This document shows positions 1 to 64,000 of a stretch of DNA of 64,000 bases, piece by piece. Under the pieces are notes generated by a model. It saw only the letters and a list, made by a program, of their open reading frames with translations. It had not been told where the DNA came from and did not search any database. This DNA comes from Hydractinia symbiolongicarpus (taxonomy: Eukaryota > Cnidaria > Hydrozoa > Anthoathecata > Hydractiniidae), in assembly GCF_029227915.1 (NCBI RefSeq), contig NC_079886.1:16406501-16470500 (forward strand), written 5' to 3'. The stretch's first letter is position 1; each line of letters starts with the position of its first letter. A program made the position numbers and the translations under genes.

Positions 1-199
1 AGTTTCAAATCAATTTATTAAATCAGCAAATATTTGATCGACCATTTTTGCCTTGGTTCTTAATGCGTTAGTTTTGCAGCGTTAAATGTCAGTATAACAT
101 GTTTTGTAAAAATTTGGCTGCGCATGTTTCGGACGTAGCGCTGTAATATAAAGTTTTAGGCAGAATATATAACTTTAAGAGTAAGATGTATATTTTTAG

Positions 200-2772
200 T
201 GCAAGATTCTATTGATGAAGAAAGAAAAGAAAAACCAAAAGACAAACGAATCGGAGGGCGTATCGTATACGACGACAGCGTGCCTAAATATATTCCACCT
301 GACTCGTGTTTGTTTTTGGAATACTTTGCAAAACACACCGGAAGAAACACCACTTTAGCGCAGATAATTCACAATCCTTCAAAAGAACATGATGGGAAGT
401 ATTTTTTCACCGTTCCGAATATGGAAGCAGAGTATGAGGCGATCAGAATTAACTTGAATATCGGTTGGTGTTCTAAGGATGGTTCTACTCACAAAGGCGA
501 CTTCACATCTGGTTCATTTTACAGAAATAAAATGGAACCAACAAAAAATTTACGAAGATTTGGCCCGACCGTGAACATAGCTCCAGGTATGTATATTTTG
601 CTTTTTGATTGTTGCATTTTTTCTGTGAATGATAAAGTTATCGTGTTTAAAGTTTTTTCCAAAAGCAGGAGTGCTTACCAGCATTTCTTTCTTTTTCGTC
701 TCAGAGTGGACTTAATACTAAAAGTGCAAAATTAAAACAATAAAGCGATTTTGAATTCAATGGACAAACTTTTCCGTTGCACAAAATTAAGATGAATAAA
801 TCTGAAATGTCTATGCATACAAGGATTTACCCGGTTAGCCTCGTCCTCAGGGCTTAAGCATGGGCGGCTTTTATAGAATATATAGGCACCGTTGGTAATT
901 GTGGTCAACTGTTTAAATTGCATATTCTGTATCTATCATTGATGTACAAGGCACTAGTATTGTCATGCGCATGCGCTTAATTTACTTAAAGAAGATGATT
1001 TTTCTTTTATTGCAGTGACCCGTAAAAGACCTTCAACAGAATCGACATCCTCAGGCGAACCTTCTACTACGGAGTCGACAACAACCGTCGACGAGTCAAA
1101 ATACACGGATGAGGTTTCCACGACGGATTCTACAATGGGTTTTGAAGTTTCCACGACGGACTCAATACCAACTAGCGAAGACCTAACTGACAACTTCTTC
1201 ACAACAAGATCGACAACTACGGAGAAAGATTCTACAACTGAGTCGACATATAATAACGACGCTTCAACAACCGAATCGACATTCAATAACGACGTTTTGA
1301 CAACAGAATCAATACCACTTGACGAAGTTTCCACAACAAAATCGACATTTAATGATAACGTTCCAACAACTGAATCGACATTCAATGACGACGTTTCCAC
1401 AACAGAATCGACATATAATGACGACGTTTCCACAACAGAATCGACATACTTTGACGACGTTTCGACAACGGAATCGACATTCAATGACGACGTTTCCACA
1501 ACAGAATCAACATTCAATGACGACGTTTCCACAACAGAATCAACATTCAGTGACGACGTTTCCACAACAGAATCGACAAACTATGACGACGTTTCGACAA
1601 CGGATTCGACATTCAATGACGACGTTTCCACAACAAAATCAACATTCAATGACAACGGTTCGACAACGAAATCGACATTTAATGATGACGTTTTCACAAC
1701 AGAATCGACATACAATAACGATGTTTCGACAACAGATTCGACATTCAACGACGTTGTTTCCACAACAGAGTCGACATTCAATGACGATGTTTCGACAACG
1801 GAATCGACATTCAATGACGACGTTTCCACAACAGAATCAACATTCAGTGACGACGTTTCGACAACAGATTCGACATTCAATGACGTTGTTTCCACAACAG
1901 AATCAACATTCAGTGACGACGTTTCCACAACAGAATCAACATTCAGTGACGACGTTTCCACAACAGAATCAACATTCAGTGACGACGTTTCTACAACAGA
2001 ATTGACATTTTATGACGACGTTTCGACAACGAAATCGACATTTAATGACGACGTTTTCACAACAGAATCGACATTCAGTGTCGACGTTTCCACAACAGAA
2101 TCGACATACAATAACGACGTTTCGACAACGGAATCGACATACAATGACGAAGTTTCCACAACAGAATCGACACTTAATGTCGACGTTTCGACAACGGAAT
2201 CGACTTGCAATGACGACATTTCCACAACAAAATCGACATACAATGATGATATTTCAACAACAGAATCGACATTCACTGGTGATGTTTTAACAGCGGAATC
2301 TGCACCAACTAAGAACATTTCGCCGACAAAGTCGATAATGCTGGAAAAAAAAGTTTCCACAACAACGTCCAAAGTAAGAAAAGTGTCTAGTACTCACCGA
2401 GGGTCCTTAACAATGACAAGCGAGCCGTCGTATGGTACAGATTTTAAGGAAGTGAAGCCCACTACTTCCAAAGTGATTGTACCCACCAATAAACCACCAA
2501 ATTACATGCAACACAGTAGGCGAACTACACCTTCCAAAACCTCTCTCATTTTTAACATTGAGCTGGAATGTCCAAGCGCTTGTCCTATTGAATGCTGTGC
2601 TGATGCGAGCAGAGTGAAAATGAAAGTATCACTATCAAAAAGCGATTTAGACAGACGCCATCTAATAGATAGATGTTCCACAGGATGCATCAGGGCCGTC
2701 AGAAGATCAGCAAATAAGAAAAAGAAGAAAAGTTACATACGGAGAAAATATTGGTTCAATCGTCAGCGTTGA
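200..2772 (+). CDS. Secreted YbaY-like domain protein with 33x 11-aa Ser/Thr/Asp repeat and short C-terminal CRD (5' partial)
   Basis: Two exons are visible, 200-586 and 1016-2772 (stop TGA). The first opens after a TTTTTAG acceptor in phase 1, so a signal-peptide exon must lie further 5', probably outside the window. The first exon encodes a divergent copy of the domain seen in the next three genes (GGRIVYDDSVPKYIPPDSCL, then IIHNPSK), which resembles the bacterial YbaY/YscW family. The intron is phase 1, as in the paralogues. The second exon holds about 33 tandem 33-bp units of consensus VSTTESTFNDD (roughly 1230-2310), a likely O-glycosylated acidic rod. A C-terminal segment follows with CPSACPIECC, which resembles half of a minicollagen CRD, plus two more cysteines and a very basic end (KKKKK). 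A structural secreted or nematocyst role is inferred. The gene model is good; the function is unknown. Confidence 0.75.
1230..2310 (+). repeat. 33-bp coding tandem repeat, about 33 copies
   Basis: In-frame 33-bp units encode VSTTESTFNDD and variants. The central block is the most homogeneous and both edges degenerate (VLTTESIPLDE on the left, VLTAESAPTKN on the right). The pattern suggests recent amplification by unequal exchange. The period is a multiple of three and stop-free, so it also generates long shadow reading frames on both strands. Confidence 0.95.
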
Positions 2773-4159
2773 AACACAGCGAAAGTGCAGAAAATGACAA
2801 ACATGTGATTTAAATTTTATATAACTTTTTTATATCAACTTGATTATTTACCAATCACGTGTATAACAAAGTGTTTTTAAAGATTTTATTCAACACCCTA
2901 GTAATGTTATTAAGGAAAGTATTTAAGAGGTAAAGTTCGCCCAAGTGCTCGCTACATTTGACTCCCACCACTTATTTTTGTTTTCTTAACCCCAAGTGAA
3001 TTTAAAACTCGTCCAGCCAACTGTAACTAACTATGTTACATATCTGCCAGTAGGACCTATAGCATCGGCTTCTCTTGCTTGTAAATCAAGTACGTTATTT
3101 GACTTTTAGAACGAAGAAAAATCTCAGGAACTATTGCTGCTTTTTGTCCCTATGATATGTCCTTTTCCTTTGTTTTTTTCATTTACACATCCCAGACTGA
3201 TTGCTGCTTTCAAATTGCTTTGTTTTATAAAGCATTTATGCTTCGCGTTGCTTATAAGTTGTTGCTTACATGAAAAAAGAGTGAAGTAAGAAACCCCTCT
3301 TCTCACAATATGCCTAAATTATACCTAGAGATATTATTTTAGGGAAATCATTTAGCCGCTATTTTCTTTATTCGTAATTGTAAACCGTTCGTTACTTTAA
3401 TTCAATTTCATCATTGTAACCCATCTATGTGCTAGCAAAAATGTGCATTGTCCTCTGCTGGCATGGTATGAAATATGGCGCTAACTATTAGCTCGTAACT
3501 CATTTACAGCAAAATTCTGTCGCATGGTGGATGGACACAATCACAATTATTTCCAAAGTTTTTAAATTTTAAATTTTTTTCTAACAAACACTTTTCTCGT
3601 GCCGAAGTTTTTTTAAAAAACATTTTATAATAGATTTTTTGGTTCGTTATGTTATCATCGTAAAATGGTAAGTAAACTATTACCCTAGATAAAGCATGTA
3701 TGAAAATGGAAATAAAAAAATAGAAAAAAATTCAATTTTTTTTATTTTTGTGCTCTTCATTATCAACACTCTGATTTCAATAAATCATGTTGTGTTTGTT
3801 CTTCAAACTATAGTACCAGTTGACTGTAATTTAATATCACGAGTTATAGAAAAGAAGTTAATTCATATGGTACTGCGTGGTTGATTTTTTGCACTATAAA
3901 TTGACGTTATTTATAGTAGAATCTCAAATACGCCAATAATATTGAGTTTAGAGAATGTCAACTTTATATGCAATGTTGGTCAAACGAAGTTGGTCACATT
4001 TATATGCCGCTTTTTCGATTGTCACCGTCAACTTGGCTGATTTCGATGCGTGCTAAACGCAATAGTAGACTAAAGAGTCGGTTCTCAACATTTAAATTAA
4101 GTTAACCCTAAGTTTTTGTCTCATTTTTTTATTATGCTGATGCAAATATTATTTTAGAC
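2773..4159. other. Intergenic, no gene seen
   Basis: AT-rich spacer between the first and second array members, with only short unsupported reading frames. No CRD or YbaY-like segment was seen on either strand. Confidence 0.6.
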
Positions 4160-5413
4160 ATGGCTGCAGAATTAACAGTTACCATGAAAGTTACTGCAAT
4201 TTTAATGTTATTTATTACGACTCAATCATTTCCCAAACCAACTCCGGAAAGTATTGACGGTGAAATACTTTATCCACCCACGTTTATCGAAATCATTCCA
4301 GAAAGTTCTTGTTTAATTGTACGGCTTTTGGACATATCTTTGAAAGACGTACCTGCTGTTGTCATTGCGTCTAAAGTGTACCGTCAACCATCCAAACATA
4401 CTACCAAAAAATATTCTATTCAGATATCGGACCAATTGTTGTCTTCTTCAAAGCAATATGCAGTTGACGCAGTCGTTAATCTTGGTTGCTGCTCACAATC
4501 ATCTGCAGTTGTTATAAAACAAGACGACTATAAATCGGAAGGAAAAATTCTCACAACAGAAATGGTGCAGAATGCTGTACATGGTGTCATTAGAGGACCA
4601 TCGCTAACTTTGCAAAGAGCAGAGGGTAAGAGGAATCTACCTTATTGTGGGAAAGTGGCTAATTTTAAGGATCGCTGACTAACGCTTCTCCCAGCTAAAA
4701 GTCTTCCTCCTACTGACTTATTCTGTGACTAACATTTTTATCCTACTAACCTTAACCCAACTACAAATCTAACGCAAGCTTTTTTACCATTTTATTTTTC
4801 ATTTGAATGTTTAAATTTTGTTCCCACTGAAGTCAAATTAACTAGTTTCATAATAACTTATGAATTTAGTGATAAAAGGAGAGGGAAAGGTGAGAAGGTA
4901 GAAGATACAAAGCCATGATTTCTTTCGAAATAACCAGACATATTATCTTTTTTTACCTGATACCCAACACATTAGTCGGGAGAAAGGGATTACTGAAATT
5001 TTTCTCGACTACACGCTAGCCTAAACCCTGGTTTCTTTTTCTTAAATATGTTAAAAAAAATTTGTAACCAGTGAGTCTTCATCAAATTTTTTATATAAAT
5101 TTGCACTCTAGGAACGTCTTTACCTGCACCAGATCCAGTTCAATCTAATTGCAATTCCGATGGATTCATAACAGATTGTGACGCTAACTATGGTAGTGTT
5201 CCAACGGTGGGATGTGCTTCCCCAGCATGTGCGCCACAGAACTGCTTATCAAGTGAGTGTGTGCCGCCAACTCCGCCGTTGGAAGTGCTTCCTTCACCAT
5301 CAATACAATCAGAGATATCTGGCATTTCTGCAACTTTTCCTGCACGTTTTCTATCCAGATTAAATATCAACCCGACATCAGTTCACGGAATTTTAAAAAC
5401 AGATGTTCCATAA
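4160..5413 (+). CDS. Secreted YbaY-like domain protein with degenerate Cys-rich tail
   Basis: Exons 4160-4625 and 5112-5413 join in phase 1 (G^GTAAGA donor, CTCTAG acceptor). Start ATG 4160, or the in-frame ATG at 4184, precedes a hydrophobic signal peptide (MKVTAILMLFITTQSFP). Residues about 30-155 match the paralogues and the YbaY/YscW pattern: DGEILYPP, then IPESSCLIVRLLDISLKDVPA, IASKVYRQPSK and VVNLGCCSQS. The second exon has the same position and phase as the CRD exons of the next genes. It carries only scattered cysteines (SNCNSDG, TDCD, GCASPACAPQNC, SECV) without a CC pair, followed by a hydrophobic/Ser-rich tail. It is best read as an array member whose CRD has decayed or diverged. 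The product is probably secreted; its function is unknown. Confidence 0.75.
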
Positions 5414-5696
5414 ACTAATTATGTTAACAGTGCACTTAATTCGAAGACTAGATACCCCTAGCAAATTACTTAGTCCCTTGGACGATTTCTTCTCGGCATG
5501 TAAAACGTCCGCCGAATTTTGTCACAGAATATCTAATTTTCCGAATGCAAATTCTTTAAAAATGTTTTTGATGTTTTATAAACTCCATAATCTCTTTTTG
5601 TTGGCTTCACGCAGTTTCGAACCTTGTTGATTCAAAAATGACGAAATTTAATACCTAACTTTAAAAATATTAACAATGATAGAGAAATAGACCATT

Positions 5697-5749
5697 AATG
5701 TGAACATTCTGTAAATGCATGGATAACGCATTTATAGAATGTTCACATT
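5697..5749. repeat. Near-perfect 22-bp inverted repeat (hairpin)
   Basis: Arm 5697-5718 is complementary to arm 5728-5749 across a 9-base loop. The single imperfection is a G:T pair, i.e. a wobble pair in RNA. It lies about 280 bp 3' of the preceding gene. It could be a 3' end or processing structure, a small-RNA hairpin, or a relic of an inverted-repeat element. Confidence 0.7.
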
Positions 5750-7717
5750 TATGAACAATCGGGTTTATTGTTATAAAAACAATTCTAAGTTAATTTATTG
5801 AATTCCTTTGAAATTGAATTGAATAGAGTAAACGCGCATAATACAATAGATCTGTTGACGTTGTTTATCTTTCTCCTTTTAGTATTTCTATGGTAAATGG
5901 TATACTTCTGAAAATATAATCTTGATACAATAACGATATTTTTAAGCTTTTTTAAGAAAACTAATAGTCTCGGTAACCCACCTTTTTGTAGGGATTTTTA
6001 TGGTCCTTACTAAATCTACTGGGGAGTTTTTTAAAAGTTTACGCCACACCATAAATAATTTCAACATTCACTAGTATAAATACAAATTTGTTCGTTGCAT
6101 TATACAATTCGTTTGATTTCTGTTGCGTGAGTTTCCTCATGCATGTGTTTTTTATATCCGAGGCCAAATGTAGGAATATAGTCAGTTAAAAATGCAAAAC
6201 GAGTTAAGAACATTTAAGGTTTATAATGAGTTTATGTTGATAAGAAATCAATAAAATGTGTTTTTAAGAAAGTTGTAAAGGCATCTGGAGTTATTCCTAT
6301 TAACATCATCTTCTCATCCTGACAAAAGGAAAATTATAAATTAATCTTTTGTAAGGAATCTTGGAAGCAGCAGCTGCTTTTCTTATAATTTATAATACAC
6401 CTCAATGCACGCATGCGCATAATCACTCACACACAGTTAGAATAAAGAATTTTTTAAATTAAAAAAGTCATAACGCGCAATCAAATGTGCGCATGCGTGT
6501 AACATGCGCCAATATTGTAAATATAACTTTGGGGTAGCTATATTTTTAATGTTGGCGCATCATACACCTCTGTAAATTGTTTGTCCCATGTTCTGTCGAC
6601 ACCAATATAGTCGGCTAATCCTTAGCACAACACATATTTTTTGTTGTTTTGTCCAGTGTTCTAATATCTCGTCGCCATTTTAATTGTATCTTCCAGCTCA
6701 CTAGCTTCCCCAAGAAAGATAATACAAAAGTAAATTTTACACCGTCGCTTTTCTCAACCAATAAAACGCGCTCTATCGTGGCTTGTTTATCAGAATTGAT
6801 AAAACATAAATATCTGATAAGAAAAAAACAGTGCATGAAAATGAATTCAATCACCTCAATTATTCAGTTTCAGTTCCATGTAATATGTTTGATCGACCTA
6901 GTCCCTCAGGCTTGTTATTTTTTTATATTTGGACGGTAAAGGTTGTTCCATCGTTGTTCCAAACCAAAGAGCCTCAGGACCGTGCTAAACTTTATTCCCT
7001 ACAACACGCTTTTTTCAATTTTTGCGCATTAGGGGTGGTCCATGAAGGACGTCTACACCATGGGGAAGGCGGCAGGGTGGTTAGCTAAAATGGAGACAAA
7101 GTGGGAGAGGGTATTTAGCTGCAAGCGGACATCATTTAAAGAAAATTTCCTGCGGGAAAAATTGTGCGGACGTCGATTTGCCCCGCGATTGTTATGGTTA
7201 GCTCTGTTAAATTGCTTCCGGTGTATTTCATGCAAACTCACCTAAAAGTTTTTACGCCCTGTTGCAGGTAGCTCCATGAATAGTGTATCTTTCTTTGCAC
7301 CAACTGTAATGAAATCTTAATAGATCTCACAGGTTTAGCAAGACTATTACAGTAATCCAAGAACATATTTTAAAAAACTAATTTGATTTTTGGGCGCAAG
7401 TGATTCCTGTAGAGAGGATTTTCAATAAATATGTGGTGGAAATTCTACAAGTTTGTCATAATTCTTTAACTTAGTGTGCTTCTATGAAACGTTATGCCTG
7501 GTTAAAATACAATTAAAAAGTTTGTGAAGAAATGTTAAATGCAGGTGCTGTAGCTTTCAATTGTGGAATTTCCTTTTCATACAGAAAGAGACTTTTGTAG
7601 CTACACGTCTTTAGCTCAATGAAGCATGAAAAGAAACAATGGTGTAAGAACTTCAAAGGTGTAAAAATTGCCAGCAAAAAAAAATTTTTTTTTTTCCTAA
7701 ATACAAAGAAAAAGAAA
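5750..7717. other. Intergenic, one GC-richer repeat-like patch
   Basis: No supportable gene. The segment about 7025-7215 is clearly less AT-rich than its surroundings and has open frames on both strands without recognisable domains. It is probably a fragment of a dispersed repeat. A (GT/CA)-type ATGCGC-rich patch lies near 6400-6510. Confidence 0.45.
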
Positions 7718-9018
7718 ATGAATCCGCTTATCTTTTTGTTGCCTTTGTTTGTTGGCATCCATGCTTCGATTAATCTTCATGGAAAAAAAGTGGAAGGAAG
7801 AATATTATATCCAAAGACTTTTCCTGAATATGTTCCAAGTGGCTCCTGTTTGCATGTTTCCTTATTAGATGTCTCAGTACAAGACGTGGCAGCTCCAGCC
7901 ATTGCACACAGAGTGTATTACACAGTAACAAAACACTCGACGAAAAAATACACCTTGCATTTCCCCAGAAATGATTTTCCTGACTCCACAGTATTCAGTG
8001 TTGGTGCGGTATTGAATATTGGTCATTGCTCATCATCGTCAGGTCCTACCGTAGGCAAACATGATTACATATCAGATACGCAGAATACTATTTCCCGAGA
8101 AAGTATTGACGAAAGTACTGGAAACAAAATTGAAGGACCTGAGGTTTACCTCACAAATGTTGGTAAGTGACTGCGTTTTTATCTACATGCAATTGGTGAA
8201 CAAAAACTTAAGCTTCGTTCACACACCTACAGATAAGGAAAAATCGTTTAACAACAGAATTTTGTTATAACTGTGAACACTTTTATCTTTTACCATCGCT
8301 TTAAACTGAATATAAGAATGAAGTTAAATGAAGCTAAGCGATATTTTTTATATCATTAAAAAAGTGTTTTTGAGGAATAGAAAACGCAGTATAAATTTTC
8401 CTTCTAAGGAAACCTTAGCCTTTTGCCCTTAAAAATATTTTGAGTGATGACAAGACCAATCTTTCTCTCTAAACGATAACAAGAACTGCACGTAAGGTAA
8501 AGGTTTCTTTGCAAGGCTTCGTTTATCTTACACCGTGTCCATAACTTCATGGGTTGCTACTGCTCACTGTTTTAATATATCGTACCTGCGAACTAAGTTT
8601 AAAAGCTAATAGTTTTTTTCCCTATTTTGTTCAAACCTTCTTTTTATTTTTTTGTATGTTCGTAGACATCGTTAAAACAAATGAAACGACCTGTCCACCG
8701 CAATGTCCGCTACCTTGTCCGGATACTGGATGTCCAGAAAACTGTTGCGTCCCGATAGATCAACCGAATTATCAACTTTCTTCACAACAAGTATGTCCAG
8801 TCACATGCCCTACAGTAGCACCAACATTGCAACCAACACCTTGTCCAGTATGTACTAATCCACCATGCCCACCTTGCACAACGCTACCTCCTTGTCCTGT
8901 ATGTACCACACCTCCTTGTCCGGCTTGTCCTACACCACCTGCTTGCCCCGGCTCCTGTTCAGTGCAATGCACACCAAACTGCCCGACGCAATGCTGCCAG
9001 ACTCCTATGGCCGGTTGA
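7718..9018 (+). CDS. Secreted YbaY-like domain plus paired minicollagen-type CRD protein
   Basis: Exons 7718-8162 and 8666-9018 join in phase 1 (G^GTAAGT donor, TTCGTAG acceptor). ATG 7718 is chosen because it starts a signal peptide (MNPLIFLLPLFVGIHAS); the open frame further 5' is low-complexity. Residues about 20-148 form the YbaY/YscW-like domain: EGRILYP, VPSGSCLHVSLLDVSVQDVA, AIAHRVYY and LNIGHCSSS. The CRD exon encodes a first CRD CPPQCPLPCPDTGCPENCC (spacing 3-3-4-3), a Pro-Cys spacer built of PCPVCTxPPCP-like units, and a last CRD CPGSCSVQCTPNCPTQCC (3-3-3-3). Minicollagen CRDs fold by disulfide pairing and cross-link capsule proteins. No Gly-X-Y repeat is present. The product is likely a nematocyst-wall or matrix protein, by inference. 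Confidence 0.85.
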
Positions 9019-9649
9019 TATGGTAACAAGGAGATGTGGACCGCGTGGTGCGCCAATCTTCATAATATTTTATGGAATTATAGCTAGCAAAAATATTTGC
9101 AGTTAAAGAATTTGGGTGAAAACGTTTACCATTTTGTAGACGATTTGTTGTTTTGCTTTGCTTAAGAATCTTTATAATTTATTTGTATTTTTATATTGTA
9201 CTAGTAAAAACTATGTAAAAAAACAGAGTATTATTTTTATTTATACGGAATGATTTTAAATAGCTTATTTTGTTTGATTATTAGCCAGTGCAATAATGTT
9301 CATATTCAGCGAAAAAAATTATGCATATAATATTATGCATGTATTTGTTGCAAGACTATGTAAATAATAGCTAAGGTGGTCATTAAATTCAAATGTTTCT
9401 TGCTTATTCAACCCTGGCGGGCGAAAGTGTTGTGGCCTGGTTTATCATGACTCCATCACTTCAAATGACAAGATCATTTGCCGAATAATTTATTGCAAAA
9501 TTATAGTTCATTAGAGCGTATGATTTTAACGGTGATTTAGCACGCAGGTAAAATATTCAAACAAATATCAGCATTCTGCCATCATCGTAATTTTTTTTCT
9601 TATTGTGACCTGAAGAGGAAATTGTAATCTGGTGAAAAGAAAAAGCAAG
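9019..9649. other. Intergenic, no gene seen
   Basis: AT-rich spacer between two array members. It presumably contains the 3' UTR of the upstream gene and the promoter of the downstream one, but I cannot assign either site. Confidence 0.5.
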
Positions 9650-10439
9650 ATGAAGACACACCTTATCGTGCTAGTATGCCTAATTGGGTCTGTATTCTCA
9701 ATCAATTTAGATGGCAAAAATGTCGAAGGTAGCATCAAGTACCCTGCCGACTTATCAGACGACTTACCTGCAGGTAGTTGCCTGATTGCCTGTATAGCTG
9801 ACACTTCAAAGCAAGATGTCGCTGCTAAATGTTTGGCGCACGAGATATATCGCAATCCTTCAAAAGCTAATTTGAAATATTCAATCCCATTTCCAAATAA
9901 GGATATTCCACGAGGTGTTAGTATTGATATGGTGTTGAATGTTGGCCACTGTTCAAACTCGGGTGATTTTCAAGTCAAAAATGGTGACTATGTAACTCGC
10001 GAACTGAACACCATTGACGACAACGAAATGAAGAACCCCGAGGGCGATGTGGTGAAAGGACCAACGATAACATTGATAAAACATGGTAAGATCATGTTAG
10101 GTTATTTGTTTTGTTTTTTCTTGCATTTTAAACTTCTCATGGATTGATTACTTATCAAATATTTTTCTTTTTTTAGACGAATGCCCACCACCATGCCCAC
10201 AACCTTGTCCCCCTACTGGGTGTCCCACCGACTGCTGCACTATGGGTGGCGTAATGGAAATATCTCAACCAACACCACCTCCATGTCCAACCCAATGCCC
10301 TATTTTACCACCCTGTCCAGTATGTACCACTCCACCTTGTCAGAATATAAATTGCATTCCTCAATGTCCACCTTCTTGCGCCAACCAGTGCGGACCCCTT
10401 TGTCCAACACAATGCTGTGGTATGAATGGAAAGAAATGA
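9650..10439 (+). CDS. Secreted YbaY-like domain plus paired minicollagen-type CRD protein
   Basis: Exons 9650-10085 and 10177-10439 join in phase 1 across a very short 91-bp intron (G^GTAAGA, TTTTTTAG). ATG 9650 starts a signal peptide (MKTHLIVLVCLIGSVFS). The domain at about residues 20-145 is the clearest copy in the window: GSIKYPADLSDDLPAGSCL, ADTSKQDVAAKCLA, YSIPFPNKDIPRG and LNVGHCSNSGD. It matches the YbaY/YscW layout Gx(V/I)xYP, P-x-G-S-x-L, D-x-S-x-x-D-A and PFxxxDI. The second exon has CRD1 CPPPCPQPCPPTGCPTDCC (3-3-4-3), a Pro/Cys linker, and CRD2 CPPSCANQCGPLCPTQCC (3-3-3-3), ending GMNGKK. It is the closest relative of the neighbours at 7.7 and 11.5 kb. A structural extracellular role is inferred. 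Confidence 0.87.
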
Positions 10440-10609
10440 AATCGAGAATAGCATTTATGAAGAGGCTGCGAAATGGGTCGCCTTTTTCGACATTAATGAC
10501 TTACACGAAAGCCTAATGAGCAGAAACGCAAGGAGGATACACGCGGAAAGCGATTCGTAGACTTTATTATCTTGTTACTGTTGTGAGATGATTGTATTTT
10601 CTGCAATTA

Positions 10610-10615
10610 AATAAA
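10610..10615 (+). promoter_or_regulatory. Candidate polyadenylation signal AATAAA
   Basis: Canonical AATAAA about 170 bp after the stop codon of the preceding CRD gene, in an AT-rich 3' flank. Plausible by position only. Confidence 0.45.
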
Positions 10616-11545
10616 TTATATACCAGAACGAATATGTCTTTATTGCACACCAGTGAATTGTAAAGTATATTGACAAGTGCTTATCGAAATTTGTCGAGAA
10701 AAATCAGTTTATAAGCCAAACAAAAAGCGTTCATTCTTTATATTGAAAGAAAGGTTGCTGCAATACACCATTTGCAATTATTTACAAAGTCCTCTAAACA
10801 CGCCTCACAAAAAAATCACCTGTTTACTATCACTGGCTTTTGGAATTTTCAAGAACATAAGATCCTAAAAACATCGAAGCAGAGGGTTTTAGATTTTCTA
10901 ATTGTTAGAAGGCACACGCGTGCGCTTTGCTATGACTTTTAATCAAAACATTTGGGTTGGTACCTATTGCTGCACGTGTATAGAATATCGGACTGCAATT
11001 TGCCTTTAAATTCTAAAACAGTATGCAAAAACCGCAAGAACATTTTTGTTTAATATTTCTTGATCAAAGTGATGCACTATAGGCAAGATTTTGACGAACT
11101 TTCCGAAAGACGTCGTCGAGAGAATTCGTAAAAAGTTTGTTATGTGTGTTAAACTCTCATCAAATCTTGCGTAAATATGTAAATGTAATTAACTTTGATT
11201 TGATCGTTTCAAGGTGAACTGAACTAGGTTTTGTAACCTTTGTACATTCTTTTTTGTATATGCAAGAGAATTGTTCTTTCCACTTCAATGATTTTACACC
11301 TGCTATAATTATTTGACAAATGGTGCATTAGAACATCATGCTCTTTAGGGCAATGATGCAATGAAACTTCCCTTTTATGCTCAAAGTGAAACGTGTAGTT
11401 AGTGAAGCAAGCGAAAGATTTCAATTCTAACCAATCACATCACACTTTGAAATCACTGTTAAAAAGAATTAAACTTTTTCCAAACAGTAACGTTAGATCA
11501 AAGCGAAGTTAACACGTCGAAGGTTCAGCAAAGAAGAGAGCTAAC
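10616..11545. other. Intergenic, no gene seen
   Basis: Spacer between two CRD genes. No domain, CRD exon or RNA gene was recognised on either strand. Confidence 0.5.
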
Positions 11546-12185
11546 ATGGCCAAATTGCACGCAACACTTTTCTTTTTTAGCTGTTTAATTGCATCGGCGT
11601 ATATGCAAAGTAAGTTTTTTTTTTCAATGATTAGTTTCATTGCATCACTGCTTACGTTTGCGAAATTACTTTTTATGTCTAAGCCTTGATGATTCTTGAA
11701 AGCAAATTTTTTGATCCTGTATGGAGGTTAGCACCCGGCTTTAAGATGCTTCAATATTTCAATATTCCTATGTTTCGATATTTTGTGACTTGTCTCTTTG
11801 AGTGACATCATACGAATTATAAGGATGTATTTATTGTTTATCATTTGAATTTTTAATATCTATTTTGTATATTTATTTAGATTGTCCACCTATTTGTCCA
11901 CAGCCTTGTCCACCCACTGGATGTCCACCGAACTGCTGCATCCAAGCTGGCACACAAACTACCCAGAGTGTCTCCCCACCAATTTGTCCCCCAACCTGTC
12001 CACCACGCCCATGTCCACCATGCCCTCTACCTCCTTGTCCATGTCCACCAATAACTCCACCACCTTGTCCATGTCCTCTTCCACCATGCCCACAATGTCC
12101 TTGCCCACCTCAATGTGCAACTACATGTGGCCCAACTTGTCCCACAACATGTTGTACTGGTCCCTTTAATGGCAAAAAGAAGTAA
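11546..12185 (+). CDS. Short secreted protein of two minicollagen-type CRDs with Pro-Cys spacer, no YbaY-like domain
   Basis: Exon 1 (11546-11609) encodes only the signal peptide MAKLHATLFFFSCLIASAYMQ. It is spliced in phase 1 (GTAAGT donor, ATTTAG acceptor) to exon 2 (11881-12185). The mature protein of about 100 residues is almost entirely CRD1 CPPICPQPCPPTGCPPNCC (3-3-4-3), a dense Pro-Cys spacer (CPPCPLPPCPCPP-like) and CRD2 CPPQCATTCGPTCPTTCC (3-3-3-3), ending with a basic GPFNGKKK. The CRD exon aligns end to end with the second exons of the genes at 7.7 and 9.6 kb, so this copy appears to lack only the YbaY-like exon. Minicollagens also have a signal peptide, polyproline and two CRDs, but the collagen helix is absent here. 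Confidence 0.87.
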
Positions 12186-12983
12186 ATACTGGTGAAAGTA
12201 GGGAAATGTACTACGCGGTTAAAGATATTTTGCTTCTTGTGGGAATATTTTGTAATATTCTCCTTTAAAACGTAGATTAAATAGAATGTACAATTTGCTG
12301 CATTTTTGTTAACAAAATCATCCAGAGTGTGATTGCTGAATTAAATTAACCGGAAACGGATGTATTTAAAATATTGTAATGTTTCTCTCTCTACGCGCAT
12401 ATTCATTGACCCGTGTAATAGCGGCTTCCCTGTTCAAAACAAATGCAACAGTTTTCCGTCACAGGAATATAAGATACTCTTTTTAATTTCGTTATAATTT
12501 TCCTTCTACTCCGCTTCTATATAATTATCCCCTAAATTTACACGACCAAATTTTTATGATAAACCAGCCGATAGCCGTGCATTTTTCTCTTGCGTTTGAA
12601 AGAGAAAAGTGTGAATACAATAACAGAGTCGTAGCTTCGTAGATTATGGGGTAAATATTTTGTCAATCATAGTAAATATGAGAGAGAATTGTGCAGGAAA
12701 TGCGCTTTTACTTAATTTAGGTAGCAAAATCCTAAAATGGTGGTGCTTAGATAGTGCTCAATTGTTTTCTTACCGCCTGAAAAAACGGTGTTTGAAAAAA
12801 CGGCCCTGAAAATTGCTTGCGGATGGCATTAGTGTAAATATTTAAACCGTTATCTGCTAGCAATCTCGTCACCAGGCATTCTAAGTAATGTAACATTCAC
12901 CATAGAATGCTGCTGACTTATATTTTTGCAAGGGTTAGGTTATTATCGGTGTGCATAAATACTTTTTTGCTCAAATATGCATA

Positions 12984-13130
12984 TTGAAGAAGAACTACTT
13001 TGTTCATCACTAACATACTGCCAAGCAGTAAGCGGGATTCGCTCCGCGGTCCCCAGAACTGGGAACCGCAGACGAACCCACTACACTACGTGCGGCAATA
13101 TGTTAGCGATGAACTCAGATAGTTTATCCG
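12984..13130 (-). repeat. tRNA-derived SINE-like element, copy 1
   Basis: Read on the minus strand it contains an A-box-like CGTAGTGTAGTGGG and, about 45 bases on, a B-box-like GAGCGAATCCCGC. A tail follows, ending TTAGTGATGAACAAAGTAG. Two further copies (13256-13362 and 39511-39575) share the B-box and tail, showing it is dispersed. It probably derives from a pol III tRNA-like head. Confidence 0.65.
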
Positions 13131-13255
13131 GATGGTGTGTATACATATAGGTGAATATTTATCATAGCACACCTGTATTTCATTCTCAACAGAGAATGCT
13201 TCACCCCGATCAGATCTCTGATCATGACGGGCGAGTATAATGCGTGTAAGTCATA

Positions 13256-13362
13256 TTGAAGAAGAACAACTTTGTTCATCACTAACATACTGTCAAGCAG
13301 TAAGCGGGATTCGATCCGTAGTCCCCAGAACTGGGAGCCGCTTGGTGATGAACAAAGTAGTT
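13256..13362 (-). repeat. tRNA-derived SINE-like element, copy 2 (partial)
   Basis: Shares the tail and a B-box-like GGATCGAATCCCGC with the copy 120 bp upstream but lacks the A-box end. It is bounded by sequence complementary to the left flank: ATAGGTGAATATTTATCAT near 13149 and its reverse complement near 13380. The pair therefore lies inside a larger inverted repeat. Confidence 0.6.
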
Positions 13363-14164
13363 GAATACGGATGTGCCATGATAAATATTCACCTATATCA
13401 AATATGCATGTTCTGAACTTTATTTTTATACACTTTTTTCCACTCTTATATTGTTTGATTATTGACTAATAGGATCGAAAGCAAGCTTCACCAAATTAGT
13501 ATTTTCTCCTACTTGGATATCTTCATTTACGGTGATCTATATTGCTTAATTTTTTCCTTGTATGCAAGGTACTTAATATTTATTACAAAATTCATTCAAA
13601 GATTAATTTTAAAAATACTCCTGCTTAGGTATTTCTTATACAGTGATGACGAAATGACATGGCGTTTACTATGATAAAGTTTGATTTTTACATCGCATTT
13701 CTAAAATTGTCACATCTAGGATTTTGTAAGAAAGTTTAAAAAAATAGTCATTTCTAACGTCAGCAATTCTGGAACCATTGTCCAATGCAAGAATGCATGA
13801 AATAAAGAATTTTTTTTTGCTTATTTATTTGTAATAAAAACAACATAGTTATAGCAACAGTTTAAGTAAAGTGTTTGGACTGTTTGACTTATATAAAAAT
13901 GAAGTGGGAGCAAGGTATGGAGCAATTGCTTAAATGTGGAACACACGTTAAGACGTGGAGCGGCTGGCGGTGTGTAGAGTCACTATCTACGAACAAAATC
14001 CGCGATGACAATACATCATAAAGCATGTGTATAAAAAATGTTTTTAAAAAGTATTACAGCTTTATAGTTTTGTCTCTAAAATCAAGTTGAAAAATTTAAT
14101 GAAGAATAAAACAATAAAAACGTTTACACAATTATTCTTCGTAAAAAACTACTATCCTATGATT

Positions 14165-15225
14165 TCAAAAACTGGCAGCAATAAATCCAAGGATAACTCC
14201 AAATATGGAAGTCACTACGCCAATCCAACCGATAATGTACGACCAACCGATAGAGCCACCCTGTGTGGACTCCACTTTCGAGACAAACACCACCAAAGCT
14301 ATGACCATGCAACCAGCTTGAAGTTAAAAAGAAGTTAAATACTTTTAATACTTGGCCTAGCTAGTTCTTTTAGGTCAACTACAGTGTTTTTTTTATTATT
14401 GTTATTTATCACTCTATTATCCCGTATATACAACTACACTGTTAAAAAGCACATGCCTTATACATGGGTTTAGGCCAACTGAGCCTTTATTCTGGAGGTT
14501 TAACATATTTACCACCCCTCCCCCTCCCCTTCCCCTAAATTTAAAACACAAAAGTAATAACGCTCAATTTCCCTCGAAACATGTTGAAAAATAGGCGCAT
14601 TTTCTGAAGTTTAAGTAACATATTTATAGGCCCATGGGCCTTTATACGGGAGGGTTTTTCAAATTAAAAGTCTTAATTCCGACAAAAATTAAGCCCATAG
14701 GCTTTTGTGCGGGTACAACCTCTTGACCAGACAGCCGCCTTACATATCAAACTAAATCAAGTCAAACGCTTAGCAGAAAAAAACGTTTCACACTTTTATA
14801 TTCTTTAGTACCCACGACCTTCCGTACTGAAAATGAATGCTCTACTATCAGAAAGAGGATCCATTTTTAACTAACTAAAATAAATTAATCAAGGCATTAC
14901 CTGCAGCCGCGAAAAATACGGAAGCGAAAATACTTTTCACTTTCTCAGTAAATAATCCCAACAAAGACATCACGATTGCACCAATACTAGCCATACAACT
15001 TAAAACTGCAAAGGCTCTGACAGACTTGAACCAACTTGGTATGATTTTTCGATTTTCACATTCATCATTTCGGCATGTCTTCCACAAACCAGCATTAGCT
15101 TTGAATGTAAAACCTCTGATACTTATCTCCACTTTTGTCCACACATTTCCTCCAACACATGCAGCGATAAAAACAAGGGACAATCCAGCTATGGCTATTA
15201 GTGCAACTTGCCCAACTTTCACCAT
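14165..15225 (-). CDS. Claudin/PMP22-family tetraspan membrane protein
   Basis: Exon 1 is 15225-14901 and exon 2 is 14316-14165 (stop TGA), joined in phase 1 (G^GTAATG donor, TTCAAG acceptor); 158 residues. ATG 15225 opens TM1 (VGQVALIAIAGLSLVFIAA). The first extracellular loop has the family signature W-GLW-C-C: GGNVWTKV, then NAGLWKTCRNDEC. TM2 and TM3 follow (SVRAFAVLSCMASIGAIVMS and IFASVFFAAAG), the last crossing the splice. Exon 2 supplies the end of TM3, a loop, and TM4 (GWSYIIGWIGVVTSIFGVIL). The short cytoplasmic tail has no PDZ-binding end. Invertebrate claudin-like proteins form septate-type junctions or act as PMP22/EMP-like tetraspans; which applies here is undetermined. Confidence 0.85.
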
Positions 15226-18200
15226 CACGACACTAGTAAACAAAACACAATTGAAAAATACAGAACAAACTCGTCCCTACGGCATGTTGGCTTTTTTTCT
15301 GGTTCCGCCAAAATACAAAAAGCTTAAAGCTCCTAAGGGACAAGGGTAAGAGACCAACGTGGGCGTGACAAGGCCTTGTTTTATTAAACGATATGCAAAA
15401 ATTGGATACACTCAATCATAGTGCCGTGTTTTTCCTGTGTGCGCAAAAATGGAGATAAATTTTTGGCTTAGTTTGTTTACATTTTTACCTCCATTTCTGC
15501 ACGCGCATCGGACATTACGCAACCACTTAGATGCGTGCGCAAGTAAATATCGGGACTGTGATTATGTATTAAGCCTTACAGGGTAGAGTTCTCAATTACG
15601 TGAAATTTTATACTCACTTTACTCACTTTCTGCGTGGTTATTGTTTTATTATGTGCCACTCGGATACACGCTTTTTTTATAAGTGACGCTAAATTTAAGC
15701 TACGCTTCAATGTTGTTTTTGTTTGTTGATTATCTACTTTTGGAAAGACCAAATTCAAATGTTTGTCATTTAAGCTGGCGCGTCAATTGAAAATCAAATT
15801 TAAGTTTTAGTCACGTTGTCGTATATCACAATGATGGGTCATACTTTTATTTTAAGTTTTATACTTTCTTAAGGCTTTTATAGGTTTTTTAAACTTTTAA
15901 CTTTTTGGGGGACTTACCTAAGTTTTAGAAATAGAAAAATCTCGGATTGCCCTCTTTTTGATTTTCTGCAGGGTGTCTTTCTTCTTTAATTTTTTGACCA
16001 AATTTGGCCTAAAACAGTAAATTTTTATCATGCCTTTTTTTTGTTTACTAGGCTAAATTTCATCAAAAACCGAAACGAGCCCTAGTCGGCAATTCAGATC
16101 ATTGTTACAGATCCCGGAAGGCAGCTATAGTATTTGCTCAAAAAGACAGCGTTCCGTACAAAAGAGGCCATTATACTTGATAGTGAAAGAGTCAGTTTTA
16201 ATGAAACACTCTCCTTTTGGGGCTGGATTTATTGATTTTCAGCGGAAATTTAACGGATTAAATGAAGCTAGGAGAGGATTTCTATTCTATACATTAGTAG
16301 AGGAACTTTAAAAACATCATGTCGTCAAAAAAGGATAAAACAGAAATTAACAAGATTTTTATCAGTGAATGAAGCTTATTAACAGAAAAGTAACAAATAA
16401 CACGCTCGTTTCTAATGCTTTCTTAAGATTTTAGTTGTTAATCGAATTCGATTTGTCGAAATTATATTGAGCATTAAAATGAAAATCGAAACTTAACAGG
16501 TAACAAGGTGATGATACACGATCCAATTAATCGAATTCGATTTATCGACATTATGTTGAGCATTAATATAAATTGAACAGATTTTTGATAATTTCCTTTC
16601 GACAGAGTTGAACTCGCTGCTGTTACAGCTATTATTACAACAACTAAAAAATTAAGAAAACATTAGAAACGGAGTGTGTTATATGTTACGAAACAAGTTT
16701 CGGTCAGAGCGAGAAGATTATTTTAGTTTTCTTTTTTGATAAAAATATCGTTAAATTCTTTTTTATTTTTTGTTTTTGTTTTTAAACATCTTCTAGTAAC
16801 GTTTATTCTTGACATAGAAACTCACATTTTTCTGAATGAACATTTGATGTACAAATTTTAAGCATTTTGATTGGCTAAAAACGTTTCGATTAATCGAAAA
16901 AGTTGAACCAGTCCGTGTTTTTAAAAATCGAATTCTACAAGTCTGAGCATGCCGCAAGCATACGATTTTTACATGATCACCGCCTTTAGAGTTTTCTTTG
17001 AGGACGGATGTGATACTATGAAGTGATAAATCTGTATCAACAAACAAAACATAAATGAACTTAGAACAACAAAAAGTCACGTAACCACGTGACCACAAAT
17101 CTACTGAAATACGTGGTACGTGTTGTTCCTATGTACCAACTACTAACAAGTCCTGGGGACGAAGTGGGAACAACAGCACTTTGGTAGGTAATATACCACA
17201 CTTCTTAAACGCAAAGTGCCCACTACAAATACAAAAAAGAATGTTCTTGGCAGGTGGCACAATTTAATAATCGTCAGTTTAATTTTCATCAAAAACATCA
17301 AAATTATTTGACTAGTTGAATAAAAAAAAGCGACAACCTTGTCCCCAGAACATGTTAAGTTTCTTGCACTGGGATGGATTCTGTCCCAATATGAAAAATA
17401 AACAAGTGCTGGGGACGAGGTTGGAAAAACAGTCATTTTTAAATGAAGGCTTCTAATGTTTATTTTAAAGCTAGGACATTTTTAGTCCCGTATTTATATT
17501 TGAGGTCATAGGTTATGAACATTTACCTCAAGTAATCTATTCTTCAACCTCGAACCCAGGACCAGTTTTCTCTTATTGTATATCTGACAGCGAGACCTCA
17601 AACCTGTCAATCAGCGCTGCGACCATAAACACGCTAACTATTTATAATGTCCAAAATGTTTCACAGTTAAGTTGCCAACAAATCCAAATGCTTCTATAAT
17701 TTAAAATTGTCACAAGCTTGAAAAAAAAGTGATCCTAAATGAACTAAGGGACCTTCACTTGTTTAACTGCTCCATTTTTGCCACCATGGAAAAAGAGGCA
17801 AGAATAGCCCTGGGTGTTCCGTTGTCATGACGTGACTACTCTTAAATGTTAACATGAATTTTCAAAAATAGTAATAAAAAAATAAATATTTTGTTAGCTG
17901 CTTCTGTTTTTTATCAAAATTTCTTTGCAAGCTTTCTAAACAACGAAACTCGCTGTTGCAACATAGTTATAAGTTCGCCTTTATTTATAAAGTACATAAC
18001 CATTGAGAGTTTCCTATCAAGATTGTCAACAAAGTGCGGTTATGGGCTGATATATGGAAGATCAGCAGATTTATGGGAGTGTTTTACAAACTCTTAATTT
18101 TTTCTGCGTGTCAGGCTACAGGGCGATTTTTGATTGCTTTATTCAGTCATTTAAATTTCCTCTTCATACTGTTCCAGGTACCAATCTGGAACATTGAATC

Positions 18201-19190
18201 TAGTTTTCTAATCTATAGTTTTTCTAATGTTCTCTCGAAATATTAAAAATAATTAGGCATTGCTCACCCTTGTTACAAGGGTGTTACCTCGCAGACTATC
18301 TTTGTCTAATAGACGGAAAATTAGGTATTGTAACATAGATTTAACTGGAGCATTAGAAATAAAATACACATTTTTTTAATAAACTCCTGGGTTATTTTTT
18401 CAAAGAATAATAAGAAGGACAGTGAAAAAAAAAAACGAAAATAAATTTTGTTTACTAGAATAAGGGTTCATCAATACTTGGGAAAATAATACTTTAAATG
18501 CTTAGCTTTACCTTCACTATCCCTTCTCCTTCAAGTGCACGTTACACATGTTCTAAAGTTTTAAAGTTTGTAGCTACTTTATATATTGGTGTAATGTCTG
18601 AAATGCATTTTATTAAAGGGTTGTTTGGATATAACTTCAAAGAATAAAAACATCATCCAACGTGCACAATATGACAGACACATTTCCCAAGCAGGGCTCA
18701 GACCGAAGTTTTACTGATTGGCGAAAATAAAATGACGCTGTTGTTCAACACAACCTTTAAAGATACTAACTGTTATTGTTCATGGTCAACAATTTTAATT
18801 TTGTAGCATTATTACACTGTATATTTTGTGTTATACATCCACGCTTTTTATAAGCAAAACAGCTTCAAATGCTTGATTTTTGCTTATCTGTTGCTCATTG
18901 AACATTCATTTTTTAGAACAAGAAAAGTTTCCGAAAGTAATGATTTTGTTTTCGTTGTCGTTGCTTATAAAAAAGCTTGTATGTGATATTATTTTATTGT
19001 TATTAAACTGGTTATTTATATAAATGATATAAATATAAATTTTCTATTAAATTCTTCATCATCGTTTTCTTAACCCTTTTTTTGTTTTGGTTTGTCACAT
19101 CTCCATCAGAATTAAAATTACTAAAATCCTAATACGCATAGGCGAAAATAATTTGAAGCAGGCCTGCCTCGGCAGTATAAAGTTTAAAAG
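15226..19190. other. Gene-poor region
   Basis: No gene supported. It contains a short duplicated segment around 16438-16496 and 16527-16575 (TCGAATTCGATTTxTCGA core) and inverted copies of the GGGGACGAGG repeat at 17150-17425. Open frames here are short and lack known domains. Confidence 0.5.
17333..17425. repeat. Inverted-repeat element ending in CTCGTCCCCAG/CTGGGGACGAG
   Basis: Begins AACCTTGTCCCCAG and ends CTGGGGACGAGGTTGG, i.e. inverted ends about 90 bp apart. A further end lies at 17151-17166. Related ends recur at 20.23-20.34, 20.75-20.88, 40.77, 43.05-43.24 and 48.55-48.66 kb, so this is a dispersed MITE-like family. Confidence 0.55.
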
Positions 19191-19195
19191 AGACT

Positions 19196-19416
19196 AAATA
19201 AAGACGTCTTCAAGTCGTTTTGGTACGTACGGAAACGTCTCTTAAACGTCTTTAAAACGTCTTTAACACGTCGCAAAAAGACGTCTTTTTACGTTTCTCA
19301 AAGACGCCTTTAGTAGTTACGCTTTTAGACGGGTCAGAGACGTCTTAGAGGCGTCTCATCTAGTCTTTAAAAGACGTTTTAAAGACATGTTTAAGACGTC
19401 TCGTGTTTAATGGGAA
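19196..19416. repeat. Cluster of palindromic AGACGTCTT motifs
   Basis: About 220 bp packed with AGACGTCTT, AACGTCTT and AGACGT variants in both orientations, spaced irregularly by T/A runs. It could be a decayed inverted-repeat transposon end array or a short-motif satellite. It has no coding potential. Confidence 0.65.
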
Positions 19417-21130
19417 AAACAATGTTATATACCGTCCAAATGTCAGCTTATGAAATAACGTTTAAAAAGAAGAGATCTTAATATTTCCCTATTTTTAAAA
19501 GTAAACATGGCTATGAAAACGAAAAGCTCAGCACTTTAACAAAGGAGCATAGGGTCTTCGCTGAAATTACTTCATACGAGCCTCCGCGATAAATTGGAAT
19601 TCCTGATATAATGGAAATAATATTATTTCCAATATTTTTAAATATTAGGTTAAAAAGGTTTGCTAAATTTCAATTTTTAACATATCATTTTCAGCAGGTC
19701 TCAGTAGTTTTGTATAAAAACAAAGTATTTTTTCATACCCTTAAATTTACTTCCTTCTTCGCCCAACACTATATCTCATTTGAAATCAATTATTTATTAA
19801 CTTAAAATAAGACTGTGTGGAGGAGTGCTGTATATACTGGGTGTGTAAATATACATCGTTCCATTTCTTTTCTCTTCATCATTTCTTTTATTTTTTGTCA
19901 AAATACAGGGCTGATCCTCATTTCAAGAAAAATTAGATTTATAAAGTCTGATACGTGTCCATATGTTGAATTGATGCGGATTTCAAGAAGTCTTTGTAGG
20001 CTCAAATAAAACTTTCAAGCCGGGTTAACACTCCCATGCAGTTGAACATTTTGGACATATTTTGGTCGAAGTGTAATATTTGCAAAAAATGCAGCATTCT
20101 CGGTTTAATCTTAAAACATTGATCCCAATGTATTAGTTTTCCTAACCTCGACTACAGGCCTTTTTCTTCTTCTTTGATATCGACACGTCGGGAAGAAAAA
20201 AAGAAGGTTCTCCACACTTCTAAAAAAGCAAACTCGTCCCCGGGGCTCTTTTCCTCTTATACTATCGGTGAGAAGAAATATATATTTTCTGGCCTGATGG
20301 GATTGTCACAGAGAGAAAAAAGCTCTTGGTGCGAGGTTGGCTTAAAAATATTATTTGGAGACAAAGAGGTTTATTCTACTTACTCTCTGGACTTGTTTGT
20401 TTTGTGCTCTTAAAAAGATAATGGTACCATATCGTTAAATAATGGCGACAAAAGAAATTTTATTGTAAAATTATTATAGTCACCTGCAATTTTTATTGAC
20501 TAAATTTTACAAACTTAAACTGCCTTTACACCTTAAGTAAATTTATCTGGATTTATGAGTCAAATAAACATGGATTGGGTAAAGACTAGATTTTGCAAAA
20601 TTAGACGGATTCAGCATTAAAAAAGATAAAAGTGAAAATGAAATGTTTCCAAAAAAGTTTCTCCGGGATCGTTTAATTGTTTAAATATGCGCTTTATACA
20701 GCTCTTGACGAAAACATAGCAAATTGTAAGCAATATCGATCCCAGTACTTCTTGTCTCTTTTCAGTACCGGGACAACGAGTCCCGATGTCAAAAGGAGAA
20801 AGAGAGTCCTTGGGGTCGAGGTTGCAGATTATCCTGTCCATAATACAAATCAAGTAAAACAAGAAGCCCTGGGGGCTCTAAGAATTTCCGCGCGCTACCA
20901 AAATATTTAATGAAAACCTGCTAATTCGTTGTGTTGTTGTGCCAAACATTCGAAGGGGTTTGGTGCATGAACCTCTGAAGATAAAGCACACCAGTAACAT
21001 ATCTTACAACAAACGCAAACAAAACGAAACGTGTCATTAAACTCACATTTTAAAAGAAATTGCTAACAAAAAATACAGCCCATCATTCATGGTTGAAAGT
21101 CTTGCGATTGAAACGTTTATGGTCTTAAAC
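19417..21130. other. Gene-poor region with MITE-like copies
   Basis: No gene supported. Two copies of the inverted GGGGACGAGG-type repeat lie near 20230-20343 and 20750-20885. Open frames in these segments are repeat translations. Confidence 0.5.
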
Positions 21131-22030
21131 GGCATTAGTGGACAAAAATCAAAATTTTGATGTGACCAACATTTTCAGCATACTTTTTTTATTAACTGTG
21201 TCAATTGTTGTCGAAAATAAAGCAGTTTTAATTTTTGGATAAATTTTGGCCTAAAATGACATTTCAGGTGGCAAAAAATCAAAATTTTGATGCCACCATC
21301 ATGTTCAGCATACTTTTTTATTAACTGTGCCAAATTTTGTCGAAAATAAAGTAGTTTAAATTTTTGGACCAATTTTGGCCTAAAATGACATTTCAGGTGG
21401 CAAAAAATCAAAATTTTGATGCCACCATCATGTTCAGCATACTTTTTTATTAACTGTGCCAAATTTTGTCGAAAATAAAGTAGTTTAAATTTTTGGACCA
21501 ATTTTGGCCTAAAATGACATTTCAGGTGGCAAAAAATCAAAATTTTGATGTCACCATCATGTTCAGCATACTTTTTTTGTTAACTGTGCCAAATATTGTG
21601 GAAAATAAAGTAGTTTTAATTTTTGGACCAATTTTGGCCTAAAATGACATTTAAGGTGGCCATTTGAACCAATTTTGGCCTAAAATGACATTTAGGTAAC
21701 AAAAAATCAAACTTTTGTACCATAATCATTTTCAGCATACTTTTTTTGTTAACTTTGCCAATTTTGTTGAAAATGAAGTAGTTTTAATTTTTGGACCAAT
21801 TTTGGCCTAAAATGTCATTTAAGGTGGAAAAAAACCAAAATTTTGATGTCACCATCAAGTTCAGCATACTTTATTTGTTAACTGTGCCAAATTTTGTTGA
21901 AAATAAAGTAGTTCTAATTTTTGGACCAATTTTGGCCTAAAATGACATTTAGGTGACAAAAATCAAAATTATCATGTCACCATTATGTTCAGCATACTTT
22001 TTTTGTTAACTGTGCCAAATTTTGTCGAAA
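21131..22030. repeat. 129-bp tandem repeat array, about 7 copies
   Basis: Successive occurrences of GACATTTCAGGTGGC are spaced 129, 129 and 130 bp. Each unit has an A/T palindrome (AAAATCAAAATTTTGAT), a CATCATGTTCAGCATACTTT block and TTTTTGGACCAATTTTGGCC. Central copies are nearly identical and flanking copies are diverged. One junction near 21660 contains only a fragment of about 40 bp. It is a satellite-like array, and the open frame inside it on the minus strand is an artefact of the period (129 = 3 x 43). Confidence 0.9.
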
Positions 22031-23593
22031 ACAAATACCAATTTTAGCCTGAAACGTCAATACGAGACTTCCCAGTCGTCGTTAAGGAGCTTGGGTACGA
22101 AGTTTACATCTGTGACGGAGCAACGTGAAATCCCAGGGTCGATTTTTTCTCAAAAAATGCTCCGAAAGAAAAAAACGACGGTTTTAAAGAATTTCCTATG
22201 CCTTCGGGCGCGGAAATTCAAAAAATGTTTTTCTAGTGATTTTTCGAGACGTTTTTTAATCGACGTTCTCATATATGAACTTTTTCTGCACGATTTTATA
22301 GACGTGGTACAGATACACGAAGTATAAAATGCCATATTTTTATTGACTTTATTCAGACGGGCAAATTTGCGTTCATTTTTTTACGAACTTACGTGTTTTA
22401 AATTTTGCCGCCCTGCAATAAACACAACGGCATAATCAGAAAAACTTGCTAATCACATAGAAAACAGCACGCAGATGGCAAGTCTGGGTGTCCACTCAAA
22501 GTTAGCATCTATTTTGCTGACATTTCCCTTATTGTTGCGGTATTTTCGGCCGAAATTTGAATTACCCTAAAAATGTAACCTCACTAGCATTCTGTAAAAA
22601 ACAAATGTCTTCAAGAACGGGTGAAATTAAATCCTTACCGATATTTTGAAATACGAAAATCTTTCCATTGACCATTTAAATTTAAAATTCCTGACATCTC
22701 CCTGACAAAATAAAGAAATTGCCGATATTTCCGGCAATATTTTGCAAATTCCTAACATTTTCTGCATGTTTAAAGAAAGAAAAACATGAATTTTCTTGGA
22801 ATTGCACATAATCAATGTATCATGCCATTGCCTTGTTCAGTTATTTTGTTGCGGCTCCTAATTGATATGCAATTACTGATAACTTCATTAATACATCAGA
22901 TTTAAGATAAGGAAAGCGAATAGTACTATAAAAACAAGACTGGTTTTTTGAAGAAACATTAAAGGGCTAGATGAATAAAAACAAAATACCAACAACATTT
23001 TTTGAACACCTTAATGCTATATCTTTGTACATATATATATCCGCGTTTTTTATTTACAGTGTACGCTATAGAAGAATAAAAAACTTCTTATTTTACAATG
23101 ATCTATTCATAAATAAGAAAAAACCGGGTGATAAAATATGCATCTTTTAATATCCAATATACCGATACGAGAAAACGTAAAACGCTAGCTTATTTCCTTC
23201 ACTTCATTATAAACAAATACAGTAACTCAATGGTCCCTAGGAAAAAGCAACGGAGTGAAAGTCAGTGGTAGGATTTTTATTTGACAACGAAAACAGTATA
23301 GGTCTGATGTGGGGAGCCGATAACGTAAAGCATTCACAAATTGTAAGTCGTAACAAACTCTTTAGGAATACAACAAAAAATTCAAAATAAAAACAAGTCG
23401 CGAATAAAATAAGTATTTCACAACACCAGTTACAGACATTTCATATTTTCATAAAAATTTTACTTTAATTTTAATTTTGATATCCACCCTGAAAATGGTT
23501 CTAGCAATTCCAATTGTACCTTCAGAATCCATGTATTTATCACTTTAGCATCACCGTCTGTCTATCTGTATGGTACTGTGTTGAAGTCCACGT
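22031..23593. other. Intergenic, no gene seen
   Basis: AT-rich sequence 3' of the MLLT10-like gene. No supported coding exon was recognised on either strand. Confidence 0.5.
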
Positions 23594-26500
23594 TCAACGC
23601 TGTTTCTACAAAAATTAGCAGGGAAATTAAAACTACGTTAAAACGTTAGATCTTTCGTGCATTTAAATTTCGTGCAGCTAAATTTGACGCTTGTGATTAT
23701 TAATGATCTTCAATTTTATTATTAATTCTGTGTTAAATGTCATTGTTCATTTTTTTTTTTTAGTTTTGCGCCATATAACTTTTGTGCACTTTCTCCTCAG
23801 GTCACTCTTTTTATAGAGTCAAATTTCAGGAGTTTTGATGACTTTTGAAGCTTTTTCCAGAAGAATCTTTTCCAGAGAAATTGAGAATATTTAAGAAATT
23901 TCAAAGGTAATGAATGCCTAAAGTGACGAACAAATTATTTTTGTACCCCTGTAGCATTTATACGTGTTTTGAAGAATGTAACTAACCATACAGTTTTGTA
24001 AAATGAAAATTGAGGAGATTTTAAGAGAAATTTGTTAAAAAACTACTTATGGAGAAGATTTAGAAGGCTTAGCAGCCCTGTTTAAAAAAAATATTCCGCC
24101 CACATCAAATTTTCGCGCAGTCAAATGCGCGAAAATTTCATGAATTAAGGTAAGCATATGATCGTTTTAATTTTTAAAAAAAAGCAGCTATATTTACATA
24201 AAACAATTTGAAATTTAACTTACCGTTGAAGAGTTTGCTAAGAAATCCATTTGAGCGTGAAAATTACTTCGGTTCGGTATGAGCTCGCCATGTATATGCG
24301 ACGTGGCATCGGGTTGCATCAACGTATTATGTTCAGTATGTTGCAAGGTGGGTGGCTTCTCGTCAGAAGGTACAGACAAATCTGCGAAAGTGTCCCTGGA
24401 AGAGCCTCCAAGCCTTGCACTTGTTGCCGCCAACAGAGCGAGATCGGGAGACGCTGCATTGTGGTGGTCCAGCTCAGGCGATTTTTTTTGAGACTTCTTA
24501 CTTTTCTTTGGCTTCGATGCCGTTGGTGAATCGTTGAGTTTAGACAACATTGACGACAAAGGACTTTGAATCTTCCCATTTCCAAGCAAGTTAGATTCTG
24601 TTATGGACGCAGCTAAACGAGCATTTACTCCGAGTAGGCGATCACGCCTGGACTGTAAGCTTAGTAGTTTTTTCTCTAGTTTCGTATTATCAGCTTTTAA
24701 CTGGTGCAGACAACCCAACAAAGAAGCAACTGAAAAGTTATAGTAAACATATGTGGAACCACATAAATTAAATGTACAGTTGAGAGAATAAGAGGGATGA
24801 TGACAGTCGGTACTTGTTCACAAACTGAAAATGAATACAAAATATGTACACATACCATCGAAGTGTTCCGCTTTCGCAGTAAGAAATTGTGCACTTTGGT
24901 TCCATTGGTGTTCAAGAAATTGTTGAAAATTATCTGGGGGTTCATCACTAAAGCAAAATGAGATGAAAACAGGTTGTGAAAAACGGACTAACTGCACATT
25001 CGCAGGGAAAACCCGGCTTTGACTGATATAAATCCTTATTGCACATAATCCTGGTGGCCATGTACTTTTAAGCATGAACTAAAGCCTAGACAAAAAACAG
25101 GCAGTTTTATGGCAAACATAAGGGTTAGTATCCTTTAAAGCCCCGTTACTACCCTCATTCCTTTTAGACGATCTACAGACGTGAAGAAGAAAAATGTGCA
25201 TTAATAGTTTAACTCGTCCGTATTTAGTACTTGATACTAACTTGATAAAATTTTAGCATGTGGGGACTCTTAACAAATCTTATTTTTTGGATGCACGAAT
25301 GTTTTTTTCCACACGAGCACAGATTACGCACTTCACTGAAAATACTTTAACGATTTAACTATACATTAAATCAAGGAGTAAGCTCTAGCAGGGCTAGATA
25401 ATTAAATCACCTACTATTTTGGAGTGACGCTGTCCCAAGAGCTGACTTTTCCATTTTCTAACAAACCGAGCTGTGACGGTTGTGGGAATTTACGTTTCTT
25501 TTCATTGATCTTCTCTTTAGCGTGACCCTTTGCCTTTTTCTCAATGCTTTTTTCAATATGTTTATCTTTTTTCTTTCTTTCTACATCTTTACTTAAAATC
25601 TCTTTGTCCTTCTTCTTTTCTTTATTTAATTCCTTATAGCCATTTATTTTGTTTTTCAACTTTTTTAGCTTCTCTTTTTCGCTAGATTTTCTAATTTTTA
25701 GTTCAGACTTGTGTCTACTTTGTGATTCCTTTTTGTCGTGCACGTTGGTCGGGCCGCTTACGTCAAAAGGCTTCGAACTGTCTTTTAGGTGGTTCGTGAC
25801 AGGCGTGTTTAAAGGAGAGCTCATTTTCGACTTGTCATTACTTAATATTCCATTTACGGAGAAAGAATGCGAGCTAGCACTCTCTTTACACGACGCTTGT
25901 CCGTTGGGAACGGCAGCAGCTTTGCTACTTGGGTGGTTTTCAAATACAGCTTCGTCAGCCGTTACTGGTGAAATTGCTTCAAGTCTATTGTCTGACGATT
26001 TATCATCTAGCGAAACGACGTCTACGAGTTTCGGTTTCCGGCCGCGCTTCACAATTTCAACAGAAGTGTTGCTCGACGTGCTGTCAGTTCGTGATCGCCC
26101 CTTGCGCTCTTTCGCGTGTGTTTTAACTTCAGCTTCAGTAATGTGAGGTGTTACAGACGGCTGCTTAAACTAAAAGGTAAAAAGAAGTAGTAAATCATAC
26201 AAGGTGTTTATTTCAAATGAAATATAAGATAAATACGCTAACGTAAAGTACCCTGCGTGACCAATGAGTAGAGCAATAGCCAACATATTGTACATGCCCA
26301 TTTACACTAGCCTCTTCACATAGCAACCGTTTGGACTGGGCACTAAAATAAACAGAAATTCTGTTACTACATGTATTTACGTTGTTTTTTTAAATGACAA
26401 CAACAAAAACACCATCTCACCAAGTTACATGAAATGACAATTTGCAGCCTGCTTTATGGCAATTCATGCAAGCACCATTGGAGGTTTTACTTTCTCGACC

Positions 26501-29500
26501 ATTTTCCTCACAAATGTAACAAGTCTATGATATAAAAGAATGTTAACACCAAAAGTTATATTACGTTTATCGAAAGATCTTTAAAAGTTAGGAAAGAAAA
26601 AAACGAAAGAAAAAATGATTTTTTGGAGACTAAGGAAATACCTTAGATTAATTAATTTCCGCGAAGAATTGTTTTCATAAATGAAATACTTTTTCACAAT
26701 TTTAATGCTTTTTAAGCCAATTTATTGAAATAAGGTAGCCTTTAATTGCACTTGCTTATGTTACAAAATTCGCGATAGTTTCATTGTTTTGATTTTAACA
26801 ATGACAACGCCACCGCACACTGCCAGCATTAATTCCAAATAATCAAAAACAGTAAAAACGACATCATTATTTTTTACAGTTTGACTTTTTTTTCTCTAGT
26901 TAAAATGTAACGAAAGCTAAACAAAAAAAAATCAGGATTTTTGGAGCCTATAAGAGAAAAAATTGTTGATGTTTTAAGATATTTTATAATTGCCGTAAAG
27001 CACAAATGTTCGAAGTGTTAAAAACCACAATCTAAAAGTCTTCCCTAAGCCTTGTTACATTATTCAAAATTAAGTACATATTTATTGTTTTACTTTCCGA
27101 ATTTTTAGCCTAGTCAGATTTGCTAAGTGCATGACTTTTAATCAAAATCTCAGTTTCACTTTGTATGCTTGTTTACCTTCAGAAATCTTTCATGAGGCAC
27201 CGATGAAAATATAATGGGCTCCATTGTGCTGACATCACCAAAACGCACTTCAGGTATGTACAGTGCACAAACAACATGAGCCCAACCTGTAACAAAAATC
27301 GCATGCTGTGAAATAAATATTGATTAATAAATTGCAGTCTAACAGTAGGTTCGGGGACATACCAACATTATCTGTTCTTTTTAGTGCACCTTCTTTTGAA
27401 GGACATAGTTCACATTTCTAAAAACAAGTAAAAGAAATGATCGGGTTAACAACTCCTTTTTGCTACGCTGCATGGCTATGATCCTGGGTTTAAACAAATA
27501 TCTAACAAGAGGAGCTTCAAACAACAGGTTCACACTTCCCTTGGTCAACACAGAATTTGGCAAAAAAGCCTTCCCTCTTAGACCTGCAAAAGTGTGGAAT
27601 AATCTTCCAGACCAAGTGACCTGTGATGGAAGTCTGGTTTCGTTTGAGACTTCAATCTCTAATGTATTTAACAAATTCTAATGGAAATCACTCATTTGGT
27701 TGACCCCATCCCAGAATTACGTCATCATCAACTTAACTACCCTCCCCTAAGAAAACAAAAATATCCGTAAAAAATTATTAAAAGTTTTATATTTTAGTAT
27801 TTTTCACACTCATGATAAAATATGGTGTTAATTTTTTTTGGATTGCTTATGTCATCAAACTACTTGACCAAGGGGTAAAGTAGTTTGCCCTCCCTATTTG
27901 ATTACGTAATATGTGAACGCTCCATAATATGTTTGCAACAGACCAAACCAAATAGAGTAAGCCATGTAACTGAACTACACTGAAAAATAAATCACTTACC
28001 ACCCTGGCAACTCTTTCTTGAGATCTACATTTGCAACAAAACCAAGGACCACTTGGAACTTTAACAATGCCATAACAAGCTACAATAGAATAAACACAAT
28101 TAAACACCAAAGAGAATTAAAGGTTGTTATATGTAAGGGTAGTCAACTGGAAGCAAAGTAAACATGGCACACCAATAATCAATTTTTGTGATATACTTAA
28201 TAGATGATGGGATAGAAAAGGGCATTAAAAATCACTGGAAACAACTATACAGCATCATCACAACACCTTGGTGTTAAAATATCTGCACAAACTGTGACAC
28301 TTAGCTCAACATATAGCTATATACAAAACAAGAAAGAAATATAATGTCAATTTGCAAACAATTCCTGTCTGTGAAGAGAAAACCTCTTTACATTTGGACT
28401 GGAAGCACTGTAAGCCACTTGCCATTGATTTGTTAATGGTTATTTTGTTGCAACAACCATTATAGTTTATAAAAAACGGGATATGCAATTTTAACATTTT
28501 TATTGTAAAATGATTCGCAAAGACACTATTGGCAACTTGCAAATTGCAACATAGTAATTCGAACCCTGTTTAAGGATTTCAATCTATGAAAACGCATTAA
28601 TCTACAAAAAAAGCTACAATCCATGCCAAACCATCAATTTCCATACACTACATCAGCTTACATTGGCCCTTCCAACAACATTGTCCACCAGTACAACACA
28701 ATAAAACATCTGTCAAGTGTCTTTTTTAATCCAGTCATATTTTAATATTTAGTAGAATATTTTCTAGCAGATTAAGTAAGGTACAGGTTGTCGCAGAGGC
28801 TATCGAGACAGACCCTGATGACAATAAAATTTTTCTATAGTTGTTTTTACAGTGCACAAAACAAGACTTCAATAAAAACATAACGCACAAGGTCTTTGAA
28901 CAAGAAAAAAGCAACTTTGCAATAAATTGTGCGCTCCGAGCTTTTATATTTTTAAAAGCATGAGCGAATTAAAAATTAAAAAATAATAAAAAAGTACCAA
29001 AATTCCCTTAAGTTGCTCTTTTAGTGTTACGACCAAACATAGTATGTCAATGCTAAATGCCAACATGAATTTATAGGGCTGGAGCTTTTAATGCTATGCT
29101 CCCTGTTTTATTCATTGTTTTGGGGTTTATTTGGCTGAAAATGTTTTACTGCAATTGAATATTATGGTTAAATTCTTATAAAATTTAAAAACTTTGTTTT
29201 ATAAATCTTGTTCTGATAGTCACATGGTAAATATTCAACACTTTCTATGTTATATAATTTTTGCTGGTAAATCCAAATATGCCATTCATTTTCCCCAAGT
29301 TTTTTTTTCTCTTTTAAAATTTAATGTTGTTAACCCGAATAGGAGGGTTCCGATAAGCTGCAAATGCCTCCATATATAAGGGTGAGTTCAGACGACTTTT
29401 TAAATTAAATTGTTGGTTGTCCTCCGAAACCGCCTGCACTTTCCCGAACTTGTCCATGACATTCTTGAAATGCAATTCCTTGTAATATTTATCAAACTTA

Positions 29501-30601
29501 TTGGCACCCTCGTACTCTGATCTAAGAACAAGTACCATTTAAACATTTTGTGTTTCAATAAGTATTCTAGACAGCGCCTCAAAAAATCTATGTCTTGGGT
29601 AAGATGTCTTTTTAATTTGAAATTTTTGTCAGATGAGAACAGTTAAAGCCTGATATTTTTCCAGAGTCTTTCCACACTTAAAAACAAGAGTGTCGACTTG
29701 CCGAAAACGCCATATATGTTAGGGCGGCCGCAGGCATTTTTCGGAGTTTTTTGTCTGTAACCACCCGGAAAAGCCTGGGCCTGCCTGAATTGCGCCCGAA
29801 ATGCTATGTACGCATAGATCATTGTTCTCATTTAAATTTTGTTGTGAAGAAGGAAGGTGCTATTTTGTCGTTTTACTCTCCGTTAATTATTTGTTGATTT
29901 TTATTACAGCTATATCTATTGAATAAATGATATAAAAACAAGTTTTTTCAGAACCTCCACTGTTGAGTATATGACTATTAGTCTACCGTTATGTTTATGT
30001 TTGGTATTGGGTACCTTAACCGTAGCTGTACTGTAAAGAATCTACGGGTTTCGTTAATACACAGAAGACAAACATTTTTGTTAATATAAATATATGCATT
30101 CTTATTTCATTTACTAACCCTCCGTCATAACCAGAGATTTAAGTCTAGCATCCACTACACCACTGCTCGACATTGAAAGAATAAATCATACATCATGGTA
30201 ATAAATGTTTAAAAAATGTTGTTTTGGGTTGATTCAGGTTGATTCGGGTTGATTTTTTTTTAAAACGCTGAAAGTCGCTGAAAGTCGCCGACAGCCCCGT
30301 GGATCTTGCCACGTTTCTGGCGAGAGTCAGAACCCTCGTAAAAGAAACTGCCCAGAGCTGTACCATGGTGATTTTATTTTGCATTGGATAATCTCAATGC
30401 ATACTATTTTAAATATTTTATGTCAACTATATGCTACGTGACATAAAAGATACATATTAGAGAAAAAGAAATGCAAATGCCAGCTAGACCTTGATGCACT
30501 GCTACATTGCAGCCACTTCCATCACAGTAGACCAAGGGATTTTCGTTCCAACCTCTTTCGTCGAGGCATACACAGCAGCCCCCTACCATTTCACGCACCA
30601 T
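23594..30601 (-). CDS. MLLT10: MLLT10/AF10-MLLT6 family PHD-finger chromatin protein
   Basis: Ten minus-strand exons: 30601-30490, 28079-28000, 27417-27363, 27286-27177, 26524-26421, 26342-26252, 26169-25415, 24947-24856, 24729-24224, and a tiny last exon 23605-23594 (least certain). All phases agree and give 638 residues. ATG 30601 follows an in-frame stop. PHD1 reads [20 protein letters not shown], then [14 protein letters not shown]. The zinc knuckle/extended PHD reads [43 protein letters not shown] and HVTCAQ. A Lys-rich region at about residues 190-430 follows. The C-terminal octapeptide/leucine-zipper motif ([18 protein letters not shown], then [17 protein letters not shown]) is the part that binds DOT1L in known AF10/AF17. 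The protein probably recruits DOT1-type H3K79 methylation in the nucleus. It is shorter than the vertebrate proteins of about 1000 residues. Confidence 0.88.
27427..27681 (+). pseudogene. Non-LTR retrotransposon reverse-transcriptase C-terminal fragment
   Basis: Lies in an intron of the MLLT10-like gene, in antisense. It encodes [20 protein letters not shown] and [10 protein letters not shown], then a short tail and stop. This matches the C-terminal LP-x-T-x-x-G-x-x-(S/A)F-x-x-x-(A)x-x-x-W-N-x-LP signature of jockey/CR1-like LINE ORF2 proteins. Only the end of the protein is present, with no RT core, so it is a dead 5'-truncated insertion. Confidence 0.65.
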
Positions 30602-31304
30602 ATCTTACATTACTTTGGCAAGTTTCTTATATTTCCAATATTAATTTAATAACAGAACCCACTTCCATGTGCTATAATAATCTTGTTTGCCCCTCATTTC
30701 TCTACTTGCCGCTTGCGCATTGCTTGTAAACTTTTTGAAATATCTACCAAGTTTGTCATTCATACGTTTATGAACATAATTTTTTGTTAGAACACATGGC
30801 CAGCCCTGAAGCTTCCATGCTAGATTATGAAACGGGGGATATGTTCATAAATCTGTTTTTCATAATTTTTTTTCACTTCTGATGTATATTTCATATTAAC
30901 TCATTAATTTCTAGCTTTAAATTTATTCGCGTAATTTTATGAGGTTAATGTAATGTAGTTATTAAATAAATATATTTTAGAGCCTTTTAATGTTTCTCTG
31001 ACGCTCCCTTAAACAAAATTGATTATAGCATTTCAAGCTGCCACCAACGTGATAAACCACATACCAAATATAATATAACATATAGAAAGAAAGAAATCCC
31101 ATTTACAAAAAATATATAAAAGAACAAGTAAGAAGTGGCAATTTTTTTTTGATTTGATTATCTTTAAAAAAATTTTATGTATCTAGTTCATATTATATTC
31201 TTTTTTTATCAACAATACCAGTCTGCAAAATATCCATTTGGACACCAGTTTCTTTGTTGGGGAAAAAGTTCTTCGTGGTGCATTTCAATGAAGAATCAAA
31301 AACG
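30602..31304. promoter_or_regulatory. Divergent promoter region between MLLT10-like and RBM45 genes
   Basis: About 700 bp separate the two head-to-head start codons, so both promoters and 5' UTRs must fit here unless there are upstream non-coding exons. The sequence is AT-rich with no evident CpG-dense core. Shared regulation is an inference from layout. Confidence 0.45.
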
Positions 31305-33287
31305 ATGATGTCTGCTCCACCGGTTGCAAATGGTGGATTTTCAGGGTATGATTACTATCCTTATGGTTATCAGATGCCAGTTGCTGCCACTGTAGTGTCG
31401 CAAGCATTTAATGGTTCTCAAGTTAGTTTGTCTTCTTCTTCTTCCATGAAAAATGATAACGATGTCCGAGAAAACAGAGATAAAGAGAGGGGTAGGGAAA
31501 GAAGGGACTCTCAGTCTTCAAGAGATAGAGATCATAAATCTATGTTTGGAAGTCAAGTGGATCATGATAAGCCACCATTTTCTAGGGTTTTTGTTGTGTG
31601 TAGTAAATATCATTCCAGTGACACACTAAAGAGTGCTTTTTTAAAATATGGAAATGTTGAAGACGTTTGGGTTGTAAAAGATAAACAAACAAAAGAAAAC
31701 AGAGGTGTAGCATATGTGAAATTTTCCAAAATGTCAGAAGCTTGCCTTGCGGTTGAAAGCATGGATGGAAAAAAGTTGACTGAAGATGATGACACTAAAC
31801 CTTTGAAGGTAGGGCTAGCTAAACCACTAGTTCAAACCACAATACTGTACGTTTGAACGTTGTTTGGAGGTTATTTTAAAAAAACCTGCCCTCTGTTTTG
31901 CTTAGCCAGATAAAAAATATATAAACAAGGTCTAAATCCCCAAAATGTGAAGCATGTCCAACAGGGGCGCTCTGCACTTGGTCAGTATTTTTTTTAAAAC
32001 AGAGCACAAAAAGCGTGAAATGTTTTTGTGGTGATGTACCCCAAACATTTGAGGCGGATTTATTCAATATTTGCGTATTGTTTAAATCATCAGTATTTCC
32101 AATGAATTGTTTTTGTTTACTCATGCAAGTTAAATATTTGTAAATTTATGAAAATATTTATATATATATAGGTTATTATTGCACAGCCAAAATCATCAAA
32201 ATCAACAGAAGATTTCAATGATGAATCAGCCTTAACACGTCTGTTTGTTGTTATACCAAAAGGGATGGATGAGAAGGATTTAAGAAAGGCTTTTGAAGAG
32301 TATGGCGAGATTGATTATGTTCAAGTTGTTAAAGATAGGAAAACTGGTGAAAAGAAGGGTTTTGGTTATGTAAAGTATAGGCGTGCTTATAATGCAGCGG
32401 TGGCAGTGGAGACCTGTGACAAATCTTATCGAGCAGTTATGGCGGAACCTAAGTCAGTTAAGATCAAAAGAGACTTAGCACATACAGATATGCAATCATC
32501 TAGTCATTTTGGTAGCATGGGTACTTCATTGGACGTGTCCCTGGGATTAAATACTAGTGCCAATCGTAGCGACATTCAAAGTGCAATCCCTCCCGGATTT
32601 GGTATTAATTTTCAAGAAAACCGAACATCTGCCGTAATAGGTAACAGATTACAAGTTCAAGTAGCAGTAACGGTAACGCAGGAACATTTGGCAAGACTTT
32701 TTGATTTGATACCAGGTTTAGAGCTGTGCGATTTAAAAAAGAATTATTCTACTGGAGAATCAAAGGGAGTTGCCGTTGTTGTTTATAACTCTGTTGGTTC
32801 AGCAATTTATGCAAAAGAAAAATTAAATGGATTTGAATATCCACCAGGCTACAAATTAATTGTACGGTATGCTCCTGATGAAGTCGATGGCAATGTTACT
32901 GCTGTAAGATCATCGCAATTAGACCTTTCTCATCCTACACAGCAATTAAATGCTGGAATAACCTATTGCACTGTTCAGTTACCTGCTGCTCAGCCACTTT
33001 CTGACTCAGAAACATGTGCAGAAAGACTTTTCATTGTATGTCACCCATCACCTCCCCCAGATAATGTGTTAAAAGATGTTTTTTGTCGTTTTGGGGACCT
33101 AATTGACGTCTTTATGTTAAGAAATAAAAATTTTGGTTATGCAAAATATTCTAGTGTGGAATCAGCAGAAAGAGCAATTAGAATATTGCATGGTGCAGAA
33201 GTGTTAGGGAAAAAATTAAAAGTTTTGCAGGCTGAGCCACCAAAGTCTTCTTCATCTGAAAGTGCACGCAAACGACCAAGAACTTAA
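31305..33287 (+). CDS. RBM45: RNA-binding protein RBM45
   Basis: Exons 31305-31808 and 32172-33287 join in phase 0 (AAG^GTAGGG donor, poly-TA then TAG acceptor); 539 residues. ATG 31305 was chosen as the first of a tandem MM before SAPPVANGG; translation could also start one codon later. RRM1 (about 93-170) has SRVFVVCSKY, then VWVVKDKQTKENRGVAYVKF. RRM2 (about 190-265) has TRLFVVIPKGMDEKDLRKAF and GEKKGFGYVKY, then CDKSYRAVMAEPK. RRM3 has LFDLIPGLELCDLKKNYSTG and SAIYAKEKLNGFEYPPG. RRM4 has ERLFIVCHPSPPPDNVLKDV, then FCRFGDLIDVF and NFGYAKY. A basic ARKRPRT end resembles the nuclear signal of RBM45. The RRM3 and RRM4 motifs are specific to RBM45. The N-terminal Ser/Arg-rich extension is longer than in vertebrates. 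RBM45 acts in nuclear RNA processing. Confidence 0.92.
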
Positions 33288-36200
33288 ATTATGGTAAGTA
33301 TTTTGTAAACAAAATACTTTAACAGGGAAAAATTTCGGTCGCATTTTTAGTAAACCTAGCATTAATTTAAATACTTTTATGCATGTTGACATCATTTGTT
33401 GTATAATTTTATCTACGATAAAATGCTAAAAGCAACACCCACAGTTATTAGGGAAAATTTGTACCTTTTATAGGGGAATTTAAAAAATTAAAAAGTTTTC
33501 TTTTAAAATAGTTGGTTTATTTGAAACCTATTGAAAAAGTAGAATAAGAACACCGAGTAGTTTTTTCACATCTGTATGATATTTTACATTCCTAAGGAAA
33601 CAAACAACTGAAAAATCGAAAGATTTAAATCTTGCTAGTATGCTGCCTATAAGGTAGTAGAAGTGTAGGGTAGGTGTTACGGCCTCACAAGCGTCGAGAG
33701 TTTACTCTAATTTCCATGTAATGTTAGAGTGATTACACACCTGCTTTCGAATTTCTGCTCAAATAGTTTTATGCAGTGCAGTACACATCCGCTATACGAT
33801 ACAAGTGTCGTTAATTGGAAGCCTGCTATTTCAAACAAATTTCGTTGTACCTTTCTTTAAAAAAACTGCCTAACTCGATCATTCGTTTCATCAAACATAT
33901 TTTCAGATCCCTTCCTTGTTCGAATTAACGGAATTGTACTGTTATTAAAAACTTCTTTTGCAGTAGGATTGCGTTGAGTCTTATTCAACTGGCTGTTGTG
34001 TACTAGTTAACGCCGAAGAAATCACTGGTAAGATATTTTTAACAATTAACTTTGCTTATTTTGTTTTTTCTTACTCCCCATTAGATTAAAGACGAAAACT
34101 CGCACGGAATTGTTTAACAAACAAATTACTAATGATTACAAGAAGATGACTATTCATGTTGACCCGACGCTTCATACACGCACAGATGATAACTATTACC
34201 ACTGCCCCTTACAAATGCAGTTAAACGTAAGCTTTCAATCAAGTTTACTTCCTACCTTTAACTTTAAAAGACAAATTAACTATAATATATATAAATATAG
34301 TTGAGTAAAGAAATAAAAAAACTGAGAAGCTAATGTATATATATATGTAGATAGATCGGGAGACTACAGTTTCAAGTTGTTCATACTTATGACGCATGAT
34401 ACTTTGTTCCATTGGATATTTAGTAGCTAGCAAAACGATAAAAGCTGGTTTTTACATAAATAATTAATATAAAGTATCGATAAAAAATGTTTCTTTGTTT
34501 TTGTTTTATTATTTGTTTTCAAAAGATATGTATTGGTTATTTAAAAGCTTTGTTAAACGCTTTCAGTTAATATGAAGGGAAATTCAGCTTTGCTTCGTTT
34601 TAATAAAAAACACCTAGTCCATTATTAAGCATTTTAGGGTAATAAAAGATCTAAGTAATTAATTATATACTATTATTTAGTGATTCAAACCTAAGTTCAT
34701 TTAATCCTGTTTAAAATCCATCATCATTTCTCAAATTACGAACCATTAAAATTCGAAACAAATTTCAAACTAAAAATGACGCATGTACAGAACTCACTGA
34801 CTGGGAATTATTCTCAATTAATGCGAAACCGTCTTCAAATTGACTAGAAAACGAACAAGATGTACAGATTAACCTTAATAAACAAACTGACTAAGAAATA
34901 GAATCTCTTCTGGTTGAAGAGCTAAGCAAGGTTGTTTTTTGTTGTTATAAAACGTTCCATTGAACCATATATTTATTGTGTTTTTGTATCGAAACGTGTT
35001 GGTTGATTGTTCGTTAAAACGAATTTTTAAAAGAATCTAAAACGTTATTCCACTTATATGTATAGTTCTTATGTTAATTATATCTTTGTGTACATATTGC
35101 CAGAAGCATGTCGATGTTTATATGTTATATGCAAAAAATAACCAACTAAAGCCTTCAAGTGTCCCGGTCCAGTCTCGTGTGGCAAAAGGTAAACACTTGC
35201 TGTTTTTACTTTGTTATTTTTTGAGTGAGAATATATTTATGCGATAGCGTTATTCGCATTTAACCTGAAACTAAGAAGATTTAGTCGTATTAGAGAGTGT
35301 ATTATGTTGAGAAAAGAATTTATCTATACACGCGTGTGTATTTTTTTGTTTTATTGTACCCCATATTGACTTTGCACTTTCAGTGCACTTATGAGTAACA
35401 AGTCATGGAAAAAAAACAAAAGAATGAAGTTAACTAAATTCATTTTACAAAAACACTTATGTTAAGAAATGTCGACCAAGAATCGCAAAATTAATGCGCT
35501 TCAATTAGCTTAGATTTGTCAGAGATTTCGTAATAGCTGTTAATACTTGCTTGTGATTAAAAATATATTTTTTTGTTATTGTTTATCATTATCAAGTCCG
35601 CTATGTCCAACCTGGCAATTGATTGTACTTACTTTTCCTTAACACTTTCTCCTGAATCAGAATGCCCTAGGAATTAGCTTACTTTTTATAAAATGTAACG
35701 CCTTGCTTGCCTGGAAATTAAAAAGGTAAAATATACAATGTTTTATCACTTTCCATCGCATTCCGAGCTTGGAAATTAAATTTCGAGAAAATGCAGACAT
35801 TTCGACCTTGAAAATTGGAAGGGGTGTCTGATAATTACGCGTAATTAAAACATTGATGAGTTTACCGTAAGGGAAGAAATTGTTAGCCGAAAAAAGAACG
35901 TTACTTTGCAGGAAGAAACTTTCGCGTGTAAAAAATGGAGGGACATAACTTTCGCTAATAAATCAGTTCAATGATATTAGGCACAGGTGTTTCTTATTAT
36001 ATGTTCATGGAGATCATCAACGATAAAAACCACGTGGTTTTGAATTCATCTGAAGAGTTGTTAGCTAACAATTATTAAAAAAAAACCATGGGCTACGAAA
36101 CGATTTAATAAGCTCGATTTCCGAAAAATGGCGTGTAATAAACGGACCACTCAAAAGGTCAAGGTACAAAAATGATACACACTAGAACCACATAGACGTC

Positions 36201-38350
36201 TAGACAATCTGTTTAATAAAAATTTTTTTCATGGCTTTGTTACTTTTATATTTTCCTTCAATATTCTTTTTAGCGCTAAAATATGCTACTGTCTGTAACA
36301 TATACAGGAAATTTAAAGTTTGTTTTGTCGAGGGAACAGAGACAACATTAGGATCAGTATTTGTTAAAAAAATGCTATGTTACTAGCTTTACAAAGGTAA
36401 TTATACCTCTAAAAGGATTTTATAGTCATTTTTGTTACTTAGAATGGCTTTATATACAGTAAACGTATATTTCTATGCCAAATTTGAAAGGATATAGCTT
36501 ACTAGCTAGTTCAAAAGATTTGAAGTTTATTTTATTAAAAAGTTTGAGTTAAAAGCAAGATAAGTACTTTTATCGAATAAAATATGGATAACTAATATAT
36601 GTAGGAATTTTTTTTGTCAATTTCAGTTATATTTGGATGCCCAATATTATATTTAAGATGATTTGTTTTTGTCTTTAGTGGTCAAAAACCTTTTCACCAC
36701 CATTAGCTTGACTTTCGTGTAAGTCACTATAGGCAAAACCAAGAACCGTTTCGTTGCCCTTGTAAACAATAACAAGACGTATGATATACGCAAACAACCT
36801 CGCCAAAAAAGTGTATAAAAAGCTGAAGTTAGACACGACATATTTTGCTATTCGGATAGGCAATAATATTGATAGAAAATTTCTCGAAATTTCAATTTTC
36901 ATTAGGTCAGCCTGTAAACACGTCCTCGCGGGCGAGATAGTAAAAAGAAAAAAAAAGTAAAAATAGTTACCAAGATGAGATTCGAACACACGACTACTCC
37001 CGTGTCGGTGCTCAGAGAGGCAAAAAATTTCCATTCTTGTAGGACACATTTGCGTTTTAATACAAGCTCACGAGCTTGTAATCAGGATAAAATATTATAA
37101 ATAATTTTTGAAATTCCCTAACAAATAAAAATTCGCGAGAATTATTTAACACGAATAGCCTATTTCAATATAATTTGAGGGAATTAACTTTTACGATTAA
37201 GCTTTTTCAAAGATTTTTGCAGGGCCAAACTTTCGCTGTTTAAGTCTAAATCGCACAAGTTTCTTTTGCAAAACCTTCCTTTATTAACAGCGCCCTGCTT
37301 AAATTCTTCTCTGCCATAGCAACACCAGTGAGTTTGTACATATAATTTGATGGTTCAACATTTATTTCAACTAGTACTTTTTTACCCACGTTCAAAATCA
37401 TTTTAAAACAGTACTCGGTACTTAATCCACCAGGCTTCAGGGTCATAACATAATTATTGTTCAAAAAATTGGCTTTAGTTATGAAATTAAATGAAAAATA
37501 AAAGCTTTGCACCAAGTGGTGAAAAATGAATGCATACATTTACAAATGAAATAACGCGGTTTTTCAAAAAATTACTTAAAATAAAAAAAGCTGTCAGCAG
37601 AAAGAAAGCTTATGATTGCAAAATGGAAAGTACATTAAATTTTGCCAAAACCTGCAAGAAATGATCTACCTCAATCGGAGAAAAGTTCGTTATGTTAAAA
37701 AACTCGCGAATTTTTTGGTTAAACATTCTCAAATTGAGTAATGCAAAAAAAATTTGCGAGATAAACTTTTGGGAATAAAGATATTGATAATATTTTGCGA
37801 TATAACTTTTTGCAAATAAAGAAATTCTTTTAGATAGGGAACAAGGGATTTAATGAAAAAAATGAAAAAAAGTTTGTTTTCAAACATGTTCAAACGTCTC
37901 CATTTTACTATTGTAGTAGATAAAACTTACAAAGATTATTCGTCGTCAAAGTCAAAGTAAACCTTTTTAGCACTTTCCGGCTCGAAATCTTTTTCGTCTT
38001 CTTTGGCGATTACCTCATTCCGATTCAAAGTGCTTCAATCTTCCCGTTCTAGTTAACAGACTGCAGCTAAGTTTGTTTTGTGCCAACATAACTCTCAATA
38101 ACCAAAGGGTCGATATCATGGAAAGGATCTATGTTTGGCGATTTATTGCTACCAAGCCTCAGGGCATCGTATATGCCAGCGACTTTCCTTCCGCCGATGT
38201 GATGGAAAGGTTTTAGGGTTGAAAGGCATAGTTTGATATGTCATGTCTTTCGATTATACTTCAGAACTAACTGCTCATAAATTTGTTGCGAGTACCAGTC
38301 ATTAAATGTTTTTGAAAGAAAACGTATCGCACTTTCATTAAAGGTTCCAG
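33288..38350. other. Long gene-poor region
   Basis: No gene supported in about 5 kb. It contains A/T-rich low complexity, a tRNA-like T-arm fragment near 36.97 kb, and copies of a dispersed GCGAAA/TTTCGC-rich repeat (35.84-35.95, 37.13 and 37.69-37.83 kb). A minus-strand frame at 37246-37539 has no recognised domain and no start context; I leave it uncalled. Confidence 0.5.
36968..37022 (-). repeat. tRNA-like (SINE-type) fragment
   Basis: On the minus strand, CTCTGAGCACCGACACGGG is followed by GTGTTCGAATCTCATCTTGG. The second part matches a tRNA T-arm/pol III B-box (GGTTCGANNCC). The 5' part does not fold into a convincing tRNA with D and anticodon arms, so a tRNA-derived repeat is more likely than a functional gene. 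Confidence 0.35.
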
Positions 38351-39005
38351 TACCGTCATTCTTCTAATTTAATCCTCCGGTAAAAATAATTATTTTAAAG
38401 GAGTCGTACTAATAATAAGAGGAAATAAAATACCTTGGAAATTGAAGTTGATTGTCGTACTAATAATTAGAGTAAAATAGGAATCAAATCGTATTAAATT
38501 AGGGGTTGAAAAATTGAAAACACACTTTTTGGTACTTTTTATTTTTTTTTTATTTTTTTTTTAAACTCTTATTTATACCAACTTTTCTTCTCCCTTCAAA
38601 GTTTTTTTAGTTCCTTGAGAACTTTCTCTCTCATTTGATTGTGAAGTTTTGCATCGACTGTTTTGAAGACAACATCAGCTGGTATCTCCGAAGTGGCGAA
38701 TTTTATTCAAAATGCATGGAAAAAGCTAAAACTGAAGACGATTCATTTACTTTGTAAATGAGATTAAAATTTTTCATGTTTTTTTAAAAAAGAAAGTTTG
38801 AAACAAAAAAAAAATTACGTGTTTTTTACTATTCGTACTATAATTAGAAGAAAATTTGACCTTTATCGTACTAAATTAGAGGAAAATCTGAAATTAGTAA
38901 TTATGGACTCGTACTAATAATTAGAGTTAAATAAATTATTTCATTTTGCCAAAATAATTAATTCGTACTAATTAGAGGACGGATTAAATTAGAAGAATGA
39001 CGGTA
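38351..39005. mobile_element. Non-autonomous TIR element (655 bp)
   Basis: The left end TACCGTCATTCTTCTAATTT continues AATCC; the right end is its reverse complement (GGATTAAATTAGAAGAATGA then CGGTA). Both ends start or finish with TA, consistent with a TA target duplication as in Tc1/mariner-type elements. The interior repeats CGTACTAATAATTAGAG motifs near both ends and holds no transposase, so this is a MITE-like deletion derivative. Confidence 0.75.
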
Positions 39006-39510
39006 TCGAATTAATGACTGATAAAAACGGCTTATACAGGTATACATTTGTAACCAATATGTTATTTATCTTTTCTTAAAGAGAAACAAGGGAAGAAACC
39101 AGGTACTATAATTATTGATTCCTCTCTTTTTTACAGAATAGAGCCAAGCAGAATTTTTTTCCTTCAGAATATAACTTACATCTATTTTCTCCCTCAAATT
39201 TCTGAAAAAAGGCGAATTGGATTCGCAAATTTAAAGATTAGCAAGATTTGGCGAAATAAACTGTCGCCAATGAACGATTTCATTTTTTCTGCGAGATAAA
39301 ATTTTGCGAAAAAAGCCAAAATCCGCAAAAGTAGAAAAGCACAAGCAACTAATTTCCTTTTTTTAATATATACATATACCACAAGCTGACAAAAATTAGC
39401 ATTTTGGCTAATTGAATTATTGTTGTGGATGAAATTGCATTTATCACCAACTTTGTCAGAACATGGTATATATATTATGTTTTTTACTAAACTATTTAGG
39501 TACATATTTG

Positions 39511-39575
39511 TCCCGAATCCCGCTCACTGCCAGGCAGTGTGTTAGTGATGAACAAAGTAGTTCTCTTTCAGTATG
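39511..39575 (+). repeat. tRNA-derived SINE-like element, truncated copy 3
   Basis: CGAATCCCGCTCACTGCCAG, then TGTGTTAGTGATGAACAAAG: the B-box plus tail of the SINE-like family at 12.98 and 13.26 kb, in the opposite orientation. The A-box half is missing. Confidence 0.6.
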
Positions 39576-40055
39576 TAGTTCTTGTTCAAACAAAAAAAGT
39601 AAAATTTACGTGACTTGAAGAAAGAATGAGAAGTTAAGCGGTTTTATCAACGACTCGATCAGGGGTTTTGATTTTTATGCTATTTTGACCATCAGAAGAC
39701 GTTAAAGGGCGGTTGTTTCGTTGGCTCAAAACCCCCTCTAAATCCCCTCTTCGAGACCATTTTGCACCAGTCAAAAATCCGCCCCTGATATATGTAGTTT
39801 TAAGTAGAGAGAGAAAAAATATTTTGTTTATATATATATAATAGCTAGCTAGAAAAAAAACAATACACTGGAAGCTTGACTTGGCTATTAGATAAAGTCA
39901 GGGTCAGCGAATTGATTCGTGAAGTGGAGACAACATCCACAATAAAGTCTTACATTGTCGCATAAGAAACATTTTAAAATTCGTTTTCAGCAAAAAAGTG
40001 TTCGCCAGTCTTTTTTTTTTTTAAAAAAAATGATTTACTAAGTGTTTTTACTTAC

Positions 40056-40553
40056 CACATGCTTTCACATTGTGCTTCATCTATAACATAACTGACCACA
40101 TTTTTTGGTAAACAGAACTATTTAGCAATTCTTGTCCTCTGACACTAAGCAGAAATTTTGGGTGGGCAAATACTTGTTTTAATTCGCCATAAATTGGTAT
40201 TTCAGGCTCACCATTCTCATCACATGGAAATAATTTTTTTAGGCACAACTGTGTGCTCCAAATATAGCACCCCAGCACACCTCTCACTTGTAAAACTTTC
40301 AACTGGTCCTCTATGATAGAATTATGAGGGCACACCACTAATAATATATTTTGAACACTTTTTCTGGGCAAAAAGTTTGCCAACAAAGAAACAACAGAGA
40401 TTTCCCAAATCCAGTAGGTAAAACGTCAATAACATATCCATTTAAAAGATGCTCGAAACATTCAACTTGCTGTGGCTTTAAGATAATGTTATTTATATTA
40501 TTAATTAAAAAAGTTTGTTGCAATCTACAAAATAATTGCAATGTCTTGTCCAT
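40056..40553 (-). pseudogene. RecQ-like superfamily 2 helicase remnant
   Basis: Minus-strand translation gives a Q-motif-like KPQQVECFEHLLNG, Walker A VIDVLPTGFGKSLLF, a motif Ia-like LLVVCPHNSIIEDQLKVLQ, and a motif II-like VIDEAQCESMW, in the correct SF2/RecQ order. The reading frame must change at least twice, just after Walker A (near 40375) and before the DEAQ box (near 40095). Motifs III-VI are not seen in the window; a GTAAG follows the DEAQ box. It is a broken gene or retro-element cargo copy. Confidence 0.65.
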
Positions 40554-40970
40554 TTTGAAAAACGGAACCCTTTTTAACCCAGTTTAACTCACCGTTTGCT
40601 TTTTGAATTAATTTTAATTTCTTAGTTTTACTCCGTATATGGATGTCACATATCGATATAAAGAACTGTCGACATTTATCAAAAGTGCTGACGCTGCAGT
40701 CTACACCCAAGATTTCTGAAAGCGGCTGGATCCAGGGCCTTCTTCTTCGCGTCCCCGATATCAAAAAAGCAAAAGGAGGTCCTGGGGACGAGGTTGGTCA
40801 GCTACAGTCCCGTAAAGTATGCTAAAGCGTATCTTTTTTAACATCCATCCAGGAAATGTGTTAAATAGTTTGCTTTGAAATCATGCGCACAAAATATCTA
40901 ATCGTTTGATCTTTTATAGCTACTGAAGCAAAATTAATGTATAGATAAAAAAATCTTCTGTAAATTAACT

Positions 40971-42467
40971 ATGTTGCAGCTTATTCTTATATGGACACTT
41001 AGTGCTAAATTCGCATGCGGTGTGCGTTGGTACAACGATAAAACATTTCGCTTACCACAAAGAGAGCCCGTAAAGGTTGGATATACACGCGAAGTTAATT
41101 TGGCAATAGGAAGAACACACGTATTAAAGACATTAAGTGTAAACCCACCTATATTTGAAGTAAAGAACTTTCTCTCTTACGAGGAATGTGAGTACTTAAT
41201 CTACCTGGCGAAAAACGAAGGCTTGCAAAACAGCCCCACGCATCCAGAATTGTTGAATTTTTACACAACTCTCGAAGTGTTCATGGAATGGGATACTAAC
41301 AATGACTCGTACATAGAACCAATCGAATTCACTTACATCAAAGGAAAAGGGGACTTGTATCTCACCGAGTTGGAAATAATGAAAATGTTGGATCACTTAA
41401 AAATGGACAAAGATCACGACAATAGAATCAACTTTTCCGAATTTCTTGTTACGACAGCAGAAAAAATAAAAGAGTATTTTGTTCATTTGTATAAAACAAG
41501 ACCTTATTTGAGAAGCAGATACAGTGAGCAAGCTTGGCTTTGGCATTATGGAGTGTACGATGACCTATTGGAGGGATTTCATGAAAGATTGTCTGCTCTC
41601 ACTCTTCTTCCGCATGATTTGATAGAAGTTAGCGAGCCAATGCAGGTAAAAACTTTTTTCCCTAAAAACACACAGAAACGTGGAAAAACATCGTTAAAAA
41701 TTTTTTTTCACAGAATCCTTTGCATTCGTAAAAATTAAGTGTACACACTTAATTTTAAGTTGGAAAAATTTGTTTGTAAATTTCTAATTTGCAAAATAAT
41801 AATAAAGTAATAAAAATAATAATAATTTAATAATTATCAAGTGAAAAAAATAAGAACTTAAGGTTAAAGTCAAAGTTCTGTCGATTGTGATGATGCACGC
41901 CTAGGAGCACTGAAGATACTGTGTTATATTTTTTCACGTACATGTAAATATTTTCTGCAGGTAGTACATTATGGAGATGGAGGACACTATCACTGTCACC
42001 ATGATTCTAACGAAGTCGATAGCTCTCTTCCTTGTTGCACATACGAAAATCAAAACAGTTCTGCTTGCCGACTGTGTAGATTTTTGACTGTAATGTTTTT
42101 CTTAAACAATGTAACCTACGGCGGTGAAACGGCTTTTCAACTTGCTGATAACGAGACTTTTGCATCTGAAGCTTGGGAAAGCGAGGCAGTACGTAAATGT
42201 AATCTGGTTGATAATTGTGAAGAAAGCAATTTGGTTATTAAACCTGTCAAAGGCACCGCAATAATGTGGTACAATCATGAAATTGATCAAGCAAGCGGAT
42301 GGCTGGGCGAATTAAACCCAATGACGTATCATGGAGGCTGTGACGTCACCGATCACGACAAATGGATTGCTAATGTGTGGATAAATATTATTGGAGGAAA
42401 AGGAACACGTGATTCATATAATGGATGGCTAGGAAAGAGAATGGTAGACATGAAAGAAGATCTTTGA
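40971..42467 (+). CDS. P4HTM: EF-hand transmembrane prolyl 4-hydroxylase
   Basis: Exons 40971-41645 and 41961-42467 join in phase 0 (CAG^GTAAAA, TTCTGCAG); 393 residues. ATG 40971 gives a short hydrophobic N-terminus (LQLILIWTLSAKFACG) that would act as a signal or anchor. Two canonical EF-hand loops are visible: DTNNDSYIEPIE (108-119) and DKDHDNRINFSE (146-157). The 2-oxoglutarate/Fe(II) core is intact: HYGDGGHYHCHHDS supplies H238-x-D240, YHGGCDVTDHDKW supplies the distal H349, and K359 binds 2-oxoglutarate. Spacing H349-K359 equals that of human P4HTM. The family is ER-membrane bound and hydroxylates prolines, with HIF-alpha a reported substrate. Whether it modifies the proline-rich CRD proteins nearby is speculative. 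It is shorter than the 502-residue human protein, mostly at the N-terminus. Confidence 0.9.
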
Positions 42468-43959
42468 GATATTTGGACAAAAATTTATGGATTTTTTATG
42501 ACTTACTATTGTCCACACGTCTGACAAAATGAAAAAAAGTATACGCATTAAAATGTCCATTTAAGGCTTTTGATTTTAATTGCTAGTCAAACGAATTTAG
42601 CTACGTCGTCCTTTTAACACCTGTAATTAATGCATAATGATATATATTTTATATATGATATATCTGCTTTTTGTTTTTATTGTTTGTTTATTATTATTCT
42701 ATTTTAATTTGCTCCTATTTATTCTTCTGAAACTTCAATCAAGACAACCAGCAGCTATTGTACCAGCAAAGTGTATTTGTATGTAAAAAAGCCCGTTTTG
42801 TTACGTACAGCGTCAACGTACGCTGATTTCAACACTCGAACCTTTATTACTTCAAATTATTTTCTTCAAGCCTTTAAACCGTTCTTGATATTTTGGTATA
42901 AGCAATTCCCCAATTTCTTAAATCTGAGGTAACATTATTTTATTACTTCTATGCTTAGAGAACGAGGTAGCTATCAGGAGAGTGTATTGACGAGATTTTA
43001 AGGAACATAATCACTTTACGTTAATGTTTTTGGAAGTTCTCGACAACCTCGTCCACAGAGTTTACTAATTTTTTTTGTAATACATCCCTGTACAAGTACA
43101 CTTGTATCGTATTGCTTTACAACATGCAACTATCTGGGCCCATTCTAATAAGTCTCTTTTCGATAACTGACGGCGAGACGAACATGGTTGTTTCGCTGTG
43201 CGATATCAAAATTAAACATAAGTGCCTGGTAACGAGGTTAAAAAGGACCGTTTTAATAGGCAGCCCTGAAATCTACAATGTTTATAACATTGATTTAAGA
43301 TATGAAGGAAATATTAACAAGAAAACAACTAAAATAAATATCCGTAATAGGAAGGAAATTTTGTTGCGTTGTATAATATAAAATTCACATGGTCAACTTG
43401 GTATTGTATTTTTAATTATAACATGGAATTAAACATGCATAAATATGCAACCTCGCGTTTATGCAAAGAATCTCTTTAATAGTAGCCGTATTCCGTCTGT
43501 ATGTTTGCGCACGAGAAAAATGTCGTGTTACGGAAACACGGAATGTGATAAACAAAGGACGGGCGACCCCGCGGACCCCCCGCTGAGTTAGAAAATGATG
43601 TTACGGAAACACGAATATCAAATGCAATATAATTTTATCCACTTTGTTGCGACGGGTAAATATAATGGATGGGAGAACCCATGGATTTTTCCACAGGCAA
43701 CGACTAGTCTCTATAATAATAGCCGTATTTTGTCTGCTTGTCCGCAAGAAAAACGTCGTGTTACGGAAACACAAAATGCGACATATAAAGGATGGATTAA
43801 CGACTATAATATATAACATTTCTTCAATGATATTAACGTGAGGATGAGGTTAATTTTTTTCACCATGGATTCAATATAACTACTCGCATAAAAAGAGTGA
43901 TTATTATTTAGAAAATTCTGTTAGTACAAAATATAGTCAGGATAAATATTATTTAAGGT
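42468..43959. other. Intergenic with repeats
   Basis: No gene seen. A MITE-like element with CTCGTCC and AACGAGG ends lies at about 43045-43245. A roughly 90-bp segment (AGCCGTATT, then CGTGTTACGGAAACAC) is present twice, near 43484-43575 and 43716-43800. Confidence 0.5.
43484..43800. repeat. Duplicated segment of about 90 bp with CGTGTTACGGAAACAC core
   Basis: Copies at about 43484-43575 and 43716-43800 share AGCCGTATT, CGTCTG, AAAAA-CGTCGTGTTACGG and AAACAC. A third partial core lies at 43601-43614. The core GTGTTACGGAAACAC is a hyphenated palindrome. Confidence 0.55.
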
Positions 43960-46691
43960 CTAATTCTTTTTGTGGTGTTTTTTATGCTTCACTAATTTTG
44001 ATTTTTTAGCGGGAATTACATATCGTGCGCAGCAGTGAGATGGACATCCAAAAGAGCATGAAACAGGTGAGCACGAGGGCGTGCATCCAATTGGTGGTGG
44101 CGGCGGTGGAGGTGGTGGTGGTGGTGGGCACGGTATACATGGTGGTTGAATAGGAGCTGGTGGTGGGCATGGCGGTGGACATGGAGGTGGTGGAGGTGGT
44201 GGTGGAGGAGGGCAGACAGGTTGACAAGATGGTGGAGGTGGAGGTGGAGGACTACAACAAGAAGCATCACAAGAAGGAGCACATGCAGCTGAACATGGTG
44301 GCGGGCATGTTAACGGTCTTGGTTTAGCCATAGGTGCTGGTGGCGGTGGGTAATTTGGTCCAGGCTCGTATTTAGCACGCTCTTTCCACAATTCAATCTT
44401 TGGAGGCTCTTGTGGTGGCGGTGGTGGAGGAGGAGGAGCCATTTGTTGTTGAGTACAACATTGCTGTGCACAGCTTGGAGCACATGAGGCTGGACAGGAA
44501 GGTGCACACATGCTACCGTATGCTGCATATGGATCTGGAGGTGGAGTTTGATCTGTAATAAAAGTGCAGTAAATAATAAATATGTAAGTTATAATTAGGT
44601 TAAAAAAATTATATTCATGGTACTTACCTATAATCATGCTTCCTTGTACGGTTCCGTCTGGCATCACTTGTTGGTAGCCATGGACGCCATCATCCTTAAA
44701 CTCGACTGGTGCATATGGATCTTGTTTCTCTGGCTCTTGTGGTTCCTGTTGTTTGGGTGGAGGATGTGGTGGCTCTACGCCACTTCCCTCTGCAATAAAA
44801 AGCAATTCAATATTAGTGAGCGTCTGTCCATTTTTCGATTTCAAGTAGTTAAAGAATTTATGAAAATATAGTCCGTATATTCGAAACATTTACTGATTTT
44901 CATCAAACAGTTAAAAAGCTTAAGGTTTAAAAATCATTTATAATGATTAATTTATAGTTGAAAGTATACCTTCTGATCGTGAGTCGGGGTTCTCATGCTC
45001 GTCAGTGCTTCCGTCTTCATAACTATCATCACTTCTTGCAGCTGGACTTTCTTCTGTACTTTCCTGTGGTCCATCATCATGATTTTCTTCGTCATCATCG
45101 CCATCTCCTTCCTCGTCTACGTAATGTAAAACATCGTTTTTATAAAAAATGAACGATTGTCTAAAAAATTATTTTTAGTTTTGGGGGATTGGGGGGACTT
45201 CTCTGTTGTGTTCGCATACACATATCCGCACTGTGGAACAATTCAGCGAATGTAAATCAAAGCCCATGTCATCCTCTATCATGAAATTTGGACACATACA
45301 TTGATCTGAACTGCATAGTTCAAAACTGACAGCCTTATCTATAAACAAACAATTTGAAAAAGAAGCTCTATTAATTCAGTAATAGTATCAAGTAAATTTT
45401 TTATTTTTAAACTCCCTCTCTCATTTTAAAAATCAAGGTTTATTTAACCGAGATCTTTTAATGTCTACACATGAAAAGCGAACCAGTCTGTGTTGCTGGA
45501 AAACTTGCCTGATTTTTTGGACATAACGGTTAGCTGAGATGAAATTTTCCACATAAATAGGCCAACTTGGGTGAGCAGGTTTTTCACAGCGTACTTGAAT
45601 GAAGCTCAAGCAGAGCACTTTATCTGACGCAAATAAGCTTACAGCTTGGTCTGGCCAAATGAAGGATTTAATGTGCCACGAGCTTATTTCACCCTGTCCT
45701 AACTTGACCAGTTCGTCGCGTGTGGACACGCAATGTTTACATTCAAGGTAGCTAGTAGCTATGTAATGTATAATATTGCCTAACAACATATTTTTTTCAA
45801 TCTATAAAACTAATTTTTGTGTTTTATTAAGTGTTTATATTCTTTTAGACCAGGCGGATATTGATTATGCGTAAAAGCTATAAACGAATGCGAAGTGTCG
45901 TTTCAATTTTCAGAATTCTGGTTGATTCTTATTTCAAGAAATATTAAAAGCTACAAATTTACTTTTTAAAATCACTTTGGTTTTTGTGAAGACAAATATT
46001 ATAAACTGATCAGGAAAGTCACGGGATGTTTGTACTTCTAGGCGTAGAGTGTGGGCAAATTTAGCATACACCTAGCTATCTCTTTATATCGTCCTATATT
46101 ATACCATAACATGCATATTATTTATTTAGAAAATCCATTGAAATTTTACCTTCATCTTGCTCTTGTTGGAAGTGCTTTGAGCTTACTGGTTTAACCTTTT
46201 CTGTTTTAATTCGTTTTCTATCAGCTACAGCTACACGATGCGCTAAAATAAATTTATAAATGTCAGTTAGAACCATGTATACATCTGTGTTTGCCAGTTT
46301 TATCTTCATAATAAGCCAAAAAAAGATCGATCCATACCTTCTTCTTTCACTGAATCTGAAAGTGATTGGAATTCTTTTTGTACTTGACTGAGTGCTTTAT
46401 GTGCTTTCTTTTTTCGTCCTATATAATATAACAGTATAAAAACACAAAGTTATAACATTGAAATGTCTAAAGAGAAAATGAAAAACGCTGTTAAAATAAC
46501 AGAAAATAATTATTTACTTTCGAAAGTTGGCGAGCATACACTATTTTATATATCATTTGTTTATCTTTGTTTGTCTAATTTTTCCTATAGCAGCAAAATA
46601 AATCACGATTTCTATATTTACCTCCAATTGATTTACATTCTGCATAGATAGCTATGATGAGAACCACGCTCAGGAGAAGATACCAGCGCAT
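43960..46691 (-). CDS. Secreted multi-CRD polyproline protein, minicollagen-like without collagen helix
   Basis: Main model, minus exons 46691-46622, 46418-46338, 46242-46150, 45116-44970, 44789-44628 and 44552-43960; every intron is phase 1; 381 residues. Exon 1 is a signal peptide (MRWYLLLSVVLIIAIYAECK). Exons 2-3 are Lys-rich, exon 4 is strongly acidic (DEEGDGDDDEENHDDG), and exon 5 is Pro/Glu-rich. The last exon has CRD1 CAPSCPASCAPSCAQQCC, CRD2 CPPPCSAACAPSCDASCC (both 3-3-3-3), polyproline runs with interspersed Cys, and CRD3 CTPSCSPVSCSFGCPSHCC (3-4-3-3), ending in a His/Lys tail (KHKKHHKKN). CRD plus polyproline is typical of nematocyst capsule proteins, where CRDs cross-link by disulfide exchange. 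A likely capsule-wall or tubule component. An alternative terminal exon at 45175-45338 is listed separately. Confidence 0.82.
45175..45338 (-). CDS. Candidate alternative terminal exon of the 44-46.7 kb CRD gene
   Basis: Follows a TTTATAG acceptor and reads in phase 1 directly from the exon ending at 46150, ending at TAA with no usable internal donor. It encodes 53 residues with its own cysteine pattern (ELCSSDQCMCPNF, then LNCSTVRICVCEHN). Using it would give a secreted protein of about 135 residues without any CRD or polyproline. It could instead be a decayed exon, but its length, phase and cysteine content favour a real alternative 3' end. Confidence 0.55.
45433..45789 (-). CDS. Uncharacterised intronic reading frame, 118 aa
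   Basis: Uninterrupted minus-strand frame inside the long intron of the CRD gene, on the same strand, starting MLLGNIIHYIATSYLECKHC and ending DIKRSRLNKP. The composition is protein-like (balanced hydrophobic and charged residues, four Cys, several Trp). I recognise no family and see no flanking splice sites in phase with the host gene. It could be an intronless retrocopy, a repeat-encoded fragment or chance. Confidence 0.3.
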   Translation of the reverse strand: MLLGNIIHYIATSYLECKHCVSTRDELVKLGQGEISSWHIKSFIWPDQAVSLFASDKVLCLSFIQVRCEKPAHPSWPIYVENFISANRYVQKIRQVFQQHRLVRFSCVDIKRSRLNKP

Positions 46692-49600
46692 TCTGTACTA
46701 TATGGACAAAAAAACAACACAAATTACAACCTAACTATATATCTCGCATATTCTTTATAGTCAAGCCAATTAATCAAAATAAACGGCATCTTTGTCTCCC
46801 TTCTGTATACCTCTAAATGTTACAAAAACGTTATTTTATCATCTGCATAAGAATTTTCTTCAAACGCATAATTTTATAATTATTTTACTTGCGAATTAAC
46901 ACAAATTTTGTAATTACCTCTCTTTGCTATACACAACCACTAGCTTGTTTTTAATTTGTATTTCCTGAGGAAGTTCGCCCTAACTCATTCAACCATGTTA
47001 TTTCGCCTTGCTTTCAAATTAGTTTACTGATGCATGAAGTTTTGTGCTGTTAGACGACACATTCGATCAATCAAAAAAATGTTTATATTATTAAAGTTCT
47101 CCCTATGAAATGCTTGCAATGCGACGAACAATTGTAGCCTTTCAAATTGTCATGAGATACTAGAATGGAATACTACCGAATGGCTTTTTAAACTACCAAT
47201 ATGCTTTTCGTTTGGAATGCGTTTGCAAACAAAAAATGCACAGAAATTCTGAAATTTAAAAAACCTTGAAAGCGTATTCGTCCGAAAATTCAAAACATTG
47301 CCAAACCAGGCTTCTACATTTGGAAAATCAGTTTAAAGAAAATTGTCATTGAAAACCACTGATTCGTTACCGGGCCTCTGTTGTCTCTTCCGGGGTGATG
47401 AGAGAAGGTAATGGTGATAAGATTTCTCTAAGAAGTAGCGCATTAAGAAAGTTTTTTTAAACCTGACTACTGTCTACTTTGTGAATTTGCAAAGGCAATG
47501 CGTTCTTTAGTAGACTTTGTCCTAAATTCGCTCCACCGATAGTAGCAATAAGCTAGAGATTATATAAAACTCTCTCCCTCTTTGTTAAGTCCCTTTACCA
47601 CCCTTTATTAAATGACTTCTGAGTTTTATCATAAACTTTCTTGCTTGGATAGTTAACCGTTAGGCTCTTCATCTTAAGTCATTCATTAGCTTAATATGTT
47701 TGGTATCTCAAAAAAATTGTGTAGCTAGTCTAACAATCATAGTGTAATAGGGTAAAGCATTTTTAGTTATGAATCCCCTACTTCTAACTAAGTTAAAGAG
47801 AATCGATCAAGATTTTTGAGAATATAGAGAGATTCCTAGACAACATTCCAAGTGAATTATTTGTGCAACAATAATAATTAGCGAAACCTAAATCAAACCA
47901 GAGCAACAACAATATACTGGAAATTAATTCTTACAATTCCCTGGTGCTTGAATATTCATCAACCATTAACAATAGTTTTCTTTTCGTTACCTTTTACTTC
48001 TGTTTAAGGTTCTTTTCTCTGTATATTTCTTCTCTGTTAGGCGTTACTAGTTCTCTGAGACACACGTTACTACATCAAATTTCAGAGGAGAAATGTGGTT
48101 TAGTTTTTGGAGCTACACGTTATTTATTGTTTTCTATTGGGTGCTCAATGTGGAATTCATAGTAGTCATTTGGAGAGGCGTTGCCTTGTCGGATTTTTTA
48201 TGATGAGTAGTTTTTGTTCAGTAATTTTAATTTGCAGATTGATGGGTTGGTATTCGCTGTTGAAGTAGGCGTTGCCGTCACATAGTTTTTTGGGTTGTAA
48301 ATTGATGAATTGTTATTGATAAAAGTTTTTTATTTGCAGGTGTGGTATTTTTCATTATTAATTTTAAATTACGCTATGATGAATTGATTATTGTTGTTGA
48401 CATGGGTGTTGTCTTGTTGCTTCTGTTAGTTTCAAGTAAAAATTCTGCTTCATAAGTCGTTCAGTCCTTTTCTCTTAGTATGATATTTTTAGTATGAAAG
48501 TGGTTCTTAATATTCCCTTTGATAAACGGTTTAAAATTTTTTACTCTAATCAATCTCGTCCTTAGGGCATCTTGTACATTTTCTAACATCGGACGGTGAT
48601 ACGAGCATGTTCGTCTCCCGAGATAAAAAAAGAGACAACAGGCGCTGGGAAAGAGGTTGGACTCTAATGACTTACATGAAAGTCGAGATTAAGGTGAAGA
48701 AAACGTTTATGAACAAAAACAACATCTTAAATTATCTTACATGTCATATTGACGTCCGAATAAAACTGAACACGACAGAAAAGTACTTTACAAATACTCA
48801 ATATCCGTTGCTTTTAAGGAAAGTTTTCTGGCAAAAAAAACGAAACCTTTTTGATCTAGCTAGCTAGAGCTATTCCTTTTTAAATTCTCCACAGAGACAT
48901 ATCACATTATAGCATATAAAGCAATAACAATACCTTCAAAATCTTTTCAAAGGTATCAATTACCTTTCTAAAGTTATTTAGCCCAAAAAAAGAATACTAA
49001 AGGATAATGTCTCTATTTTTCAAAAATAGCATTAAAAAAGTAGAAGACCATAAAAAAATTATTCATTAACACGTTGTCTGCGTTCTTGCAACAGATTAGG
49101 GTATAATGACAGGAAGTAATTGCACTACGAATGACTTAACATATGACAAGGCCTTTCTCTTCCTACATTGTTACAATAAGAGGTATTGAACATATTTTTG
49201 TGATTGCGGCGTAAAACAACTTTCTTTGAGAGCAAAAGTGCTTAACTAAAAATACTTTTTTTACCTTTACAACCATTGTTAGCAAACCTTTAGAACAAGA
49301 AAATTCTAGGAAAGGAATTTTAGGAAATGCAGTACTCTAAGGACACTAAAACTTTCGCGGCCGGAAAGTATTTTGGCGATTTTTGACTCTACCCGCGAAA
49401 GTGTATGTTTTCTGACTTTGCAATTTTTTTCTCGGAAAAATACAGATAATTTTCAAGTCGCTCAAGTTTTTCTACTATTTTATTTTCTTATGCCAAATAA
49501 GCACACGTCACACACCTTTGACTCGAACGTCATGGCGACTGTAAACAAATTTAAGATATAATGAACTTGCTACATATAATCTATAGTTTTTTCACCCGAA

Positions 49601-49760
49601 AATGTTATAAAAAAGGCTGACGAAAGTTTTTTGTGTTTACTCGCGAATGTTGACGCCCTAAATTTCTCGGAGCTTTCCTTCCGCGAAAGTTTGTTTCTCG
49701 AAATAGTGTGTTCTTGTTTAATATGCTACAATTTGTATTTATACATCTATACAGTATAGC
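46692..49760. other. Intergenic, repeat-bearing
   Basis: No gene supported. It includes a GT/TTG-rich T-tract region (48.0-48.45 kb), one GGGGACGAGG-type MITE copy (about 48550-48662), and a copy of the TTTCGCGAA-type dispersed repeat (49.35-49.70 kb). Confidence 0.5.
49350..49705. repeat. Dispersed CGCGAAA/TTTCGCG-rich repeat
   Basis: Several short blocks of ACTTTCGCG, CCCGCGAAAGTG, ACTCGCGAATG and CCGCGAAAG(T) alternate with A/T sequence. The same motif vocabulary occurs at 35.9, 37.1, 37.7, 39.2, 62.7 and 63.1 kb, which suggests one old dispersed family. Confidence 0.5.
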
Positions 49761-49778
49761 TGGTTTACAATTCGACTC

Positions 49779-49978
49779 CTAATTTGTAAGTACATTGACT
49801 TTCATCAATATATTTACAAATGCAGGTTTTCGAACTCTTCCGAGTATTGGATTATTAGTTTTTTCAGATGTTTTAAATCCAGGTAGTTCCATTGAAGTTT
49901 CGTTTGTTGAAGTTTTAAATGATTTCAAAAGACATTGCGAGATGTGATGCCTACAATAAATCAATCAATCAATCAATA
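49779..49978 (+). mobile_element. Likely LINE 3' end with (ATCA)n tail
   Basis: A roughly 170-bp unit ends GTGATGCCTACAATAAATCA followed by ATCA repeats. Short tetranucleotide tails are typical 3' ends of CR1/L2-type LINEs. No coding region of the element is present. Confidence 0.4.
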
Positions 49979-51181
49979 ATAATTTGCACTTTAATAAAAG
50001 TACAACAAAATTTGATAAAGTCTTTTAAGTGTACTTATTTTGATGATAATTTTGGGCAAGTAAAGTTGTGTTCTGTAAAAGTCAGTGAAATTCCATCCTT
50101 GTCATCGCTCATGTTGTTTTTATTTTTCAGCAATTTCAAACTTAGTTGTTCTTATCAAAAAAAGAATTAAATTACAGGTTGATTTTTTTATGAAAATAAA
50201 ACATCAGAGTTAAGTCGGAGAAAACATAACATAAAATTACAATTACGGAGATTCAAAAATGTGATTTATTTTAGGTATGTCATGAGCATCCTTGAATCTA
50301 ATTTCTTTTCTTAACGACTTATCTCTAAACCTTTGGGTAGGGAGGGAATTTTGCAGTAGAAATCTCACTTTACAATTTTTGATGCGATATTTTAGGCATC
50401 GCTATAAATGTGGCATAGAAATGGTATTTCGTTGCTAATTTACGCGATTGTAAACACGCTACGCAGATTTTTGTTATATTTTGTCGCGAAAAAATACCTC
50501 ATTGATTGGTGTTTGCGGCGGAGTTTAATATTTCTTTATAGATGCAAAGTCTCAATAAGTATTACTTGTTGCTGACGTCAGCATATCCATATCGGCTCAG
50601 AATATTAGGCATTTCACGTTTTTTTCTTTTGAAATATCAGAAGGACTATCGGTGATTTCGACCGAGATCATTTGACAACACCCTAACAGACTAGTAGCCA
50701 GCCAGATGTCCTACTATTAAGTTGGAACATTTTAATCATTGCCAAGTCAAATTCCGGTTTTACTCCAAATTTAAGCGATCGGGAACTTAGTTGATCACTT
50801 AACTAATGCGGATGCAAATTTTACACGGTAGAGAATCAACACAAAATGAATCGATTCACGCCAATTTTAAGGGTCGTTAAGTTTCGGTATTGAAGCATGG
50901 AGAATAGTACATTGCACAATATAATGTTTCTTTATGTATATATAAAAATTTACAATGTCTAAACGAAACACAAGCACTTATTAAATGACAAAGGTTAAAC
51001 CGAATGCAAAAAATTGCTAGAAAATTCTTCAGAAATGCACTTTTGGAAAAGAAAAGTTTACTTTTGGCTTCCTTTGTCAAAAAAGACACACTGTGTGTGT
51101 GTAACGTGTAATTGAATAACACAAATAAAAACTAACATTTTAATTGAATTAACACGGGATTAAGAGTACTCCTGCTGAAAC
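49979..51181. other. Intergenic, no gene seen
   Basis: AT-rich spacer between a repeat and the 3' end of the CRD gene at 51.2-54.3 kb. Nothing recognisable on either strand. Confidence 0.5.
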
Positions 51182-54100
51182 TCAGCACGGTACGCAATCC
51201 TGATTAGGACATTCCTTGCCGCTGCAGGAAGTATCACAGCAAACAACTGGTGGTTGTGGCGCCACGGTGTATGTTTTAGGGTTAGGTAGTGGGACATTGG
51301 GCATGGTTGGTCCAGGTGGGAAGTTCATTTGTATATGCCGGTTTGTACAGCAAGAAGTGTCACAGCCAGGCAAACAAATAATGGTGCATGTCTCACATGG
51401 ATATGGTAGGACAGGAAGTTGTTGGTTTTTGTATGCTATGAAAAAGAAAGTGTAAATCCTTGCAATGTGTTGGTAAAAACACTGCATCCACTCTCCATTT
51501 AGCATGCATTAATGAAATTATTTTTAAAACGTTGATATATGTATGAATATTAGTTAATTTGGTCTTATCTTCCATTCGGGTTTGGAATCAAAGTGTCAAA
51601 CTCACAACAATCTTTCCTACAGCCAGAGCCACAACTTGAAGAAGTGCATGTTGGTGGACAAGGTGGTGGTGGTGGGGCACACACTGGTGGACAAGGAGGT
51701 GGGCATGGAACTGGACATGGTGGGGGTGGAGGTGGTGGTGGAGGCGGTGGAGGCGGTGGAGGCGGAGGTGGTGGTGGTGGAGGAGGAGGAGGAGGAGGAG
51801 GTGGTGGTGGTGGTGGTGGTGGTGGCGGCGGCGGCGGCGGCGGTGGAGGAGGTGGTGGTGGTGGTGGACAGGGAACACATGCAGGTGGAGGTGGTGGACA
51901 TGGTGGAGGGCACGGTGGAGGACAACATGGTGGCTGTGGATTAATTAAGGTAGTGGTTGCGCCAAATGGCTCGGAGCAGCAATCTGCAGAGCAGGCGGGT
52001 GCACATAAAGCATTACAATTTGTACCACATGGCGGTGGCTGGTTCTCTGGTTCTTTGGCTTCAACAGGTGGTGGGTTTGGTTTTTGTCCGCCTAAAAGTT
52101 GAAAATTGGTAATTTTTAAGTATTGTAACTGGCGTGAGCATGCATGATGGACGTGGAATGAATGCAGTGTGGCATAAAAAATACAAAAACAGAGTCATGC
52201 GTGTTTGTGTGTAAGAAAAAGTGAAAATTAAGGACGAAAAAATACCTGTCGCTTTAAGTAAGGTTTCCACAGCTGTATTTGCCTTTACTAGATTGTCTAA
52301 AGATAGAGTGAAGACACATGAACATGTATGCAAACAAAAATAACTATATATATAAAAAAAGATAAGGAATTTTACTCACTTATACTCTCGTCTAAAAGTT
52401 TTTTCAAATCTTGTTGGTCACCTAAATTTTAAAATCATTAGATAAAGTTAATTGTCAAGAAATTATTCCCATTGAACACATAAAATTGATGGCAACCAAG
52501 AAATTGCCTGATAAAAACACCTACCATCATCTTTAGCTTCAGTAGGTGGAGGAGCAGCTCCAGCAGCAGGGGCAGGAAGCATGCCAGGTACTGCAGGTGT
52601 TTGAGCAGGTGTAGCAGGTGTTTTTCCAGGAGCTGGTGAAGCACCAGTGGATGCAACAGAGCTTTTTGGAGGTGTTTGTCCAGGTTTTGGTGTTGGTGCT
52701 GGCGATGTAGAACCTCCTGCAGCAGGTGTGGCGGGTTGGTTACCTTGGGCTTGATCATCAGTAGAATCAGAATTGTCATCACCACCCTGTGCATTGTCTC
52801 CAGCGTCATTATCTTGAGGCTGTGCTGTACTGTCATCGGTTGGTGCCATGTTAACATGATCTTCTGGTTCAGGAGCTATTTACATATATAAACATATTAG
52901 TAACCTTTGTGTGCGAATCTATATGAATTTAAGAGATTTATTGTTTATACTGGAGTTTAAACGCAAATACCTTCTCCGTCAACGTCGCTGGTTTCTGAAG
53001 CATCAACTTCAGAATCATCCGATTCCCCTGCCAATTTCTTTTTCTTATCATCTTTGCCTTTAGATTTGGAATCTTTTACATTCTTCGGTTTAAATTTCAA
53101 GATATCCTTCTCTTTCTTTTCTTTCGCTTTGGTAGAAGGTTCGACAACATCGTCATCATTGTCATCATCGTCCAATTCAAATTTTTTGTCATCTTTTAAA
53201 TCTTCATCCTCGGAATCCTCTTCTTCTTTCATATATTTTGTTTTCTTTCCAGTGTCACCTGAAAAAAAAAATGTTTTCTATTTTTGCATGATCCTAGCTG
53301 TGTTTTCTTAAATAAATTTGAATGAACTATTCGTGGCTGGCATATTTAAAGTAATTCTATCAGTGGTGTATTAATTTCCAGTGAAGGGGGAAAGATGGCG
53401 TAACCTCCCCCCAAACAATATCAAGCACAAAAACGTCCACTTTATTTATTGGTATAGCCAGCTACTTCATCTTTTTCAAAGCAATGGTATACTGTAAATT
53501 TATAAACTTATGGAGTGCGTTTTAGCTTTTTTAGGAGATTAAAATCTGTTATTCACAAAGAAGGGTCAATAAATTTGCAATTTTGAACAGACGTACGTAA
53601 TCACGCCTTTGTCTCTACCTATTCAGGACTATCTGTATTCAAAATCAAAGCTTGGAGGAAAGATCAAAGTAAGCCAAGACAATTTATAGATTTTGTAAAT
53701 AATTAAATCGTTCCTAATATCATTACTTCGAAAGTGGAGGCGCCAAATTTGTATAGTATTAACTTGTTTACTAAAGAATGGCATCATAACTGAATAAAAC
53801 ATTGTCCCCTTAGCGTTAAGTTAATAAAAAGGTTAAAAAAGTTCTTTTGGTTCTGACAAATGGTAACTTTGGTTACTTACCAATAGCTTGCTTACTCACT
53901 TCTTCGACTGCAGTATCAATGGCTTCGCCTAAATCTTTCTTCGTTTCCTCAACAGCCTGTCCATATAAAGCACGGGCAGCCGCGGCAGGATCGTTTAAGT
54001 AAGGACTTGAAACTTCTTTCGGTTTCTTTTCTTTTCCTTTTACCGTTTCTGTTTTCTTACTCGTGGAGTGTTTTTTTGGATTGTGTTTACCTAAAAAAAC

Positions 54101-54262
54101 GTTTGAAAGCGTTTTTTTTAGTTATGCATTTTAGCTACAATTTGGAAGAAAATCACACAGTTTTATTGAATACTAATTCGTACCTTTTATAGATTTTCCA
54201 TCTGATGATTCAAATAGAGCGATAAACGCGAGTATCACAATACTAGCACGAAGTAGTTTCAT
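51182..54262 (-). CDS. Secreted multi-CRD polyproline protein with Lys-rich and acidic N-terminal exons
   Basis: Minus exons: 54262-54184, 54090-53881, 53258-52971, 52875-52525, 52421-52380, 52296-52246 and a CRD exon from 52091; all junctions are phase 1. Exon 1 is a signal peptide (MKLLRASIVILAFIALF). Exons 2-3 are Lys-rich then acidic (DDDDNDDD, SDDSEVDASE). Exon 4 is Pro/Ala/Thr-rich; exons 5-6 are short and helical. The CRD exon has CGTNCNALCAPACSADCC (3-3-3-3), a polyproline stretch of about 50 residues with scattered Cys, and CPPTCTSSSCGSGCRKDCC (3-4-3-3). It either runs to TAA at 51565 (515 residues) or splices at 51606 (T^GTGAGT) to 51435-51182. That exon adds CETCTIICLPGCDTSCC and a last Cys block (586 residues). 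Domain order parallels the gene at 44-46.7 kb. A nematocyst structural protein by CRD family; exact role unknown. Confidence 0.82.
51719..51875. repeat. GGT/GGA/GGC trinucleotide tract encoding polyproline on the minus strand
   Basis: A nearly pure run of GGT, GGA and GGC triplets on the plus strand, read as CCN proline codons in the CRD gene. Codon variety (CCA, CCT, CCG, CCC) shows selection for proline rather than a single-motif expansion only. It is likely length-variable and prone to assembly error. Confidence 0.85.
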
Positions 54263-57200
54263 TCTAAGACAAAACCATGAACCAAAATAAGTAAGATATA
54301 CCAATGCAACGTCTCTTTACAAAGTCTTGAAGTAAAAGGGAATACGGTGCTACCTGACGCTCTAAAATTTACTTTCTCTACGGCTGGATATTTAAAGTCC
54401 TAATAATATATTTTCATAAATTCTGGAGTAGTAAAAGTATTCAGCAGGCGAGTCAGCGCTTCACTGTTTGCTACAGTTAGCAATTAAAAACAATGGAACT
54501 ACACGGAAGCACACAGTTGATCAAGCGATTAAACATTCATGCAGAAAACTACTCATTTTCGGTATGATTATAAATTAGCTTTGATCTCTTCTGCATCCAT
54601 TGTAACTTGTTTTACGTACAATTTTAGAGAACAAAAGAGATTTTTTAGTACAAGATAAACGATTTTGTTCAATCTTCTTCGTTTACGAAATGTTTCCATC
54701 AGCGTTTGCGTCGCAGTGTCAAGTTTATTGCTTGACGTAAAGAAAGAAGGAAATAAACACACTGTGAAATGCGAAACAATATTCTTTACATTTGTGAAAA
54801 CAATGTATTTGTGCAAACATTGTGTGCAAGTAAAACATATAGTCCGAGAAGAATTGAGTACCTTGGCGTTGGGCATAAGTAATTCTTTTATGGAAAGTTT
54901 TTCTAACAATACAAGTAAATAGTTTCAACTGGTCTGCCATCAAGAAAACGCTTAAATGTGCTATTTTAGGCCGTGTTCTCAATGTAAGGAGAGAGACGTA
55001 GTTAAATACATAGCTTATATATATTTGTTAATATTGAAAACCAAATGCATCACTGGAAAGCTCTTAGAAAAGTAGATAAGGGTTAGCTTGGAGGAAAGGC
55101 GTTAGCTACTTCATAGACATTGTCAAAATTTTCAAAACTTTACTAGATAAAGAACATTTACGGTGCAAAAGGTGAAAACACAGCCAACATTTTGCCTGCA
55201 AACTTGAGTGAAAGTCAAAATTATGCCATCGTTACCGAATTAAACTATATTTTATTTTTTAAGAGATATCAGATTGCTTAAAACCTGTAACTTGATATAA
55301 GCAGTTTAACAAAGCCGAGCAATAAAATCTTTTTCTTCATGGCAAAAACATATACTGTATGTTATAAATATGTATTTACACGTGTCTAATCTTGGAGGAT
55401 CTCTAACTTTGCGCCCACAAACTCCTAATTTCCTTCCAGTTTATTAATGTTATATTTATATATTTATTAGTGTATTATATTTTTGGTTTTATGGTAGTTT
55501 CAAGTAATGGCCATTGAATTGAAAAAACGGGCCGTTACACTCTATTATCTACCATGATATCTCTGGCCTTGTCGATATTGCTTTTTTGATTCGTTTTTGT
55601 GAAACAATTCTTACCTTAAGGGTAGAAATATTTTTCGGACTTTTAACTTAACGGTTCAAAAAATGATTTTGTAGGCAGGTAAATTCTGCGACATTTTAGA
55701 AAATGACAAAGTTTCCGTAGGCCATAAATCCCAAGTTACTAATCTCTTATAAAAATACAGAGACTCTGTCTGTTTGTAACAGGCAGAGTGGATGTCTTCA
55801 TTTTCCTTTGATGTTGCCGAAAAAGTTATGTCTAATTTGTTAAATTTTGTGACGTTAGAGCGCGACGAAAATAACACTACTTTAACGTCAATATCCTATA
55901 TTAAATTAATGAAGCCATTACAGTGCACCTAAAATTTTGAGGCCAAATAACTTGGAAACGAGTTGGTGAAGTCAATGTTTTTTCACCGCGTGGGTAACTA
56001 GGGACCACCTGGGACCAATTTGGGTAATTTTCCAAACCTGGTTACCTAATCCGTTTCGGAATGGGCGGGTTGATGACGTCATCAAAAAAACCTCTAAACC
56101 CCAGTATCTCTGCAACCGTTTGTCAAAAGTACATGATCCTATACATTTTCTTGATCATCGTTTCAAGGTCTATACGATGAAGGTAACAGAGATATAAATT
56201 TCTGAATTTTTTTTTTCGCGTTTAACGGGCCGTCACATAAATAGATCTTATTTTTGGCGCTCGGTTTGAGCACACAATCCAATCTTATAAATCAACCAAA
56301 ACATGGTCTTGAAAATCTGTCGATGCAAGAAAAAGAACTTGTACAGGAACATGAAATAGAGTTCATAAGATAAACAATTATTAATACGCTATAATAAATA
56401 CAACATTTTTTCTCATTATAACTGTATGTTATATTAAAAATAAACAACACAACTTTATAAAACACATTTAAATTAATGTCTGCACCTTTCAAGAATCAAT
56501 TATATGTATTAAATTTTGATTAGCTAAAGTTGACAAAGTTGACAAATGTATGCTGGCTAGCTAGCGATGAAATTTAACTCCATTTCTTTTGTCATTAGAA
56601 AATTCATTACTTAAGATAATTAGCCGATGTTTTCCTATACACAAACAACTGTCCGATCAAATTTAACAAAATGAATCTTGTATTGTCTACAACTTTTGAA
56701 TGCAACAATATCTCCGTGATGCAACATTGAAGTTTGACAAATTGAATTCTACATAAAACAGTTCTGCGGTGAATTCATTCCGGAACGGTTCTAGGACAAC
56801 TTCCTCTGAACAATTGCCCAACGCTTATCTGTCCTGGATAATTGGTCTCGGAAAATCCCCAACTAGAACATCTTTTACTCGTAATAATAAACGACCCTTG
56901 GGTAATATCGACCTGGATAACTATTCATTTGTACGTCTTGATAACAAGTAAGCATTGAATGCCTACTTTTTAGCGCGAAAGTAAGCATCAGTGGACCTAT
57001 AAAAATAATTGATCGGTTCGTAGTTGGCCTGCTGAGCATTAAGCATTATGATTTTATGTTGGTATGTATCAGTCTGGAGAGGTCGCGTGATCAAGTTCCA
57101 TTCGAATCGTCATCTTTGCAGCAAAGGTTCACTAATACTTACGAAAATATTAAACAAAAGAATTGTTAAAACAATAAAAATTTTAATCGTGTAAAAGCTT

Positions 57201-59341
57201 GTGATTTTTTTCATTTATTTTATTAGCAAAAAGATTAAACTTGGAAGAGATTTATTTCGCAGATAAGCGAATGACCAGGTGCGAAGTTTTCCAGATGTTA
57301 TCTGATAAGTATTTGTCATAAAGGAACTGTCGTAGGTTAAAGAGAAGAAATTGTCCACAAAGAATTAGAGATTCAGGATGCATGGATTGTCTTGGGTAAT
57401 TATTCAGACAAAATTCTAAATTCAGGTTAATCAAGGGCCTATTATTTAGGGAAAAACCTTTAGGTGGGAATTGTCGAGTTGGTCCAAGGGACAAAAACAT
57501 AAACAAATTATGAAAGTTTTGAAAAATAATTCTGTGTTTGTATACACTGCTTTTATGATGATAAAACAGTATCATATTTAGATTGTTTTTTAAAGCGAAT
57601 AAGAGCCATTTAAAACTCCTTGAAAACAAATATAAATACATACTTCAGAACACTTAAAAGTTGACAAAAAATTGTTGTAGTTGGTATTGGCAATAAAATG
57701 ACCAAAAAATAAAAATAAAAGAATATTTGCAAGAATAATAGGTAGTAAGGTAGTTTTGTTCACAACACAACAACAACTAAAAATTCTCGTACTAATGCAC
57801 TAGACTGTTACCGTTCGGTTATTTATTAGTTTTACTGGTAAAAACAGGGAACAGAAAACAGTTTCCTATTTAGTTCTGCTGGCTTAAAAGCCAATTCCAC
57901 GATAAGCGAATATATAGCAATTCTCCAAAATTCCAGCACATTTAACCACAACGCAGTACGAAAAGGGTTACACCTGCTCTTGGTTATACATTTTCTTGTT
58001 GTTTTGTTTCACCATTAGAAAATTGTTTCCTTAAAATTTATAAGAAATACCTTTGTGCGTCACATGGTGACTTTTAATAACTCCTTTTTAAATAATTAAA
58101 CAGCTACCTTAAAGAGACAATGATTAAATAGCAACCCAGTGTCAATTTAGTTGGTGCCAAGAAAAGTATTCTTTCTCCTTTTTTACTAATTCTTCTCCCT
58201 TTTTTGGATTAGCCTTTATCAAAACATTCGCCATTCGCATTTTCATTAAATATTGGACACAGATTTAGTTTTAAATGCCTGGATACTAAAACAGTCAAAT
58301 GCTAATATATTCATTCCTGAACTAACATTATATTGAACCATGAGTTCATTGAACTTGTTCGGAAGTTATTATATAATCACCAATTTTACAACATAGAATT
58401 AGCATCATAAAATTTTTAGAGTTTTTTATACTGAACTGGTTTAAGTATTTTATTTGTACAGTTGTGTTGAAAGTTGTATGTAATAAATAAAAGTTAGCTG
58501 TTGCAGGTTATTTAGAATATATAAGAATTGAATTCAAATGTTAAATCAGGATATTTAATTATTTCAGTTTTACCGTATTCCTTCGTTTTTGAGCTTCAAG
58601 TTTTAAGACTTTTCAGGTTGTTGGAAACCCTTGGTTACTAAATGGCGGATATCTTCCAGAATTTAAGTTATAAACATACAGTAACAAAATGTCCACATTT
58701 GAATAAATTTCGGTATGTGGTACACGTAGTTATGGAAACTAGGAATTTTAACGTGTTGCCCCATTTCAGATAGTTAACAACAGATTTGGTTTTAAAAGTA
58801 GAAAAAAATTCACAGTCAGGAAGTCCTTCCATTTTATCAAGGAAAATCACTGATAATGTAATTTGCAAACAAATAAAAATTTATTTTTTTTGGTAAATAA
58901 TTAATAGATACTGTGATTTCTTACTTTTCTCATTGTAGTACAACAATTCCTTATATATTCCAAAGTGATAAGTATCCAAAAAAATATATATATATCACTT
59001 TTCAACGATGAAAGATCATTATCAAGCCTAAGAACCGTTGTCAAAATATTTTGGCTATTAATATTCTCCCACAAAATCTTATCTTTGTATTCTTTGCAAT
59101 TTGCCAGATAAAGTAAGAAGTGAAAAACAAGACAGAAGTATTAGTAAATTCGTCTGATTGGTAAGAAGTTTGTACGCATAGAAATTAGATGCATGGATTT
59201 TACTTTTACCATTTCTCAATGTTGCAATCAAAGGAATGGTTATAAAGGAATTGAAAGTGAATTTACTTCGAAGCTATCTGTTTAGTGAAAATCGTATCAC
59301 GTGGGATTAAAATTGGTTATAATTTCTCAGAGTACAAAAAT
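54263..59341. other. Long gene-poor region
   Basis: No gene supported. Around 55.92-56.25 kb there is a repeat-like, less AT-rich segment (GGGTAACTAGGGACCACCTG, GATGACGTCATC). Frames at 56769-56951 (+) and 57252-57641 (-) have no recognised domain and no splice-supported continuation. Confidence 0.45.
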
Positions 59342-61498
59342 ATGGCAAATGAATCAATTTTAATTGGTTTGATTGTAAGTAGAACCATTTTTCTTGTTTA
59401 CAACAACGGTATTGTGTTATCTCTATAAATAGTGTTGACACTTTATTTTTAGTTCTTAACCCTAATAGCAAACGCGAACGCAGCTCTCACGTTAGGAGAG
59501 CTGATGAGGTTGAGCGACAGGTTGAAAGCAGAATGTTTTAAGAAGCATGCACAAGCACAAAGGAATAATGGTACGTTTGTTACGAATCAGTAATTATTAA
59601 ATTTCATAAGAATTGTCATTTTAATAATGAAGCATATCTGGTCGTTGTTGTTAGCAAAATAAAAATCAGGAAAAATGGAATTTCATAGTAAAAAAAGGTC
59701 ATGTTTTATGTATAAGAGATATTCTAACGGTTTGAATACCCCTTTCTTCATTTTGTTTATTAAAGAAATATAGCTTTAGATTCTACGTGACGAGTATAAT
59801 CTATCATTTAGGAAATGTGATATTTAAAGTTCTTATTTTAATGCGAATAAAACTTTTTTATTTCCTGTGTTTAGTTGGTTGCGCAACCTCTTTTGATAGT
59901 TTCTTTGGATGCTGGCCTCCAACACCAAAAAATTCCACCGCGAAGGGACCGTGCAATAACCTTCTTTTTGATGAACGTGGTAGGCGAATATTTAAGTATT
60001 TTTAATAATTTTTATTTTTATGGTTCTACCATTTAAAATTAAACACATATATTTAAGATATGGTTGATAGAAAATGTGATGTTAATGGAAAATGGGAAAC
60101 AGTAGATTACGCTCTAAAATGCAAACCGTTATCGCGCGAGGAAAGCGAAAGACGAAGAAAAGCATTTCTTATAGGACATAAAGTCTCAACAGCAGAGGTG
60201 AACACACTTTTTTCTAACCAAGAAGTTAATTTTAGCGCCAGATAAACACATGAATTGCGCGGGAAAAATATATTTCTCCATGTTTACTTATAATTTTTCT
60301 ATTCTCTAAATCTTTTAGATTTGCCTTCATTTTTTTTAGAAGCCTCCTATTTTATTTGTTTTAAGACTGATGCAGAACACCAGAAGCCATCGCGTGCCTA
60401 AACCTTTTAAACACGTTTTTTTAGGAGATTGATAGAGTCAAAAAATTTTATGACGTACACCGACTGTTATTATGGACAATACGATCTCTGGATGCCATCG
60501 TCTGCATCGTGAGTGTCGCACTTATCCTCTGGTTAATGTAAGTCAGCATTGCAGTTTGGTATTTTTAACCATTAGCGTGTTTCAATAATATTTCATGGGA
60601 TGCTATTTCACCTTTTTTCTACGTCTTTAGTCCGCTAAAAAACAGTCGGTTTCTGCTTCATCTTTTCCTTATCATTGCCATCATGTTACATGACATTCTC
60701 CAGTTGGTTCTATTGTTTCCAGAGGTAACACCGGTAAGAATTTTAACGCAATACAAGCAGAAGCAGAAAAACTTTAAAATAACCCACACGTGCTAAATTA
60801 CCAATTTTTTTTCGACAGTTTTGACTTACTGCAACGGGATAAAAAGAATTGACCACACTTGTCCATGAATTTGTTTGTGAACATTTTTAAGATGTAAGCC
60901 AATGTACTTGCACAGTAGATTTAGTAAAGTTTTTCAACAAAGAACTGAAATTATGTGATATAGTCAACCCATAGGACATAATTATCTAAAAGATTTGCAG
61001 TTCCATCATGACATCAATCCTCTGCATCTTTTGAACAATCATTGATTAAGGAGCTTGTTTTAAACTAACCACCTGTCTTGATAGATTTACTATATCATAA
61101 AATATGTTTTCAGTTCTATACTATATTTGTTATCATGAAAGTGTCGTATATTTTGATTTTTAATTTCTTTTCTCTGACTTTTTTTTTTAGTTCGCATGTA
61201 CGATTATAGGATTCTTCGTGGACTACACACTTCAAGTGACTGTGTTTATGATGTTTTGCCAAGGGTTGTATCAATTTCGGCAGTTCTATTTTGTTTTTAT
61301 CACAAAAAAAAGATTACCGGCGTATATAGCATTCGCTTACAGTAAGAATTTAACACTTCAGTTGTTGGTGTTATTGTTGTTTCTACCTCCATGTTGTTAT
61401 GTTTATTGTTGTTGTTGTTCTCACACATAAGCACTTAGCGAGACATTCATGCATATTTTTGAATACTTAGTGGTACACGTTTACTTAGTGGGACTTGC

Positions 61499-61541
<43 letters not shown>

Positions 61542-62999
61542 ATTGTTGTTGTTGTTGATTTGTGTTTATGTTCTTAAATAAACTTATTCTTTTTCAGTAA
61601 CTCCACTGATTATTGTTTTTGGTATTTACGTACCATTGATACTCAACGATCCACCAATCAAAGATTATATAATGTAAGTGATTTTTTCTTTATTACAGTG
61701 TTTCCATGTTTCCAAATTTGTACAAAACGTAAAGACTTTTAACGAGATTTTTAATGCGGTGTTGATACAAAACTGAGAAGGAGTGACGAGTATTTAAACT
61801 TTCTTGTCAATAATGTAAAAAATGAGGGGATTTGTAAACTCTAGGAAAAGTACCTTCATTTTAAAAGTTAGAAACACAACTAATAAATAAATAACACATG
61901 TTAAATTTTATACAATTTTCCATGAACATGTATCGATTATTCGAACCGACTGAAAAATCGTTAAACTTTATGGTATTTTAAATATGTTTTAGGAATAATG
62001 CAGAATCAGAAAATTAGAAGGTGTTTAGTTTTGATGGTTTAAGGAGTTTGTAGGAGTTTTAAGGAGTTCAGAAGAGGCATAACAGACCTTCATTTGAGGT
62101 TTATAACAAGATGATACTACGAATCTTTTTTGTTCCATTTCAGATGCTATCAATTCATGGATCCCAGAAAGTTTTTTTTGGTTATTTATGGACCAATCAT
62201 ATTCCTTCTTATCGTAAATATTTGTCTTATTTTTGTTATTTTTGGTATGACTCCTTTAATTTATTTCCCCTTGGTGTGTGTTTGCCTAATCTTGGCTATG
62301 ATTTGATATGGCTTTTGAATTATTGAATTCTAATCATTAAAATCGCAACATCTTTGCAATGTTGCTGGATGCTTATAAAGTCCTAAGGCAATAAAAATTA
62401 AATCATATTTTGTTCTTTCTGAGTCATTTGAATGCGTACGCTATTTTAGATAGAGCAACATCTAGCTAAAAAATATGGCCAGACATATCAGCTTTTGTAA
62501 TACAGAAAATGATTTAGTTTATAATGTTACATTTCTTTCGGTTATTTTTAGGTTAATATTGGTATTCTCGCATTTCTCATGAAGCTAATTATTTCAAAAC
62601 TTAAAACAGACAGAACGTCAGAGCTGTTGAAAATGAAGTATGTTTACTCCGGAAGTCTACCTTTTTGCGAATATTTACCCTTTTCGCGAAATGCTTAAAT
62701 TGCCACATTTGCGGAAATATGTTTTTTGATAATTTCATTATTCGCAAAATTAAATTCTCGCGAAATTCGTTTTTTTTTTCAATCTTTGGCTTTTAATAAA
62801 ATTTGGAGATACTATTGTTTTTGGTTTTTTACCAATCTTTTACTCGCTTGCACGTTGCTTGTTAGCAGAAAAAAAATTTTCTTTTGTTGTGCAGCTGTAG
62901 AAGCGTAGAGTGCAGTCATCAGTCAGTGACTTCTACGCAGATCCTGAAAGCCCTTGCGTCAATGACAGAGATGATGATTCTCCCGATGAATCTGATTAA
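59342..62999 (+). CDS. Secretin-family (class B) GPCR, exons to TM5 plus acidic tail; TM6-TM7 not found
   Basis: Plus exons: 59342-59374, 59453-59570, 59875-59979, 60058-60197, 60425-60537, 60631-60733, 61191-61341, 61598-61673, 62144-62213, 62552-62637 and 62909-62999; phases agree; 361 residues. A signal peptide (MANESILIGLIFLTLIANAN) is followed by a hormone-receptor domain with the six expected Cys (AECF, GCATSF, GCWPPTP, GPCNN, RKCDVNGKW, LKCK). TM1 is IVCIVSVALILWLI. TM2 contains LLHLFLIIAIMLHDI. TM3 starts FACTIIGFF. TM4 is TPLIIVFGIYVPLIL. ECL2 Cys is MCYQF. TM5 is YGPIIFLLIVNIGILAFLMK, then LIISKLK. The last exon joins in phase and encodes VQSSVSDFYADPESPCVNDR and an acidic end. TM6 and TM7 are missing from this chain, so either exons are unseen or the receptor is truncated. 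Ligand unknown. Confidence 0.78.
61494..61557. repeat. (TTG)n microsatellite
   Basis: About 20 TTG/GTT triplets with one ATT interruption, in the intron before the TM4 exon of the GPCR gene. A shorter GTT tract lies about 100 bp earlier. Confidence 0.95.
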
Positions 63000-64000
63000 G
63001 AAAGACGAAATGCTCCCGACCTATTTAATAAACAGTCTTTAAATTGCGCTCAGAATAAAAACATTGAGCATGAAAATATGTAACAGTAATTCGTCTTTCG
63101 CGAAAATAAATTATTGCTAATTTTGAAAAATTTCAATATTTTGATTCGCGAAATCTCAAAATTTAATACTCGCGAAAATTAAATTTTGCGAAATTTCTTC
63201 ATTTAAGGTACACAAAAGTTGAAATAAACATAAATGATGTTTGTTTTAACTTGAAACTAAGAAAATTAGGGTTAACTAATTATTTTGTAACCATTTAAGA
63301 AAGTACCTCACCCGCATAACTTACTTAGCTTGTGTTATGTCTGACGCTAATCGAACAAAAATCATTCCTATCTTTCCTGGCGTTAGCATTTTTGACTTTT
63401 TGAAGTGCTCGAACATTTGACAGTTGATTTTGGTGACTGGTGCTTGAGGAAATTCAAAGCAATATATTTTTTATATTTTAAACTACATTTATTTACTTCA
63501 CGTAGTCCACCAATTGAGGCGCCAAAAATATAAAAATATAAGATATAAAAAAATGCATTATAAACAAACACTTTTTCGTCTATAACCACAAAAACTACAT
63601 ACAAGCTACACTGAGATAAATAGATTTATATTTATAGTTTTAGAAAAAATATTTTACTATTACAGGTTCAATTAACCTGCCAGTTATAATAATCCATACA
63701 GTCAGGTGACTACGCCTCCCTCAGTAATAAAGAAACGCATTTTCCCTTTGTTTCTACGCCATCCCTTTACCTACACAACTTCTCACTTCTACGTATGATA
63801 TCCTGAATCCTCCACTGGAAAGTACGTTCTAAAAATAAAAACGTAATATGCCACGTCAATTTTTAGTTTCCAAATCTTTTTTTTACAGTTCTGTTCAAAA
63901 AAATAAAAAAAACTAAGGGCCACGGTTGTCCACTTAAAAGCTATTAAGGGAAGTCTGCTTGCCAGAATTTTTTGCCCCAACATGCCTTTCCCCAGGGTTT
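63000..64000. other. 3' flank of GPCR gene, no gene seen
   Basis: Contains a CGCGAAA-type repeat patch (63085-63200) and AT-rich sequence. I searched the plus strand for class B TM6/TM7 motifs and saw none up to the window end. Confidence 0.5.

What the first reader, a model, noticed from the sequence alone, without database searches (positions are those of the whole stretch)
200..12185. Tandem array combining a YbaY/YscW-like domain with minicollagen-type CRDs
Seen: four adjacent genes share a domain of about 125 residues with the pattern Gx(I/V)xYP..P.GSC(L)xxxxxD(T/V)S..DVA....A..(V/I)Y..PSK....Y.I.FP..D. A phase-1 intron joins it to a cysteine-rich exon; two genes carry complete CRD pairs. 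Known: minicollagen CRDs cross-link nematocyst wall proteins, and PF09619 (YbaY/YscW) is a bacterial envelope domain. Inference: a nematocyst or matrix protein family in which an immunoglobulin-size beta domain replaces the collagen helix. I know of no description of this architecture.
Basis: partly seen in the sequence, partly recalled or inferred. Interest (0 to 1): 0.87.

Follow-up and report, generated by a model that had tools for sequence, protein, structure and literature searches.

The report
Pilotin-fold proteins with stinging-capsule cross-linkers
In what appears to be a cnidarian, a family of secreted proteins joins a small folded domain best known from bacterial envelope proteins to the cysteine modules that rivet stinging capsules together, a combination we did not find described.

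The parts
200..586 (+). Gene A exon 2: second YscW-like domain; symmetrical phase 1-1 exon
   Evidence: domain by HMM; no Pfam hit of its own
1016..2772 (+). Gene A exon 3: over 30 copies of a 33-nt Thr/Ser-rich repeat, then a degenerate cysteine tail
2569..2598 (+). Gene A degenerate CRD core CPSACPIECC
4184..4625 (+). Gene B exon 1: signal peptide and YscW-like domain (in-frame alternative ATG at 4160)
   Evidence: PF09619 35.6 bits, E 1.3e-8 (from 4160)
5112..5413 (+). Gene B exon 2: six-cysteine tail without CC, degenerate
7718..8162 (+). Gene C exon 1: signal peptide and YscW-like domain
   Evidence: PF09619 27.2 bits, E 5.1e-6; model pLDDT 88.4; fold
8666..9018 (+). Gene C exon 2: CRD pair with Pro/Cys-rich linker
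8692..8748 (+). Gene C proximal CRD, CX3CX3CX4CX3CC
8944..8997 (+). Gene C terminal CRD, canonical
9650..10085 (+). Gene D exon 1: signal peptide and YscW-like domain
   Evidence: PF09619 21.7 bits, just below the 22.6 cut-off
10177..10439 (+). Gene D exon 2: CRD pair
10182..10238 (+). Gene D proximal CRD, CX3CX3CX4CX3CC
10365..10418 (+). Gene D terminal CRD, canonical
11546..11609 (+). Gene E exon 1: signal peptide only
11881..12185 (+). Gene E exon 2: CRD pair (11883-11939 and 12102-12155), no YscW-like domain

Best explanation
Secreted structural proteins of the stinging capsule (wall, tubule or matrix). Each is: signal peptide, one or more PF09619-fold beta-sandwich head domains, a spacer (Pro/Cys-, Thr/Ser-, Gln-rich or polyproline), then one to three C-terminal minicollagen-type CRDs (degenerate in some members). 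Shown here: the architecture at DNA level, the fold by prediction, the gene family and its clustering. Inferred: expression in cnidocytes; that the CRDs form intermolecular disulfides with other CRD proteins when the capsule hardens and so anchor the protein; that the two invariant cysteines of the head form a disulfide; and that the head is displayed on the network to bind a partner or to pack with other heads. In logic this is NOWA with a pilotin-fold head in place of a C-type lectin.
Against: No expression or proteome data. No KR or RR site in B (exon 1), C, D and E up to the first CRD cysteines. A and B have degenerate tails, L110's is a variant, and the gene at C12:21.544 Mb shows no CRD in the 3.7 kb read downstream. 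The C3/C9 group shares frames with thyroglobulin-1/Kazal domains, so the domain itself is not capsule-specific. Outside genes A-E exons were joined by order and strand; splice signals scored only in part. By published positions 4 and 14 the terminal CRDs cannot be typed as N- or C-CRD.
Confidence: 0.68

Rival explanations
1. Disulfide-crosslinked extracellular matrix, perisarc or gland-secretion proteins that carry CRDs but are not made in cnidocytes.
For: The C3/C9 group of the same domain shares frames with thyroglobulin-1 and Kazal domains, an ordinary secreted mosaic. No KR/RR site in the checked stretches. Thr/Ser-rich mucin-like stretches.
Against: CRDs of this spacing are known to us only from nematocyst proteins (recalled; it also fits the passages read). 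The window holds three other CRD ORFs besides E, two of them polyproline-rich like CPP-1.
Confidence: 0.2
2. The YscW-like domain is an intramolecular chaperone or pro-domain that keeps the reactive CRDs from crosslinking during secretion and is then cleaved off.
For: It sits where the minicollagen propeptide sits; PF09619 is named for a lipoprotein chaperone; blocking by the charged propeptide is proposed in PMC4863159 (passages).
Against: No KR or RR site in the stretches of B-E checked. Gene E has the CRD pair without the domain. An array of 16 domain exons is hard to square with a disposable pro-domain.
Confidence: 0.08
3. A rapidly diversifying recognition or defence family, whose tandem copies reflect partner recognition rather than structure.
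For: Tandem arrays and about 55 copies; the domains of D, B and A are 20-41% identical to that of C.
Against: CRDs and spacer types are those of structural capsule proteins; 14 array exons and five C12 genes are near-identical, not diverse. No diversity or selection test was made.
Confidence: 0.04

Closest known systems
PF09619 YscW/YbaY family (E. coli YbaY; pilotin structures 5wec and 2yjl)
   Same: Fold, and the first ~80 of 107 profile positions
   Different: Two cysteines invariant in 32 of 32 animal copies, with no cysteine at either place in YbaY; introns; CRD or mosaic partners
Minicollagens
   Same: CRDs with CX3CX3CX3CX3CC and Pro11; signal peptide
   Different: No Gly-X-Y helix (longest run 3 triplets); no KR/RR site where checked; an added N-terminal globular domain
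NOWA
   Same: Globular head plus several C-terminal minicollagen CRDs (passages of PMC10014300)
   Different: NOWA's head is a C-type lectin; no such Pfam hit in A-D
CPP-1 and Cnidoin
   Same: Non-collagen spacer flanked by CRDs (passages of PMC6910907 and PMC4321713); the relative at C12:17.13 Mb has polyproline between its CRDs
   Different: No folded head is named for them in the passages read. Cnidoin has a 90-residue putative propeptide ending in Lys-Arg, which was not compared with this domain

Membership tests
PF09619 YscW/YbaY | Score above Pfam's gathering cut-off (22.6 bits) | tested here: met
   Met by B (35.6) and C (27.2); D 21.7 is below, A has no hit; 11 of 32 copies match at E <= 1
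PF09619 YscW/YbaY | Pilotin beta-sandwich fold | tested here: met
PF09619 YscW/YbaY | Bacterial lipoprotein or secretin-pilot function | not testable with these tools
   Function is not inferred from the fold
Minicollagen | Terminal CRDs CX3CX3CX3CX3CC | tested here: met
   Terminal CRDs of C, D, E are canonical; their proximal CRDs have CX4 in the third loop; A and B degenerate
Minicollagen | Central Gly-X-Y triple helix | tested here: not met
   Longest run 3 triplets in six frames of the window
Minicollagen | Propeptide ending in Lys-Arg | tested here: not met
   No KR or RR in B (exon 1), C, D, E up to the first CRD cysteines; A not checked
NOWA | C-type lectin domain with CRDs | tested here: not met
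   Pfam scan of the heads of A-D gave PF09619 or nothing
Nematocyst protein | Expression in nematoblasts, presence in capsules | not testable with these tools
   No expression or proteome data held

The most novel reading that the evidence does not exclude
A bacterial-type pilotin fold entered the animal secreted repertoire, was stabilised by a new disulfide, and in one group on one chromosome joined minicollagen CRDs and expanded into a family of stinging-capsule structural proteins, up to a giant member with 16 heads in series that acts as a covalently anchored rod or spring.
Probability: 0.25. Interest if true: 0.82.

Novelty: new variant of a known kind. Interest (0 to 1): 0.62.

Why it matters
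CRDs are the rivets of a biological pressure vessel that holds about 150 bar (PMC4863159, abstract). The collagen-free CRD carriers met in the passages read have a lectin, a polyproline or a silk-like partner. A further, expanded partner class with a folded and solvable head gives direct candidates for what the capsule network displays, for capsule-type diversity, and for CRD-crosslinked materials. It also places a domain known mainly from bacteria (recalled) in a large animal family.

Tried and rejected

Literature (open-licence library, so 'undescribed' is provisional): nematocyst + Pfam + YscW, 0 papers; YscW + Cnidaria, 3 papers, by listing oceanographic or ecological; PF09619/YbaY/'YscW domain', 40 of 104 listed, none on cnidarians by title; minicollagen searches, 20 of 23 listed, none with YbaY, and by listing.

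Rows dropped: the alignment and tree used 32 of 37 distinct copies (near-identical or partial ones left out). The 55 places were collated by hand at E <= 1e-3 in at least one of them; only adds them up. One (C12:17001942) has E 0.0013 and 0.0153 and is kept for its HMM E of 1.2e-31. Left out: a fragment with a stop on C1 (E 9.3e-6), weak hits on C2, C9, C12 (21379337) and C14, and a partial domain in L108. The tool calls its counts lower bounds. Loci L084-L103 were not scanned for CRDs, and C8 was not read.

Full report
The observation. Genes A-E were re-read from the sequence. Splicing at GT-AG sites gives open proteins for C, D and E and B, and for A once an exon just upstream of the window is added: 849 residues with a signal peptide, two domain copies, a 33-nt Thr/Ser-rich repeat in over 30 copies, and a degenerate cysteine tail. 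All these introns are phase 1. No transcript was available. C and D have a proximal CRD with spacing CX3CX3CX4CX3CC and a canonical terminal CRD; E has the same pair without the domain.

Identity of the domain. Pfam PF09619 is hit by B (35.6 bits, E 1.3e-8) and C (27.2 bits), both over the 22.6-bit cut-off, by D at 21.7 bits just under it, and not by A. Of 32 aligned copies from the own genome, 11 match PF09619 at E <= 1. Profile comparison with six enterobacterial YbaY proteins gives E 1.3e-5, probability 81%, with 8 sequences and E 9.9e-7, probability 91%, with 32; these E-values are for one pair and cover 62 columns. The family profile's best PDB sequence is 5wec, E 0.0016 (E 0.02 with fewer sequences), the only PDB hit of E. 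coli YbaY at E <= 10.

The family. Three searches of the own genome (480.9 Mb, 76 contigs) give 55 places, collated by hand: 33 on C12, 13 on C9, 5 on C3, 4 on C8 (one kept for its HMM score). An unrooted tree of 32 copies puts the 17 from C12 and the 15 from C3/C9 on two sides of a branch with support 100/99. Two cysteines are invariant in all 32. Strict CRDs occur 22 times in the C12 loci read (149.5 kb) and not once in the C3/C9 loci (115 kb), nor in 20 shuffles of either set. Of the 22, nine are in the window; five of those nine belong to E (two), the 44-kb ORF (two) and the CPP-1-like ORF (one), which lack the domain, and one in L110 is not assigned to a domain gene. That leaves 16 in domain genes. 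C8 was not read.

Domain with CRD. Thirteen C12 genes had downstream sequence in hand; five near-identical genes at 21.48-21.53 Mb are represented by one. Nine are followed on the same strand by a strict CRD exon: C, D, and genes in L104, L104/L105, L105, L106, L109, L111 (the one at 21.547 Mb) and an array of 16 domain exons (14 of them about 1,589 bp apart), downstream of which an exon carries a Thr/Ser stretch and three CRDs. That the array is one gene is inferred; its middle was not read in full. One more, in L110, has a variant CRD; A and B have degenerate tails; the gene at 21.544 Mb shows none in 3.7 kb. In eight domain-CRD pairs checked for splice signals (six outside the window, plus C and D), a phase-1 donor scored in 7 (not L109) and a phase-1 acceptor was among the scored candidates in 5 (none scored for L104, L109 and C; C's acceptor is). 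On C9, one frame holds the domain with thyroglobulin-1 (L113), one holds it with thyroglobulin-1 and Kazal domains (L121), and one holds the last two without a scored copy (L119).

Mechanism. CRDs form intermolecular disulfides in nematocyst proteins, and NOWA pairs them with a lectin (passages of PMC4863159, PMC6910907, PMC4321713, PMC10014300). By analogy the CRDs here anchor and the beta-sandwich is displayed. Shown: architecture, predicted fold, family. Inferred: cell type, crosslinking, head disulfide, head function. Against: no KR/RR site in the checked stretches of B-E, and the C3/C9 group in ordinary secreted mosaics.

Organism. CRDs point to a cnidarian. Genome size and contiguity are consistent with Hydractinia symbiolongicarpus (483 Mb, 15 chromosomes; abstract of PMC10411563), but this was not established. 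Passages of PMC12549020, PMC2687796, PMC11876637 and PMC7981951 were also seen; none of those shown describes this architecture.

Noticed in passing
43963-44889 (-): ORF with two strict CRDs, one CX3CX4CX3CX3CC variant and polyproline stretches, no collagen run
   Followed up: partly
51182-52194 (-): CPP-1-like ORF: CRD, long polyproline, variant CRD; a further CRD-like ORF lies beside it
   Followed up: partly
40938-42467 (+): Two frames with EF-hand and 2OG-Fe(II) oxygenase hits, perhaps a prolyl-4-hydroxylase-type gene, between the CRD genes
   Followed up: partly
14875-15276 (-): PMP22/claudin family hit
   Followed up: no
31158-33287 (+): RRM protein exons
   Followed up: no
27847-28116 (-): Frame resembling a PHD finger (recalled, not searched)
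   Followed up: no
G000:C12:16975000-17002400: Array of 14 near-identical domain exons about 1,589 bp apart plus two divergent and one partial, with a three-CRD exon downstream
   Followed up: partly
G000:C9:16095000-16160000: YscW-like domains, some in one frame with thyroglobulin-1 and Kazal domains
   Followed up: partly
G000:C8:20073300-20075460: Four more YscW-like domain exons; not read
   Followed up: no
L002:2361-5625 (-): Reverse-transcriptase-like retroelement frames upstream of gene A, recognised by eye in an ORF list
   Followed up: no
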